57,746 bases of DNA from assembly GCA_030725745.1 (NCBI GenBank), contig JANRFH010000053.1, forward strand, positions 1 to 57,746, in the 5' to 3' direction. The position numbers and the translations under genes are program-made. Of the stretch, positions 1 to 57,746 are shown in pieces. The notes below the pieces were generated by a model. It saw only the letters and a program-made list of their open reading frames with translations. It was not told the DNA's origin and made no database searches. Position 1 is the stretch's first letter. Every line of letters begins with the position of its first letter. This DNA comes from Akkermansiaceae bacterium (GTDB lineage: Bacteria > Verrucomicrobiota > Verrucomicrobiia > Verrucomicrobiales > Akkermansiaceae).

Positions 1-17
1 CACTAGTGTCCAGTTAA
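1..17 (+). repeat. Left terminal inverted repeat of the IS
   Basis: CACTAGTGTCCAGTTAA pairs with 1294-1310 with one mismatch at position 7. It begins at the first base of the window, so the sequence may have been cut at the repeat, as happens when assemblies break at multicopy elements. Confidence 0.85.
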
Positions 18-130
18 GGGCGCGTTTAGATCTCGTTTTTTGTTCTCATCCAAGGGGTTTCGCTAAAATTTGGGTGTTACGCATTTGAGCAGGAATCGCC
101 AGACCCGCCGGTCTTATTGAGATTGGCGAC

Positions 131-1297
131 ATGAATGAAGGACGTCTGATTTTCGCCCAAGTCTCTGAAATGATCTACCGCAAACAGTTTGATCGGTGCG
201 TCGATCTGCATCCGATGCCGCGCTCAAGTCGCGGGATGAGTGCGAGAGATCATTTCCTTTCGATGCTCTTCGCACAACTGACTTTTCGGGAGAGTCTGCG
301 CGACATCGAAGCCTGCCTCCGCAACAGCGAACACCTCCACGCGATGGGCATCCGTGGGAATATCACGAGAACCAATCTCGCCTACGCAAACGAGCACCGT
401 AACTGGCGGGTCTATGAGGCGCTTGGGCACGTGCTCATCCGAAAAGCGAGGAGGCTCTACGTTGGCGATGCCAACGGACTCGGCCTTGACGAAATCGTTT
501 ATGCCGTCGATTCCTCCACCATCGACCTATGCCTGTCGATGTTTCCGTGGGCTAAATTCAAGATGACGAAGTCCGCGATCAAATTGCACACGCAGATCGA
601 TTTGGTCGGCTCGATTCCCGTGTTCATAAGCCTCACGGAAGGTGCGCTGCACGATGTCCATTTCATTGACGAGATGTTTTTCGAGGTTGGGAGCATCTAC
701 GTCTTTGATCGCGGCTACCTCGATTTTTCGCGACTCCACCGGATTGCGGAGGCGGGTGCCTTCTTCGTTATCCGCAGCAAGAAGAATACGAAATTCTCGG
801 TTCGGGAATCGCGCCGGGTGGACAAATCAACCGGACTCAGATGCGACCTGAGCATCCGCCTCAGTAGCCCGAAAGGAATGAAAAGCTATCCTGCAAAACT
901 CCGCCGTATCGGTTACTTCGACGAGGAGACGGGCAAGCGGCTCACATTCCTGACCAACAACTTCACCCTGCCTGCACTCAAGGTTGCAGCCATCTACAAG
1001 AACCGTTGGAAGATCGAACTCTTCTTCAAGTGGATCAAACAGAACCTCCGGATCAAGACGTTCTACGGCACCAGCGAGAACGCGGTCTATAGCCAAATTT
1101 GGATCGCCATCTGCGCATACCTCATGGTCGCGTGTCTCAATAAGACTTACAAAATCGAAGAGAGTCTCAGTAGAATCTTGCAAATTTTAAGTGTAAACGT
1201 ATTCCAGAAAATCCCTGTAACGGTCTTACTTACGCAGAAGCAGTTTGAAAAAGCAGAAATAATGTCTGAAAATCAATTGATTCTAAAGGGATTTTAA
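131..1297 (+). CDS. IS4-family DDE transposase
   Basis: This 388-residue protein catalyses cut-and-paste movement of the surrounding IS. The RNase H-fold DDE residues can be placed: D127 in VYAVDSST, D193 in YVFDRGY, and E296 within the IS4 signature Y289-(2)-R292-(3)-E296-(6)-K303 (YKNRWKIELFFKWIK). The N-terminal region (about residues 5-80) resembles the DUF4372-type domain found at the start of many IS4 transposases. Its length is normal and the frame is intact with no obvious damage, so the element could be active. The assignment rests on the complete YREK motif and the matching terminal repeats. Confidence 0.93.
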   Translation: MNEGRLIFAQVSEMIYRKQFDRCVDLHPMPRSSRGMSARDHFLSMLFAQLTFRESLRDIEACLRNSEHLHAMGIRGNITRTNLAYANEHRNWRVYEALGHVLIRKARRLYVGDANGLGLDEIVYAVDSSTIDLCLSMFPWAKFKMTKSAIKLHTQIDLVGSIPVFISLTEGALHDVHFIDEMFFEVGSIYVFDRGYLDFSRLHRIAEAGAFFVIRSKKNTKFSVRESRRVDKSTGLRCDLSIRLSSPKGMKSYPAKLRRIGYFDEETGKRLTFLTNNFTLPALKVAAIYKNRWKIELFFKWIKQNLRIKTFYGTSENAVYSQIWIAICAYLMVACLNKTYKIEESLSRILQILSVNVFQKIPVTVLLTQKQFEKAEIMSENQLILKGF

Positions 1298-1310
1298 CTG
1301 GACGCTAGTG
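1294..1310 (-). repeat. Right terminal inverted repeat of the IS
   Basis: TTAACTGGACGCTAGTG is the inverted copy of 1-17 with one mismatch. It contains the transposase stop codon. Confidence 0.85.
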
Positions 1311-1329
1311 GTATCCGGTAATATGACCC

Positions 1330-2880
1330 ATGAAACCATCCCATCTTTTTGCGCTGCTAATTTCACTACTCTCAATTCATTCGAATGCCTCAGAGGAAGC
1401 GGCAGCGGTGAAAATGGAGAGCCTGCCGGGGGAGGGCGTTTGGGTTTCTCCGTTACCTTCGGGCTATAAAAATGGCAGGCCTCTTCGCGCGACGGTGTGG
1501 TTCGAAAAACAGTTTCTCGGCGATGGCGTGGGATACCAACGTAGGGCAAAGGAGTTTTCTGGTGCAGGCCGGAGGGAGTTGAGGATGGCGGTGATTAAAG
1601 CGCTAAAGGAAGAAAGCAATAACTCATGGGCGGAGGTGGAGCTCCTTTTTAAAGATCTGATAAATGGGGAAGTCGTGAAAGATGTGGAACGTCACTGGAT
1701 TGTGAACGGCTTCAGTTGCACGGTTGCCAAGGAGAATTTACCGAAGTTGGAGGAGCTTTCTGGAGTCAGAAAGATTTTTTTGCGCCCGGTTGAGAATCAA
1801 CCGGTGCCAGCAGTACCGGGCGCGCGACCAGTGAAGGATCTGCCACCTATTGAGGAGCCTTCGTTCGAGAACTTGCCGTGGTACATCAAGAAGTTAAAGG
1901 CGGATCAGGTATGGAAAGACTTCGGAGTGGCGGGTGAAGGGACGCTAAATGTGATTCATGACAAAAATTTCATCGTGTCCGATTTTCTTGCTCACAGCGT
2001 TTACAGGAATCCCGGTGAAATCCCTGCGAATGGGATCGATGACGATGGGAACGGATATATCGACGATGCTCACGGCTATAATTTTGATCGCGGTTCTGCG
2101 GAGCTTTTCACACAAGCGTTTTCAGGAGATCCGAAAGACAGGAAGGTGCTGCACGGAACGAGCTGTGCGACCATTGTGAGCGGTGCGGGTGACGCGGAAG
2201 GCGGTGCGCCGCAGTTCGGAGTTGCGCCGATGAGCAGGTGGGCGGGAGTGATCAATCAGGGTGGGATCGAGAGATCGGTGGAGTGGGCGATTGAGCAGGG
2301 AGCGGATACTTACAGCATGAGTTTCACCCGCTCGAACTATGGCGAGTATCAATCGCACTGGCGGAAAGTGATGGAGCACGGATCTTTCTGCGGAATGTAT
2401 TTCGTTTCCGGTGCCGGGAATGTCAGGCAGCAAAATGAGTTCCCCTTCCGCATGGAGATACCGCAGAACATTCCTGCGGCCGTGTTCGCAGCGGCCGGCG
2501 TGCAGAAGGATCTAAGCAAGACTCCGTTCTCGTGCGTGGGGCCGGTGGAGTGGGATACCGAACATTATGAGGATGGTGTCGTCCAGAAACCAGAGGTCTG
2601 CGCCTTTAACATGAAAGTGCCATGCCTCCTTCCGAATGGGAAAGTGGTGCCAGATCTACTGAACGGAAACTCTTACGCGGGGCCAATGTTCTGCGGAGCC
2701 ATTGCGCTCATGCTCTCCGCCGATCCGGATCTCCTGCCATGGGACTTGCAGGAAATCATCACTTCCACAGCCACAGACGTGGGGCCGGAAGGAGTGGATG
2801 ATGAGACCGGCCACGGCCTGATTGATTGCCACGCAGCGGTGCAAGAAGTGTTGAGGAGAAAGGCATTGAGGAAGAAGTGA
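1330..2880 (+). CDS. Secreted S8 (subtilisin-like) peptidase, atypical aspartate motif
   Basis: This 516-residue protein has an N-terminal signal peptide (about residues 1-20, hydrophobic LFALLISLLSI) and a pro-region-like segment to about residue 180. The subtilase fold follows. H275 sits in LHGTSCA, N364 in the oxyanion-hole motif VSGAGN, and S448 in NGNSYAGPMF, which replaces the usual GTSMAxP. The aspartate block is unusual: where S8 enzymes have V-I-D-[ST]-G this one reads NVIHDKN, so the expected Asp is His210 with Asp211 next to it. The acidic, glycine-rich GIDDDGNGYIDD stretch (about 236-246) is common in large bacterial S8 proteins and may bind calcium. The IS ends 19 bp upstream, so the native promoter has probably been displaced. 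It is either a divergent active peptidase or a degenerate one. Confidence 0.82.
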   Translation: MKPSHLFALLISLLSIHSNASEEAAAVKMESLPGEGVWVSPLPSGYKNGRPLRATVWFEKQFLGDGVGYQRRAKEFSGAGRRELRMAVIKALKEESNNSWAEVELLFKDLINGEVVKDVERHWIVNGFSCTVAKENLPKLEELSGVRKIFLRPVENQPVPAVPGARPVKDLPPIEEPSFENLPWYIKKLKADQVWKDFGVAGEGTLNVIHDKNFIVSDFLAHSVYRNPGEIPANGIDDDGNGYIDDAHGYNFDRGSAELFTQAFSGDPKDRKVLHGTSCATIVSGAGDAEGGAPQFGVAPMSRWAGVINQGGIERSVEWAIEQGADTYSMSFTRSNYGEYQSHWRKVMEHGSFCGMYFVSGAGNVRQQNEFPFRMEIPQNIPAAVFAAAGVQKDLSKTPFSCVGPVEWDTEHYEDGVVQKPEVCAFNMKVPCLLPNGKVVPDLLNGNSYAGPMFCGAIALMLSADPDLLPWDLQEIITSTATDVGPEGVDDETGHGLIDCHAAVQEVLRRKALRKK

Positions 2881-2892
2881 CAAACTTACTCT

Positions 2893-4593
2893 TTAAAGAT
2901 TCTTATCTGTCACCGCACCTTCGCTAGCACTCGTCACGAGCTTCGCGTATTTCGCGAGGACACCAAATTTGTAGCGGGGTTCTGGTTGTTGCCAGTTTGA
3001 TTTACGGGCGGCGATGTCTTCGTCTGAGAGCAAAACGCTGATCTTGTTCTCGACGGCGTTTATTTCGATTTCGTCGCCGTCTTCGAGGATGCCGATGGTG
3101 CCGCCTTCGAAGGCTTCCGGGGTAATGTGGCCTACTACGAAGCCGTGGCTGCCGCCGGAGAAGCGGCCGTCTGTGATGAGGGCGACGTCTTTGCCGAGGC
3201 CCATGCCCATGACGGCGGAGGTGGGGCCGAGCATTTCGCGCATTCCGGGGCCGCCTTTCGGGCCTTCGTAGCGGATGACGATGATGTTTCCTTTCTCGAT
3301 TTTCTTGGCGAGGATGGCCTCCATGGCTTCTGGCTCGGAGTTGAATACGCGGGCGATGCCTTTGAAGACTTCACCTTCTTTTCCGGAGATCTTGGCGACT
3401 GCTCCACCTTCGGCAAGGTTTCCGTAGAGTATGCGGAGGTGGCTGTCTTTCTTGAGCGGGTTGTTGACCGGGCGGATGATCTGTTGGTCTGCCGGGTAGT
3501 GGATGGGGGATTTCTCAAGGTTCTCCCGCATGGTGCGGCCGGTGACGGTCATGCAATCGCCGTGGAGGAGGCCTGCTTCGAGGAGCATTCTCATGAGCGG
3601 GACGGTGCCGCCGATACGGACGAGGTCTGCCATGGCGTATTTGCCGGAGGGCTTGAGATCGGCGAGGACGGGGGTCTTTTTCCCGATGCGCTCGAAGTCG
3701 TCGAGAGTGATTTCCACGCCGGCGGAATGTGCCATGGCGGGGATGTGGAGCGTGGCGTTGGTGGATCCGCCGAGGGCGATGAGGACGGTGATGGCGTTTT
3801 CGAAAGCCTTTTTCGTCATGATGTCGCGCGGTTTGATGCCGAGTTTGATGAGGTTGAGGACGGCGGCTCCTGCATCGAAGCAGTCGCGCATTTTATCATC
3901 GGAAATGGCGGCTTGGGCGGAGCTGTTTGGGAGGGACATGCCGAGGGCCTCGATGGCGCTGGCCATGGTGTTGGCAGTATACATGCCGCCGCAGGAGCCG
4001 GGGCCGGGGATGGCGCAGGACTCAACGTGCTCGAGCTCCTCATCGGTGAACTCGCCGTTGGCATGTTTTCCAACGGCCTCGAAGACCGAGACGATATCGA
4101 GGTCTTTTTCCTCACCTTTGATTTTCCCGCAGCCGGGGAGGATGGTGCCGCCGTAAACGAAGACAGCGGGGCGGTTCATGCGACCCATGGTCATGACGCA
4201 GGCGGGCATATTTTTGTCACAACCGCCGATGGCAACAAAGCCGTCCATACCTTCGCAGCCGACGACGGTCTCGATGGAGTCGGCGATGACTTCGCGGGAA
4301 ACGAGGGAGTATTTCATCCCTTCGGTGCCCATGGAGATGCCGTCTGAGATGGTGATGGTGTTAAAGATGAGGCCTTTGCCACCGGCGGCGTCGATGCCTT
4401 TTTTTGACTCGATGGCGAGCTTGTCGATGTGGATGTTGCACGGGGTGACCTCGCTCCATGTGGAGGCGATGCCGATCTGCGGTTTGGCGAAATCGTCTTT
4501 TTCAAATCCGACTGCATAAAGCATGGCGCGGCTAGGAGCGCGGTCGGGGCCATCAAGCATCAAACTGGAAAAGGGGCGTTCTTGGTCGTTCAT
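2893..4593 (-). CDS. ilvD: Dihydroxy-acid dehydratase
   Basis: IlvD dehydrates 2,3-dihydroxy-3-methylvalerate and 2,3-dihydroxyisovalerate to the 2-oxo acid precursors of isoleucine and valine, using a cytoplasmic iron-sulfur cluster and Mg2+. At 566 residues the length is normal. Conserved family blocks are present: C52 in TPCNIH, C125 in GGCDKNMPACVM, C201 in PGPGSCGGMYTANTM, and the C-terminal GRFSGGSHGFVVGHITPEA. The gene is monocistronic here. Its stop lies 12 bp from the convergent peptidase gene. No other branched-chain amino acid genes are in the window. No Shine-Dalgarno sequence precedes the ATG. Confidence 0.96.
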   Translation of the reverse strand: MNDQERPFSSLMLDGPDRAPSRAMLYAVGFEKDDFAKPQIGIASTWSEVTPCNIHIDKLAIESKKGIDAAGGKGLIFNTITISDGISMGTEGMKYSLVSREVIADSIETVVGCEGMDGFVAIGGCDKNMPACVMTMGRMNRPAVFVYGGTILPGCGKIKGEEKDLDIVSVFEAVGKHANGEFTDEELEHVESCAIPGPGSCGGMYTANTMASAIEALGMSLPNSSAQAAISDDKMRDCFDAGAAVLNLIKLGIKPRDIMTKKAFENAITVLIALGGSTNATLHIPAMAHSAGVEITLDDFERIGKKTPVLADLKPSGKYAMADLVRIGGTVPLMRMLLEAGLLHGDCMTVTGRTMRENLEKSPIHYPADQQIIRPVNNPLKKDSHLRILYGNLAEGGAVAKISGKEGEVFKGIARVFNSEPEAMEAILAKKIEKGNIIVIRYEGPKGGPGMREMLGPTSAVMGMGLGKDVALITDGRFSGGSHGFVVGHITPEAFEGGTIGILEDGDEIEINAVENKISVLLSDEDIAARKSNWQQPEPRYKFGVLAKYAKLVTSASEGAVTDKNL

Positions 4594-4676
4594 CGGGCGG
4601 GGATGATTCTACATGAAGGGGAGGTTGGCAATGCGGTTTGCGAACTCATGCAGGGCATCTGCATTTGAAGAAATTG

Positions 4677-4690
4677 AACCGCAGATGGAC
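4677..4690 (+). repeat. Outer inverted repeat, left copy, flanking the GxxExxY gene
   Basis: AACCGCAGATGGAC is the exact reverse complement of 5337-5350 (GTCCATCTGCGGTT). The two copies bracket the GxxExxY gene and a second, inner repeat pair. Confidence 0.65.
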
Positions 4691-4756
4691 AGGATTGACG
4701 CAGATTGAAGAAAAGAGGGATGGAGAACTGTAGGTAAAAGGTAGTCCCAAGATGAT

Positions 4757-4790
4757 TTAACCACGGATGGCACGGAGAGGCACGGATGAA
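4757..4790 (+). repeat. Inner inverted repeat, left copy, with internal CACGGA tandem motif
   Basis: This stretch contains CCACGGATGGCACGGAGAGG followed by CACGGATG, that is, several CACGGA units. Read in reverse complement, it matches 5210-5230 (CATCCGTGCTCTTCCGTGCA) at about 18 of 22 positions. Confidence 0.6.
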
Positions 4791-4804
4791 GAGGATAGGA
4801 GGTT

Positions 4805-5173
4805 TTAGTTGGAGACGCGTTTGATTTGAAGCCTGGCATGCTTGAAATTGAGGAAAAGGGCAGTTTTCAGGTCGGTAATGTTCAGGTAGCCAAGCATTTG
4901 GGCGATGTGGTTATCATTGAAGGAATTGACCACCTTGGGGTCGACGATGACGGTGTCGTTGACAATGAGATCGGGGATGAGAGCGCCAATGAGATGCCCG
5001 TCGTAATGGACGGGGTGTTGCTTTTGCTGCTCGCAGACAAGTCCTTGCTTTGCGAGTTCGATGACGAGGGCTCGCTCGTAGAGCTTTTCATCTAGGCCGG
5101 GCTTGAGCTTGTTGAGCACATTCATGGCCGCACCAATAATGACTTCTGTGAGTTGTTCGTCGTTAGAGAGCAT
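4805..5173 (-). CDS. GxxExxY family protein
   Basis: This small cytoplasmic protein (122 residues from the ATG at 5173) belongs to the GxxExxY family, PD-(D/E)xK-nuclease-like proteins whose biological role is not established. The name-giving motif is visible as G-L-D-E-K-L-Y (KPGLDEKLYERAL). It is followed by the nuclease-like block PDLIVNDTVIVDPK, where D-x(n)-D-P-K stands for the usual D-x(n)-E-x-K. I chose the ATG at 5173 because family members begin shortly before an IIGAAxxVxxxLxPGL segment; an in-frame TTG lies 18 bp further upstream. Nested inverted repeats surround the gene on both sides, which suggests a small mobile or formerly mobile cassette. Confidence 0.83.
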   Translation of the reverse strand: MLSNDEQLTEVIIGAAMNVLNKLKPGLDEKLYERALVIELAKQGLVCEQQKQHPVHYDGHLIGALIPDLIVNDTVIVDPKVVNSFNDNHIAQMLGYLNITDLKTALFLNFKHARLQIKRVSN

Positions 5174-5209
5174 GGGATACCGATACAGCAACCGTCATTC
5201 ATGCTCAAG

Positions 5210-5230
5210 CATCCGTGCTCTTCCGTGCAA
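5210..5230 (-). repeat. Inner inverted repeat, right copy
   Basis: CATCCGTGCTCTTCCGTGCA is an imperfect inverted match to the CACGGA-rich repeat at 4757-4790, with about 18 of 22 positions conserved. Confidence 0.55.
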
Positions 5231-5336
5231 TTTGAGGAAGGATTGATTTTAGCCAGTTCCTCCATGTCCGCTTCGCTCCCATTGTGGTTTAAAACTGTCT
5301 GCCTCTCCCTAGTGTAGGAACCCTAGCGTTCATCCC

Positions 5337-5350
5337 GTCCATCTGCGGTT
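5337..5350 (-). repeat. Outer inverted repeat, right copy
   Basis: GTCCATCTGCGGTT is an exact reverse complement of 4677-4690. The two ends are 674 bp apart. Confidence 0.65.
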
Positions 5351-5466
5351 AAGAAAATCCTAATGCAGGGTGCCATCATCAATTTGGGGGATAGCGCTTG
5401 TGGGTTAGCTAGGTCATCTTGAAAGGTGCTTGCCATTTCGGCGTAGCCTCAATGCTCACGAATCCC

Positions 5467-7359
5467 ATGAAAGTCCTCAAAATAACCCGCCGAAGCTTCT
5501 GCTCGATCCTGCTCATCGCGATGCACTCCCTGTCGTCCGCGCAGGAGACTCTGCCTCCTCTCGAAGGAAAAGCAGCACCGCAGACCTACGATGAGTTGTG
5601 GGAAGGCTACGATCCGCGCGCCGAGCCGCTGGAGGTAGAGGTGCTGAAAGAGTGGGAGCAGGACGGCGTGGTTCTGAAAGTCCTGCGTTACCGGATCGGC
5701 ATCTTCAAAGGGGAGAAATCCATGATGGCGGCGGTTTACGGCTATCCGAAAGGCGCGAAAAACCTCCCGGGTCTCGTCCAGATCCACGGTGGAGGCCAAT
5801 ACGCCGACGCCAATGCCGTGCTCACCAATGCAAAGCGCGGCTACGCGACGATATCTGTCTCTTGGGCGGGTCGCATCAATGCCCCGGACTACAAGGTAAA
5901 CCCCGATGTCGTGCAGCTCTTCTGGGATGGGAAAACCGAAGACGCGAACTACAAGGTCATCACCGATTGGGGTGCGCTCGATGGCTATCATGCACCTTCC
6001 CGGAATCCCAAAAACCAGTTTCCGAGCCTTCCAGCACCCTCCGATTGGACGCTCGATCCCGTCGTTTCTCCACGAAACAACAGCTGGTTCCTCTGCACGC
6101 TGGGGATGCGCAGGGCGTTGACTTTCTTGGAGCAGCAGCCCGAAGTGGATGGCGAAAAGCTCGGTGTTTACGGGCACTCAATGGGCGGGAAGCTCACGGT
6201 GCTCACTGCGGGTTCCGATTCGCGCGTAAAAGCGGCAGCGCCTTCCTGTGGAGGTATCAGCGACCGGTTTAATGAGGATCCGCTCTTCAATGCGACCCTC
6301 AGCGATCCCGTGTATCTGGAGCGAATCACAGCCCCCACCATGTTCCTCAGCCCCTCGAACGACTTCCACGGACGCATCAATGATCTCCAGCTTGCCGTAA
6401 AGGAAATCAAGACCGACCAATGGCGTGTCACCTGTGCGCCCCACCACAACCACCAGGATACAGCGGAATACGAGGTCGCCACCCAGCTATGGTTCGACCA
6501 GATCCTGAAAGGCACTTTTCTCACCCCGTCTACCCCGGAGACGAAGCTGGAGCTTGCCCAGGAGAACGGTGTCCCCGTGTTTTCCGTGAAGCCCGATGCC
6601 TCGCGGAAGATCCTCGCCGTAGAGATTTACTACACCCAGCAAGGCCAAGTGGATGGTGAAAAGGATAACAGTGACAACACCAAAGCACGCTACTGGCACT
6701 TCGTAAAACCCGTGAAAAACGGCGATGCTTGGACGGGCGAGCTACCTCTCCATTCCGTGGAAAAGCCCCTCTGGGTCTATGCGAATGTCATCTACGCCCT
6801 CGATGAGCCCGTTTCCGGAGCAGGATATTATTACGGAGACTACACCACGGATCGCTTCAATGTTTCCTCGCTCATGTCCATGGTCAGCGTGGCAGAGCTG
6901 GCTATCGCCGAGGTGAAACCGACCGTGCAGGAATCCCTCCTGATCGAATCCTTCGGCGAGGATTGGGAAAAAGGCTGGTTCAGCTACTCACCGAATGACT
7001 GGCCGATCATGACGCACAAGGTTTACGACCCGGTCTGGAAAGCCACTTTAGGTGCTACGCTTTCACTGGAAATCCTCGCCCCTCAGCCGAACAAAATGGC
7101 GATAGGTATCGACGGGTATTTCACCGAAGTCGAATTAGACGGAGGAGACGCATGGCAGAAAATTTCTCTCACCCCCACCGATTTTGAAAATGAGACGGGT
7201 GAGAAACTTGAATCTTGGGAAGGCATCCGCGAGCTTCAACTTGAGGACGAGAAAACGCTCAGGGATAAGAATAGCGATGGGAAAAAGACCTTCGGCGGGA
7301 AATGGAAGGGAGCCTCACCGCAGTTCCGGGATCTGAAGTGGATTGTGAAAGGGGAGTAG
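5467..7359 (+). CDS. Secreted alpha/beta hydrolase (acetyl-xylan-esterase/dienelactone-hydrolase-like)
   Basis: From the ATG at 5467 the protein has 630 residues and a signal peptide (MKVLKITRRSFCSILLIAM, cleavage probably after SLSSA). An alpha/beta-hydrolase domain follows. It has an HGGG oxyanion-type motif near residue 108 and the nucleophile elbow G-H-S238-M-G-G, the pattern of bacterial esterases of the acetyl-xylan-esterase and prolyl-oligopeptidase groups. The stretch after about residue 390 forms a separate C-terminal region that I cannot assign. The most likely role is de-esterification of extracellular polysaccharide; peptidase activity cannot be excluded. In-frame TTG (5419) and ATG (5452) starts exist, but the signal peptide is best formed from 5467. 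Confidence 0.75.
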   Translation: MKVLKITRRSFCSILLIAMHSLSSAQETLPPLEGKAAPQTYDELWEGYDPRAEPLEVEVLKEWEQDGVVLKVLRYRIGIFKGEKSMMAAVYGYPKGAKNLPGLVQIHGGGQYADANAVLTNAKRGYATISVSWAGRINAPDYKVNPDVVQLFWDGKTEDANYKVITDWGALDGYHAPSRNPKNQFPSLPAPSDWTLDPVVSPRNNSWFLCTLGMRRALTFLEQQPEVDGEKLGVYGHSMGGKLTVLTAGSDSRVKAAAPSCGGISDRFNEDPLFNATLSDPVYLERITAPTMFLSPSNDFHGRINDLQLAVKEIKTDQWRVTCAPHHNHQDTAEYEVATQLWFDQILKGTFLTPSTPETKLELAQENGVPVFSVKPDASRKILAVEIYYTQQGQVDGEKDNSDNTKARYWHFVKPVKNGDAWTGELPLHSVEKPLWVYANVIYALDEPVSGAGYYYGDYTTDRFNVSSLMSMVSVAELAIAEVKPTVQESLLIESFGEDWEKGWFSYSPNDWPIMTHKVYDPVWKATLGATLSLEILAPQPNKMAIGIDGYFTEVELDGGDAWQKISLTPTDFENETGEKLESWEGIRELQLEDEKTLRDKNSDGKKTFGGKWKGASPQFRDLKWIVKGE

Positions 7360-7374
7360 GGAGGCAAGAGGCCG

Positions 7375-7394
7375 CATCACGTAAATACGTAATG
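7375..7394 (+). promoter_or_regulatory. Candidate operator, site 1 of a shared 20-bp palindrome
   Basis: CATCACGTAAATACGTAATG, two 8-bp inverted arms separated by AAAT, with one arm mismatch. It lies 96 bp upstream of the ATG of the PEP-CTERM gene. Near-identical sequences occur at 11961 and 18392, each upstream of a transcription unit. Inferred target of the response regulator encoded at 11258-11920. Confidence 0.6.
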
Positions 7395-7489
7395 GGCAGG
7401 TTTTGTGGATCAGTCATCTTCTGGATCGTCTGAGGAAAACTCTGGGCAAAAATCCCCATTCTCTAAACCGACAGAAGACCTCTCGTATT

Positions 7490-9151
7490 ATGAAATACAA
7501 AAAATCCTTCCTGTTTGCAAGTTCCTTGCTGCTTTTGACAAACGCATCCCAAGCACAAACTGTCTGGACGGGTGCCACCAATGGCACATGGGCCACGGGA
7601 ACAACAGGCAACTGGACTGGTGGCACGGGAACTGACTTCACGACTGGAGACGCCGTGCAGTTTAACGAGACCACCGGAGCCATTTTAGCAATCACCGTCG
7701 ATGCGGCAGGTGTCTCGCCGGTATCGGTCAACTTCACCGACGGCGGTGGGGGCACCAAAGCATATACTTTCACCAATGCCTCCGGCGCCGTGGGCATCGC
7801 TGGCGCGGGCTCGGTAACGCTCGATTCCGGCTTTGGTGGTTCCGCGCGGTTCAATTCAGCCAATACATATTCGGGCGGCACGACGCTCAATGCCGGCACA
7901 TTGATCGTTGCAAACAACACCTCTTTAGGAACCGGAACACTCACACTGGACGGCGGCATATTCTTCACAGCCACTGTGAGCATGAACTTGGGGAATGCCG
8001 TGAACGTCACGGGGAACACTAGGATATTCTCAAAAAATGGGAACGCAACCTTATCTGGTGCAATCACCGGTAACGGAACGCTTACTGGCGGTGGTGAAGG
8101 TGCCGCTGCGGCCACTTTCATCATCACCAACAACATGAGTGGGTTTACCGGCACAGTCATTCACAACAACGTGAACGGCCTTAACAACCTGACTTTCAAT
8201 GGTACTGTAAACACAACGGCCAAGTTTCAAACAACCGGTGCCACAGTCTCAAACCGCAACCTACGCTTCAATGCCAACGCAACGATTGGGGAGCTCTCCG
8301 GTACCGGTGGAGTTGTGTTTGGAGACAATACGATTCTAACGATTAACCAAAGCACTAACACAACCTTCGCTGGCGTTTTTCAAGATGTAAACGACACCAC
8401 CAGAAGGCTGGCAATTGTCAAATCTGGGAGCGGCACCTTGACTCTTACAGCTGCTAATCTCCACCGTCAAAGTACCACGGTGACTGGCGGCAAGCTGAGC
8501 GTCGGCCCCACGGGTTCGATCAACAGCACCACCGGCGTTACCATCGGCACTGCCTCGACAGCTGCAGCCGCCGAGTTCAACTACAACTCCTCCACCGCCC
8601 TGACGAAAACAGTTTCGTTCGCTGCGGGCTCCACCGGCGGCATTCTCAGCGGCAGCGGCACGATCAGCAACGCCGTGAACGTCACCGCAGGCAACACCCT
8701 TGCCATCGGCAACAGCGTTGGCCAAATGAATTTCGGCAACACCCTGGCTCTCAACGGAACCACCGTGATGGAAATCGATGGCGATGCGGGTGCGGGAATC
8801 GCAGGCGGGCATGATTTTGCCAATTTGACCGGGGTCGTTGACGCAGGGGTTCTTAGCTATGGTGGCGCGCTCACGCTCGACATTGGCATGGTCTTCGGCA
8901 CCGGTAGCTATACTTGGAATCTGTTCGACTTTGCCAGCGAGACCGGCGATTTCGCCACCATTACCCTTGCTGACCAGTATTCGGGCAGCCTGACCAACGG
9001 CGGTGGTGGAATTTGGGGGCTCACCAGCGGTGACAATATCTGGCAGTTCACCGAGTCCACCGGTGTCCTCGGTCTGACCGTCGTCCCCGAGCCATCCGCC
9101 GCTCTTCTCGGATGCATCGGCATGCTGTTCCTGCTCCGCCGCCGCCGCTAG
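7490..9151 (+). CDS. PEP-CTERM surface protein with autotransporter-type beta-strand repeats
   Basis: From the ATG at 7490 the protein has 553 residues. It has a signal peptide (MKYKKSFLFASSLLLLTNASQA), a low-complexity Gly/Thr/Asn-rich beta-helical body, and a C-terminal sorting tail VVPEPSAALLGCIGMLFLLRRRR: the PEP motif, a membrane helix and an arginine cluster. The body contains units such as YSGGTTLNAGTLIVANNTSLGTGTLTL, typical of autotransporter-associated beta-strand repeats. Proteins of this type are processed by an exosortase and displayed or released at the surface; no exosortase is in the window. A 20-bp palindrome precedes it and a strong terminator follows, so it is probably a single-gene unit. 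The longer in-frame start at 7403 would spoil the signal peptide. Confidence 0.88.
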   Translation: MKYKKSFLFASSLLLLTNASQAQTVWTGATNGTWATGTTGNWTGGTGTDFTTGDAVQFNETTGAILAITVDAAGVSPVSVNFTDGGGGTKAYTFTNASGAVGIAGAGSVTLDSGFGGSARFNSANTYSGGTTLNAGTLIVANNTSLGTGTLTLDGGIFFTATVSMNLGNAVNVTGNTRIFSKNGNATLSGAITGNGTLTGGGEGAAAATFIITNNMSGFTGTVIHNNVNGLNNLTFNGTVNTTAKFQTTGATVSNRNLRFNANATIGELSGTGGVVFGDNTILTINQSTNTTFAGVFQDVNDTTRRLAIVKSGSGTLTLTAANLHRQSTTVTGGKLSVGPTGSINSTTGVTIGTASTAAAAEFNYNSSTALTKTVSFAAGSTGGILSGSGTISNAVNVTAGNTLAIGNSVGQMNFGNTLALNGTTVMEIDGDAGAGIAGGHDFANLTGVVDAGVLSYGGALTLDIGMVFGTGSYTWNLFDFASETGDFATITLADQYSGSLTNGGGGIWGLTSGDNIWQFTESTGVLGLTVVPEPSAALLGCIGMLFLLRRRR

Positions 9152-9174
9152 GCCAGAAGATCTTAGGTTTTCCC

Positions 9175-9212
9175 GCACTCTGGTTTCCGTAGGAGCCAGA
9201 GTGCTTTTGTTT
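9175..9212 (+). terminator. Rho-independent terminator of the PEP-CTERM gene
   Basis: GCACTCTGG (9175-9183) pairs perfectly with CCAGAGTGC (9196-9204) across a 12-base loop, followed by TTTTGTTT. It separates the PEP-CTERM gene from the histidine kinase operon. Confidence 0.88.
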
Positions 9213-9275
9213 ACAGTGATCACCGCCTAGATTTTCTTCTGGAGCTTTGGAGATTGCGTTTGAAGATCGTAACCC

Positions 9276-11261
9276 ATGCTTAGTTCCTCCAATAACGCCT
9301 TTCGGAAGTTCCTGAAGGCGTTTTTGTTTCTGCGGGTTCTTTCCGTTTTCGCCTGCGCCGGGGAGTCTTCCGGATTCTCCGAGTCATCGCTCTCGGAGTT
9401 GGAGAACCGCCGCGATATGATCCTTGCGGAGCTCGATACCTTAGCGAATTTGAGTCTCCGGGGCGGAATGGGAGCGGTGGGTTTCCGCACCCATGCTCGT
9501 GACCATGCGGATGATCCAATATGGATGGAGATCGATCTGGGGAATGAGGAACTTATCGATCAAATCGTCCTAGTGCCGATGTTGTGGCGGGGTTTGACGG
9601 GCGATAAGGTGGCTCCAGATGCTTTCCCGGCAGGCTTCCGGGTGCTGGTGGGAGATGAAAAGGACAAGGAGGGGAAAATCGTGGGTGAGTTTTCGCGTGA
9701 AGCTGGCTTCAAGCCCGGCGTCGCACCCGTCATCGTGAATTTCCCGGAAACCTCGGCATCCTGGGTGCGGATCGAGACCACGGAACTATCGACACTCACC
9801 GAGACGAATAGGCATTTGTTGCAGCTTTCGGAGGTTTTCGTCTTTAGTGGAGAAAGGAATGTGGCCTTGCGCAAGCCGGTGAGCTGTTTCCCCGGATTTC
9901 CGAATTATGTGTCGAGTCCATTTGATCCACGTTTCCTCGTCGATGAGTCCGTTCCATTTGCCATGGATGCGGCAGGAGATCAGGGGGAACGGGCTTATTT
10001 GAGCAATATTGGAGATCATCCGGATCTCCTCATTGATCTGGGAGCTTCCATGGCGTTTTCGGGAATCCGTTTCCATGCGGTTGAGCAACAGAACACGGTG
10101 CCACAGTCCTACGCGGGGGATTTGGGCATTCCACGGCGCTTTCGGGTCCTGGGAGCAGACGAGAAGGATTTTTCAGATGTCCGGGTGTTGCTGGATTATG
10201 AATGGGAGACGATTTACGACATCGGGCCCATCATGGAATGGCAGTTTCCCGATGTTACCTGCCGCTATGTGAAGATCGAGGATGTGGAACCAAACCCGGC
10301 GATCGGCGTTACCATGAGTGTTTCGAGGATTGGCTTTTCCGAGATCGAACTCTTGGATCAGGGGCAAAACATCGCCAAAGGAAAAAGGGCGGAGTTGTCT
10401 GAAAATTTGCGCCCGGGGCGTAGTCCGTTAATGCTCACCGATGGATACAATGCGTTTGGGGAAATCCTCAGCTTGCGCACATGGATGAACCAGCTCGCGC
10501 GCCGGCATGCCCTGCAAGTGGAGCTCGATGAATTGGATACAGTGATTGCCCAACGGTTTGAGAGCCAGACGCAGATTCTCACCTGGAGCATACGAGCCGT
10601 TTTTCTGCTGCTGGGGTTGATCGTTGTGTTGTTCGTGTTGAGCAGGATCCTACAGAAAAACAACGAAGCGAAAATACGCCGCCGTATCGCGGCGAACCTC
10701 CATGACGAGCTGGGCGCGAACCTCCACGCGATCGGCATGCTGGGAGATCTCGCGAAGGACTCGTTCGACCATCGTGAGCAGCTTGAGGATACGATGGATC
10801 GGATACGTTCGCTCACAGAGAGAACCGGCAAGGCGGCACGGAACTGCGCCCACATGGTTCAGGCGGAGGGCGTTTGCGAGGATCTGCTCGAGGAAATGCG
10901 CCGCGATGCCGACCGCTTGCTCTGCGATCTTCAGCATGAAATGAGCATCGAGGGAGAGGAAATTCTCGCCCGGTTGAAACGCAGGACAAAGATCGATCTC
11001 TACCTTTTCTACAAGGAATGCCTGGTAAATATCATCCGTCATTCCGGCGCCACATTCGTGTCCACGAAGCTTGCGGCCACTTCAGGATCGGTCGTGCTTG
11101 AGGTTGCCGATAACGGTGTCGGCGTGCTCGCAGAGGTTCCCGCATCATTGTCGAGAAGAGCGCGGCTGCTGGGAGCCAAAGCCCAGATCTTGCATCCGGA
11201 TGGTGGCGGCACTACCATTTTGCTGACTGTGAGATTGAAAAGGTTCGGAATATTTCTATGA
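9276..11261 (+). CDS. Sensor histidine kinase with two discoidin-like extracellular domains
   Basis: This 661-residue membrane sensor has a signal peptide or first helix (about 10-28). Two beta-sandwich segments follow that resemble F5/8-type-C (discoidin/galactose-binding) domains: about 60-195, with WMEIDLGNEELIDQIVLVP, and about 196-365, with PDLLIDLGASMAFSGIRFHAV. A coiled region and a transmembrane helix (about 434-457, WSIRAVFLLLGLIVVLFVL) come next. The cytoplasmic kinase is of the HisKA_3 (NarX/DesK) type: phospho-acceptor H476 in RRIAANLHDELG, N-box N585 (ECLVNIIRHSG) and D612 in ADNGVG. Its stop codon overlaps the regulator start in ATGA, so the two are translationally coupled. A carbohydrate ligand is plausible from the domain type but is inference. 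Confidence 0.85.
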   Translation: MLSSSNNAFRKFLKAFLFLRVLSVFACAGESSGFSESSLSELENRRDMILAELDTLANLSLRGGMGAVGFRTHARDHADDPIWMEIDLGNEELIDQIVLVPMLWRGLTGDKVAPDAFPAGFRVLVGDEKDKEGKIVGEFSREAGFKPGVAPVIVNFPETSASWVRIETTELSTLTETNRHLLQLSEVFVFSGERNVALRKPVSCFPGFPNYVSSPFDPRFLVDESVPFAMDAAGDQGERAYLSNIGDHPDLLIDLGASMAFSGIRFHAVEQQNTVPQSYAGDLGIPRRFRVLGADEKDFSDVRVLLDYEWETIYDIGPIMEWQFPDVTCRYVKIEDVEPNPAIGVTMSVSRIGFSEIELLDQGQNIAKGKRAELSENLRPGRSPLMLTDGYNAFGEILSLRTWMNQLARRHALQVELDELDTVIAQRFESQTQILTWSIRAVFLLLGLIVVLFVLSRILQKNNEAKIRRRIAANLHDELGANLHAIGMLGDLAKDSFDHREQLEDTMDRIRSLTERTGKAARNCAHMVQAEGVCEDLLEEMRRDADRLLCDLQHEMSIEGEEILARLKRRTKIDLYLFYKECLVNIIRHSGATFVSTKLAATSGSVVLEVADNGVGVLAEVPASLSRRARLLGAKAQILHPDGGGTTILLTVRLKRFGIFL

Positions 11262-11920
11262 AAAAGCCCATTAGAGTCATGCTGGTGGAGGACAGCCGCG
11301 ACTACCGCGAGGTCATCGAGCTCGCGCTGATGCGAGACCCGGGATTGGAGTTGATCAGTCAATTCGGCACCGCGGAGATCGCCCTGCGGGAAATTCAAAA
11401 CGCCGATCCATCCGATCTTCCTGACCTTCTGCTCCTCGATCTCCAGCTGCCCGGTATGGGAGGCTTGGACTCACTACCTTGGTTTCGGAAATACATGCCG
11501 GAGGTGCCGGTGATGGTTCTCACCCAGTCCGAAGCGGAAGCGGATGTCATGAAGGCGATCAGTAATGGAGCCGCAGGCTATTTGCTGAAATCCTCCACCG
11601 TGGAGCAACTCAAGGATGCGATACGAATGGTCGCCAACGGTGGGGTATCTCTCGATTCCGGAATTGCCAAATACGTTTTGGATGCATTCAAGGGCAAGAA
11701 ATCCCAGTCAACCGAAGAGGATGGAAGCCTGACCGCCCGCGAAATGGAAGTGCTAGCTCTTGTCGCGGAAGGTTTCGTGAAAAAGGAAATCTGCAAGAAA
11801 CTCAATATCAGCTACAACACCGTGGATATCCACGTGCGGCATATTTACGAGAAACTGGAGGTTCAGAACGCACCCGCTGCGGTGAGCAAGGCCTACCGGA
11901 CAGGCTTGTTCCCCTCATAG
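11258..11920 (+). CDS. LuxR/NarL-type response regulator
   Basis: This 220-residue cytoplasmic DNA-binding regulator is the partner of the upstream kinase. The receiver domain (residues 5-125) has the acidic pair E11/D12, the phospho-acceptor D61 in LLLLDLQLPGMGG, T89 in the VLTQ block and K111. The C-terminal GerE-type helix-turn-helix (about 158-203) reads LTAREMEVLALVAEGF through SYNTVDIHVRHIYEKL, close to the family consensus. It overlaps the kinase gene by 4 bp. NarL-type regulators bind dyad sites as dimers, and a 20-bp dyad lies 40 bp beyond its stop codon, with two more in the window, so these are its likely targets. Confidence 0.93.
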   Translation: MKKPIRVMLVEDSRDYREVIELALMRDPGLELISQFGTAEIALREIQNADPSDLPDLLLLDLQLPGMGGLDSLPWFRKYMPEVPVMVLTQSEAEADVMKAISNGAAGYLLKSSTVEQLKDAIRMVANGGVSLDSGIAKYVLDAFKGKKSQSTEEDGSLTAREMEVLALVAEGFVKKEICKKLNISYNTVDIHVRHIYEKLEVQNAPAAVSKAYRTGLFPS

Positions 11921-11960
11921 GGTGTAGTCGGAGGCTTGGGTGGTATTTGGGCGGATGCAC

Positions 11961-11980
11961 GTTTACGTAAATACGTGATG
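11961..11980 (+). promoter_or_regulatory. Candidate operator, site 2 of a shared 20-bp palindrome
   Basis: GTTTACGTAAATACGTGATG. The core ACGTAAATACGT and the full right arm match site 1, while the outer left arm is diverged. It lies directly upstream of a sigma70-like promoter with its centre about 52 bp before the predicted transcription start, a position typical of activators. Confidence 0.6.
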
Positions 11981-11986
11981 AAATCT

Positions 11987-12016
11987 TTGTTTCAATGGGT
12001 GATATGTCTGTATAAT
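11987..12016 (+). promoter_or_regulatory. Sigma70-type promoter of the cassette A operon
   Basis: TTGTTT (11987-11992), an 18-bp spacer and a perfect TATAAT (12011-12016), about 50 bp before the GTG start at 12067. The palindrome ends 6 bp before the -35 element. Confidence 0.55.
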
Positions 12017-12066
12017 GTAAAACAAATCCTGTTGAAATTGAGCGGAAAAACCTAAATAAAACCATC

Positions 12067-15000
12067 GTGAATTCCCTTAAAAAATCCAAAGATTTGCTCA
12101 GTTCGAACACGGATTTCAGGCCAGGATTTGCCCTCATAGTGACACTCACTTTGATGGTGCTGTTGTTGGTGCTGATAATGGGACTGCTCTCTCTGTCCTC
12201 GGTCGCCTTGCGCTCAGAAAGCCACAATAAACCGATGCTCGAGGCGCGTCAGAATGCCATTCTCGCGATGCAGCTCGCCATCGGGCAGCTCCAGTCACTC
12301 TCCGGGCAGGATACCCGCGTCACCGCAAGCGCCCAACTCACCGATGTGACCAATCCTGCCGTTACAGGTGTGTGGAGGAGCTGGGAGGGCACGGATCACG
12401 AATCCACCGGCAGGCCGATCGCCCCGGTTTACAACTCGAAGAAGCTTGCAGGTGATGCTTCAGAAGAAATCGCAGCTGCCGGGGATGGTCGTTTCCTCGG
12501 CTGGCTCACCTCCACCGCTCTGAATAAAACACCAGATATCGCGACGGTTCCCGGTGTCTCGTTCACCGCTACAGACGGCTACATTCCCCTAGTTTCAGAA
12601 GGCAGTGTGATCATCCCTTCGCCAAAGCCGGCGAACTACACTGAGCCAATGATCTACATGGAACCCACCATGGTGAACAATGATACGGGAGCCTTCGCAT
12701 GGTGGACGAGTGGTGAAAACCAGAAGGCGCGTATTAGCAAGCCGTATGAACCGGGCAACGATGATGCAGCAGGCTGGGCTAAACAGATGAAAGGCCACTC
12801 CGTGGCAGATCCCGAACCGTTCCGGCTGGAGAGCTTGCTCGATACGCCCGAGGTCACAGATAAGATCATTTCCGCCTCCCAAGCAGACATCGTGGCTTCA
12901 TCTTCGGATCCAAAAGTATTCGCAGAGTTTTTTCATGATTTTTCCACTTCAGCGACCGGACTTCTCACCAACACGGCTACCGGAGGTTGGCGCAAGGATC
13001 TCTCACTTCTTACGGAAAATTGGGACACGCTGCCCACCTCCGACCTGCCGCTCTTCCGGTTGAAGCCCGATGAGGACATTCTGTTCACTAGACCCGTCAG
13101 CGGTGGCAACTACCAACCGGAACGCTCCCTCGTCTATCCTTGGTCTGACTACCAAGCCCGCAACACCAGTAAGATTGGTGAAGTGAGCCCGATCTGCAGT
13201 TGGGCAAGTCTTGCCAACTTCTCCACTCTCTATAAATCCATGACGGGAAATGGATCTGCCATCGATCTCCAGTATTCCCATACCGACGGAAACAACTCTC
13301 TGGAAAACTACAACTACCACCACAAGGTCCGGATTTTACCCATCATCGCGCGGATCCAATGGGTCTATTCACATTGGGCGGGTCCACCTCCAACCGGATC
13401 TGCCGCCGGGACGCTTGAGCCCAGATTACTGGTGACTCCCGTTTTCACGCTTTGGAATCCCTACAATGTCCGCATCTCATACAACACCGGTTTGGCAACT
13501 CAGGAAACCCTGACATTCTGGCAGCGGGCTTGCTTGCCCAATGCGCTCCGCTACAATATCAACGGTGTTCAAAACACGAAATATCACAGCGTCCTCTCCT
13601 CCAAAAATCACGACGAACTGACGTATTCTGAAACGAGGGGCAACCCATGGAAAAATGCCCTGATTTACAGCATCAAGGAGTCTTTTGTTCTGGAACCTGG
13701 CCAAACGATCCTCTTCAGCCCGGTGGCAACTCCCGCCGTCCCTAGCGTGGAACTGGAACTCCAGCCAGGGTATCGCCCTAGCGGCGGGCATTATTTCGCC
13801 TTGCGGAGCGATACGGGTTCAACGCCCCCGGCTTCCGCAGCATCCTCCATCTCGGTCGATGCGAAATTCGATTCCGAAGGCCTTGGTGGCGAGGCTGGCC
13901 TCTATCTCGATGTGCTCACCATGCCAGGCACCGGTGGCAATTTCCGTAAACGCACACTCGCCTATCGCATGGTGGTGGATCCGACGATCGCAGCGGAAAT
14001 GTATCCGCCTATCACTGGGCTTGCCTCCACCACATTGGGAGAGGCCTCATCCCAACCACAACCATTCCTGACCACCATCCTCGGCCCCCGAACCGCCAGT
14101 AACACCTTCCTCCCGGCAAAGGGCTTCGTTCAAACCAGCCCTCTTTCCAACTATGCCGAAATGGGCAAAAATGCATTTTCCCAAGGCCGCTATCCAGGAG
14201 ATAGCCACCCCGTCAACTCACTCTTTGACTACAGCTTCAGGGCACTCAGCGCGGTCTCCGACTTCACTCCGAACAATGGCCCCAACAACAGCGGATGCAT
14301 CATCACCGGATTCCAGTCGGCCACGGGACTCCATCGCTGCGTGCTCAGTGAACTCCCCAACCGCCCCATCCAGTCGATCCCGGAACTGACCAGCTGGGAC
14401 AGCCGCCTGGATAACCCGAAACCGCCGTTCACCTTGAACTCGATTGCCAATAGCGATGCATCACCACTTTTCCCCAAGAATGCTGTCTGGAACCCCCTCA
14501 ATGCTGCCCAAGGCAACCGGGATCTCCAGAATGACGAGTCCTATTGCATGAACCACCTCCTCTTTGATGACTGGTTCTTCTCATCCATTGCGCCGAACTC
14601 CTCAAATTTCGGAGCACCCTCCGGAGGCGCGTCCTTGAAGAAGACCTACAGTGATTTTCTTACCGGTAACGATCCATTGCCAAACAGAGCCTACAAATCG
14701 ATCGCCTCGGATACCGCTCTGGCAGTGGCTTCCACATCCAACATAGATACCCTCTATCAGAAGCAAATTGACACCGGTACCTCTTGGCGAACCATCGCCT
14801 CGCGGCTTGAGGTGGAGGGAATGTTCAATGTGAATTCCACATCGGTGCAGGCATGGCGCGCCCTGCTCGGCCATGCCCGTGGTCAGAAAGTTCCTTACTT
14901 CGACTCATCCTTCAGCCCGGCTCTTTCCGGTGAAACGGACTACGCATTCACCCGTTTCTCCGTATCGGGCGATGTCGAGGCGAAATCCAGCACATCCATT

Positions 15001-15621
15001 TCCGGCACCTTCCAGGGAGCGGCTGAGTTCGCGGGATATCGCACGCTGGATGATGCCATCCTTACGCGGCTCGCAGAGGAAATCGTCAATCAAGTACGCC
15101 TTCGCGGCCCCTTCCTTTCACTCTCGGAGTTCGTCAACCGGCAGCTCTCTGACGTCGACACCCGTGCTATTGGCGGTGCGATCCAGGTTGCTCTCGACAC
15201 ACTCGCTGAGGACAGCTCCACCAATCTCTACTCAGAGCTCCAAACACCGGGCACTCTGGCGACGGCCAATCCACCAAGCCCTGCCCTTGCCGCCTACGAA
15301 TTTCCCAAGGCCGCCGTGGGCTACAACGCCTATGGCTTGCCCGGATGGACACGCCAAGCAGACATTCTCCGCCCGATCGCCCCCGTCCTCTCTGCTCGCG
15401 ACGACACTTTCACCATCCGTGCCTACGGTGATGCCCGTAATGCTGAAGGAGACGTCACCGCAACTGCCTTTTGCGAAGCCGTCGTCCGCCGAACCCGCAA
15501 TTATGTCGACTCTGCGGATGCTGCGGATATTACAACGCTACCCACCACATCTATTAACAAAGCTTTTGGTCGCCGCTATGAAATCGTGTCCTTTCGATGG
15601 CTTTCCTCATCCGAAATTTGA
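12067..15621 (+). CDS. Verru_Chthon cassette protein A-like, prepilin-type N-terminus
   Basis: This 1184-residue protein begins with a type IV prepilin-like segment: a basic leader, then PGFALIVTLTLMVLLLVLIMGLL with likely cleavage after the glycine. LSSVALRSESHNKPMLEARQNAILAMQLAIGQLQ comes next, closely resembling the start of Verru_Chthon cassette protein A (TIGR02600). The remainder is a long secreted body without a recognisable enzyme motif. The cassette's function is unknown; the N-terminus suggests passage through or assembly with a pilus or type II secretion-like apparatus. The usual partners B, C and D are not in the window. The start codon is GTG. It follows the response regulator, with the palindrome and a good promoter in the gap, and probably forms an operon with the next gene. 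Confidence 0.75.
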   Translation: MNSLKKSKDLLSSNTDFRPGFALIVTLTLMVLLLVLIMGLLSLSSVALRSESHNKPMLEARQNAILAMQLAIGQLQSLSGQDTRVTASAQLTDVTNPAVTGVWRSWEGTDHESTGRPIAPVYNSKKLAGDASEEIAAAGDGRFLGWLTSTALNKTPDIATVPGVSFTATDGYIPLVSEGSVIIPSPKPANYTEPMIYMEPTMVNNDTGAFAWWTSGENQKARISKPYEPGNDDAAGWAKQMKGHSVADPEPFRLESLLDTPEVTDKIISASQADIVASSSDPKVFAEFFHDFSTSATGLLTNTATGGWRKDLSLLTENWDTLPTSDLPLFRLKPDEDILFTRPVSGGNYQPERSLVYPWSDYQARNTSKIGEVSPICSWASLANFSTLYKSMTGNGSAIDLQYSHTDGNNSLENYNYHHKVRILPIIARIQWVYSHWAGPPPTGSAAGTLEPRLLVTPVFTLWNPYNVRISYNTGLATQETLTFWQRACLPNALRYNINGVQNTKYHSVLSSKNHDELTYSETRGNPWKNALIYSIKESFVLEPGQTILFSPVATPAVPSVELELQPGYRPSGGHYFALRSDTGSTPPASAASSISVDAKFDSEGLGGEAGLYLDVLTMPGTGGNFRKRTLAYRMVVDPTIAAEMYPPITGLASTTLGEASSQPQPFLTTILGPRTASNTFLPAKGFVQTSPLSNYAEMGKNAFSQGRYPGDSHPVNSLFDYSFRALSAVSDFTPNNGPNNSGCIITGFQSATGLHRCVLSELPNRPIQSIPELTSWDSRLDNPKPPFTLNSIANSDASPLFPKNAVWNPLNAAQGNRDLQNDESYCMNHLLFDDWFFSSIAPNSSNFGAPSGGASLKKTYSDFLTGNDPLPNRAYKSIASDTALAVASTSNIDTLYQKQIDTGTSWRTIASRLEVEGMFNVNSTSVQAWRALLGHARGQKVPYFDSSFSPALSGETDYAFTRFSVSGDVEAKSSTSISGTFQGAAEFAGYRTLDDAILTRLAEEIVNQVRLRGPFLSLSEFVNRQLSDVDTRAIGGAIQVALDTLAEDSSTNLYSELQTPGTLATANPPSPALAAYEFPKAAVGYNAYGLPGWTRQADILRPIAPVLSARDDTFTIRAYGDARNAEGDVTATAFCEAVVRRTRNYVDSADAADITTLPTTSINKAFGRRYEIVSFRWLSSSEI

Positions 15622-15658
15622 CAACCCGCATTGAGCGCCCCTATTGCCCTTACCAACC

Positions 15659-16363
15659 ATGCGCACACTCTCCGTTCTTCTTGTATTACTACTATTCGCT
15701 GCGTCCGCTTTCGCTGAAAAAGCGGCCACCCGAACTTGCCGTATCCTGTTTCTCGAGGCACCTGCATCCGCTCCGAAAAAGTTGTTTCTTTTTGACGGGG
15801 CAACTTCGCAGGAAGTCGAGTTACCCAGCATGAACTTCTCTCCGGCCTATGAGATCGCTGGTGGAAGGACCGGTGTCTCGCTGCTACCAGCGCCAGTTGC
15901 TAAACCAGAGGAAATCCCTGCCGGTGCTCCAATGGTCGCAATTCCGGAATCTTTCTCGGATTGTTATCTGATTCTTAGCAGCGATCCCGCCAACAAGATC
16001 GCACCTGTGCGTATTCAATTGGTCGATGCCTCAGTTGGTAAGTTCAAAAACGGCCAAATGCTGTGGTTCAACCTCACGAAAAACATGATCGTAGGCCAGA
16101 TCGGCACACGAGCACTGCGGCTGTCTCCCAGCGCGAAAAAAATCACTGGTGCACCCGCATCATCTGCCAGTTCCTATGCGGCGAAGATCGGCTATGTAAT
16201 TCCCGGCGAAAAAACAGTCCGTCCAATTTTTGAAACGCAGTGGCAGCATAACCCGCGCACACGCATGGTGATGTTTATATTCGAGCAGACCCCAAATGCC
16301 GCGCCACGTGTCATGGGCTTTTCGGATTTCCGGTTGAAGGAAAAGGACGCTTCACAGCCATGA
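15659..16363 (+). CDS. Secreted protein of unknown function next to cassette A
   Basis: The protein has 234 residues from the ATG at 15659, with a clear signal peptide (MRTLSVLLVLLLFAASAFA). I do not recognise a family. The mature part looks like two beta-rich segments and has no catalytic motif or cysteine pair of note. It begins 37 bp after the cassette A gene, so the two are probably co-transcribed. A truncated paralogue follows immediately: IPESFSDCYLILSSDPANKIAPVRI aligns with IPETWSRVILLFLPDPSNKLFPARV encoded downstream. This suggests a small gene family tied to cassette A loci. Confidence 0.7.
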   Translation: MRTLSVLLVLLLFAASAFAEKAATRTCRILFLEAPASAPKKLFLFDGATSQEVELPSMNFSPAYEIAGGRTGVSLLPAPVAKPEEIPAGAPMVAIPESFSDCYLILSSDPANKIAPVRIQLVDASVGKFKNGQMLWFNLTKNMIVGQIGTRALRLSPSAKKITGAPASSASSYAAKIGYVIPGEKTVRPIFETQWQHNPRTRMVMFIFEQTPNAAPRVMGFSDFRLKEKDASQP

Positions 16364-16816
16364 AGAATACCAAATCACGAGCTGATCAAAATCCCGGAAA
16401 CTTGGTCACGCGTGATCCTTTTGTTTTTGCCGGATCCCTCGAACAAGCTCTTCCCCGCCCGTGTGTTACCGGTCAATGCCTCTACGGATAAGCTCCCGGC
16501 AGGTCACACCCTGTTCTACAATTTTACGGAAGCCACGGTTTACGGAAAGTTCGGTAACATCGTCGTCACCGTGAAGCCGGGTAAGTCCACAAACATGAAG
16601 CCGCCCATCGATGAAAGCGGCAGCTACCCGGTGGAGATCGATTGTCGGATACCCGGTGAGGAAAAAACGACCGCGCTAGCACGCTCATCTTGGCACCACA
16701 GCCCGGATAGCCGCCAGATCGTTTTCATCGTCCCTCCACCGCAAGGCAAGCTCCCTCGCCTTTGGAGCCTCAACGATACCCCACCGCAGGCATCCTCGCC
16801 CAATGCTCAGCCGTAG
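16364..16816 (+). pseudogene. 5'-truncated tandem copy of the preceding secreted protein
   Basis: Open reading continues from just after an in-frame TGA (16361-16363) and encodes ELIKIPETWSRVILLFLPDP and onward. This aligns with the C-terminal 60 percent of the 15659-16363 product, through IPGEEKTTALARSSWHHSPDSRQIVFIV (compare IPGEKTVRPIFETQWQHNPRTRMVMFIF). The signal peptide and roughly the first 85-90 residues are missing. An ATG at 16360 overlaps the upstream stop codon but is in another frame and leads only to a short unrelated peptide. Translation could start at GTG 16412, giving 134 residues without a signal peptide. An unequal-recombination or deletion remnant is the simplest reading. 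Confidence 0.7.
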
Positions 16817-16854
16817 GATGGCGCGGGAGTTTGGTAAATAGAACCATATTACAA

Positions 16855-18339
16855 ATGAAGAACACTCTAATAACATGCTACCTGTTGCTCGGTTTCGCGA
16901 CATCATCTTACGCGAAACCGGATCAGAGCAATGAGGACTACGCCCCCTCCGCGACACCCGAGAGCTCGGTGGTGGCGAGCCTGCCGATCGATCCCAACGG
17001 AATCAATGTTCTGGCGGGTAACCTCGGCAAAGCAAGTCCGGGTATTAAAAATGCGTTCATGAATCACATGAACCTCTGGATGGCGATGCCGGCAGAGGGC
17101 ACATACGAGATCGAGTGGATGCTGAAAGTTCCGGAGGATGGGGTCTATGGCATCGATGCATTGGTGAAGGGCAAGGGCACCCGACTTATTGTAAGCTCCA
17201 ATGGCGAGCAGAAGCAGGCTGTTGTGGAAGCAAAGGACTGGGATCGCGTTTCTTTCGGGACGCTCGCGCTAAAGGCGGGTGAAAACAAGCTGCGCCTGGT
17301 GATCGAGGCAACCAAGGGATTTTCCTTCGATGCGTTGGAACTAGTGCAACCGGCAGTCAAAGCGGATCTGCTTAAAGATGCGCTGGCGATGCGGAAGCAG
17401 CCGGATTGGTTTGTAAATGCAGGATACGGAGTGATGTTCCAATGGACGAACCGTGCGACGCCACCCAAGGGAGGTATCAAGCCGTGGGAAGAGAAGGTCA
17501 ACGACTTCAAGCTCGATGAATTCGTCGACATGGTGGAGTCCACGGGCGCGGCCTACGTGCTGTGGTCGGTCACATGGGGGGAGCAATATATCTCTGCACC
17601 CCTCAAGTCCTTGGATGCGATCATCGCCGGGCGCACAGCCGAGCGGGATCTTCTCGGGGAGATGGCGGATGCCTTGGACAAGCGCGGCATCAAACTCATT
17701 TTCTACTACCACTACGGTTATGACTGCAACCACTCCATCGATAAAGATTGGATGGAGGCATCAGGCGGCTACAAGGCCGACAAGACGGAGCTGTATGAAA
17801 ACTGGATGGCGATCATTTCTGAAATGGGAGAGCGCTACGGCGACAAGCTTCATGGCTGGTGGTTCGATGGTGGGCAGCGTTATTACAACTGCCATTTCGA
17901 TAACACACCAGGTGATCAGGGGATTCTCTCCGCGCCGTTCAAGGATCTGACACTTGCGGCAAAGAGCGGCAATCCCGAGCGCGTCGTCGCCTATAACTCA
18001 TGGATCAAGCCGCGCCTGACTGAGTATCAGGACTACTACGGTGGCGAAGGAGCACATGTCTCAGGTGGTCTGAAAAACGGGATGTTCCCAAGCGGCCCCC
18101 AAGAAGGTTTATTGGGACATGGATGCTTCATTTTTGAAAGTAAATGGGGACACATCGAGAAAAACTCCACCATCGCCAAGCCGAGGTATGATCTGAAGAA
18201 ACTTACGGCAATGATTCAGAAGGCGCAGAAAGAGAAGTTCCCGCTCTCGATCAATCTGGAGATGTATGAGGATGGTTCGGTGTCGCCGGATTCGGTGGCG
18301 CTTTTGAAGCAACTTCGGAAGGAGATTCGCGTGAAATAG
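16855..18339 (+). CDS. Secreted GH29-like alpha-L-fucosidase with N-terminal beta-sandwich
   Basis: This protein has 494 residues from the ATG at 16855, with a signal peptide (MKNTLITCYLLLGFATSSYA). Residues about 35-165 form a beta-sandwich resembling a CBM35/galactose-binding module (EGTYEIEWMLKVPEDGVYGIDALV). The catalytic barrel resembles GH29, retaining alpha-L-fucosidases that release terminal fucose. The probable nucleophile is D338 in HGWWFDGG, matching the GH29 W-x-D block, and WYVNAGYG-type and FYYHYGYDCNH segments line the barrel. It diverges from the classical fucosidase at 35200 and may prefer another substrate. It has its own upstream gap and sits before the operator-bearing gap of the main operon. 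An in-frame start at 16762 lies inside the upstream pseudogene and is unlikely. Confidence 0.72.
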   Translation: MKNTLITCYLLLGFATSSYAKPDQSNEDYAPSATPESSVVASLPIDPNGINVLAGNLGKASPGIKNAFMNHMNLWMAMPAEGTYEIEWMLKVPEDGVYGIDALVKGKGTRLIVSSNGEQKQAVVEAKDWDRVSFGTLALKAGENKLRLVIEATKGFSFDALELVQPAVKADLLKDALAMRKQPDWFVNAGYGVMFQWTNRATPPKGGIKPWEEKVNDFKLDEFVDMVESTGAAYVLWSVTWGEQYISAPLKSLDAIIAGRTAERDLLGEMADALDKRGIKLIFYYHYGYDCNHSIDKDWMEASGGYKADKTELYENWMAIISEMGERYGDKLHGWWFDGGQRYYNCHFDNTPGDQGILSAPFKDLTLAAKSGNPERVVAYNSWIKPRLTEYQDYYGGEGAHVSGGLKNGMFPSGPQEGLLGHGCFIFESKWGHIEKNSTIAKPRYDLKKLTAMIQKAQKEKFPLSINLEMYEDGSVSPDSVALLKQLRKEIRVK

Positions 18340-18391
18340 ATTTCCTCGAAGGAGACCCGATTACTGCAGGAGTGGGAATGTTGAGCAGGTT

Positions 18392-18411
18392 CATCACGTG
18401 AATGCGTGATG
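18392..18411 (+). promoter_or_regulatory. Candidate operator, site 3 of a shared 20-bp palindrome
   Basis: CATCACGTGAATGCGTGATG. Both outer arms match the consensus, with GAAT as the spacer. It lies 153 bp upstream of the first gene of the glycan-degradation operon, and a TACAAT (18434-18439) 22 bp beyond it could be the -10 element. No good -35 hexamer is visible, as expected for an activator-dependent promoter. Confidence 0.6.
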
Positions 18412-18563
18412 GTGGATTTTCATTATTGGAAGATACAATCTGACCTCCGTTAAAATGCGGCCACTTTAGATAGAAGTCCTTGTGACTAACGTAATCTGAG
18501 GGCGCAAGAATTGTAGCTCTCCCACAAAAATTTAAGACGAATAACAGAAGCCAAAAACGACTG

Positions 18564-21476
18564 ATGATGAATATTCCACTGAAGATGACGATAGCTTGCT
18601 TAATGGCAGGCTTTAGCTCCGCCCATGCGGCGGATATTTTTGTGAACCCAAGCGGTAATGATGCCAATGCGGGCACTGCTGAGGCGCCGCTTGGGTCTCT
18701 TGCTGCGGCAAAGTCAGCTGCAGCTGGCTTTGCTGGGAAAGAGGCTGTGACGGTGCATGTCGCGGATGGAATTTATTACTTGCCGGAAACCCTAGTCTTT
18801 ACTCCGGGGGACTCAGGCACGGAAGAATTTCCCGTTGTCTATCAATCTGTGAGCGAGGGTGGAGCCGTGCTCAGTGGTGGATCTGAGCTCAAACTTTCGT
18901 GGGAGCCGCACAAGGATGGTATTTTTAAGGCGCAAACACCCGTCGGTCTGAGTATTGACCAACTCTTCATTGATGGGCGGATGCAACGGATGGCTCGCTA
19001 TCCGAACTTTGATCCAGCGAAGAAAGCCGAGCCTTACCAAGGATATGCGGCCGATGCGGTTTCTAAAGAGCGCGCTGCCCTATGGGCTGATCCAGCTGGA
19101 GGCTACATCCACGCGCTGCATCGTGGTCGCTGGGGCGGCTATCACTATCTCATCAACGGCAAGAATGATGAGGGCGAGTTGGTTTTCGAGGGCGGTTGGC
19201 AAAACAACCGCAAAACGCCGATGCATGAGGAGTATCGCATGGTGGAGAATATCTTCGAAGAGCTGGATGCTGAGAATGAGTGGTATCACAATGCCAAGAC
19301 CAACACGCTGTATTACAAGCCGGTTGCCGGCACTGACATCAACTTGGTGAAGGTAGAAGTGGTGCGCTTGCGGCACTTGGTGGAATTTCAAGGCTCAGAA
19401 AAACAACCCGTGAAGCACATCACGCTGAAGGGTTTTGTCGTGCGCCATACTGCTCGCACGTTCATGGACGTGAAAGAGCAGCTCTTGCGCTCCGATTGGG
19501 CGATTTATCGTGGCGGTGCTTACCTGCTTACTGGCACGGAAGATATCCAGATCTTGGATACGGAGTTCGATCAAGTCGGAGGTAACGCAATTTTCGTAAA
19601 CAACTACAACCGCGATGTGTTGGTGAAAGGTTGCCACATTCACGATGCTGGCGCGAGTGGCGTTTGCTTCGTCGGTGATCCGGATGCAGTGCGTGATCCG
19701 CTGTTTGAATATGGCGAGAAGAACGATCTATCGAAGATCGACCGAACAGTGGGGCCGAAGACAAACAATTACCCATCGGACTCCGCCGTAGAGGATTGCT
19801 TGATTCACGGCATCGGGCGCGTTGAGCGTCAGCCAGCAGGTGTACAGATTTCCATGGCGCAAGGCATTGAGATACGCGACACCTCCATCTACGATACCGC
19901 ACGTGCGGGTATTAATATCAGTGAAGGCACCTGGGGTGGTCACTTGATCGAGCGTGTCGATGTTTTCGATACGGTTCTGGAAACGCATGACCATGGTTCT
20001 TTCAATTCATGGGGTCGTGACCGCTATTGGCGCTCGGATCACCTGACGGCAACACAAGAGGCTGTCGATGAGGATCCTCAATTGCCTTATCTTGATGCTA
20101 TGGAAACAACCATCATCCGAGACAGCCGTTGGCGTTGTGACCATGGCTGGGACATCGATCTGGATGACGGTTCGACCAACTATGACCTCTACAACAATCT
20201 CATGTTGGCTGGTGGACTGAAACTTCGTGAAGGATTTCGCCGTCATGCATGGAACAACATTACCGTGAACAACGGTTTTCACCCCCACGTTTGGTTCCAA
20301 CACAGCAAGGATCAGGTTTATAGCAACATCTTCATGCAGTCCCACCGTGCGGCTCGTATGGGCGAGCCTTACACCAAGGAGACGAAGGTAGATGGAAACT
20401 TCTATGGTGCTGAAAAAGCTTCCATCATGGGGCTGTCCGCAAAATTGGGATGGGATGAAAACTCGGTCTTTGGTGATCCTATGTTTGTCGATCCAGCCAA
20501 TGGTGATTTCCGTGTGAAGGATGGTTCGCCAGCCCTTGAAGTCGGCTTTAAGAATTTTCCGATGGATCAGTTCGGTGTGAAAAAACCTTCGCTCAAGGCG
20601 ATTGCTCGCACGCCAGTGATCCCCGAACTTAAGGGCGCTGAGAGCAAACCTGGCAAGCAAACCAAAACTGAGCCGCATAGTTCAGTATGGATGAGTGCCA
20701 ACTTGCGTGAACTGTCTGGCGTGGAGTTCTCCGCTTACGGCGTCAGCGAGGAATCAGGCGGTGTCGCTCTATCGAATCTTCCTGCTGGCAGTACTTTGGA
20801 AAAAGCCGGGCTCAAGAAGGATGACTTGATCCAAGGAGTGAACGGAAAAGCGGTGAAGAGCATTGCTGAATTCTTCCGTGTGCTTACCGAAGATCCATCC
20901 GAAGCTCTCAAGCTGACGGTGGTTCGCGATCAGAAGAATATCGAGGTGACGGTCGCAAGGACATCCATTGTCGAGATGGATTCGGCGTCATCCACGAGCG
21001 ATTTTAAGAAACTGCCAGTGCCCAAGGCTTCAGGTCTGACCGTCATCGCCAGTTCGAAAACCGGGAACGAGCCACTGAGTATATTGACCGACGGCAAACT
21101 CGCGGAAAATTTCGGCCCCGTCTTTGGCAACACGATCCACAACGGTTCTTACAAAATGGATCTAGGTGCCGTGAAGCCGGTCACGGCAGTTACTAGCTGG
21201 TCGTATAATATGGGGAACTCCCGTGGCGCGCAGAAGCTGACAGTATACGCAAGTAACTCCACGACTGATCCGGGTTGGAATCTGAAAAATTTCATCGTGC
21301 TTGGTAGTATCGACACAGGTGCCGCTAAGGCAAAATACACCGCTGCTTCAGTGCGAGCGATCAAAGGCCAAAACCTTGGAAACTACCGCTGGATTGTCTG
21401 GGCAGTTTCACCTGTCACTGAAACCGGAGGCGGAGAGAATACCGCCTTCCAAGAGTTTGTGGTAGAAACCAAATAA
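18564..21476 (+). CDS. Secreted GH141-like beta-helix glycosidase with PDZ and C-terminal discoidin-like module
   Basis: This 970-residue exported protein has a signal peptide MMNIPLKMTIACLMAGFSSAHA. Residues about 23-690 form a right-handed parallel beta-helix of the GH141 type, a family that includes alpha-L-fucosidases and xylanases: ADIFVNPSGNDANAGT at the start, then VRHTARTFMDVKE, GGNAIFVNN, GCHIHDAGASGVCF and NNLMLAGGLKLREGFRRHAWNN. Residues about 709-800 form a PDZ domain (GVALSNLPAGSTLEKAGLKKDDLIQGVNGK). Residues about 823-970 form a galactose-binding-like module (GSYKMDLGAVKPVTAVTSW, WIVWAVSP) shared with the next gene's product. It is the first gene of a tightly spaced operon and is preceded by the 20-bp palindrome. 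A close paralogue lies at 26122. Substrate is inferred from the locus. Confidence 0.8.
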   Translation: MMNIPLKMTIACLMAGFSSAHAADIFVNPSGNDANAGTAEAPLGSLAAAKSAAAGFAGKEAVTVHVADGIYYLPETLVFTPGDSGTEEFPVVYQSVSEGGAVLSGGSELKLSWEPHKDGIFKAQTPVGLSIDQLFIDGRMQRMARYPNFDPAKKAEPYQGYAADAVSKERAALWADPAGGYIHALHRGRWGGYHYLINGKNDEGELVFEGGWQNNRKTPMHEEYRMVENIFEELDAENEWYHNAKTNTLYYKPVAGTDINLVKVEVVRLRHLVEFQGSEKQPVKHITLKGFVVRHTARTFMDVKEQLLRSDWAIYRGGAYLLTGTEDIQILDTEFDQVGGNAIFVNNYNRDVLVKGCHIHDAGASGVCFVGDPDAVRDPLFEYGEKNDLSKIDRTVGPKTNNYPSDSAVEDCLIHGIGRVERQPAGVQISMAQGIEIRDTSIYDTARAGINISEGTWGGHLIERVDVFDTVLETHDHGSFNSWGRDRYWRSDHLTATQEAVDEDPQLPYLDAMETTIIRDSRWRCDHGWDIDLDDGSTNYDLYNNLMLAGGLKLREGFRRHAWNNITVNNGFHPHVWFQHSKDQVYSNIFMQSHRAARMGEPYTKETKVDGNFYGAEKASIMGLSAKLGWDENSVFGDPMFVDPANGDFRVKDGSPALEVGFKNFPMDQFGVKKPSLKAIARTPVIPELKGAESKPGKQTKTEPHSSVWMSANLRELSGVEFSAYGVSEESGGVALSNLPAGSTLEKAGLKKDDLIQGVNGKAVKSIAEFFRVLTEDPSEALKLTVVRDQKNIEVTVARTSIVEMDSASSTSDFKKLPVPKASGLTVIASSKTGNEPLSILTDGKLAENFGPVFGNTIHNGSYKMDLGAVKPVTAVTSWSYNMGNSRGAQKLTVYASNSTTDPGWNLKNFIVLGSIDTGAAKAKYTAASVRAIKGQNLGNYRWIVWAVSPVTETGGGENTAFQEFVVETK

Positions 21477-21505
21477 CCACTCATCTGGACCCTAAGCGTT
21501 AGATC

Positions 21506-23665
21506 ATGAATATTTTGAAGATTGCACCATTACTGCTGTTTGCTCCTCTGAGTCAGTTGGCTCAAGCCGAACAGTCTCAGAAACAACCCAACATCGTCTT
21601 TCTGATGACGGACGATCAGCGCTGGGATAGTTTCGGGTGCTACGGGCGCCCGGAATTCCGGACGGAGAATATTGATCGGCTGGCAAAGGATGGCGTCGTC
21701 TTCGATAAGGCCTATCATACCGTCGCGATCTGTATGCCCAGCCGGGCGACCATTTTTTCCGGCCGTTACTTATCCAATCATCGAGTAGGATTTACCTACC
21801 CTTACAACCTGACATTCCCCAAGTCGGATTTTGAAGAAACCTATCCTGCGCTGCTAAAAAAGGCGGGCTACCGCACGGGTTTCGTTGGCAAGTTTGGGGT
21901 GCCCGTGACCGACGAGGCGTATCATGTTGTCGATCAGGTGACTGGCGTTGATTTCAAAGAGACGCTTGGCTCCTATTTCGATTACTTTGCAGGTATGGGT
22001 GTTCACTTCGACGGGAAGTTCGCCATGTGGCCCGCGGATGAGGCGCTCACGAAAATCTACGACAATAAGCGTCCTCGAAATGAACGGACGCTGAAGACCG
22101 GGGATGCGATGATTCATTTCCTGGAGACCCAAGAGAAAGGCAAGCCGTTCTGCCTTTCTGTTAGTTTCTTCGCGGTCAAGAACGACAGTGATCAGGACAT
22201 GTATCCACCGCATGTGAAGGAATTCGAGAATGTGGATTTCAGTGTGCCTGAAAATTGGGTTGAGGGGAAAAATACGAAACTACCCGCCCTGCTGGACAAC
22301 TGGCGTGGGGTGCCTCTGCACCTAGCTAGAACATCGACCCCGGAGCTTTATCAAAAGCTCGTGCGCAGGTTTGCAACACAAGGCTACACCGTGGATCAGC
22401 AAGTAGGACGACTGGTCAAGAAACTCGAAGAGATGGGTGAGCTGGAGAATACGGTGATTGTCTATACCTCTGACAATGGACGATTCCATGGCTCACATGG
22501 CCTCTATGATAAGGCGATCCATTACGATGAGTCGATGAAAGCGCCGCTGGTCATTTACGATGGCCGCCTAGCCAAGGAGAAAACCGGGCGTCGCGAGACC
22601 GCGCTCATCTCGATGGTGGACATGGCACCGACGATTCTTTCCTGGGCAGGTATAGAGCCTCCTGCGCGTATGCAGGGCAAGGACTTCACTGGAGTCATCA
22701 ACGAGACCCAAGACATGGAGCAGTGGAGGGATGCCGTTTACAATGAAAGCCTCTTTCTTTCCGCACTGCACGGGGCGCGCAAGGATCCGAAGATTGCCGA
22801 AGTAAACGAGAGATTGATCAAAGAGAATAAATCGCATCGATGCCGAGGTGTTACCAATGAACGCTACAAATATTTCGTCTACAATGAACACAATCCTGTG
22901 ATCGAAGAGTTGTATGACCTAGAGGCAGACCCGTCCGAGATGAATAACCTAGTGGACAACCCAGAGTATGCGGCGCTCTTGGAAAAACTCAGGAACCAAA
23001 CTGAAAAGCTCCACGAGGACATCATCATCAATCGCTCGGAGGCAACCACTGTGATGAAGCTGCCTGCGAAACCCGAGAAAGCGGTGAAAAAGAAGGTGCC
23101 AAGCACAACGGGTAAGAAACATCCGGCGGTGAAGCCTTTCGTCATGTCGGGTGCCGCTATAAGTGTCGAAACTGCTTCGACTGAGGACGGTTTCAAACAA
23201 TTGCCTTTGGGTAAGGCATCAAGCGGCAAATTCTCGGCAAGCCAGAAAACGAGCAACGATCCGCTGGCGTCATTAAGCGACGGAAAGCTCGCTGAGACTA
23301 TCGGCCCAGTGTTTGGAAATGGAATTTTGGACGGCTCCTATAAGTTGGATTTAGGAGCGGTAAAGCCCGTGAAGAAAATCACCAGTTGGTCTCATCATTT
23401 CAAAGGGATGCGCGGTGCGCAGAAGCTGACCATTTATGCTAGCGCTGCGGAAACCGATCCCGGGTGGAATCTGGAAAAATTCAAACCGCTCGCAACCATC
23501 GATACCGGCGCCTCAAAGGACAAGTTCACCGCTGCGTCCTTGCAAGCTCAAGAAGGTAAGACCCTAGGAGATTTCCGCTGGATCGTCTGGGCGGTTTCAC
23601 CAATCAGCAAAGCTGGCGGTGGCGAGAACACCGCCTTCCAGGAATTTGCAGTAGAAACCCAATAA
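21506..23665 (+). CDS. Secreted S1 sulfatase with C-terminal discoidin-like module
   Basis: This 719-residue protein has a signal peptide ending near SQLAQA. The sulfatase domain (about 25-510) begins PNIVFLMTDDQRWD, supplying metal-binding aspartates. It has the formylglycine site C76-M-P-S-R, and YTSDNGRFHGSHGL supplies further active-site residues. A Lys/Pro-rich linker (about 515-550, EKAVKKKVPSTTGKK) leads to a C-terminal module (about 569-719) nearly collinear with the one ending the upstream GH141 protein: GPVFGN.ILDGSYKLDLGAVKPV and FRWIVWAVSP are shared. It hydrolyses a sulfate ester on a polysaccharide or oligosaccharide; which position is unknown. The gap to the upstream gene is 29 bp and to the next 8 bp, so it is within the operon. 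It requires a formylglycine-generating enzyme encoded elsewhere. Confidence 0.88.
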   Translation: MNILKIAPLLLFAPLSQLAQAEQSQKQPNIVFLMTDDQRWDSFGCYGRPEFRTENIDRLAKDGVVFDKAYHTVAICMPSRATIFSGRYLSNHRVGFTYPYNLTFPKSDFEETYPALLKKAGYRTGFVGKFGVPVTDEAYHVVDQVTGVDFKETLGSYFDYFAGMGVHFDGKFAMWPADEALTKIYDNKRPRNERTLKTGDAMIHFLETQEKGKPFCLSVSFFAVKNDSDQDMYPPHVKEFENVDFSVPENWVEGKNTKLPALLDNWRGVPLHLARTSTPELYQKLVRRFATQGYTVDQQVGRLVKKLEEMGELENTVIVYTSDNGRFHGSHGLYDKAIHYDESMKAPLVIYDGRLAKEKTGRRETALISMVDMAPTILSWAGIEPPARMQGKDFTGVINETQDMEQWRDAVYNESLFLSALHGARKDPKIAEVNERLIKENKSHRCRGVTNERYKYFVYNEHNPVIEELYDLEADPSEMNNLVDNPEYAALLEKLRNQTEKLHEDIIINRSEATTVMKLPAKPEKAVKKKVPSTTGKKHPAVKPFVMSGAAISVETASTEDGFKQLPLGKASSGKFSASQKTSNDPLASLSDGKLAETIGPVFGNGILDGSYKLDLGAVKPVKKITSWSHHFKGMRGAQKLTIYASAAETDPGWNLEKFKPLATIDTGASKDKFTAASLQAQEGKTLGDFRWIVWAVSPISKAGGGENTAFQEFAVETQ

Positions 23666-23673
23666 TTATTAGA

Positions 23674-25164
23674 ATGATGAACTCCAAAAACCTTGCCTTA
23701 ATCGCATTGTCGCTACTTGTGCAGGCGGTGCCTTCCTTCGCCCAGGACACGAGGCCTAAACAACCTAACATCGTCTTCCTGATGACGGATGACCAGCGTT
23801 GGGACATGCTGGGATGCTACGGAAGGAAGGATGTCATCACTCCGAACATCGATAAGCTCGCTGAGAAGGGTGTGGTCTTTGACAACGCGTTTTATGCGGT
23901 GGCGATTTGTATGCCGAGCCGAACCACGATGTTCACCGGGCGCTATTTTTCGGATCACCGTGGTGGGTTCACCTACCCGTATAACCGTACGATTCCTAAG
24001 AACGAATTTGCCGAGAGCTACCCGGCTAAATTGAAAGAAGCGGGCTATCGCACGGGATTTGTCGGAAAATTTAACGTCCGGCTTGAAGGGAATCGTGCCT
24101 CGTTTCCAGAATACTTTGACTTCTTTGTAGAAGGAAATGCCGTGGTCTTGCCGAAGGATGACCCTGGTCTGAAAGAGATCTATCGGAAGGATAGGCCAGC
24201 CAATGAGCGGACTCTGAAGAAGGGCGATGCAATGATCCGCTTCCTGGAGACACAGCCGAAAGATCAACCTTTCTGTCTCTCCATCAGCTTTGACGCAGTG
24301 AAGAACGACAAGGATGACGATATGTATCCACCCGATGTGGAGGTTTTCAAAGACATGGTAATGGAGATTCCTGAAAACTGGGTGGAGGGTGAGAACGAGG
24401 AACTTCCCGATGTGCTGGATCGCTGCCGTGGGACTTATCTGCACGCTAAGCGCACGGCTACTCCCGAGCAGTATCAAACCACAACCCGGCGCTTTGCTGT
24501 GCAGGGCTACACCGTCGACAACCAAGTCGGCCGTCTTGTCGCGAAGCTCGAAGAGATGGGTGTGATGGACAATACGATCATCATCTACACCAGCGACAAC
24601 GGACGCTTCCACGGATCGCACGGACTTTTCGACAAGGCACTCCTCTATGATGAATCCGTGAAGGAACCGCTCATTGTCTTCGATGGCAGATCACCGGAAT
24701 CCCGCCGCGGAGTCAGGGTAGACGCAATGGTTTCCTCTACAGATATTGCCCCGACGATTGTTTCCCTGGGAGGAGTCGAGCCACCTGCGGCAATGAAAGG
24801 TAAATCTCTGACCGGTCTGCTCAACGGCGACCAAGATATGACGAAATGGCGCGACACGGTGCTGATGGAAAACTTTTTCCTCCAAGACATGTATACGGCT
24901 CAAAACAAGAAGGTTGAGGATCTTGAAAAGGTAAACCAGGAGATCATCGCGAAGAATGAGTCCTATCGCACCCGTGGTGTCCGCACAGAGCGCTTCAAGT
25001 ATTTCAAATATTACGAAGCCATCCCACCTGTGGAGGAACTCTACGATCTCGATAAGGATCCACACGAAATGAACAACCTGGCAGCCAACCCGGAGTATGC
25101 CCCGGTGATGGCGGACATGCGCAAGCGCACAGCCGATCTCTACGAGGAGATGAAAGCTCAGTGA
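23674..25164 (+). CDS. Secreted S1 sulfatase
   Basis: This 496-residue protein has a signal peptide (LALIALSLLVQAVPSFA). The sulfatase core has PNIVFLMTDDQRWDMLGCYGR, formylglycine site C79-M-P-S-R and YTSDNGRFHGSHGLFDKAL. It is a clear paralogue of the preceding sulfatase: both share AICMPSR, the R-GFTYPYN block, RTGFVGKF and the R-ERYKYF-type end. It ends where the catalytic domain ends and lacks the linker and discoidin-like module. The pair presumably arose by tandem duplication and may act on different sulfate positions. It lies 8 bp after its neighbour, in the middle of the operon. Confidence 0.9.
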   Translation: MMNSKNLALIALSLLVQAVPSFAQDTRPKQPNIVFLMTDDQRWDMLGCYGRKDVITPNIDKLAEKGVVFDNAFYAVAICMPSRTTMFTGRYFSDHRGGFTYPYNRTIPKNEFAESYPAKLKEAGYRTGFVGKFNVRLEGNRASFPEYFDFFVEGNAVVLPKDDPGLKEIYRKDRPANERTLKKGDAMIRFLETQPKDQPFCLSISFDAVKNDKDDDMYPPDVEVFKDMVMEIPENWVEGENEELPDVLDRCRGTYLHAKRTATPEQYQTTTRRFAVQGYTVDNQVGRLVAKLEEMGVMDNTIIIYTSDNGRFHGSHGLFDKALLYDESVKEPLIVFDGRSPESRRGVRVDAMVSSTDIAPTIVSLGGVEPPAAMKGKSLTGLLNGDQDMTKWRDTVLMENFFLQDMYTAQNKKVEDLEKVNQEIIAKNESYRTRGVRTERFKYFKYYEAIPPVEELYDLDKDPHEMNNLAANPEYAPVMADMRKRTADLYEEMKAQ

Positions 25165-25202
25165 TTGAATCAGTCCCGCCGAAAAATCCAGATAGCAAAA
25201 TA

Positions 25203-26039
25203 ATGATAAAACACCTCCTCGCCCTGTTTGCCGTAACGCTTCTTTCACCGCTTACTGCTCACGGGGCAGAAAGCGGTGATATCTTTCCTGGGAAGAAAAC
25301 CGATTTTCAAGGGTTCGATCGATATACCTTCAAACACGGAGGTGCTCAAGTATCCGTGATTTGTCCGGAAAAACCTGCTCCGAGTAAGCCCTGGTTATGG
25401 CGTAGTCTTTTCTGGGATAGTATCAAGCAGTTCCACAATGCTGATCTTGAGCTAGTGAAGGAGGGCTATCACGTGGTGCTCGTCGCGGGTGATGTCTCAG
25501 GACATCCCAAGGGGAACAAGTATATCGATGCTGCCTATGAATTACTGACGCAGAAGCACGGGTTTGCGAAAAAGTTCTCCATGGCATCCATGAGCCGCGG
25601 CACGCTGCAGTTGTTCCAATGGGCGACGGTAAATCCTGAAAAGGTGAATAGCATCTACGTGGACAATGGTGTCTGCGATGTCCGGAGCTGGCCTGCGGGC
25701 AAGCTGGTTCCCGGAAATGATGGCAAAGGAAAAGGTAGTGCCGCATCATGGGCTCTTTTCAAAAAGGCCTATGGCTATGCGACCGATGAGGAAGCGCTGA
25801 AATCCAAGGTAAGCCCAATCGATTTATTGGAACCATTGGCGAAAGCCGACGTCCCGATTCTTATGGTTTGTGGTAGCAAAGACGAAACCGTTCCCTACGA
25901 AGAAAACGACGCAGTCATGGAAGAACGCTACAAAGCGCTCGGTGGCGACATCACGGTGATCATCGAGGACAAGGGACACACGCATGGGATGAAAGATCCG
26001 ACACCAGTTTTGGAGTTTATCAGGGAACATGCTCAATGA
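25203..26039 (+). CDS. Secreted alpha/beta hydrolase, small esterase-like
   Basis: The protein has 278 residues from the ATG at 25203, with a signal peptide (MIKHLLALFAVTLLSPLTAHG). The alpha/beta-hydrolase fold shows a nucleophile elbow S-M-S131-R-G in place of the common G-x-S-x-G, the acid D227 in MVCGSKDETVPYEEN and H259 in DKGHTHGM. The order and spacing fit a complete catalytic triad. In this locus an esterase that removes acetyl or other acyl groups from the polysaccharide is likely, but the substrate cannot be told from sequence. A GTG start at 25161 overlapping the upstream stop is possible and would place the signal peptide internally, so I prefer 25203. Confidence 0.75.
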   Translation: MIKHLLALFAVTLLSPLTAHGAESGDIFPGKKTDFQGFDRYTFKHGGAQVSVICPEKPAPSKPWLWRSLFWDSIKQFHNADLELVKEGYHVVLVAGDVSGHPKGNKYIDAAYELLTQKHGFAKKFSMASMSRGTLQLFQWATVNPEKVNSIYVDNGVCDVRSWPAGKLVPGNDGKGKGSAASWALFKKAYGYATDEEALKSKVSPIDLLEPLAKADVPILMVCGSKDETVPYEENDAVMEERYKALGGDITVIIEDKGHTHGMKDPTPVLEFIREHAQ

Positions 26040-26121
26040 ACCCGATGATTGCACAAAGGGATCTTATATTACCGTAAATGAAATTTTAAAATGAGGCGTG
26101 AGCCGTATACGATTTAGTAAA

Positions 26122-28503
26122 ATGAAAAAAACACTGACGATAATGATGTCCTGCCTGCTGGCGGGTTTAAGTTCCGTTCACGCGGCGGATATTTATGTGA
26201 GCCCCGCTGGCGATGATGCGGCAACAGGCACAGGTGATAAGCCACTCGGCTCGCTCTCTGCAGCGCGTGACGCCGCACGACAGTTCGCGGGGAAGGAGTC
26301 GGTGACGGTACATGTGGCGGACGGTATTTACTACCTCCCGGAGGCTCTGGTGTTCTCCCCAGCGGATTCAGGCACTGAAGCGGCACCTGTCGTCTATCAG
26401 GCGGTGAATGAAGGTGGCGCTATCCTGAGCGGGGGGTCACTGCTTTCTTTGGATTGGAAAGATTACAAAGACGGCATTTTCATGGCACAGACACCGGATG
26501 GCCTGGAGATCGACCAGCTGTTCATCGATGGAAAAAGGCAGCGTATGGCGCGCTACCCAAACTACGACCCTACGAAGAAAGCGGAGCCATATCAGGGCTT
26601 CTCGGCCGATGCTTTTTCCAAAAAACGCGCTGCGAACTGGGCTGATCCAGCTGGCGGCTATATCCATGCGATGCACATCAAGCAATGGGGTGGTTATCAT
26701 TACCTGATCACTGGCAAGGATGCGAAAGGTGAGGTGACCTACGAGGGTGGATGGCAGAACAACCGCAAAATGGGCATGCATAAGGATTACCGTATGGTGG
26801 AAAATATCTTCGAGGAACTCGATGCGGAGGCGGAGTGGTATCACAATGCAAAAACTAATACGCTCTATTACAAGCCCACCGCCGGTCTCGATCTAAATGC
26901 AGCTAAGGTAGAAGTCGTGCGACTGCGCCATCTCGTCGAATTTAAAGGATCGGAAGAAGAACCAGTAAAGCACATTGCTTTTCAAGGCTTTGTCGTGCGG
27001 CACGCATCGCGCACATTTATGGATGTGAAAGAGCCGCTTCTACGCTCGGATTGGGCGATCTATCGTGGCGGCGCATTCCTACTGACTGGCACGGAAGGTG
27101 TCCAGATTCTGGATACGGAATTCGACCAAGTCGGCGGAAATGCAATTTTCGTGAACAACTACAACCGCAATGTCCTCGTGAAAGGCTGCCACATCCATGA
27201 TGCAGGCGCGAGTGGTGTGTGCTTTGTCGGTGACCCGGATGCGGTGCGAGATCCTTTGTTCGAATACAACGAGAAGAATGATCTGGCGAAGATTGATCGC
27301 GAAGTTGGCCCCAAGACGAATAATTATCCTGCGGACTCCGTAGTGGAAGACTGCCTGATTCATGGCATCGGACGAACAGAACGCCAACCTGCGGGCGTAC
27401 AGATCTCCATGGCACAGGGCATCACCGTGCGTGATGTCTCAATCTACGACACGGCGCGTTCCGGAATAAATATTAGCGAAGGCACATGGGGTGGTCACTT
27501 GATCGAGCGCTGCGATGTTTTCGATACGGTTTTAGAAACGCATGATCACGGGTCGTTCAATTCTTGGGGGCGTGATCGCTTCTGGCGCTCTGACCAACAG
27601 ACTTCGCAGGCTGCGATTGATGAAGATCCAAATCTTCCGTTTCTCGATGCAATGAAGACCACGACTATCCGCGACAGCCGCTGGCGTTGTGATCATGGCT
27701 GGGACGTGGATCTCGATGACGGTTCAACGAACTACGACATCTACAATAATTTGATGCTGAGCAATGGACTTAAGCTGCGTGAAGGTTTCCGCCGCCATGC
27801 ATGGAACAACATCACGGTGAACAATGGTCTGCATCCCCATGTTTGGTACAATGGGAGTAAGGATCAAGTTTACTCCAATATCTTCATGTCCCAGCACAAG
27901 CCCGCGCGCATGAGCACACCTTATACGGATGGCACGCGTGTAGATGAAAATTTCTATGCCGCTCCGGAATCTGCTGTGATGGCTGTGTCCAACAAGCTCG
28001 GTTGGGATAAGAACTCGATTTTTGGAGACCCGATGTTTGTTGATCCTGCAAATGGGAATTTCCAAGTGAAGGAGGGCTCACCCGCATTGAAGGTCGGCTT
28101 CAAGAATTTCCCGATGGATCAATTCGGCGTGAAGAAGCCATCGCTCAAGGCGATTGCAAGGACACCTGAGATCCCGCCCTTGAAGATCGTAAAAGAAGGC
28201 GACGCTCGAAACACTGCCAAATCCACCCAGTGGCTAGGTGCAACGCTGTCCGAGCTATCCGGTGAGGAGTTTTCCGCATTTGGTGTCGCTAAGGAAGAGG
28301 GCGGCGTAGCTGTTACGAACATTTCGGTAATCTCAGCAGCTGCCAAAGCAGGGCTTAAAATGGGAGACCTGATCCAAGCCGTGAACGACCGCAAGACTGG
28401 CAATGTTAAGCAGTTCAATAGGGCGGTCACTGGCCTTAAAGGAAAAGTGAAGCTGAAGGTCGTGCGCGACCAACAAGTGAGAACTATCGAAGCGAGTTTG
28501 TAA
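26122..28503 (+). CDS. Secreted GH141-like beta-helix glycosidase with C-terminal PDZ domain
   Basis: This protein has 793 residues from the ATG at 26122, with a signal peptide (MKKTLTIMMSCLLAGLSSVHA). It is collinear and highly similar with the 18564 protein through the beta-helix (EYRMVENIFEELDAE versus DYRMVENIFEELDAE; HDAGASGVCFVGDPDAVRDPLFEY identical). A PDZ domain at about 702-793 (GLKMGDLIQAVNDRK) ends the protein, so it lacks the discoidin-like tail of its paralogue. It probably cleaves a related linkage in the same glycan. The two genes bracket the two sulfatases and the hydrolase. The 82-bp gap upstream is the largest within the 18564-31596 stretch and could hold an internal promoter, but I see no copy of the palindrome in it. 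Confidence 0.8.
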   Translation: MKKTLTIMMSCLLAGLSSVHAADIYVSPAGDDAATGTGDKPLGSLSAARDAARQFAGKESVTVHVADGIYYLPEALVFSPADSGTEAAPVVYQAVNEGGAILSGGSLLSLDWKDYKDGIFMAQTPDGLEIDQLFIDGKRQRMARYPNYDPTKKAEPYQGFSADAFSKKRAANWADPAGGYIHAMHIKQWGGYHYLITGKDAKGEVTYEGGWQNNRKMGMHKDYRMVENIFEELDAEAEWYHNAKTNTLYYKPTAGLDLNAAKVEVVRLRHLVEFKGSEEEPVKHIAFQGFVVRHASRTFMDVKEPLLRSDWAIYRGGAFLLTGTEGVQILDTEFDQVGGNAIFVNNYNRNVLVKGCHIHDAGASGVCFVGDPDAVRDPLFEYNEKNDLAKIDREVGPKTNNYPADSVVEDCLIHGIGRTERQPAGVQISMAQGITVRDVSIYDTARSGINISEGTWGGHLIERCDVFDTVLETHDHGSFNSWGRDRFWRSDQQTSQAAIDEDPNLPFLDAMKTTTIRDSRWRCDHGWDVDLDDGSTNYDIYNNLMLSNGLKLREGFRRHAWNNITVNNGLHPHVWYNGSKDQVYSNIFMSQHKPARMSTPYTDGTRVDENFYAAPESAVMAVSNKLGWDKNSIFGDPMFVDPANGNFQVKEGSPALKVGFKNFPMDQFGVKKPSLKAIARTPEIPPLKIVKEGDARNTAKSTQWLGATLSELSGEEFSAFGVAKEEGGVAVTNISVISAAAKAGLKMGDLIQAVNDRKTGNVKQFNRAVTGLKGKVKLKVVRDQQVRTIEASL

Positions 28504-28510
28504 TTATTAT

Positions 28511-30052
28511 ATGAAAATCACGATCTTAGGGTTGGCGATGGCCACCATTGCACATGCCGATTCATCCTGGGTGATCGACACTCAGGACGAATGGAAGCAG
28601 GCAACTGCCGATCAATCGGATCTTGAATTGAAAGATGGCTTGGCCACACCCACGGCAAAGAAAGCGACCTTTCGAAGCACGCTCAAAACCTTCGACGAAA
28701 AACGATCCGCTGAGTCGATTACGATCGATCAATCAACAAAATGGCATAACTGGAATCCGGTCGGGCAAATTGGCCCCGGAAATGTGGGCGATGCCCCGGT
28801 ATTTCTAAGAATGGGGGATGATGACTACTGGCTCTTTGGACGTTACAAGCCGAGCAAGGATTCAGCGCCAGTGGCTGCTGCGGAGCTGGAAGGCTTCGAT
28901 GTTCCACTGATGAGCACCAAGAATCCGCGTCTCTTTGTCGCACCCGGAGGACTGAAAGGGAAACCTGGTGGCTATTATGGCTGGCAAAGCCGGGACATGG
29001 TCAACTGGGTCTTTCACGGAGCGGCTACTCCACCGCATGCCGGGCTCGTGACCACCGCTGAACAGGTGGACGGAAAAACCTATCTTTATTATGATTTTCC
29101 CAACGATCAGGATCCGCACTTGGTGATCGATAGCGATCTTACGGATGGCGAACCGGGCGAAGATATGGGGATGGCATTTAATGATCCATCAGACGGCTCT
29201 GATTGTGCGGTAATCCGCGATTTGGAGGGAAATTTCCACATGATCCTCGAGGACTGGAGCCCGATTGATGCGTCCACTCACGCATGGGATTCTCCACTAG
29301 CGATGCACGCGGTCAGCAAGGATGGAAAAGGGGATTTTAAAATCCTTCCTCCAGCAGTCGATGAGCGCACGACTCCGACCGGAAAGTTCGGTGAGTATTT
29401 CCACCCGCACTGGCACTCAAGCAGCCGCAAGAGCGAATTTCCCACCAAAATTGTTCCGGAAGACATTCCGCAGCATAGAATGAAAAAAGGGGATAAGCGT
29501 GCGTATGCCAAATATGAAATTCATGAACCGGAACAGAATGCATACGGCGACTGGGCTTCGATTTCCATCGGTGGTCAATACTACCTCTTCGCCGATTTCG
29601 ATCCGGCGACCGCTCATGGTGACAAAAAAGCAATGAGTGTCGCGTGGTTCACTTCTTCCAGTATCAATGAGCAGTTCACATTTTGCGGAAACATTGGTGC
29701 GGGCCATCCCGATCCCGACATCATGTTCGCGGAAGGAAAGTTCTATCTAGTCACCCAGACGAAGCAGGACTTTGTGAGCCCGGGGCCATGGGTGGAGGGT
29801 GTTGAAGTTCGTGTCGGCGTGGATACGGACAAAGATGGAGCTGTCGACAAATGGACAGAATGGCAGGAGGTCAATGAGGCTTACGAAGCTGTTCCGGGTT
29901 TTTCCAAGCAGGTATCGAAGACCCCAGCTAAAATCGATCTAACCGATTTGCCTGAAGGTTATGGCTTCCAGTTTGAAGTGCGCCTCACGGATGTGACAGA
30001 CAACGATTCCAAACCGCAGCTCGACAAGATTTTGCTCAACTTTTCGGAATAA
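28511..30052 (+). CDS. Secreted five-bladed beta-propeller glycosidase-like protein (GH43/GH117-type)
   Basis: This 513-residue protein has a short signal peptide (MKITILGLAMATIAHA). Repeated blade-like blocks support a beta-propeller of the GH43/GH117 superfamily, which removes terminal sugars from algal or plant glycans: DAPVFLRMGDDDYWLFGRY, NPRLFVAPGG, DGKTYLYYDFPNDQDPHLV, GQYYLFADFDPATAH and HPDPDIMFAEGKFYLVTQT. The C-terminal part (about 430-510) reads VEVRVGVDTDKDGAVDKWTEWQ and may be an added beta-domain with a calcium-binding-like DTDKDG loop. The exact family and specificity remain uncertain. It sits 7 bp after the GH141 gene and 5 bp before the next sulfatase, firmly inside the operon. 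Confidence 0.65.
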   Translation: MKITILGLAMATIAHADSSWVIDTQDEWKQATADQSDLELKDGLATPTAKKATFRSTLKTFDEKRSAESITIDQSTKWHNWNPVGQIGPGNVGDAPVFLRMGDDDYWLFGRYKPSKDSAPVAAAELEGFDVPLMSTKNPRLFVAPGGLKGKPGGYYGWQSRDMVNWVFHGAATPPHAGLVTTAEQVDGKTYLYYDFPNDQDPHLVIDSDLTDGEPGEDMGMAFNDPSDGSDCAVIRDLEGNFHMILEDWSPIDASTHAWDSPLAMHAVSKDGKGDFKILPPAVDERTTPTGKFGEYFHPHWHSSSRKSEFPTKIVPEDIPQHRMKKGDKRAYAKYEIHEPEQNAYGDWASISIGGQYYLFADFDPATAHGDKKAMSVAWFTSSSINEQFTFCGNIGAGHPDPDIMFAEGKFYLVTQTKQDFVSPGPWVEGVEVRVGVDTDKDGAVDKWTEWQEVNEAYEAVPGFSKQVSKTPAKIDLTDLPEGYGFQFEVRLTDVTDNDSKPQLDKILLNFSE

Positions 30053-30057
30053 CAATC

Positions 30058-31596
30058 ATGTCCAACTTAACGATAAAAAAATTAGCTTCTACACTTCTAT
30101 TAGGCTGCCTGGGCATCCTTTCCAGCTTTGCCGAAGACGAGCTTAGACATCCCAATATTGTCCTCATTTATGCCGACGACATGGGTTACGGCGATGTTCA
30201 GATTCTGAATCCTGAAAGAAGCAAGATCCCGACCCCTCACATGGATGCGCTCGCACGCGATGGTATGATTTTCACTGATGCACACACCAGTTCCTCGGTC
30301 TGCACGCCGAGCCGCTACGGCCTTTTGACGGGGCGTTACAACTGGAGGACGAAATTGCAGTACTTGGTCACGTGGGGTTACAGCCCGCCTCTCATTGCCG
30401 ACGATACGTTGACGCTGGGGAAACTCCTGCAGCAGCAGGGATACAACACGGCGATGATCGGGAAATGGCACCTCGGGATGAACATGCCGACGACCGATGG
30501 AAAGCCGCTACGCGATTCCCGGTCAATGAAGACGACGAATATCGATTGGGATGCAGAGATCAAAGACGGGCCGACTGATCGTGGCTTCGACTATTTGTTC
30601 GGCATCTCCGCCTCTCTCGATATGGCGCCCTACACTTACATCGAGAACGACCACTTCGTCGCACCTGTCGACAACTCAAAGCCTTCTGCTCCGGCGGAAG
30701 GCTTCAAGAAGATTGAAGTCTTGGGAGAGTTTGCTTCCCGTTCGGCAAAATTCATCAAGGAGCAAAAAGGAGAGAAGCCGTTCTTTCTCTATGTCCCATT
30801 GACCTCGCCACATACCCCGATCTTGCCAACTCCTGAGTGGACAGGGAAAAGTGGCATCAACAAATATGCGGATTTCCAAATGCAAACCGATGATGCGATC
30901 GGACAGATCATCCGTGCGGTCGATGAGGCGGGGCTGGCGGAGAACACCTTGATCATCGTGAGTAGCGACAATGGCTGTTCAAAAGCGGCGAACTTCAAAC
31001 AACTTGAGGATGCCGGGCATTATGCAAGTGCCCAGTTCCGGGGTTCAAAGGCAGATCTATGGGAGGGCGGGCATCGTGTTCCATTCATCGTTCGCTGGCC
31101 TGCAATGGTGAAAGCAGGAAGCATCTCGGATCAGACCATCTGCCTGACCGACGTATTGGCGACCTTCGCCGATATCACAAAATTTGATCTTCAGGCAGAT
31201 CAAGGTGTCGATAGTGTGAGCTTCCTGCCTGCCCTGAAGGGAAATGAAATCGTTTCGACCCGCAAAGGGATTGTGAATCATTCGATCTCGGGACACTTCG
31301 CCTATCGTCAAGGAAAGTGGAAGCTGCTCTTGGCGGAAGGTTCCGGGGGCTGGACGGCTCCTACGGAGAAAAATATGGCACAAATCGAGGATGCACCCAG
31401 AGGGCAGCTTTACGACTTGGAAGCAGATCCCGGCGAGCAGAACAATCTCTACCAAACGAATCCAGAGGTTGTTGAACAACTTATGGCTCAGCTCAAGGAA
31501 GATATCGCCAATGGGCGTAGCACGGCAGGGTCGAAACAGGAGAACGACATTCCTGTCGATCAGATCGAGTTGTGGAAAGGGAATGTGACGAGGTAA
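30058..31596 (+). CDS. Secreted S1 sulfatase (arylsulfatase A-like)
   Basis: This 512-residue protein has a signal peptide (LASTLLLGCLGILSSFA). HPNIVLIYADDMGYGD provides the metal-binding aspartates, C82-T-P-S-R is the canonical formylglycine motif, and VSSDNGCSKAANFKQL with KADLWEGGHRVPFIVRWP complete the arylsulfatase-like pattern. It belongs to a different branch from the two CMPSR sulfatases upstream, which implies a different sulfate position or sugar. It is fifth in line behind the propeller gene with only 5 bp between. The downstream acetylesterase could be read from the same transcript. Confidence 0.9.
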   Translation: MSNLTIKKLASTLLLGCLGILSSFAEDELRHPNIVLIYADDMGYGDVQILNPERSKIPTPHMDALARDGMIFTDAHTSSSVCTPSRYGLLTGRYNWRTKLQYLVTWGYSPPLIADDTLTLGKLLQQQGYNTAMIGKWHLGMNMPTTDGKPLRDSRSMKTTNIDWDAEIKDGPTDRGFDYLFGISASLDMAPYTYIENDHFVAPVDNSKPSAPAEGFKKIEVLGEFASRSAKFIKEQKGEKPFFLYVPLTSPHTPILPTPEWTGKSGINKYADFQMQTDDAIGQIIRAVDEAGLAENTLIIVSSDNGCSKAANFKQLEDAGHYASAQFRGSKADLWEGGHRVPFIVRWPAMVKAGSISDQTICLTDVLATFADITKFDLQADQGVDSVSFLPALKGNEIVSTRKGIVNHSISGHFAYRQGKWKLLLAEGSGGWTAPTEKNMAQIEDAPRGQLYDLEADPGEQNNLYQTNPEVVEQLMAQLKEDIANGRSTAGSKQENDIPVDQIELWKGNVTR

Positions 31597-31647
31597 AAGA
31601 TGATGGCGGTCAGCACTCCACATATTAATAATCACCCTAAAATTCCA

Positions 31648-33216
31648 ATGATGACTTCAAAACCTAAATTCCTACTGCTATCGGCCTTCACTCTGCTGAC
31701 GGCTTCTTCAGCGATAGCGGATGTGACATTGCCTGCGATCATCAATAGCCAGATGGTGCTGCAACACGGAACCAAAGCGCCGATCTGGGGGTGGGCTGAT
31801 GCTGGGGAAAAAGTCAGTGTTTCCTTCGCCGGTCAGACGAAGGACACCACGGCGGCGGCCGATGGCAAGTGGATGGTGACTTTGGAACCACTCAAGGTCT
31901 CGGCCGAGCCACAGGTCATGAAGATCAAGGGCAACAATACGCTCACTCTTGATGACATACTTGTGGGTGAGGTTTGGCTTGCATCGGGTCAGTCGAACAT
32001 GGAGTTCAGTATCGGCGCTATTGTGAAGGAGGAGCAGGAGATCGTTTCTGCTGAAAAGAACAACAAGCTGCTGCGCATGTTTTGCGTGTCGCCTAAGGTT
32101 CAGAGCGCTCTCCCGCTAGAGGATACCGCCGGTTATTGGAGTGACTGTTCTTATTTTATCAAGCGGATGGAAGAGGGGAAAATTAAAGGCTATGACAGCC
32201 ACTCTGCTGTTGGATTCTTTTTTGGACTGAAGCTACAGCAAGAGCTCAATGTCCCAGTTGCTGTGATCGATACATCGTGGGGTGGGACTCAAATCGAACG
32301 CTGGATTGCCGATGAAGGTTATGAAATGGAAGGGATTCCTTTTCGTAAGGTAAGCTCGAAAGAGGAAGCTTCGGCAATCGAAGCGAGGGATCAATTGATG
32401 CAGAAAATTGCTACGTGGAGAGCCGCTGCAGAGGTCGCCATTGAGAACGATGAAATGGTTACTCCGAATTTGGAGGTTCCGAAAGCCAATGCTTCCAACG
32501 CCATTCACAATGGCATGGTGGCGCCACTCGTTCCCTACGCTGTAAAAGGAACGGTCTGGTATCAAGGGGAGGGGAATAAAGGTAGTGAGGATTATTTTGA
32601 GAAATTAAAGGCGTTGATTGGCGGGTGGTCAAAGGAGTTTGGAGTGCCTAATATGCCATTTTATTTGGTTCAGGTAGCTCCCTATAATTATGCGCACGCT
32701 AAGGCGCCAGACTTGAGCCCGCAGATCATCTATGACTCGGTGGTATCCGCTCAGTATAAGGCGGCGAAGGAGATCGAAGGCTGTGATGTCATTAACATTC
32801 CGGATACGGTTTTTGGTGATGTGAAGAATGTCCATCCCACTCATAAGAAGACGGCCGGAGATCGCCTGGCGGCCATGGCGTTAAAACATGATTATGGAAA
32901 GGATGTCGTTTTCACCGGGCCGCGTTTCAAGAAGGCCGTGTTGGAGGGTAATCAGGTGAAAGTCTCTTTTGAGCACATCGATGAAGGGCTTGAGACATCG
33001 GACGGTGAGGCACCTAACTGGTTTGAGATTGCAGGAGCAGATCAGGTGTTTGTCATCGCCCAGGCCAAAATCGAGGGGGAGCAGGTGCTGGTCTCGAGTC
33101 CCGATGTCAAAGCGCCTCAATACATTCGCATGGCTTGGAACAACATCGCGGAGCAGAACCTGCGCGATAAGAATGGTTGGCCGGCATTTTCTTTCAATGA
33201 GGAGGTCAGTCGCTAA
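31648..33216 (+). CDS. Secreted sialate-O-acetylesterase-like (SASA) carbohydrate esterase
   Basis: This protein has 522 residues from the ATG at 31648, with a signal peptide (FLLLSAFTLLTASSAIA). The family hallmarks are present: an N-terminal beta-domain beginning LPAIINSQMVLQHGTKAPIWGWADAG, the SGNH-type nucleophile S116 in LASGQSNMEFS, VAVIDTSWGGTQIERW, GTVWYQGEGN, and the terminal catalytic His in the VHPTHK block. Such enzymes remove O-acetyl groups from sialic acids or, in bacterial polysaccharide loci, from other acetylated sugars. Fucoidans are often acetylated, so deacetylation of the operon's substrate is a reasonable inference. An in-frame ATG at 31600 exists but would precede the signal peptide by 16 residues. 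Confidence 0.87.
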   Translation: MMTSKPKFLLLSAFTLLTASSAIADVTLPAIINSQMVLQHGTKAPIWGWADAGEKVSVSFAGQTKDTTAAADGKWMVTLEPLKVSAEPQVMKIKGNNTLTLDDILVGEVWLASGQSNMEFSIGAIVKEEQEIVSAEKNNKLLRMFCVSPKVQSALPLEDTAGYWSDCSYFIKRMEEGKIKGYDSHSAVGFFFGLKLQQELNVPVAVIDTSWGGTQIERWIADEGYEMEGIPFRKVSSKEEASAIEARDQLMQKIATWRAAAEVAIENDEMVTPNLEVPKANASNAIHNGMVAPLVPYAVKGTVWYQGEGNKGSEDYFEKLKALIGGWSKEFGVPNMPFYLVQVAPYNYAHAKAPDLSPQIIYDSVVSAQYKAAKEIEGCDVINIPDTVFGDVKNVHPTHKKTAGDRLAAMALKHDYGKDVVFTGPRFKKAVLEGNQVKVSFEHIDEGLETSDGEAPNWFEIAGADQVFVIAQAKIEGEQVLVSSPDVKAPQYIRMAWNNIAEQNLRDKNGWPAFSFNEEVSR

Positions 33217-33373
33217 CGGAAAGAGACCACAAGAAACATGATTTGGGAGCGCCACAGGAAAAGCCGCCGATTTTCAGCTCAATAACATGCAGGTGGATCT
33301 CGTTGAAACAAAGAACCTCGCGAACGAGTATCCGAGCCCCACGAAAGCGTAACAAAAAGAAGTGATTTTACCG

Positions 33374-35137
33374 ATGATGAAGAACTCAATGATATTCCGT
33401 CTAGCAGCCGCCTGCATTCTCACCACTGCCGCTTTGGGGGCTGCGGAAAAACCCAACGTCATCCTCGTGATGACCGATGATCAGGGCTACGGAGACCTCG
33501 GTTGCCACGGGAATCCGTTTCTCAAAACACCGGAACTGGACAGGCTTCACGACGAGTCGGTTCGGTTCACCGATTTCCATGTGAGTCCATTCTGCACGCC
33601 TACACGGGCTGCGCTGATGACGGGGAATAACCCGGGTTATACGGGCGCCTACCGCACCAGCGCCGGGCGCACGATGATGCATCCAGATGAGAAGACGATG
33701 GCAAGCTTGTTCGCGGACGCTGGCTATGCGACAGGGATGGCCGGGAAGTGGCACCTGGGCGACAATGCTCCGCACCGTCCTCAGGATCGTGGTTTTCAGG
33801 ATGTCGTTTGGCATCGCTGCGGAGGCATCGGCCAAGCATCTGATTACTGGGGGAATGATTATTTCGATGATACATTTGAGAGAGTCACACCCGGCAGCCG
33901 TATCGGGAAATTCGAAAAGTTCAGTGGCTATTGCACCGATGTCTTTTTCCGTGAGGGCATGCGCTTTGTAGAGGAAAACAAAGAGAAGCCGTTCTTCCTC
34001 TATCTGGCGCTCAATGCACCGCACGGGCCGTATTTCGTGGCTCCGGAATGGGCGGAGCCATACAAAGGGAACAAGGATATCACGAATCCTAACTTCTACG
34101 GGATGATCGCGAACATCGATCACAACATGGGTCTTCTTCGCAAGAAACTGGAAGAACTTGAGCTGGCCGAAAACACCATCCTAATCTTTATGACAGACAA
34201 TGGAACAGCTAGCGGTGCTAAATTCAAAGGCTTAGATTCGGAAGCTGTGGTTGGCTACAACGCCGGGATGCGCGGTAAGAAGTCGTCTGTCTATGATGGC
34301 GGCCACCGTGTGCCGTTCTTCATCCGCTGGCCAAAAGGTGGACTATCGGGAGGTAAGGATATCGAGACCATTGGTGCGCATATTGATGTTCTTCCGACAT
34401 TGGCCGAACTGTGCGGAATCACTGTCGGAGACGGCTATGATCTGGATGGCATTTCGCTGAAGCCGCTACTGGACGGATCAGAGGAACCATGGTCGCGCGA
34501 TCATCATGTGGTGCAATATCATGGCGGTGCCGGTGGCCAAGCGATGCCGCCGGGGCCATTGGCCTACTCGGTGGTGATGACAGAACGTTGGCGCCTAGTG
34601 AATTCAGATGGACAGTTCCTTTTTGACATCGAGGCCGATCCGGCACAGCGAAAGGACGTCTCCGCTGAGTATCCGGAAGTGGTGACGCAATTGCGTGCAT
34701 TCTATGACCCATTTTGGGAAAGGGTCTCTCCACGTCTGACTCCGGTTCGGACGAATCTCGGAGATGAAGGGGAGCCGAAAGCAGTGCTGTGCTCGCAGGA
34801 TTGGTACATGGAAAAAGGAAATCCACCGTGGAATTTTGGTTCGATCAAAAAGCTGCCGAGAGTCACTGGGCCTTGGATGGTGGACGTGAAGAAGGCCGGA
34901 CGTTATCGCTTCACGCTGCGCCAATGGCCGGCTGAGGCTGAAAAGCCAGTGATTGCCGTGAAGGCGAAGATCGAGATCGCGGGGAAAGTGGAAGAAGCGC
35001 CGGTCGAGGCGGGCACGAAGGGTGTCGTCTTCGAGCTGGATCTGCCTGCCGGTGAGACGGAGCTGGTCACTTACCTGTATGACGAAAAAGGAAAAGCAGG
35101 TGGTGCTTATTTCACCGATGTGGAAGCCTTGGATTGA
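33374..35137 (+). CDS. Secreted S1 sulfatase with C-terminal beta-domain
   Basis: This protein has 587 residues from the ATG at 33374, with a signal peptide (IFRLAAACILTTAALGAA). KPNVILVMTDDQGYGDLG and the formylglycine site C74-T-P-T-R (SPFCTPTRAALMTGN) define an S1 sulfatase, with MTDNGTASGAKF and YDGGHRVPFFIRWP as later active-site blocks. After about residue 470 comes a separate beta-rich domain (GPWMVDVKKAGRYRFTLRQWP), similar in style to accessory domains of planctomycete and verrucomicrobial sulfatases. The 157-bp gap before it is longer than others in the cluster and may carry a promoter. An upstream GTG at 33362 is possible. Confidence 0.9.
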   Translation: MMKNSMIFRLAAACILTTAALGAAEKPNVILVMTDDQGYGDLGCHGNPFLKTPELDRLHDESVRFTDFHVSPFCTPTRAALMTGNNPGYTGAYRTSAGRTMMHPDEKTMASLFADAGYATGMAGKWHLGDNAPHRPQDRGFQDVVWHRCGGIGQASDYWGNDYFDDTFERVTPGSRIGKFEKFSGYCTDVFFREGMRFVEENKEKPFFLYLALNAPHGPYFVAPEWAEPYKGNKDITNPNFYGMIANIDHNMGLLRKKLEELELAENTILIFMTDNGTASGAKFKGLDSEAVVGYNAGMRGKKSSVYDGGHRVPFFIRWPKGGLSGGKDIETIGAHIDVLPTLAELCGITVGDGYDLDGISLKPLLDGSEEPWSRDHHVVQYHGGAGGQAMPPGPLAYSVVMTERWRLVNSDGQFLFDIEADPAQRKDVSAEYPEVVTQLRAFYDPFWERVSPRLTPVRTNLGDEGEPKAVLCSQDWYMEKGNPPWNFGSIKKLPRVTGPWMVDVKKAGRYRFTLRQWPAEAEKPVIAVKAKIEIAGKVEEAPVEAGTKGVVFELDLPAGETELVTYLYDEKGKAGGAYFTDVEALD

Positions 35138-35199
35138 AAGAACAATTCTACCTGAAACCGTAAGGTGTCCAATCAACCAAATCCTTAGACGAATTCCCG

Positions 35200-36630
35200 A
35201 TGAAAACCAACACTTCATGTTTGCTCACCCTAGGCCTCGCTGCCTGCGCACTATTGAGTTCACCCGCCATCGCACAGGTGGTTCCTGCTCCTGCGGCGGA
35301 CAAAAGCACCGGCCGAGCGGCGTGGCTGGACGAGGCGAAATACGGCATGTTCATCCACTGGGGCGTCTATTCTACTTTGGCCAACGGCGAGTGGGTGATG
35401 AACCGAACCAAGATCCCGGTGGCGGAGTATGAGGAGATGGCGGCGAAGTTTAACCCGACGAAATTCGATGCGGATGCTTGGGTGGCGGTGGCGAAAAACG
35501 CGGGGATGAAATACATCACGATCACCAGCAAGCACCACGATGGGTTCGCGATGTTCGACTCGGAGGTGAGTGACTACAACGTCGTCGATTACACGCCATT
35601 TAAGCGCGATGTGATTCAGGAACTGAAAGAGGCTTGCGACAAAGCGGGGATCAAATTCGGTCTCTACTATTCGCAGACACAGGATTGGAACTTTCCGGGT
35701 GGAGCGGGAAGCAAATGGGATGAGGCGCAAAAAGGAGATTTCCAAAATTACATCGATAAGAAGGGGCTTCCACAATTGAAGGAGATCCTGACCAAGTATC
35801 AGCCAAGCCATATTTGGTTCGATACTCCTCATGCCATGACGCCTGAGTTAGGTCACCAGTTCGAGGGCGTGGTGCGCGACATCAATCCCGATACGATCAT
35901 CAACAGCCGCTTGATGTATCATGGCAATCAGGTCGAGGGTCTGAAGCCGGAGCAGCTCGAAGGGCTCAAGGAAATGGGCGTCGATTTCCTCTCCTACCGC
36001 GACCGCACGATCCCGCCGCATAGCCCGTGGGAATACTGGGAAACCTGCATGACCTTGAATGGTGCATGGGGCTACAATGAGAAAGACAACAACTGGAAAT
36101 CACCGAAAGCGGTTGTCATGCAATTGGTCGAAGTCGTCAGCAAAGGCGGCGCGTTTCTGCTCAATGTCGGCCCCACTGCCGAGGGTGTCATTCCTGCGCC
36201 GGCGATTGAAAATCTGGAAGCTGCCGGTGAGTGGCTCAAGGTGAATGGCGAGGCAATCTACGGTGCGCAGCCGACGATTTTCGAAGGGCAAGGCGACTTC
36301 GTTTCCATCAGTGCGGCTGAGCAAGAGGCTTTGGAAAAAGAAGCGCGCGCGACGGGGGCAGGAAAAGCCAAGAAAGGTCACAAGCAGAAGGATTACGCTT
36401 GGCTCGCGACGGGGCGGGAGGGAAAACTTTACCTGCATCTCTTCCAATGGCCAGACAAGCCGATGGTGCTGCATGGCTTCGATAAGGACAAGGTGACGGG
36501 GGCCTACTTCCTGGCAGATCCTGAAAAGAACCCTGTGAAATTCACTCAAGAGGGAGGAACGCTCACCATCGACCTGCCGACAGAGGCTCTCGATGCGGTG
36601 GATACTGTGCTCTGCGTGACTTTGGACTAG
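35200..36630 (+). CDS. Secreted GH29 alpha-L-fucosidase
   Basis: This 476-residue protein has a signal peptide (LTLGLAACALLSSPAIA). It is a classical GH29 enzyme that releases alpha-linked L-fucose with retention. AKYGMFIHWGVYSTLANGEW opens the barrel, SKHHDGFAMFDS carries the substrate-binding H112 and H113, YYSQTQDWNF follows, and D208 in HIWFDTP is the expected nucleophile. Segments such as GGAFLLNVGPTAEG and a C-terminal beta-sandwich are typical of the family. It is the best evidence that the locus acts on a fucose-containing glycan. It ends in a CTAG shared with the stop codon of the convergent gene, so it marks the 3' end of the gene cluster. Confidence 0.94.
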   Translation: MKTNTSCLLTLGLAACALLSSPAIAQVVPAPAADKSTGRAAWLDEAKYGMFIHWGVYSTLANGEWVMNRTKIPVAEYEEMAAKFNPTKFDADAWVAVAKNAGMKYITITSKHHDGFAMFDSEVSDYNVVDYTPFKRDVIQELKEACDKAGIKFGLYYSQTQDWNFPGGAGSKWDEAQKGDFQNYIDKKGLPQLKEILTKYQPSHIWFDTPHAMTPELGHQFEGVVRDINPDTIINSRLMYHGNQVEGLKPEQLEGLKEMGVDFLSYRDRTIPPHSPWEYWETCMTLNGAWGYNEKDNNWKSPKAVVMQLVEVVSKGGAFLLNVGPTAEGVIPAPAIENLEAAGEWLKVNGEAIYGAQPTIFEGQGDFVSISAAEQEALEKEARATGAGKAKKGHKQKDYAWLATGREGKLYLHLFQWPDKPMVLHGFDKDKVTGAYFLADPEKNPVKFTQEGGTLTIDLPTEALDAVDTVLCVTLD

Positions 36631-38951
36631 GGCTCTATACGGCGGATTAGTGCCAGCCAGTCTTCCTTGTCTGGGGCTGTTAGGGAATTTTCTTTGAGAG
36701 GCGAAGCCTTGCCGAGTTCGCCGGTGCGTGGGTTGAACCATGTGGTGGTGAAATTGCCGGAGGGCAGTTTGATGTCGGTGGAGCCGCCTTCCGCGAGATA
36801 AACGAGGTAGGGGCCACCGTCTTTGGCGAGGCAGTATTTTGAGTTGTCTCGGTTCTTGTTGCCGATGAGATCGTCGCGGCAGGTCATTTCCTGGAAAGGG
36901 ATTTTCTGATCACGGAAAAATTCCAAGGCGTAGCGTGCGTAGTCCCATGATTGGTCGCGCGAGCGCCAGTCTTGGGCGAGCAGGTCGTTTTCGGCGAGTT
37001 GGTAGCCGAAGTAATATTCCACTCCGGCGCCACCGGCCATGAGGTTGCCCCAGAGAGTGGCTTTTCGTATGTCGTGGATGGTGTGTTTCGTTTGGGTTTT
37101 TCCCGGGTAATTCGGATCAGGAGGGACACCAGTGTTCGCGGGGCCTTGCTCATCGTTTGCGACGACCCACGCGTGTCCGGACTTTGCGGATGCTTCGCGC
37201 CATTTGGCGGTGAGCTTGTGAACCTGGCTCCACTCGTTCTGAAGGGAAAGTCCGTCGAGCGTGTCTTCACCGACCAGCGGGTTGTATTGTTTGTCCTGTT
37301 GGTTCGGGTAGGTGTGGAGAACGACGGGATGCTTGTAGGGATCGGTGGATCGGATGTATTCGGCCATGTCCTTGATCTCGGCGGTGGTTTGGGTGCTTTC
37401 CTCGCTAATATTCCAGTTCAGTGCAAGGGCGTGGCCGAAGCGGGCGATGAGTTCGCGACAGTAGAGTTTGCGTTCGGGTCCGAGTTTTCCGCCATCCAGG
37501 GAGGAGGGGACGTTTCCACCGCCATCTTTCTGGCCTTGGCGGTTGTCATCGATCTCGGTTTCCTGGAGTTTGAAATGGAGGTAGAGGCCTTTGGTGGTAG
37601 CGTGGTCGAAGACGATTCCCCATTGGTCTAATTTACTACAATCGTAGTGGAACTTGTCCTCGGCATCGGCGAAAGGCCATACGTTGTCGCCGTCTCCGCC
37701 GACGTTGTAGGGGATGAAGGAGAAGGCGTTCATGCCTTTGCTGGAGAGGTAGTTGAGTGCGCCGATGAGGCCTTTGCCCTTGTCGCCTTTCCATGAGGGA
37801 TCGCCATTTTTCCAATCACGAACATGAGGTGACCATGTTTTGACGGGAGCCTTCGACTTGCGCGTGGAGGTGTTGTCGAAGTCCGCGTAGGCGAGCAGAG
37901 TTTCGGGTGCGTCGGCTCCGGCTTTGAGGAAATAAGATTGGTCACCTTGGAACTGGAGGTGGTGCTTGCCGACGTAGGCGAGCCGACCGCGCGAGCGGAA
38001 GTCGGGTGCGGATGTGTCGCTTTGGGTAATGGTGAAATTGCCGGTTATCCCATCGAAAGGGGCGATGGGTTCGCCACCTTCGGGAGTGAATGCGGCGTCT
38101 TCACCGCTGCGGAAGGAGATGCCGTATTCCCATTCCCCGGTTTCGTCCGGGGAGAAGTGGACGCGCCATTTCGTGCCGGATGTGGCGGAGGTTTCGGAGG
38201 CGTTGCCATCGGCAGCGAAGTATCCTGGGACGGTGTATTCTAGTTCGCGGGACTCGTGGGTGAAGGTGACCCACATGGAGCGGTCGGTGAAAGGGTTTGG
38301 CGCGTTGTCGAGTTCGTGGGCGTAGGGGCCGTCGAGCGTTAGTGTGAGCTTGTGCCATTGTTTTGTCTCGCCGGTGATCGTGACAGTGGCGTCGCCATCT
38401 GCTTGGCGGGGTTGCTGGAGGGGAAGGCCGGTGGGTTTTGGGGCGGTCGGTATGGAATCATGGTTGGCCACGGCTTTCACGGTTGCTGCATCTGCTGGGG
38501 CGAAGGTGAGGCCTGCCCAGCGTGCGCGGGAGAATTCCTTGCCATCTGCTGAGGCGATAGTGGACGAGACCTCGATGACGTCGCCGGCTTCCAGGTCGAT
38601 GTTTTTGAAGACGGCGTGGTATTTTTCCCCTTCCTCGAAGGTGTCTTTGGAAAGAGGGCAGGTGTGATCGCCTATTTTGCTGCCGTTGATTGAGAGCGTG
38701 TAGGTTGAGCTGCCGTCGTTTTCACCCACGGCTTCGAGGGTGATGTGGTATTTCCCGGTGGGGAAAGGGGAGGCGGTAGAGATCTTGGCGGTCTTGTTTT
38801 TCGCCGGATCGATTGCGAGCCATTTGCCCTTGTCGAGGTAGTAGCTGGTGCCTTTGGTCTCGAAGGATGTGGCGGGAAGTTCTAGGGGCGTGGCTTCGGC
38901 AGCATATACGGAAGCGAAGCAAACCACTAGGGTTAGGAGAAATCTGTGCAT
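36627..38951 (-). CDS. Secreted DUF5060-type glycoside hydrolase-like protein
   Basis: This 774-residue protein has a signal peptide ([20 protein letters not shown]). Residues about 25-170 form a galactose-binding-like sandwich ([35 protein letters not shown]). A DUF5060 domain follows (about 215-320, [42 protein letters not shown]), then a (beta/alpha)8 barrel, with a short collagen-binding-like end ([15 protein letters not shown]). A likely acid/base pair lies at E517/E518 in [10 protein letters not shown], the N-x-x-E pattern of clan A-like glycosidases. It is transcribed toward the GH29 gene and the stop codons overlap. It is probably an additional enzyme for the same glycan, with its own promoter in the gap before rpmJ. 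Confidence 0.7.
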
Positions 38952-39089
38952 GTTGAAGGTGGGTTTTATTGGGGATTCAATCCAATGGATACGAATCTCA
39001 TGTCAGATCCCTTACGGTGGAAAGTGGAATCATTGCGTGAAAAGAGCGCCCGAGGGGCGATTTTTTTGAAAATCCCGCGAAAAAGCGTC

Positions 39090-39117
39090 TTTACAAATCC
39101 TGTCAGATGCCTAATTT
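39090..39117 (+). promoter_or_regulatory. Possible rpmJ promoter
   Basis: TTTACA (39090-39095) and TAATTT (39112-39117) with a 16-bp spacer, 51 bp before the rpmJ start. It resembles sigma70 elements only moderately. Confidence 0.35.
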
Positions 39118-39167
39118 CCGCGCCCCGCCACCTCGTTGGTAGCGGTAAATTCCAACCGATTTCTGCC

Positions 39168-39332
39168 ATGAGAGTACTTTCTTCACTTGCCTCCGCCAAA
39201 CGCCGCCACGCCGACTGCCAAGTCGTCAGCCGCAAGGGCACGAACTATGTGATCTGCAAAACAAATCCTAAGTTCAAGGCTCGCCAAGGTGCGACCAAAG
39301 GCACACGCCTCTCCAAGAAGGGCGTTAAATAA
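39168..39332 (+). CDS. rpmJ: Large-subunit ribosomal protein bL36
   Basis: This 54-residue protein begins [20 protein letters not shown] and contains [15 protein letters not shown], which is diagnostic of bL36. The four zinc-binding cysteines of the C+ form are not all present (only two cysteines, in DCQVV and VICKT), so it is the zinc-independent C- (YkgO-like) type. The basic C-terminal tail [12 protein letters not shown] is longer than in most bL36. It stands alone between the glycan locus and unrelated genes, with a strong terminator 40 bp downstream. Longer readings starting at 38946 are not credible. Confidence 0.93.
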
Positions 39333-39371
39333 TTTCCAACGCTGTTTTTCATAGTTTCAGCAGGTTACTGG

Positions 39372-39398
39372 GGGCGATCCGTATAGGATCGCCCTTTT
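39372..39398 (+). terminator. Rho-independent terminator after rpmJ
   Basis: GGGCGATCC (39372-39380), loop GTATA and GGATCGCCC (39386-39394) form a perfect 9-bp stem followed by TTTT. It also insulates the convergent DUF4105 gene that ends at 39409. Confidence 0.9.
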
Positions 39399-39408
39399 GC
39401 CGTTTTTA

Positions 39409-40410
39409 CTAAAAGGCTGGAGTCCCGCTGCGGACGCGTTCTGAAAAGCCGTCTTTATTGGGGTGCGCGCTGACCTTGGGATTGATGAGTGCGCGTTTCT
39501 GGAGTTCGGGGAAAGGGAGTCCGGCGGTTTTGAGCATGCTGCGCTCGTAGAGGAGTTCATCGAGTTTTCCGTTGATGATGACGCGCCAGTCCCATGGGAA
39601 TCCGCCGCTCATCTGGGAGCGGACGGCGGTGGTGCAGTTCGAGCTGATGACGTTGTAGAAACGTGGTTTCTCGCTGATGTCGTTCATGCTGGCGACGAAC
39701 TCCAAGAAGCGCGCGCGTGCCTGCTCCGGGGTGGCGATGGTGCGGTAGAGGTAAACTTGCTCTCCTTCGCGGAAATTTGTCCTCACGCGGATGGCATCGG
39801 ATTCGTCGCAGGCGATGTATGAAAGTTCATAGCGGCGGTAGATGCCGGCGAGTAGGGAGTAGGCTTCTCCCTCCTCAAGCTTCGCCTCAATGGTGAAGGC
39901 GCAATGGCCTTGCTCACCGAAATCGAAGCTAAAAATGGGATGGCCGGCGAAGGGCGAACTCCAGCGGGTCATGAAGAAATCCATGCCTTGGAGATGGCCG
40001 AGGTCGAAGGTGCGCGTTGACCATTCTGGTAGGGGTGTGCCGTCTTCTGCGTAATCGAAGGAGCGGTAGTTGTGGATGGTGATGATGTCCCCGGAAACTT
40101 CTGAGTGGGGGACTTTTTCAAAGGAGATTTTCCAATCGCGCTCGTGGCTGGGGCGGATCAGGCACCATCCTGCGATGGGGATCAGAAGGTGTAGGGAAAT
40201 AGCGAACCGCCTCTGTTTTCCATGCGGTATGTAAATGGAATTTATGACCAATGCAGCGAACCAGACGATGGCTGCGACGGGATTAAAAAATCCATCGCGA
40301 GCAAAAGGCCCAGCAAACCAGATGAAGCCGAAGACCCAGATAGCGAGCAGGTATTTCGAGGCAAAAACGAGGGCAATCGCACAGCGTCGTCTGGTCTTGG
40401 CGGAGATCAT
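39409..40410 (-). CDS. DUF4105-family membrane protein
   Basis: This 333-residue protein has three N-terminal transmembrane helices (about 12-33, 42-61 and 68-86) followed by a periplasmic domain of the DUF4105 (Lnb N-terminal-like) type. Typical marks are FDLGHLQGMDFFMTRW, AFTIEAKLEEGEAYSLLAGIYRRYELSYI and the cysteine motif VISSNCTTAVR, whose Cys resembles a papain-like or transacylase nucleophile. Members are often near membrane and lipoprotein genes, but their reaction is not settled. Its start overlaps the stop of the upstream membrane protein gene by 4 bp, so the two are co-translated. Confidence 0.82.
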   Translation of the reverse strand: MISAKTRRRCAIALVFASKYLLAIWVFGFIWFAGPFARDGFFNPVAAIVWFAALVINSIYIPHGKQRRFAISLHLLIPIAGWCLIRPSHERDWKISFEKVPHSEVSGDIITIHNYRSFDYAEDGTPLPEWSTRTFDLGHLQGMDFFMTRWSSPFAGHPIFSFDFGEQGHCAFTIEAKLEEGEAYSLLAGIYRRYELSYIACDESDAIRVRTNFREGEQVYLYRTIATPEQARARFLEFVASMNDISEKPRFYNVISSNCTTAVRSQMSGGFPWDWRVIINGKLDELLYERSMLKTAGLPFPELQKRALINPKVSAHPNKDGFSERVRSGTPAF

Positions 40411-40934
40411 TTAAGCGCGATGCTATGGGCTTGCTGGTTATCCTTGCGGATTGCCATCCAGCGGAGAAATGCATCGTAAAGAGCGCTCGTCCCCTCGGTC
40501 AGCCACCAGTAGGCTCCCAGTGGCACGGAGAGAAAAAGAGTGAAATTTTTCAGAACGAGCCACACGGAGGGCATGGTTGAGGTGGTGACGGCAGCGATGA
40601 AAATCTGATAGAAACAATAGCTCAAAAGTAAGGCGCTGGTGAAGACGACGGGTATCGCGGTGAGTAGCGGCCATTGTGTCAGTCTGCAAAATATCCGCCC
40701 TAAGCCTGCTGCGGGGGTGAATATTCCCCAGCCAATCACCGAGCAGACGAGGCCTATACCTAGCAATCCTGCGGGATAGGTGAGTGGGCTACCGAGTCCT
40801 TCGTTGAAACATATCGCGAAGACGAGAAGCAGAAAATAGCCAACCGTCCAGATTACGCAGCCGATCACTATTGCGAGGCATACTGCCAGGAAATGCCGGG
40901 CGGCGAAGGCGATGATGGCTACTGCAGTTCTCAT
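40407..40934 (-). CDS. Small integral membrane protein of unknown function
   Basis: This 175-residue protein has about four transmembrane helices: near 12-43 (FLAVCLAIVIGCVIWTVGYFLLLVF), 53-70, 92-113 and 130-147. A soluble C-terminal tail ends in WMAIRKDNQQAHSIALK. No family is recognised. The ATGA overlap with the DUF4105 gene and the 18-bp gap from the preceding redoxin-like gene suggest a three-gene operon on this strand. Its partner in the membrane is probably the DUF4105 protein. Confidence 0.72.
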   Translation of the reverse strand: MRTAVAIIAFAARHFLAVCLAIVIGCVIWTVGYFLLLVFAICFNEGLGSPLTYPAGLLGIGLVCSVIGWGIFTPAAGLGRIFCRLTQWPLLTAIPVVFTSALLLSYCFYQIFIAAVTTSTMPSVWLVLKNFTLFLSVPLGAYWWLTEGTSALYDAFLRWMAIRKDNQQAHSIALK

Positions 40935-40952
40935 CGTTACATCGCTGGACGA

Positions 40953-42026
40953 TTATTCAGCATTCCCGGTGAGCAGGGCATCGACAGTGAGATCCACAAA
41001 GGTTCCGGGTAGGCCAGTGTATTCAATCACTCCCTTGGCATCAATCACCATGACTGCTGGGCGCGAGACGATGCGGTAGGCACCTGCTAGTTCGTTTTTG
41101 GGGTCGGCGATGTTGTTCCATTTGATCGAGTCATCGCCTTGGAGTTCCTCGATACGAGTTGCGGATTCCGGGGTGATACCGATTACAGCAACTGGCTTGC
41201 CGATGTTTTTCTGTGTCAGTCGATTGGTGAGTTCGATGATCCTATCTGTATCTGGATTCTGTGCGTCCCAGAAAAGGAGGACGACGATTTTTCCGCGGAA
41301 ATCCGAGAGTTTCAGGATGCGTCCGGCGACATCCGTGCCGGTGAATTCCGGAGCGGAGCGGCCTTTGATGAGGTGCTGGATGATGTAGAGCTGTTCAGCG
41401 GCAACATCCGCCACGGTGGTATCGCCGACTTTCAGCTCGGATGCCTGGATGATCGCTTTCCTGAGAAAAGTGAGACGCTTCTTCATGAGCTCCGGCTCGT
41501 CACCGAGGCGGGAGAGGGCGAGGGCTGCGCCAAGGGCGGCGATGCCCTGGGTGCCTTCGCTTGGGTGTTCGGCGGCGATTTTTTCGAGGATGGAAAGTGC
41601 CTGAGGATCTTCGATACCGGAGAGGGCGATGATAATAGGCTCAATACCGGGCTTGCCGAGGTGGTAGGCAATGAATGCCTGAATGATGCGTTTCCGCTCC
41701 TCGGTGAAGGCGGGAGTCATGTTGCCATTGGCATCTGGCGCGGTGAGGTTCTGAGTGAGTTCTAGGAAAAATGCGGCGTATGGGATGGCCCAGTCTGCCT
41801 GTAGGGTTGGCGCGATGGTTCGGAAAAGCTCGTTGGCGGTCGCGGTGGGATTGGGGCGGCTGGCTTGGAGAGCGTTTCTTTCCTCCGGAGTGGTCGCGAG
41901 TTTGTATTTTAGTGACCAAGTTTCCGTATGCAGCTCGTAGCCACGCTGGATTCGCTGCGCCTCCTCTGGTGTAGCGTAAGCGAGGGGCGCGATGGAAAGG
42001 AGGAGGATGGTGATGATGCGGTGCAT
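40953..42026 (-). CDS. Exported thioredoxin-fold protein lacking cysteines
   Basis: This 357-residue protein has a signal peptide (MHRIITILLLSIAPLAYA) and an alpha-helical N-terminal half (about 20-220) with short repeats. A TlpA/AhpC-TSA-like thioredoxin domain follows (about 222-350): GRSAPEFTGTDVAGRILKLSDFRGKIVVLLFW is a typical start, and P323 in VSRPAVMVID is the cis-proline. The redox motif is replaced: W-C-x-x-C would fall where WDAQNP (253-258) stands, and the whole protein contains no cysteine. It therefore cannot act as a thiol oxidoreductase and is more likely a structural or binding protein. It is the first gene of the DUF4105 operon. Confidence 0.78.
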   Translation of the reverse strand: MHRIITILLLSIAPLAYATPEEAQRIQRGYELHTETWSLKYKLATTPEERNALQASRPNPTATANELFRTIAPTLQADWAIPYAAFFLELTQNLTAPDANGNMTPAFTEERKRIIQAFIAYHLGKPGIEPIIIALSGIEDPQALSILEKIAAEHPSEGTQGIAALGAALALSRLGDEPELMKKRLTFLRKAIIQASELKVGDTTVADVAAEQLYIIQHLIKGRSAPEFTGTDVAGRILKLSDFRGKIVVLLFWDAQNPDTDRIIELTNRLTQKNIGKPVAVIGITPESATRIEELQGDDSIKWNNIADPKNELAGAYRIVSRPAVMVIDAKGVIEYTGLPGTFVDLTVDALLTGNAE

Positions 42027-42114
42027 GGACTTTGAAGTGGCGGGGAATGCCCGCTACGAGGAGGAGTATCGGGTTTTCCGAGAAATCATCAAGGGCGGGA
42101 ATCAATGCCGCTAA

Positions 42115-42150
42115 AAAGAAAAACCCCGCACCGGAAGCCGGGGCGGGGTC
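42115..42150 (-). terminator. Rho-independent terminator of the carbonic anhydrase gene
   Basis: Read on the minus strand, ACCCCGC pairs with GCGGGGT across a GC-rich loop that can pair further (CCGG with CCGG), followed by TTTTCTTTTT. The stem core is 42124-42129 with 42143-42148. Confidence 0.8.
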
Positions 42151-42177
42151 GTTGTTGTGTTTCCTTTATAGAGAAAA

Positions 42178-42879
42178 TTACTCTTCAATGAGGGTCACTT
42201 TACCATCCTGAAGGGAGTAAAGGGCGCCGACGATTTTGATTTTGCCTTCCTTTTCGAGGTTTGCGAGGACTTCGCTCCGCTCGCGGATGTTGGCGACGGT
42301 GATGCGGACGTTTTTGTCGATCACGGCATCTACGAATTCCTTGTTCTTGGAGTTTTTCTGGTCGTCCTCGAAGCCTTCGACTGCATCGACTGCGGGTTCG
42401 ATTTCATCGAGGAGGGCAGTGAGGTTGCCGAGTTCTACGTGGTCGCAAGCGCCTTTCACAGCACCGCAGGCCTCGTGGCCGAGAACCATGACGAGCTTCG
42501 CGCCAGCTGCTGCTGTGGCGAACTCCATGGAGCCGAGCTGGGAGACGTCTTCGATGTTTCCGGCAACGCGACCGACGAAGATGTCGCCGATGCCTTCGTC
42601 GAAGACTTGCTCGACCGGGACGCGTGAATCGACGCAGGAAAGAATGTAGGCCTTCGGGTTTTGGCCTTCAGCACCCATAGCGATACGGGCGGCGAGGTTT
42701 GGATCGGCGATTTTACCGGCAACGTAGCGGGCGTTTCCATCCATGAGATCCTTGAGGACTGCATCCGGGGTCATCGCTTGTTGCTCCTCGGCGGATGGTT
42801 GGAGGTTTTCGGCATGAAGCGGCAGGCACATAGCTGGTGCGAGTGCGATGCACGCGAGGAACGAATTGAATGGTGTCAT
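42178..42879 (-). CDS. Exported beta-class carbonic anhydrase
   Basis: This 233-residue protein has a signal peptide (FLACIALAPAMCLPLHA), so it acts in the periplasm or outside, interconverting CO2 and bicarbonate. The zinc site is complete: C82 in the CVDSRV motif, with D84 and R86 as the catalytic dyad, and H135 and C138 in VLGHEACGAVKGA. FVGRVAGN and LDGNARY-type blocks are present. Many beta enzymes are cytoplasmic; exported ones occur in several Gram-negative groups. The gene stands alone, with a terminator just downstream and a palindrome upstream of its start. Confidence 0.93.
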   Translation of the reverse strand: MTPFNSFLACIALAPAMCLPLHAENLQPSAEEQQAMTPDAVLKDLMDGNARYVAGKIADPNLAARIAMGAEGQNPKAYILSCVDSRVPVEQVFDEGIGDIFVGRVAGNIEDVSQLGSMEFATAAAGAKLVMVLGHEACGAVKGACDHVELGNLTALLDEIEPAVDAVEGFEDDQKNSKNKEFVDAVIDKNVRITVANIRERSEVLANLEKEGKIKIVGALYSLQDGKVTLIEE

Positions 42880-42903
42880 TTGTTTGGTTTCAGGTTGATT
42901 GTG

Positions 42904-42922
42904 CAGTCCATCAATTGGACTG
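42904..42922 (-). promoter_or_regulatory. Palindrome upstream of the carbonic anhydrase gene
   Basis: CAGTCCA and TGGACTG form perfect 7-bp inverted arms around TCAAT, 25 bp before the start codon. It could be a regulator-binding site or a structure in the 5' leader. It is unrelated to the 20-bp palindrome. Confidence 0.35.
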
Positions 42923-43040
42923 ATGTGAAAAATGTAGCACGAAATATGTTTCGCGTATTGCTTTTCGCTAAAAATCAGATTTTATTTTTAGATGGGCTGT
43001 TGGCTGAATACAATTCGCAGCCTCGCGTCGTAGGGTGGTG

Positions 43041-43274
43041 ATGAGTTTTTCCTTGAAAGTGATACCGCTACTTATAATTGGCAGCTTCTGCGCATCCTGC
43101 ACATCTTCGCCATTGCCGGAGAGTTCTAGGGGCGGCGGGCGGTCGGGAAGTGGAAGCGCAGATCTACGCCTGCCGTCGCAATGGGGAAGCCGCCCAGCGG
43201 AAAAATCGAGATGGTGGAATGGCTCGGAGACGCGCTATCCGAATTCTGGATACTATTCTAGCGACGGGCGATGA
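43041..43274 (+). CDS. Small predicted lipoprotein or secreted peptide
   Basis: This 77-residue reading begins MSFSLKVIPLLIIGSFCASC. The hydrophobic segment ends in a lipobox-like cysteine (F-C-A-S-C), followed by a Ser/Gly/Arg- and Trp-rich tail (SSRGGGRSGSGSADLRLPSQW, ending SGYYSSDGR). No family is recognised. It lies alone between the carbonic anhydrase promoter region and the 3' end of plsX. The signal sequence is the only support for it being real; GTG-type alternative starts exist 6 bp upstream. Confidence 0.5.
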   Translation: MSFSLKVIPLLIIGSFCASCTSSPLPESSRGGGRSGSGSADLRLPSQWGSRPAEKSRWWNGSETRYPNSGYYSSDGR

Positions 43275-43288
43275 CATGCCCGTGAGGC

Positions 43289-44341
43289 TCAATCGATGTG
43301 CAGGGCTTTTTTAACCATCTCAACAGGCGCACAGCTTGGGAGTTCGGCCATGGCTTCCTCGATGCGAGGGTTGATCTTGTGCTCGACGGTCTCGACAGCG
43401 ACGCGGATGGCGTTGCGGACGGCGAGGCCGGTGGATGAGCCGTGGGCGATGATGACAACACCATTCACGCCGAGGAGGGGGCTGCCGCCGTAGGTTTCGT
43501 AGCTGCTTTTCGCCTTGAGCGCTTTGAAGGCGCCTTGGGCGAGGACGGCTCCGGCCATGCGGAGGGGGGTTTCTTTGATCTCGGTTTTGAGCCATTTGGA
43601 AACGGCTTTGGCGGTGGCTTCGACGCTTTTTAAGACGATGTTGCCGACGAAGCCGTCGCAGAGGACGATGTCTAGCTTGGTCTCGAAGAGGTCGTGGCCT
43701 TCGACGTTGCCGATGAAGTTGATGCCGGGAGTGTCTTTGAGGCGTTTGAATGTCTCCTTGGTGAAAGTGGTGCCTTTTTCCTCTTCCTCACCGTTCGACA
43801 TGAGGCCGACGCGGGGTTCTGCGACGCCGAGGACGTGGCGTGCGAAGGCGGTGCCCATGACGGCGTAGGCGACGAGGTGCTCGGGCTTGGCCTCGGGGTT
43901 GGCTCCTGCGTCGAGGATATTGCAGATGCCGTGTTCGTTGGGAAGCGGGGAGGCGATGCCTGCGCGATCGATGCCCTTGAGGCAGCGGAGCTTGATGGTG
44001 GCTGCGGCGACGGCGGCTCCGGTATTACCAGCGGAGACGAAGGCGTCTGCGGTGCCTTCTTTAACCATGTCCATGGCGATGGAGATGGAAGATTGTTTTT
44101 TTCGGCGCACGGATTTCGCACCTGGCTCTGCCATGCCGATGACTTCTGCGGCGTGGACGATGCTGACGCGCGGGTTTTTCAGATCGAGCCCCTGAGCGGC
44201 GCATTCCTTCTGTAGAGCCGTTTCCTCACCGACAAGGTAGAGGTGTGTGAGCTTGGGGAAATCACGAAGAGCCTCGATGGCTCCGGTAATGTTGATCTGC
44301 GGGGCATGGTCGCCGCCCATGGCATCTAGTGCTACCTTCAT
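43289..44341 (-). CDS. plsX: Phosphate acyltransferase PlsX
   Basis: PlsX converts acyl-ACP and phosphate to acyl-phosphate, the donor for glycerol-3-phosphate acylation in phospholipid synthesis, at the inner face of the membrane. It has 350 residues, the usual length. MKVALDAMGGDHAPQINITGA is the characteristic start, and AFVSAGNTGAAVAAATIKLRCLKGIDR, LDAGANPEAKPEHL, VLCDGFVGNIVLKSVE and LGVNGVVIIAHGSS are conserved blocks. It follows rpmF and yceD in the widespread yceD-rpmF-plsX order, but with a terminator-like hairpin between rpmF and plsX. Confidence 0.96.
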   Translation of the reverse strand: MKVALDAMGGDHAPQINITGAIEALRDFPKLTHLYLVGEETALQKECAAQGLDLKNPRVSIVHAAEVIGMAEPGAKSVRRKKQSSISIAMDMVKEGTADAFVSAGNTGAAVAAATIKLRCLKGIDRAGIASPLPNEHGICNILDAGANPEAKPEHLVAYAVMGTAFARHVLGVAEPRVGLMSNGEEEEKGTTFTKETFKRLKDTPGINFIGNVEGHDLFETKLDIVLCDGFVGNIVLKSVEATAKAVSKWLKTEIKETPLRMAGAVLAQGAFKALKAKSSYETYGGSPLLGVNGVVIIAHGSSTGLAVRNAIRVAVETVEHKINPRIEEAMAELPSCAPVEMVKKALHID

Positions 44342-44383
44342 GAATGTGGTGCGATAGTAAGGGGATAGCGAGCAATGTACGAA

Positions 44384-44415
44384 GAAAAAACCCTCGCCAG
44401 ATTACCAGCGGGGGT
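44384..44415 (-). terminator. Terminator-like hairpin between rpmF and plsX
   Basis: On the minus strand ACCCCCGC pairs with GCGAGGGT (one mismatch), with CTGG/CCAG-like pairing extending toward the loop, followed by TTTTTTCTT. It lies after rpmF and 43 bp before the plsX start, so it could partially terminate the operon. Confidence 0.65.
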
Positions 44416-44445
44416 TGTTCGTCAATTTCCCGTTCGGGAGACGGA

Positions 44446-44628
44446 TCAGAATGCCTCCACCTCGAGGACTTTGCGTCCGCGATATGTGCCGCATGACGGG
44501 CATGCGATGTGTGAGGGCTTGACAGCTCCGCAATCGGAGCAAGTGGCGTGCACAGGAGCTTTCCAGCGGTTTGCGCCACGGCGCATTTTCTGACGGCTCT
44601 TGGATTGACGACGTTTTGGTACGGCCAT
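44446..44628 (-). CDS. rpmF: Large-subunit ribosomal protein bL32
   Basis: This 60-residue protein starts MAVPKRRQSKSRQKMRRGAN, the family hallmark. It has the four-cysteine zinc site C-S-D-C (TCSDCGAVK) and C-P-S-C (IACPSCGTYRGRKVLEV). It is part of the 50S subunit near the peptide exit region. It lies 12 bp after the yceD-like gene and upstream of plsX, an order conserved in many bacteria. Confidence 0.96.
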   Translation of the reverse strand: MAVPKRRQSKSRQKMRRGANRWKAPVHATCSDCGAVKPSHIACPSCGTYRGRKVLEVEAF

Positions 44629-44640
44629 GGTCGGTAAATG

Positions 44641-45144
44641 TTAGGATTGATCTTTGAGACCCGGAAGGTCGTTGAGGGCAGACCATCGGTCATCGCCCTC
44701 GCTGCGGGGGGCGGTTGATAGATCATCTGCGGGGGGGTTGTCCACTGCTAAATAACGTGAATCTATTTCGCAGGGTTCGGGGACGTCTCCTTCGTCGCAA
44801 CGAGGGTCTGCGGGAAACTCTAGCAATACCTCTTCGCGGATGGCTTCTGTGACGTCCATTTGGCCGCTGCCCGTGATTTCGATGGCGATGGCAGCGGACG
44901 GGAGGTGGATGGTCTGTATGAAGGGCTTCAGGGTGACGACGCAGGTAAACTCGAAGGGAGCCGAGATGGCACCGGTAAGGAGTAGCTCAGATTCGAAGCG
45001 CTGGGCGTGGAGATCGTATTCGAGCGGGCCGACGGAACGGGCGTCGTTCTTCGGGAGGTCGAAGATGGCTCCGTCGAGCTCACCGGAGAAGGATTTGCCT
45101 TCTTCGGGGAGGTTGGGGAGATCGATGATGAGGGACTTTTCCAT
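44641..45144 (-). CDS. YceD (DUF177) family protein
   Basis: This 167-residue cytoplasmic protein lies directly upstream of rpmF, the usual place of the DUF177 family. FESELLLTGAISAPFEFTCVVTLKPF is the conserved core around the family cysteine, followed by an acidic stretch and EVLLEFPADPRCDEGD near the end. In other bacteria and in plants the family is linked to 23S rRNA accumulation and large-subunit assembly. Only the beginning and core are well conserved; the tail is variable. Confidence 0.88.
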   Translation of the reverse strand: MEKSLIIDLPNLPEEGKSFSGELDGAIFDLPKNDARSVGPLEYDLHAQRFESELLLTGAISAPFEFTCVVTLKPFIQTIHLPSAAIAIEITGSGQMDVTEAIREEVLLEFPADPRCDEGDVPEPCEIDSRYLAVDNPPADDLSTAPRSEGDDRWSALNDLPGLKDQS

Positions 45145-45193
45145 GGGTAATTCTCAACTTTTAAATCTCAAACTTCAAGGAAGAGCTTGCTAC

Positions 45194-46717
45194 TTACTCA
45201 GCGCGGGAGAGGCGGGTGAGGCCGCGCTGGAGGAGGGCGGTATCGACTCCGGTGGAGATGGCTTCATCGAGGTAGACGGTGAAGTTTTCTTCGAGGAATT
45301 CGATGGAGTGGAGGTTGTTTGCGCCGGGTTTGTCGAAGGCTTCGATGAGGGTCTTCATGCTGTCGATCTCAATGCCGTTGACTTTTTTCACGATGAGGTT
45401 GCGGAGGCGCTCGTAGCCGACGGTGGCGGGTGTGGGGATGGAGCCGCTAAGGAAAATGACGCGTTCGCGACTGTCCTCGTATTTCTCAGGGTTTTCGTAG
45501 GCGTCGAGGAGGTTGAGGGGAGCGACTGAAGTCCAGTCTTTACCAAAAGCTTCTAGGGTGGGGCGGGTGAGTTCTTGGAAGATCAGGCCACCTTTCACGA
45601 GGAAGTTTGGTGCGCGGTCGAACTGATACTCGGGCACGAGACTATCGCCGGGCTCTTCGCGGGTGAGGGTGGCGGTGATTTCCATCGGCTCGCCATCGCG
45701 GAGGATGGCGAGGGTTATTTCATCGCCGGCGGAGCGCTCTCCACGGACGAGGTGCCCCCATGAGAGTGAGCCGTAGTGGGGATGCTCGTAGTAGCCACGG
45801 CGATCAATGGGGAAGCCGCCTGCGCTGAGGACTACGTCACCTTTTTTCAGACCTGCTAGATCAGCCGCGCCGCCGGGGCGCACGGTGCTGACGTAGAGGC
45901 CGCCCTGATCGTCGGTGAGTTTTAGGAAATCCCGGAAGGAAGGATCGTTGGTACGTGCGACGCCGATGCCGAGCGTAGGGAAACCGGAATAGGTTTCGTC
46001 CTTCGCGTTTTTGAGGAAACGTGAGAGGACATCGACGGATAGGACATCGGAAATCTGGTCTTCGGAGTCGTAGCTGAGAAGGATGCCCGCGAGCTTGCCG
46101 TCCTTGAGGACAGGGAGCGAGAAGCTGCTGGCGGCGCTCTGCATCGAGGCTTTCACAAGGTAGGTCAGGAAGGCCTGGCGAGGCAGGAAGCTGCCGCTGA
46201 CATCGACGGATTGGAGTATCCCCGAAGTGAGGAGCGTTGTGCCATTTTCCTCGACCTGGAAGGCTTGGAGGGTGTCGCCGATGGTAGGAGCTTCCGCGAG
46301 GCTGAGGGGGGTGGTGTCAGTGAAAAAGTCCGCGCCTTCCTCTTCATTTTTTGCACTGAGTAGCGCGAGGTTTGATTCATAATCGACCGCGATGATCTTG
46401 GCTTCAACGCTGCGCGAGCCGTCCGGGTTCTCGAGCTCGAGGTAGGTGGCGTCTGCGACGACTTCACCGCTGGTCAGGACTTGGCCGGGGGCGACGATGG
46501 CTCCGAGCGAGCGCAGGCTCTGGGGCGGGTTTTTCTCCCATGGCTGGCCAGGGTTCCAGGATTGGCTCGTGGCATTGATGCGGACGACGGATTTTGTGAG
46601 GTCGCTGGATGTTTCCGTGTCGGTGGAGACGTTTTCAATGTGGTCGATGCGGGTGATGATACGTTCTTTGCAGGCAGAAAAAGCGAGGCAAAGCGCGAGA
46701 AGAGGGAGATATTTCAT
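45194..46717 (-). CDS. HtrA/DegP-like lipoprotein with two PDZ domains and a degenerate protease site
   Basis: This 507-residue predicted lipoprotein has a lipobox at LAFSAC16. Residues about 40-235 follow the trypsin-like HtrA fold (SLRSLGAIVAPGQVLTSGEVV, VDYESNLALLSA, GILQSVDVSGSF), but the catalytic triad is lost. The expected His of TNxHVV is E85 in LTSGEVV, the Asp of DLALL is N116 in SNLALL, and the GNSGGP serine block is replaced by AASSFSLPV near 195-203. Two PDZ-like segments follow, about 245-345 (GGLYVSTVRPGGAADLAGLKKGDVVLSAGGFPI) and about 400-490 (LIVKKVNGIEIDSMKTLIEAFDKPG). It probably binds peptides or partners at a membrane rather than cutting them. It lies 15 bp after dapB on the same strand. 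Confidence 0.8.
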   Translation of the reverse strand: MKYLPLLALCLAFSACKERIITRIDHIENVSTDTETSSDLTKSVVRINATSQSWNPGQPWEKNPPQSLRSLGAIVAPGQVLTSGEVVADATYLELENPDGSRSVEAKIIAVDYESNLALLSAKNEEEGADFFTDTTPLSLAEAPTIGDTLQAFQVEENGTTLLTSGILQSVDVSGSFLPRQAFLTYLVKASMQSAASSFSLPVLKDGKLAGILLSYDSEDQISDVLSVDVLSRFLKNAKDETYSGFPTLGIGVARTNDPSFRDFLKLTDDQGGLYVSTVRPGGAADLAGLKKGDVVLSAGGFPIDRRGYYEHPHYGSLSWGHLVRGERSAGDEITLAILRDGEPMEITATLTREEPGDSLVPEYQFDRAPNFLVKGGLIFQELTRPTLEAFGKDWTSVAPLNLLDAYENPEKYEDSRERVIFLSGSIPTPATVGYERLRNLIVKKVNGIEIDSMKTLIEAFDKPGANNLHSIEFLEENFTVYLDEAISTGVDTALLQRGLTRLSRAE

Positions 46718-46732
46718 GTGGGTAGGGAAAAT

Positions 46733-47470
46733 TTATTTCAGATTGAGCACGTCCTGCATGTCATAGATTCCGGGTGGCTTGCCCTCGAGCCAGACGGCGG
46801 CGCGGACGGCTCCGGAGGCGAAGGTCATGCGCGATGAGGCTTTGTGGGTGAGTTCCACGCGCTCGCCATCTGCTGCGAACATGACCGTGTGGTCGCCGAC
46901 GACATCGCCGCCGCGGAGGGTATGCATGCCGATCTCGCGTTCTTTGCGCGGGCCGATGTTTCCGAAACGTCCGTGGGCGATGTCGTCCTTGTAAGAGGTG
47001 CCGGTTTCCTCGTTGAGGATTTCCAAGAGGCGGCGTGCGGTGCCGGATGGGGCATCGATCTTGTGGCGGTGATGCATTTCCGTGACCTCGATGTCGAAGG
47101 TGTCCTGCTTGAGGATGCGTGCTGCTTGGCTGGTGAGCCAGAAGAGAGTGTTCACGCCGACGGAAAAGTTCGGAGCGTGCACGATGGGGATGATCATGGA
47201 GGCGGCCTTGATCGTTTCCAACTCCTCATCCGTGTGGCCGGTTGTGCCCATGACGACGGGGACCTTGTGGCGGAGCGCGGCCTCGATGAGCGAGGTGGAG
47301 AAAGTGTGGACGGTGAAATCGATGATGCATTTCGCTGCGGAGACTGCGGCATCGAGGTCTTCGCCTGCATCGTGGGTGGATGCGAGGGTGGTTTCCGGAT
47401 TCGCCTCGGTGGCCTCAATGACGGTCTGGCCCATGCGGCCGGATTTGCCTGTAACTAGAATAGGGAGCAT
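46733..47470 (-). CDS. dapB: 4-hydroxy-tetrahydrodipicolinate reductase
   Basis: DapB reduces 4-hydroxy-tetrahydrodipicolinate to tetrahydrodipicolinate with NAD(P)H in lysine and diaminopimelate synthesis. From the ATG at 47470 it has 245 residues and begins MLPILVTGKSGRMGQ, the Rossmann nucleotide-binding loop. VVMGTTGHTDEEL, APNFSVGVN, and the catalytic EMHHRHKIDAPSGTA with its His and Lys are all present, as is GDHTVMF near the end. A longer reading to 47545 adds 25 residues before the nucleotide-binding loop and is unlikely. It is divergent from the PSCyt/PSD gene across a 78-bp gap. Confidence 0.95.
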   Translation of the reverse strand: MLPILVTGKSGRMGQTVIEATEANPETTLASTHDAGEDLDAAVSAAKCIIDFTVHTFSTSLIEAALRHKVPVVMGTTGHTDEELETIKAASMIIPIVHAPNFSVGVNTLFWLTSQAARILKQDTFDIEVTEMHHRHKIDAPSGTARRLLEILNEETGTSYKDDIAHGRFGNIGPRKEREIGMHTLRGGDVVGDHTVMFAADGERVELTHKASSRMTFASGAVRAAVWLEGKPPGIYDMQDVLNLK

Positions 47471-47548
47471 GCGCGCGGATAATGGGCGCGGTTTTGAGAA
47501 ATGGAAATGGGTTTTTTTGTGGGCGAGGTGGTGTAAGTTTGCCACGTG

Positions 47549-50350
47549 ATGCCCCGTAATGTCCTGATGCGTCTAGTTCCCGCCATTCTGCTCGCCTGCG
47601 TCCCTGCACATGGCGCGGATTTTGAGCAGGCACGTGCGGTTCTTGAGGTGAATTGCGTGGAGTGCCATACGCCCGAGGAGGCGAAAGGCGAGTTGGTGAT
47701 GTCCACAGCGGCGGATATGGAAAAAGGCGGCGACTCTGGTGCGGCGTTGATTGCCGGAAAATCTGCGGAATCCGGGATCTACTCACGCCTCATCCTCGCT
47801 GCGGACGATGCTGACCGCATGCCTCCGAAAAAGCACGCCGACCCGCTTTCATCGGAAGATATTGCGATCCTGAAAAGCTGGATCGATGCCGGCGCGGACT
47901 GGCCGGAGGGCGAAATCCTGAAACCCCGTGCGAAGACCGCCCTCCCTCGCTGGGACGCACCGGCGGATCCCGCGATCGTCTCCATCGAGGCTTTTCCGAA
48001 AGAAATCCGCCTCGAGACCGCTGCCGATTTCCACCGCGTGATCGTCATCGCGCGCATGAAAGACGCCTCCACCCACGACATCACCCAGCAGTCGAAGCTT
48101 TCCCTAGAGTCCGCTGATTTCGCCGCCCTACGGGAAAATCTCCTCACCCCGCTCGCCGATGGCGAAACCAAGCTCAACATCGAATACCGTGGCCTCAGCG
48201 CTGCCGTGCCAGTGACTGTGAAAGACGCGGAAAAAGAGCGCCCGATCTCCTACCAGCTTGATGTCATGCCGGTGATCACCGCGGCGGGCTGCAACACCGG
48301 CTCCTGCCACGGCTCCGCACGCGGGCAGGATGGCTTCCACCTCTCCCTCTACGGCTTCGATCCAAAAGGCGACCACTACCGCCTCACCACGGAAATGGCC
48401 GGTCGCCGCATCAACCTCGCCGTCCCCGAGGAGTCCCTGATGCTCACGAAATCCACCGGAAAAGTCCCCCACACCGGCGGCGAGCTTTTCGATGAGGAAT
48501 CGCCTTTCTACCACACGCTCGTCGAGTGGATACGCAGCGGCGCGGTCTATGACAAAGGCGAGATCGCCCAACCCACAGGCATAGAGATCGAGCCGGAGCA
48601 GGTGGTGATGACCGGTGCCGACATCCGCATCCCTTTCACCGTCCGTGCGAAATACTCAGACGGCACCGACCGCGACGTCACCACGCTCACGTCCTTCTCC
48701 AGCTCGAACGACAACTCCGTAAAAATCGACTACCACACTGGCATGGCGGCCTCCGGCGAACGCGGCGAGGCTTTCCTGCTCGGGCGTTTCCATACTTTCA
48801 CCGAGGGCTCGCAAGCCATCGTCGTCCCGGCGGATCTGGAATACGAAAAACCCGAGTTCGAAGCCTTCAACTACATCGACGATCTCGTCGCCGAGAAGCT
48901 CAACAAGCTGCGCATCGTCCCCAGCGGCCTCGCCTCGGACGAAGCCTTCATGCGCCGCGCTTACCTCGATATCATTGGCCTCCCGCCCACCCCGGAGGAC
49001 AGGGAGAAATTCCTCGCAGATACCTCCCCGGACAAGCGCGACAAGCTCGTCGATGAACTCATCGCCCGCGAGGAATTCACCGAGATGTGGGTCATGAAAT
49101 GGGCGGAGCTCATGCAGATCCGCACGATCAACAACGGCCCCAACAGCGTCTCCTACAAGGCCGCGCTGAACTACCATGGCTGGCTGCGCGAGCGCATCGC
49201 CGCGAACATGCCTTTCAACCAGCTCGTCAACGAACTCCTCAGCGCCAGCGGCGGCACTTTCTCGAACCCCGCGACGAACTTTTTCCAGATGGAGAACGAC
49301 ACGCTCAAGCTCACGGAAAACGTCGCCCAAGTCTTTATGGGCACGCGCATCCAGTGCGCCCAGTGCCACAACCATCCCTTCGACCGCTGGACGATGGACG
49401 ACTACTACAGCTTCTCCTCGTTCTTCGCTCAGGTGAAACGCAAGCCTGCAGAAGATCCGCGCGAGCGTGTCGTTTTCGATGCGAACGGCGAAATGCAGCA
49501 TCCCGTCACCAAGCAGAACATGGTGCCGAAATTCCTCGGCGGACGCACTCCGGAAATTTCCCAAGGTGAGACGCGCCGCGAAGTCCTCGCCGACTGGCTC
49601 GCCTCACCCGAGAACCCATGGTTCGCCGCAAACGTTGCGAATATTTTCTGGGATCACTTCATGGGCGTCGGCATCGTTGATCCCGTCGATGACGTCCGCG
49701 TCTCCAACCCTCCCTCGAACCCCGAGCTGCTCGATGCGCTCGCCGCGAAATTCGTGGAATACGACTACGACTTCCGCAAGCTCGTGCGCGACATCTGCAC
49801 CTCTCGCACCTACCAGCTCTCCACGGAAACGAACGCCACCAACGAGGCGGACACACGAAATTTCTCCAAGGCGATGATACGCCGCGTCCGCGCCGAGGTC
49901 TTGCTCGACAGCATCTCGCAGGTCACCGGCACCGAGGAGAAATACAAAGGCCTACCCAAGGGCGCGCGCGCCGTCCAGATCGCCGATGGTAACACCTCGA
50001 ACTATTTCCTCACCACCTTCGGCCGCGCCTCCCGCGCCACCGTCTGCTCCTGCGAGGTGAAAATGGAGCCAAACCTCTCCCAAGCCCTCCACCTCATCAA
50101 CGGCGACACCGTCAACCAGCGCATCAAACAGGGCGGCATCGTCAAACGCATGCTCGATGCGAAACAAGAGCCAGCCGCCATCATCGAGGCACTCTACCTC
50201 CGCGCCCTCACCCGCAAGCCCACGGATTCGGAAAAGGAAAAGCTCCTCGCCGCCGTCTCACTAGCGGGCGACAAACAACAGACCCAAGAAACCCTCGAAG
50301 ACATCTTCTGGGCACTGCTGAATTCCAAGGAGTTCATCTTCAATCATTGA
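47549..50350 (+). CDS. Exported cytochrome/DUF1549/DUF1553 (PSCyt-PSD1) protein
   Basis: This 933-residue protein has a signal peptide ending in VPAHG. The N-terminal cytochrome-like domain carries the haem motif C36-V-E-C39-H40 (PSCyt1 type). A second cysteine block, C248-NTGS-C253-H254, introduces a middle region with a Big-like beta domain (about 350-430). DUF1549 (PSCyt2) follows (about 440-640, FNYIDDLVAEKLNKL, AYLDIIGLPPTPEDR), including C603-A-Q-C606-H607-NHPFDRW, and then DUF1553 (PSD1, about 670-930, REVLADWLASPENPWFAANVANIFW). Such proteins are abundant in Planctomycetes and Verrucomicrobia and are usually paired with a DUF1501 gene, absent here. A role in oxidative carbohydrate use in the periplasm is suspected. 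The next genes encode DUF1080 and a sulfatase. Confidence 0.9.
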   Translation: MPRNVLMRLVPAILLACVPAHGADFEQARAVLEVNCVECHTPEEAKGELVMSTAADMEKGGDSGAALIAGKSAESGIYSRLILAADDADRMPPKKHADPLSSEDIAILKSWIDAGADWPEGEILKPRAKTALPRWDAPADPAIVSIEAFPKEIRLETAADFHRVIVIARMKDASTHDITQQSKLSLESADFAALRENLLTPLADGETKLNIEYRGLSAAVPVTVKDAEKERPISYQLDVMPVITAAGCNTGSCHGSARGQDGFHLSLYGFDPKGDHYRLTTEMAGRRINLAVPEESLMLTKSTGKVPHTGGELFDEESPFYHTLVEWIRSGAVYDKGEIAQPTGIEIEPEQVVMTGADIRIPFTVRAKYSDGTDRDVTTLTSFSSSNDNSVKIDYHTGMAASGERGEAFLLGRFHTFTEGSQAIVVPADLEYEKPEFEAFNYIDDLVAEKLNKLRIVPSGLASDEAFMRRAYLDIIGLPPTPEDREKFLADTSPDKRDKLVDELIAREEFTEMWVMKWAELMQIRTINNGPNSVSYKAALNYHGWLRERIAANMPFNQLVNELLSASGGTFSNPATNFFQMENDTLKLTENVAQVFMGTRIQCAQCHNHPFDRWTMDDYYSFSSFFAQVKRKPAEDPRERVVFDANGEMQHPVTKQNMVPKFLGGRTPEISQGETRREVLADWLASPENPWFAANVANIFWDHFMGVGIVDPVDDVRVSNPPSNPELLDALAAKFVEYDYDFRKLVRDICTSRTYQLSTETNATNEADTRNFSKAMIRRVRAEVLLDSISQVTGTEEKYKGLPKGARAVQIADGNTSNYFLTTFGRASRATVCSCEVKMEPNLSQALHLINGDTVNQRIKQGGIVKRMLDAKQEPAAIIEALYLRALTRKPTDSEKEKLLAAVSLAGDKQQTQETLEDIFWALLNSKEFIFNH

Positions 50351-50405
50351 CGCCGATTGGAGACTCCCTCCTTGTCGCTGTCCCTGCCGCCCACCAATCT
50401 CGCAC

Positions 50406-51179
50406 ATGATGAAATCCCTCTTCCTCCTTCTCGCTGCCTGCAACATTGCCCTTGCGGAGACACCTTGGGTTCCGCTTTTCAATGGCAAGGATCTCTCCGG
50501 CTGGACGCCGAAAATCTGCAAGCATCCGCTGGGTGTGAATTTCGCGGACACCTTTTCCGTCGAGGACGGCATCCTCAAGGTCTCCTACGATGGCTACGAA
50601 AAATTCGACAAGCAATACGGCCACCTCTACTCGGACATCGCCTACTCCCGCTACATCCTGCGCATGGAGTACCGCTTCAGCGGGGAAATGATGGCGGATG
50701 CCCCGAAGTATGTGAACCTCAACAGCGGTGTCATGATCCACTCGCAATCGCCGCAAAGCATGGGGCTCAACCAAGCTTTTCCCGTCAGTCTCGAATACCA
50801 ATTCCTCGCCGACGAGGGCAAGGGGTCGCGCCCCACCGCGAACGTCTGTACGCCGGGTACAAACGTCGAAGTAGACGGTAAACTCATCACCGATCATATC
50901 CTGCAATCCACCTCGCCCACTTTCCCTGCGGACGAATGGGTGAAGATCGAGATTGAAGTTCGGGGTAGCGAAGAGGTCATTCACCGGGTGAATGGCAAGG
51001 AAGTCATCCGCTATCAGAAACCACAGCTTGATCCCGAGGGTCGCGTGGAAACCGCCGATGCGCTCATCGCCGCCGGCGCGCCGATGATCCTTTCCTACGG
51101 CCACATCGCCCTCCAAGCGGAGGGGCAGCCAGTATGGTTCCGCAATATCGAACTAAAATCCCTAGAGCCAGGCGAATAA
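50406..51179 (+). CDS. Secreted DUF1080 (3-keto-disaccharide hydrolase-type) protein
   Basis: This 257-residue protein has a signal peptide (MMKSLFLLLAACNIALA). WVPLFNGKDLSGWTPK is the typical start of the DUF1080 concanavalin-like domain. YILRMEYRFSG, NSGVMIHSQ, LEYQFLAD and WVKIEIEVRG with VNGKEVIRYQKPQLDP complete it. Characterised members hydrolyse 3-keto-glycosides, and many sit next to PSCyt/PSD and DUF1501 genes. It follows the PSCyt/PSD gene by 55 bp and precedes a sulfatase by 5 bp, so all three are probably one unit. Confidence 0.88.
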   Translation: MMKSLFLLLAACNIALAETPWVPLFNGKDLSGWTPKICKHPLGVNFADTFSVEDGILKVSYDGYEKFDKQYGHLYSDIAYSRYILRMEYRFSGEMMADAPKYVNLNSGVMIHSQSPQSMGLNQAFPVSLEYQFLADEGKGSRPTANVCTPGTNVEVDGKLITDHILQSTSPTFPADEWVKIEIEVRGSEEVIHRVNGKEVIRYQKPQLDPEGRVETADALIAAGAPMILSYGHIALQAEGQPVWFRNIELKSLEPGE

Positions 51180-51184
51180 TCTCC

Positions 51185-52591
51185 ATGAGCTTCAAATCAC
51201 TATTCCTACCCCTCGCCCTGCTCTCCACCGCCTTCGCGGAAAAGCCGAACATCCTCCTCATTTGCGTCGATGACCTCCGCCCGGAGCTGAAATCCTTCGG
51301 TGCGAATTACATCCATTCCCCGGCCATGGATTCGCTTGTGGCGAGCGGCCGCGCCTTCACTCGGCACTACGTCCAAGCACCTACCTGCGGAGCCTCGCGC
51401 TACGTCCTTCTCACTGGGAAATACGGCGTTGTACAAGGATTGCGCGGAAATAATGCCCTCGCCTCAGTTGCGAAAGACGCGGATAAGCAGCCCCACTCCA
51501 TGCCACGCCATTTCCGTGAAAACGGATACCGCACCGTCTCCATCGGCAAGGTCTCCCACTACCCCGGCGGCCTCGGCGGGAAAGGCTGGAGCGACCCGGA
51601 AAAACCCGAAATGCCCGGCGCATGGGATATTAGTCTCATGCCGACTGATCCTTGGGAAAACCCCGAGGTAGCGATGCACAGCTATGCCGGAGGAAAAGGC
51701 CGCGAGCGCGGCGTGACACCCGTCAACGAACACGTCGATGGAGACGACCTCACCTACACTGATGGCTGGATCACCCGCGAATCGCTCAAGCAGATGGAAG
51801 AACTCTCCGGCAAGGACGAGCCGTTTTTCCTCGCCGTCGGCCTCATGAAGCCGCACCTGCCCTTCGCCTGCCCGAAGAAATACCTCGACCTCTACGAAGG
51901 AGTGGAGCTCCCGCCCATCTCCCATCCGGAAAAGCCCGAGGGTCTCACCACATGGCACAGCAGCGGCGAATTCTTCGGCCGATATTTCCACGCTGACCGC
52001 GATCCGCGCACCGACCCCGCCTACGCCGATGAGATCCGCCGCTCCTACGCCGCTTGCGTTTCCTATGCCGATGCACAAGTCGCCCAGCTCCTAGAGCGTT
52101 TGGAAAAACTCGGCCTGGAGGAGAACACCATCGTCATCCTATGGGGAGACCACGGCTATCACCTCGGAGAGCATTCCATCTACGGCAAGCATAGTCTTTT
52201 CGAAGAATCCTTGCTCGCCCCCCTCGTCATCCGTGCCCCCGGCATGAAACAATCCGGCATCTCTTCATCATCCATCACCGAGACCGCAGACATTTACCCA
52301 ACCCTTTGCGAACTCACCGGCGTGCCGCAGCCCGCAGGTCTTTCGGGAGAATCCCTAGTCGCGAACCTCTCCGATCCAGCTGCCCCCGGCCGCCCGGCCA
52401 TCTCCTATGCTGGCAAAAGGGAAACCATACGCACCGACACCCACCGCCTCATCCGCCACCATCTGAAGGATAGAACTGCCTTCGAACTCTACGATCACAC
52501 CGGCTCCGATGGCGAAATCACCAACCTCGCAGGGGAAAAGCCGGAACTCGTCCAAGAACTCAACGCCCTCCTTGACGAACGGATGAAATAA
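51185..52591 (+). CDS. Secreted S1 sulfatase, iduronate-2-sulfatase-like
   Basis: This protein has 468 residues from the ATG at 51185, with a signal peptide (MSFKSLFLPLALLSTAFA). KPNILLICVDDLRPELKSFG and the formylglycine site C68-G-A-S-R are the pattern of the iduronate-2-sulfatase-like branch. HLPFACPKKYLDLYEG and WGDHGYHLGEHSIYGKHSLFEESLLAPLVIRAPG are further hallmarks. It differs in type from the four sulfatases of the main locus. Its start lies 5 bp after the DUF1080 stop codon, and no Shine-Dalgarno sequence is present. The substrate is unknown. Confidence 0.92.
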   Translation: MSFKSLFLPLALLSTAFAEKPNILLICVDDLRPELKSFGANYIHSPAMDSLVASGRAFTRHYVQAPTCGASRYVLLTGKYGVVQGLRGNNALASVAKDADKQPHSMPRHFRENGYRTVSIGKVSHYPGGLGGKGWSDPEKPEMPGAWDISLMPTDPWENPEVAMHSYAGGKGRERGVTPVNEHVDGDDLTYTDGWITRESLKQMEELSGKDEPFFLAVGLMKPHLPFACPKKYLDLYEGVELPPISHPEKPEGLTTWHSSGEFFGRYFHADRDPRTDPAYADEIRRSYAACVSYADAQVAQLLERLEKLGLEENTIVILWGDHGYHLGEHSIYGKHSLFEESLLAPLVIRAPGMKQSGISSSSITETADIYPTLCELTGVPQPAGLSGESLVANLSDPAAPGRPAISYAGKRETIRTDTHRLIRHHLKDRTAFELYDHTGSDGEITNLAGEKPELVQELNALLDERMK

Positions 52592-52606
52592 CAGCCGCTC
52601 CGGCCT

Positions 52607-53173
52607 TCAGCTCACGTCCCGATACATTTCCGCCAACGAAATGTTCAGGCCAGCCTCCGGCAGTTCGAGCGATGCTTCCAGCCCGCCGACCACCTCGCGG
52701 CGGAACCCATCGCCATCTCTCCGATAAATGGTCAGGTGCGGTGAATCCTGCTCTGCCATCACATAAGTTTGCAGCGTCGGGATCGTCAGGTAATCGCGCA
52801 GCTTCTGCGTCTCATCGATCCGGCGCGTGCTGGGGCTGAGCACTTCGAGGATGATGGTGGGGGAGTCGGTGAACTGAGCTTCATTAGGGACTGGTTCGCA
52901 GATGATCATGCCATCGGGGTAGTAGAATGCATCTTCTTCACTTGCCAGAGTCACCCTAACCTTGAAGTCGCTTCCCGTCGGGAAACAGGATTTGCCGGAT
53001 AGTTCGTTTCCGGCCATTCGAAGGAAATTCTGCGCCACGCGTTGATGCCCCATCGTGCCCCCAGACATCGGATAGACATTCCCCGCCACAAATTCATGCC
53101 GCACTTCTGAGCAGAGTTCCCCCTGAAGGTATTCGTCGCGGTCGATTCGCTTGTCGGAGATTGCCAAGGCCAT
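52607..53173 (-). CDS. Uma2 (DUF820) family restriction-endonuclease-fold protein
   Basis: This 188-residue protein belongs to the Uma2 family, PD-(D/E)xK-fold proteins common in cyanobacteria, Planctomycetes and Verrucomicrobia with no settled function. EVRHEFVAGNVYPMSGGTMGHQRV is the typical start. PDGMIICEP supplies the Asp and IILEVLSPSTRRIDETQKLRDY supplies the E-V-L-S-x-S-T block. It is convergent to the sulfatase gene, with 15 bp between stops. Confidence 0.92.
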   Translation of the reverse strand: MALAISDKRIDRDEYLQGELCSEVRHEFVAGNVYPMSGGTMGHQRVAQNFLRMAGNELSGKSCFPTGSDFKVRVTLASEEDAFYYPDGMIICEPVPNEAQFTDSPTIILEVLSPSTRRIDETQKLRDYLTIPTLQTYVMAEQDSPHLTIYRRDGDGFRREVVGGLEASLELPEAGLNISLAEMYRDVS

Positions 53174-53266
53174 ACCGCATGTTTACTCGAAAAATACCAA
53201 CCCTGCAACCTCCCGGATCTAGCTGAAGGTTGTAGCGAATAGCGCGGTTGCCAGAAGATGAATGAC

Positions 53267-53341
53267 GAGAAGAGTCCGTCCCGGCTCTAGCGAAGCAATG
53301 AGAAGACGCGGGTTTTGCTAGAGCCGAGACGGACTCTTCTC
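53267..53341. repeat. Long hairpin with 25-bp arms between Uma2 and mutM
   Basis: The arms at 53267-53291 and 53317-53341 are inverted copies that match at 24 of 25 positions and enclose a 25-base loop. The left arm begins GAGAAGAGTCCGTC and ends GGCTCTAGC. There is no T-tract, so it is a poor match to an ordinary terminator. It could be a REP- or MITE-like element, or processed as an RNA hairpin from the mutM transcript, whose stop codon lies 8 bp away. Confidence 0.75.
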
Positions 53342-53348
53342 CATAAAG

Positions 53349-54170
53349 TCACCGCCTCTGGCACACCGCGCACCAAAACGTCGCCCGCTGGCCTAGCACC
53401 GCGTGGGAAATGGGAGTCTCGCACACCCGGCAGGGCTCGCCCTTCCTTCCGTAGACGAACAGCCGCTGCTTGAAATAACCCGGCTGCCCATCGGAGTTCA
53501 GGAAGTCACGCAACGTCGTCCCTCCCTGTGTGATGGATTCCGTGAGGACTTCCTTGATCGCCGCTACCAGCCGCTCGGCTTTCGGTTTTGAAAGCTTCTC
53601 CGCAGGAAGCCGGGGGTGGATACCTGCCCGGAAAAGACTCTCAGATGCATAGATATTCCCCACGCCCACCACCACCTTCGCATCCATGATCGCCACTTTG
53701 AGCGCGATGGTTTTCCCCCGCAGCGCGGCGTGCAGATGCGCCCCGGTGAAACCCTCCTCCAGCGGCTCCGGCCCCAAGTTTTTCAGCAGTGGATGTGTCT
53801 GGATTTCAGAAAGCGGCACCACCAGCACCAGACCGAAGCGTCGTGGATCGTGGTAGCGCAACTGCAACCCGCCCGAGAGCGTGATTCCGATGTGATCGTG
53901 CTTCCGCCACTCCTCCGCCGGTGGCACCAGCCGTAGGCTCCCGGACATTCCAAGATGCACGAGCACCACCTGTCCGCTGTCGGTCTCTAATAGAAGATAC
54001 TTGGATCGCCGTTTCACAGAAACGAATACCACCCCCGCCATCTCTCCTAGCTCCGGCGATACCGGCCAGCGTAGATCGCTCCGCTGTACGATCACCTCGC
54101 AAATTTTTCCACCCACCACATGGGGGGAAATTCCCAACTTCGTCGTCTCAACCTCTGGTAGCTCCGGCAT
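53349..54170 (-). CDS. mutM: Formamidopyrimidine-DNA glycosylase
   Basis: MutM excises 8-oxoguanine and other oxidised purines from DNA and nicks the strand. From the ATG at 54170 it has 273 residues. The start M-P-E-L-P-E-V-E-T gives the catalytic N-terminal proline and glutamate. VHLGMSGSLRLV follows, the H2TH region has VGVGNIYASESLFRAGIHPRLPA, and the C-terminal zinc finger is C-R-V-C...C-A-V-C (ending CAVCQRR). The extra 12 residues of the longer reading are not part of the enzyme. Confidence 0.96.
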   Translation of the reverse strand: MPELPEVETTKLGISPHVVGGKICEVIVQRSDLRWPVSPELGEMAGVVFVSVKRRSKYLLLETDSGQVVLVHLGMSGSLRLVPPAEEWRKHDHIGITLSGGLQLRYHDPRRFGLVLVVPLSEIQTHPLLKNLGPEPLEEGFTGAHLHAALRGKTIALKVAIMDAKVVVGVGNIYASESLFRAGIHPRLPAEKLSKPKAERLVAAIKEVLTESITQGGTTLRDFLNSDGQPGYFKQRLFVYGRKGEPCRVCETPISHAVLGQRATFWCAVCQRR

Positions 54171-54290
54171 GTGCCGCATCATCCACCACCACACCCCCGC
54201 ACGCAAGCTGCGCTGAAAGCTAGGCTACAGTGGCGGCATCGTTTTCTGAGGGGCTTTGACTTTTTCCTGCAGGAATGGAAGGTTGAATCT

Positions 54291-55127
54291 ATGGATACGT
54301 TCTTTCATGCAGCACTGGTCGCGGATTCTCTCTCACTGGGGGCACACTGGGTTTATGATCAGGAGGAGATCGCGGAGGCTTTTCCACATGGGATTACGAA
54401 TTTTTCTGCTCCGCTTTCGGAGTATCACAAGACAAAGCGGGCGGGAGATCAGACGCATTATGGAGACCAGGCGGTGATGCTGCATGAGTCCATCGAAGCG
54501 CGGGATGGATTTGATACAGAGGGCTGGCGTGAGGACTGGCTGGCGGCGATGGAGAGTTACGAGGGTTATACGGATGGAGCCTCGCGCGAGACGATCAAGG
54601 CTGAGGGAAAAACACCTTCGGGATCAAGCGATCTGGGTGGGGCTGCGAGGATCGCACCGATATTGGATCTGGGGCTTGAACTGGAAGAGGCGGTGGTGGC
54701 ATCACGCGCGCAGACAGCATTGACCCACGGCGATTCCTCGGTGGCTGATGCGGCGGAGTTTTTCACGAGGGCGGCGTATGCGGTGGATGCCGGGTCGGTC
54801 TTCGAGGATGCCCTGGATATTGCGGCGGAAGAGGGGAGCTACAAGAGGCTGAAAGTGGTGAAACACCTGGAGCGTGCGCGGGAGCTGCGCGATGAGAATT
54901 TTCCGGCGGTGGCGGAGATGCTGGGGCAGGCCTGCGGGGTGGATCAGGCCTTCCCGCTGGCTTTGTATTTCCTACTGCGGCCGCAGACGGATTTCGAGAA
55001 AACGATCAGCGACAACGCCTTAGCGGGAGGTGACAGCTCGGCGCGGGCGATGTTGATCGCCCTGCTCTTCGCAGCGGAGGATGCGGATGTGGCGGCAGAG
55101 TGGGTGGACGGGCTGCGGGCTGGCTAG
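54291..55127 (+). CDS. ADP-ribosylglycohydrolase family protein
   Basis: The protein has 278 residues from the ATG at 54291. It belongs to the ADP-ribosylglycohydrolase/crystallin-J1 superfamily, cytoplasmic enzymes that remove ADP-ribose from proteins or small molecules. FHAALVADSLSLGAHWVYDQEEI is the usual beginning. THYGDQAVMLHESIE and SGSSDLGGAARIAPILDLG follow the family layout. The strongly conserved metal-binding GDxxG motif at the start is here ADSLSLG, and the C-terminal G-D-S-S (GGDSSARAMLIALLFA) keeps the D-S-D-like site only in part, so activity is uncertain. A reading from 54171 is longer but lacks support. Confidence 0.75.
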   Translation: MDTFFHAALVADSLSLGAHWVYDQEEIAEAFPHGITNFSAPLSEYHKTKRAGDQTHYGDQAVMLHESIEARDGFDTEGWREDWLAAMESYEGYTDGASRETIKAEGKTPSGSSDLGGAARIAPILDLGLELEEAVVASRAQTALTHGDSSVADAAEFFTRAAYAVDAGSVFEDALDIAAEEGSYKRLKVVKHLERARELRDENFPAVAEMLGQACGVDQAFPLALYFLLRPQTDFEKTISDNALAGGDSSARAMLIALLFAAEDADVAAEWVDGLRAG

Positions 55128-55267
55128 CGGAGGCGGCCAAAGAGCCATAAAACGACAAGCTTGAACCTTCAGATGAGTTCTTTGAAAATTCTGTATAGAT
55201 TCCTCAATTTGAAGTGTTAAAGGCAACTTAGGCCAACTTTTCAGCCATAATTACCCAGCTAGTTACT

Positions 55268-57571
55268 ATGAAATCAAAACCCACCTTACTCGCACTTACA
55301 CTCGCTACTGCGCTTTCTCCCAGTGCCTTCGCCCAGCTCACTTGGGATCCTGATGGTAACCAGATTAGTGACGGTGGTGCAGGCACCTGGTCAACCGGAA
55401 CAGCCAATTGGGACGATGAGGGCACTGCTCCAAATGTAAATTGGGCGAACGGCAATAATGCTATTTTTGGAAGTGGCACTTATCAGGTCGATCTCGACAC
55501 GGTAGGAGTTACGGTGGGCGATCTGACCTATGCGGGCGGTGGCATCGTGACGTTTAAAGGATCGACGGCATTGGGTTCCCCCGGTGACACCATTACCGTC
55601 AATTCCGGCGGTGCCACTTGGAATACCGGAGGCGGCCAAATCGAGTTTTTCAACGACGGGAACAACAACAACACGCGGCTTTCCATGGCCAGCGGTACTC
55701 TGACGATCGCAGAAGGGGGCGAATTCGATACCGGTCAGAACCCACAAAACAATGCGTTTGGCACTTGGGATGTTGCTGGAGCTACTCTTGATGTAACGGG
55801 AGCCACCATAGTGCGCGGGGATAACTCGACTGCCGGGGCCTTTGCCACAGTCAAATTGGGTGCCGGATCGACCTACATCCACGAGCGTAACTCAAATCGA
55901 AGCTACGCGAACAACTGGGAATTGGGCGGTGGAACCATTACCTTCTCAAACCGCTGGCAGAACAACGGAAATATCCAGATTGACGGTTCATTTGTAGGTA
56001 ATGTGGATGAACTCGTTATCGATATGGAGAACGGAAACCGGATCTTCACACTCACTCAGGCAAACACCTCCTTCACGGCCGATCTAGTCCGGATTGGGGA
56101 AGGTCAGTTGAACATCACTGCGGACAATGCGATGTCGAATTCGGTTCTGGGTCTCGGCGGGATCTCAGGTGGAATCAGTCGTTTTAACATGCTGGGTAGA
56201 AACCAAACGATCAAGGGACTCGCCACTATCGCCGTCGGTAATACCCGTGAAGTCCGAAACAATAACGCGGGCACTACCTCGATCTTGACGATCGATACAG
56301 ACGGTGGTGCTGACCATTCCTACGCGGGCGACATCGCCGGAGGTGGCACCATCGATATCGTCAAAACCGGCGATGGAATTCAGACCTTCAGCCGGACGCA
56401 AGGATATACGAGTGCAATCGGAAACCTTACCGTCAATGGAGGCGACCTTGTTTGGGATGTAGCCACTGGGGAAATTAATGGTGCAATCAGTATTGGTGCA
56501 TCCGGAAACCTGCAAGTTGGCAACGGTGGCACCTCCGGCACGATCGACGATAAGGATGTAGCCAATGACGGCACCCTTACCTTCAACCGCACAAACGCGA
56601 TGACATACGGCGGTGTCATCAGTGGCAGTGGGGAGGTGAGATTAAACTCAGGCGTTGAATTGACGCTTGGAGCCGCGCAAACCTATTCGGGTGATACTTT
56701 CATCGGTCAGGGAATACTCACAGCCACCGCTGCCAACCAACTATCGGCCGACTCTGTGCTTAGGATCGGAGGATTCTCTGGTGCAACTTCCGCCGTTGAA
56801 TTGGGCGGGTTTGCTCAGACAGTCGGAGGATTGAATCAAAATGGAGGAAACACCCGCGAAGTCCGAAACAACGGTGCGGAAACCACACTCACCATCAATG
56901 TGGGCACTGGCGAAAGTTATTCCTACAATGCAAACTTCAGCGGCACAGGCACCATCAACCTCGTATTGTCGGGCGACGGCACACAAACATTTAGCCGAGC
57001 CGCCGGATACACCACTGCTCTTGGAGATGTAACCGTTAATAATGGTGAACTGGTTTGGGACAGTACTAATGCAGGCACTCTCAGCGGTGCAACTAGCATC
57101 GTGACGATAGGAATGAACGGCAAGCTAAGCGGTTCGGGTCTCATCAATGGCGTTGTGTCCGTGGCTGGTGCCTTGAATCCGGGCAACAGTCCCGGAACGT
57201 TGAACTTCAGCGAGGCGCTGACATTGCTGTCCACTGCAACCACGACACTGGAGATCGCGGGAACTACCACCGGCTTGTTTGATGTGCTGGCCGGCGACAC
57301 CAGCAATACCCTGACATTAGGCGGTTCACTGGTGCTCGATTCCACGGGCTACATCGCGATGGTCGGTGATGAGATCACTGTTTTTGAAAACTGGGCGAGT
57401 TTCGCCGGTACCTTCGACTCGATCACAGGAACCGACCTTGGAAATGGCCTGTTTTTCGACACCGACAATCTTCTCATCGACGGCACGATTACCGTCGTCC
57501 CTGAGCCGCATACGGGTCTCTTAGGCGTGCTTGCCGGACTGCTCGTGTTCGCCCGCCGCCGCCGGGACTAG
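55268..57571 (+). CDS. PEP-CTERM surface protein with autotransporter-type repeats
   Basis: This 767-residue protein has a signal peptide (MKSKPTLLALTLATALSPSAFA), a long Gly/Asn/Thr-rich repetitive body and a C-terminal tail VVPEPHTGLLGVLAGLLVFARRRRD with the PEP motif, membrane helix and arginines. The body has two long parallel repeat sets of about 200 residues. The first contains FNMLGRNQTIKGLATIAVGNTREVRNN and GDGIQTFSRTQGYTSAIGNLTVNGGDLVWD. The second contains VELGGFAQTVGGLNQNGGNTREVRNN and GDGTQTFSRAAGYTTALGDVTVNNGELVWD. It is likely exported and processed by an exosortase encoded elsewhere. Unlike the PEP-CTERM gene at 7490, it has no copy of the 20-bp palindrome in its 140-bp upstream region. 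Confidence 0.87.
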   Translation: MKSKPTLLALTLATALSPSAFAQLTWDPDGNQISDGGAGTWSTGTANWDDEGTAPNVNWANGNNAIFGSGTYQVDLDTVGVTVGDLTYAGGGIVTFKGSTALGSPGDTITVNSGGATWNTGGGQIEFFNDGNNNNTRLSMASGTLTIAEGGEFDTGQNPQNNAFGTWDVAGATLDVTGATIVRGDNSTAGAFATVKLGAGSTYIHERNSNRSYANNWELGGGTITFSNRWQNNGNIQIDGSFVGNVDELVIDMENGNRIFTLTQANTSFTADLVRIGEGQLNITADNAMSNSVLGLGGISGGISRFNMLGRNQTIKGLATIAVGNTREVRNNNAGTTSILTIDTDGGADHSYAGDIAGGGTIDIVKTGDGIQTFSRTQGYTSAIGNLTVNGGDLVWDVATGEINGAISIGASGNLQVGNGGTSGTIDDKDVANDGTLTFNRTNAMTYGGVISGSGEVRLNSGVELTLGAAQTYSGDTFIGQGILTATAANQLSADSVLRIGGFSGATSAVELGGFAQTVGGLNQNGGNTREVRNNGAETTLTINVGTGESYSYNANFSGTGTINLVLSGDGTQTFSRAAGYTTALGDVTVNNGELVWDSTNAGTLSGATSIVTIGMNGKLSGSGLINGVVSVAGALNPGNSPGTLNFSEALTLLSTATTTLEIAGTTTGLFDVLAGDTSNTLTLGGSLVLDSTGYIAMVGDEITVFENWASFAGTFDSITGTDLGNGLFFDTDNLLIDGTITVVPEPHTGLLGVLAGLLVFARRRRD

Positions 57572-57611
57572 GTTTCAGGTCGCACGGAAAATTCTTCCGC
57601 GCCAAAGGTGC

Positions 57612-57690
57612 ACCCTATCGTAGCCTAGGGCAGCGCCCTAGGAGACAGGGTCAGCAAAAGAGACCTAGCCCTGAAGGGGCGATATAAATC
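57612..57690. repeat. Structured intergenic repeat, probably a dispersed REP-like element
   Basis: CCTAGGGC (57624-57631) and GCCCTAGG (57635-57642) form a perfect 8-bp stem with loop AGC. It is framed by ACCCT (57612-57616) and AGGGT (57647-57651), so an outer stem is also possible. A second small hairpin, GCCCTGAAGGGGC, follows near 57667-57680. No gene is visible after 57571. Confidence 0.6.
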
Positions 57691-57746
57691 AGGCGGATTT
57701 TTTCTTCTAACGAATAATTGATGGGAGCGGAGACGGTGGATTCCTC

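Follow-up and report, generated by a model that had tools for sequence, protein, structure and literature searches.

Dyad operators occur in NarL/FixJ-type systems with DesK-like kinases, and the pairs DesK-DesR, VraS-VraR, LiaS-LiaR, and NarX-NarL resemble the system described here in having a DesK/VraS-like kinase core and a regulator made of a receiver and a GerE domain. PEP-CTERM genes can be under sigma-54 regulation of the PrsK/PrsR type, in which the regulator carries a sigma-54 activation ATPase domain; DVUA0057 of Desulfovibrio vulgaris is likewise a sigma-54 type response regulator. Bacteroidetes polysaccharide loci use hybrid two-component regulators, each fused into one protein, whose sensor and DNA-binding domains are of other kinds. 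To our knowledge, little is known about how the Verrucomicrobiota and their kin induce the numerous genes they have for sulfatases, fucosidases, and PEP-CTERM proteins.

The system analyzed here lies in a 57,746-bp stretch of DNA (the window) from an Akkermansiaceae bacterium. Unlike the DesK-DesR/VraS-VraR class, it belongs to a family with a predicted tandem discoidin/CBM32-like sensor and a large set of paralogs, apparently with one 20-bp operator each, and it is linked with genes for PEP-CTERM proteins, sulfatases, and fucosidases. Its regulator lacks the sigma-54 ATPase domain of the PrsK/PrsR type. It would resemble the Bacteroidetes hybrid regulators in placing a local glycan-sensing regulator next to degradation genes. 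In Pontiella agarivorans, GH, sulfatase, and TonB genes have PF07730/PF02518 kinases and PF00072 regulators in their vicinity, for which substrate sensing has been suggested (PMC10880615); the accessible part of that account describes no operator, target set, or specificity for these pairs. DVUA0057 bound five predicted PEP-CTERM targets (PMC3333781); unlike the window regulator, it comes from a plasmid-borne operon of the exopolysaccharide type, and the part of its account available to us includes no glycan-degradation genes. Our literature search, with most subscription journals outside its coverage, returned no operator for regulators of this family.

Results

Three putative operator sites of 20 bp lie on the forward strand of the window, as the initial annotation had reported: site 1 (CATCACGTAAATACGTAATG, positions 7375 to 7394), site 2 (GTTTACGTAAATACGTGATG, 11961 to 11980), and site 3 (CATCACGTGAATGCGTGATG, 18392 to 18411). 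Counted from the end of the site to the start codon, they are 95 bp upstream of a PEP-CTERM gene, 86 bp upstream of a cassette A-like gene, and 152 bp upstream of a glycan operon, each 1 bp less than the 96, 87, and 153 bp first given; the 40 bp between the end of the regulator gene and site 2 agreed. Scanning the window with the consensus at up to 3 mismatches gave 5 strand-matches, confined to sites 1 to 3, compared with 0.23 expected from 100 shuffles (SD 0.53, largest 3). The three-site similarity exceeds chance. Every other place in the window differed from CATCACGTNNNNACGTGATG at 4 or more positions, in keeping with the claim that the window holds no further good copy.

Site 1 precedes a gene (7490 to 9151, forward strand, as are all genes of the window described here) for a PEP-CTERM surface protein with passenger-type repeats (PATR/TIGR02601 and PF12951; PEP-CTERM match, 17.2 bits against a cut-off of 16). 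Between this gene and the kinase gene (9276 to 11261), a hairpin read by eye on the same strand (GCACTCTGG...CCAGAGTGC, then TTTT; 9175 to 9204) is a likely terminator, which argues against transcription continuing from site 1 into the kinase gene. The regulator gene occupies 11258 to 11920. Beyond site 2, the Verru_Chthon cassette protein A-like gene (12067 to 15621) starts with GTG; its product matched TIGR02600 at 29.1 bits over N-terminal residues 20 to 97 only, far below the curated cut-off of 332.3. Site 3 lies between a gene for an alpha-L-fucosidase-like protein (16762 to 18339; PF01120, 40.9 bits) and a probable operon (18564 to 36630), judged to be cotranscribed from its gene spacing, for a beta-helix/PDZ enzyme, sulfatases, an esterase, a second beta-helix enzyme, and an alpha-L-fucosidase. 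The first of these enzymes had initially been labeled GH141; no model of GH141 gave a match to it at an E value of 0.001.

The 220-aa regulator is of the NarL type, with a receiver (PF00072, 74 bits) and a GerE (LuxR-type) helix-turn-helix (PF00196, 63.5 bits), and none of its four Pfam matches is a sigma-54 activation ATPase domain. Its phospho-acceptor, D61, is invariant among 12 aligned sequences (window regulator included), and alignment places Asp190 in the recognition helix, SYNTVDIH. The kinase has a membrane helix followed by the HisKA_3 (PF07730, 29.9 bits; cut-off, 24) and ATPase domains of DesK/NarX-type histidine kinases, and its phospho-acceptor, H476, is invariant in 43 sequences. 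The kinase model matched DesK chains with a Z score of 16.5, in long alignments with an rmsd of about 16, and the VraS ATPase domain with a Z score of 16.3 at 2.1 Å. Because the listed matches of the whole kinase (VIA-align) were all to kinase domains, we modeled the sensor on its own. The sensor takes up approximately residues 38 to 398. This model (pLDDT, 85.9) has a discoidin-type jelly-roll fold and matched neuropilin b1b2 (E value, 2.8e-7) and fucolectin (E value, 2.4e-6); against single CBM32-type chains it reached a TM score of about 0.6 by their length, and two-domain superpositions were poor (rmsd of about 16). PF00754 scored 23.6 bits on this sensor and 23.8 bits on that of the own-genome paralog C57, both below the curated cut-off of 28.2. 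From the model we predict tandem discoidin/CBM32-like domains, which makes a glycan the likely signal.

We scanned the draft genome (3.42 Mb in 57 contigs, 95% complete) with CATCACGTNNNTRCGTGATG at 3 mismatches and obtained 11 forward and 12 reverse matches; the reversed control gave 2 in each direction. Together the matches mark 18 places. Of the 15 that lie beyond the window, a simple gene caller put 11 within coding sequence and 4 in intergenic DNA. Two of these four are poor palindromes, and the other two (C5:32618 and C43:56266) are good dyads upstream of PEP-CTERM genes. The genome-wide search suggested in the initial annotation thus supplied two convincing extra sites along with a majority of coding matches, and the regulon probably extends to these two genes. 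PEP-CTERM genes now follow 3 of the 5 good genomic copies. Conversely, 34 PEP-CTERM genes scored over the cut-off, and the upstream stretches of 3 carry the window form at up to 3 mismatches, a lower bound since those of L059, L065, and L069 are cut by contig ends and some starts are poorly predicted. A fourth PEP-CTERM gene (L052, on C49) has a perfect dyad, TATTACGTCATCACGTAATA, 4 mismatches from the window form. On the count of 3 in 34, the window form was rejected as a PEP-CTERM-wide motif.

Matches to CATCACGTNNNNACGTGATG at up to 2 mismatches occur in 37 of 79 genomes, our own included. Of the 29 loci listed from other genomes, 23 are in predicted coding sequence and 6 are intergenic, one of which (in G024) precedes a surface-type gene; a good site in G040, also among the matches, was examined separately. 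Since the listed loci are mostly coding, we rejected the exact form as a genus-wide regulon and turned to the geometry of the dyad. Most relatives have not kept the exact CATCACGT form.

The family to which the kinase and regulator belong is spread across Verrucomicrobiota, Pontiellaceae, and Planctomycetes, with ten paralogs in the single genome G250. Many loci of the family carry a 20-bp dyad with the geometry of the window sites just upstream of the kinase gene. At the 5% null threshold, such dyads were found in 22 of 72 loci, 19 of them at -72 to -135; the other 50 loci had none above the threshold, 17 of these encoding Asp regulators. No dyad precedes the kinase gene of the window (best score, 1.8) or that of the own-genome paralog C24, and paralogs C2, C3, and C7 of the same genome have weak dyads only. 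Bare palindrome counts proved a weak test (13 of 37 kinase upstreams versus 51 of 208 others with a 4-bp spacer, and counts about as high with 6-, 8-, and 10-bp spacers) and were replaced by sequence-based tests. An unsupervised palindrome search of 37 kinase upstreams reached a log-likelihood of 108.9, compared with 45.7 to 67.0 for 12 control samples from upstreams of other genes in the same loci, 8 of which converged on a YAYCCY-type motif. In G040, whose regulator is 55% identical, the order is dyad, large glycosidase/Ig-domain gene, kinase, regulator, dyad, and esterase/fucosidase/sulfatase genes; this is the window layout with a diverged dyad. For the motif proposed at the outset, then, the geometry recurs in the family, and G024 (81% complete) has a site with no regulator match at E values of 1e-40 or below.

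Dyads also vary between loci of one genome and track the helix of the local regulator. Across 21 loci, operator similarity followed recognition-helix similarity (r = 0.59), and the relation persisted after controlling for the remainder of the protein (partial Mantel 0.43, P = 0.0002). Asp190 paired with G at position 7 in 10 of 10 loci, versus 0 of 11 without Asp, a count that is partly post hoc (the zone and outer weights were set after viewing earlier dyad results) and whose zone excludes the window's own sites. In a test with criteria fixed beforehand, a dyad was present in 19 of 27 new loci, 12 of the 19 also had a -10 box at the fixed spacing, and the rule held in 4 of 6 Asp loci versus 0 of 13 others (Fisher P = 0.004), failing in 2 of the 6. 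A curated table of 45 regulator-operator pairs gave 19 of 19 versus 0 of 26; it includes sites picked after inspection and so does not serve as a test. C57, a related system in the same genome with helix SIHTADTH, has the Asp and nearby palindromes without G7. Many of the compared loci and sites are orthologs of one another, and the Asp trait switched independently once on well-supported branches (5 times on the whole tree), so the covariation partly reflects shared ancestry. We propose as a second rule that Asn in TVxNH goes with G at position 4; the new loci held no TVxNH regulator above the threshold.

A -10 box (TANNNT) follows the dyad by 20 to 22 nt at 27 of 46 family sites, compared with a mean of 3.5 and a maximum of 11 in 2,000 shuffles. 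This fixed spacing puts the dyad near -43 of predicted start points, the class II activator position (operator near -42 with a fixed -10). Site 3, with a predicted -10 (TACAAT, 18434 to 18439, forward strand), and C5:32618 fit; sites 1 and 2 and C43 have no -10 box at the family spacing. Site 2, first described as centered at an activator position about 52 bp upstream of a predicted start point, departs from the family spacing: the possible -10 of the cassette A-like gene (TATAAT, 12011 to 12016, forward strand) is 30 nt away.

Discussion

From the positions, conservation, covariation, and -10 spacing of these sites, we infer a mechanism that we consider about 80% probable. The membrane-spanning kinase would use two lectin-like domains in the periplasm to sense a glycan, probably fucose containing and sulfated in view of the target genes, and would phosphorylate the NarL-type regulator. 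As a dimer, the regulator would recognize the 20-bp dyad CATCACGT-N4-ACGTGATG; contact would be made by the recognition helix, whose Asp190 would read the G-C pair found at position 7 in both halves. At a typical family promoter, the dyad would span about -53 to -34, replacing the -35 box, and the bound dimer would recruit RNA polymerase by class II activation. Its targets would be the PEP-CTERM surface protein, the pilin-like cassette, and the sulfatase/fucosidase operon of the window, plus the two PEP-CTERM genes elsewhere. Paralogous pairs of common geometry with other inner bases may run in parallel without cross talk.

The regulator might instead bind the dyads and repress, or act differently from site to site, as NarL-type regulators can be repressors and sites 1 and 2 and C43 lack class II spacing, the C43 site being 25 bp from its start codon and so too close for such activation. 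We regard this as unlikely given the activator-spaced -10 at 27 of 46 family and 12 of 19 new-locus sites, site 3 and C5:32618 among those that fit. That a global PEP-CTERM regulator binds the dyads, the adjoining two-component system being incidental, is less probable still: PEP-CTERM genes do follow most good genomic copies and G024 has a site without a matching regulator, but the window form stands before only 3 of 34 PEP-CTERM genes (some upstreams being cut by contig ends), dyads of one genome differ with the local helix, and many precede the kinase gene itself. As perfect or near-perfect intergenic inverted repeats, sites 1 to 3 could also be RNA hairpins, terminators, or repeat elements; this is very improbable, as no terminator-type T-run directly follows any of them, the -10 box lies at a fixed distance at 27 of 46 family sites, and the dyad covaries with a protein helix. 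Chance likeness, to which the poor left half of site 2 (3 mismatches) might point, is refuted by the match counts and the layout conserved in G040.

The regulon first proposed, joining surface and sulfated-glycan genes, is thus supported at the sequence level by the G040 layout, the kinase-upstream dyads, and the helix covariation, with the exact form of the site not conserved. It is most likely larger than first stated, a family-wide arrangement in which each relative apparently has a private version of the site for turning on glycan-degradation and surface-protein genes. We lean slightly toward a broader reading for the PVC group, in which each glycan or surface-protein locus would be served by a separate discoidin-sensor kinase and NarL-type regulator, with a few helix residues setting the inner bases of a shared 20-bp class II operator and so insulating the channels; its joint code would be Asp190 for G7, TVVTH for TATCCTCA, TVAIH for TATAGG, and TVANH for TATGGG. 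If so, regulator sequence would predict operator and hence regulon. A predictable operator would allow regulons to be read from genomes and orphan loci to be assigned to sensors, and the paralogs would form a natural series for a residue-by-residue test of a switch in DNA-binding specificity.

Results

Dyads in the window and at related loci

Three 20-bp interrupted palindromes (dyads) in the window, proposed operators of the neighboring NarL-type regulator (11258 to 11920), start at 7375, 11961, and 18392 (sites 1, 2, and 3), and rereading the sequence upheld these coordinates from the initial annotation. The shared dyad exceeds chance, with 5 strand matches versus 0.23 expected. Downstream lie a PEP-CTERM gene (site 1), a cassette A-like gene (site 2), and a gene cluster of the beta-helix, sulfatase, esterase, and fucosidase types (site 3). 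A likely terminator at 9175 to 9204 separates the PEP-CTERM gene from the kinase gene (9276 to 11261), so site 1 is an unlikely driver of kinase expression.

In genome G040, whose regulator is 55% identical, a dyad is followed by a large glycosidase-like/Ig-type gene, the kinase, the regulator, and a second dyad, after which come esterase-, alpha-L-fucosidase-, and sulfatase-type genes. The two dyads in this order are TATCATGTGTTCACAGGATA and CATCCTGTGTTCACAGGATA, and two surface-type genes on another contig have CATCATGTGTTCACATGATG and TATCCTGTGTTCACAGGATG upstream. Family-wide, dyads such as TATCCTGTGTTTACAGGATG stand directly upstream of the kinase gene. At one locus of genome G250 (L287), three identical perfect dyads, TATAGGTATTTTTACCTATA, adjoin a single kinase-regulator pair, at −4279, −3287, and −2138 relative to where the regulator begins. 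An unsupervised palindromic EM search of 37 kinase upstream regions returned YAYCC...GGRTR with a log-likelihood of 108.9, compared with 45.7 to 67.0 for 12 control sets of other genes from the same loci; 8 of the 12 converged on a YAYCCY-type motif, presumably because those genes are targets too.

Covariation of recognition helix and proposed operator

The recognition helix of the window regulator is SYNTVDIH, with Asp190 after TV. Using a score without base preference at dyad position 7, we found a dyad in 21 of 61 loci within a zone fixed after viewing the kinase-upstream dyads of the family. In this post hoc zone, which the window's own sites lie outside and in which Asp loci lacking a dyad went uncounted, G at position 7 (G7) occurred in 10 of 10 loci with Asp after TV versus 0 of 11 with other residues (Fisher P = 2.8e-6). 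A looser score placed 22 of 72 kinase upstream regions above the 5% null threshold, versus 3.6 expected. Across 21 of the 22 loci (one, without a kinase call, was left out), the more alike the helices, the more alike the operators (r = 0.59), and the correlation remained with the rest of the regulator accounted for (0.43; P = 0.0002). In these 21, both dyad halves carried G7 in all 6 Asp loci and in none of the 15 others. Helix-operator dialects recurred, pairing TVVTH with TATCCTCA, TVAYH with TACCCTCT, TVANH with TATGGG, TVAIH with TATAGG, and TV(N/G)NH with YATGAC. Shared ancestry explains part of this covariation, because the Asp trait, which changes five times on the receiver-domain tree, yields only one independent pair on well-supported branches.

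Predictions were fixed before 38 further loci were fetched; 27 were tested, leaving out nine duplicates (regulators >95% identical) and two loci for which no kinase upstream region was available. A dyad above threshold was present in 19 of the 27 (1.4 expected), within −45 to −135 in 13 cases and followed after 20 to 22 nt by TANNNT in 12. G7 accompanied Asp in 4 of 6 loci versus 0 of 13 others (P = 0.004). Both failures, counted as such by the preset rule, have A+T-rich dyads outside that interval, at +3 and −273.

Promoter geometry

Among 46 sites picked regardless of a −10 box, many of which are mutually orthologous or paralogous, TANNNT lay 20 to 22 nt after the dyad in 27, versus a mean of 3.5 and a maximum of 11 in shuffles tested over 19 to 22 nt. 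This −10 box spacing would put the dyad center near −43. Site 3 has TACAAT at the family spacing (18434 to 18439). The TATAAT of site 2 (12011 to 12016) lies nine bases beyond the commonest spacing and fits the center at −52 earlier proposed for it. Site 1 has no clear −10.

Copies and other dyads in the same genome

With up to three mismatches, the window dyad form occurs at 18 places in the 3.42-Mb draft genome, 3 of them in the window, which comprises all of contig C53. Of the 15 outside places, 11 fall in predicted coding sequence and 4 are intergenic, including 2 before PEP-CTERM genes (C5:32618 and C43:56266). The C43 copy is 25 bp from the start codon.

A same-geometry dyad, CCTCAC-TAATTTTY-GTGAGG (CCTCACTAATTTTYGTGAGG), appears together with a close variant three times within a PEP-CTERM cluster on contig C57 (L154, G000:C57:200000-219999; L173), one copy starting CATCAC, and once on C15, where a cassette A-like paralog begins 95 bp downstream. 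Next to the C57 group are a kinase and a NarL-type regulator (helix SIHTADTH), a second system whose kinase is 27% identical to the window kinase over nearly its full length, sensor included. Its regulator's Asp goes without G7 in the dyads, an exception to the Asp rule. On C33, TATCACCCATCTGGGTGATA lies between a PEP-CTERM gene and a sulfatase-type gene. These observations suggest a separate dyad for each local regulator.

The C57 cluster also contains near-identical perfect inverted repeats, CGCCAACC..GGTTGGCG (L154, 6065, 8355, 12364, and 15344), which are probably terminators; T-runs follow them in both upstream regions read (L067 and L078). The cassette A-like genes on C15 form a tandem pair with nearly identical N termini (L153, G000:C15:76000-90000, 2124 to 5795 and 6959 to 10519), and the C57-type dyad was seen only before the second. 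On C49, a perfect dyad, TATTACGTGATGACGTAATA (L158, G000:C49:29000-38000, 4165 to 4184), with four mismatches to the window form and G7, precedes another PEP-CTERM gene, possibly a further target. The same contig has five overlapping dyads 14 bp apart (unit TGATCAGTAAACAG; L158, 1138 to 1213, and L179) before a gene that by eye is thymidylate kinase-like; a TGATCAGTGGACAG form also occurs on C15 (L175).

Spread of the regulator family

The genome encodes seven regulators of the window subfamily (E ≤ 1e-40), all of them preceded by a kinase gene, and 20 of 79 genomes, this one included, have a match at that threshold. A GTDB scan, from which the best 80 of at least 579 loci were kept, included loci (L180 to L228) with 46 to 61% identity, hosted by Opitutales and other Opitutia, Pontiellaceae, Akkermansiaceae, Pelagicoccus, Coraliomargarita, and Rubritalea and by the planctomycetes Rhodopirellula (L189 and L208 among them), Aporhodopirellula (L227), and Mariniblastus. 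L227 carries a perfect dyad, TGTCATCCGTTCGGATGACA, before its kinase, with outer bases unlike the Verrucomicrobiota form.

Sensor of the window kinase

Structure comparison matched the core of the kinase to DesK and VraS. Modeled alone (pLDDT 85.9), the sensor resembles neuropilin b1b2, a fucolectin, and CBM32 domains; its sequence match to the discoidin family falls below the family cutoff. From fold and gene context, we infer that the ligand may be a glycan.

Discussion

NarL-type regulators with dyad operators are a long-known kind. In Akkermansia muciniphila, according to excerpts of PMC4960237, some PEP-CTERM proteins were detected on glucose alone or on mucin alone, which agrees with glycan control and is not evidence for the window system. 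Excerpts of earlier reports already note kinase-regulator pairs near sulfatase genes in Pontiella (PMC10880615) and, in Desulfovibrio, a regulator acting on PEP-CTERM genes (PMC3333781). Since our literature search found no description of this operator family or its proposed helix code, the putative helix-coded 20-bp operator family appears to be new within the known NarL-type class.
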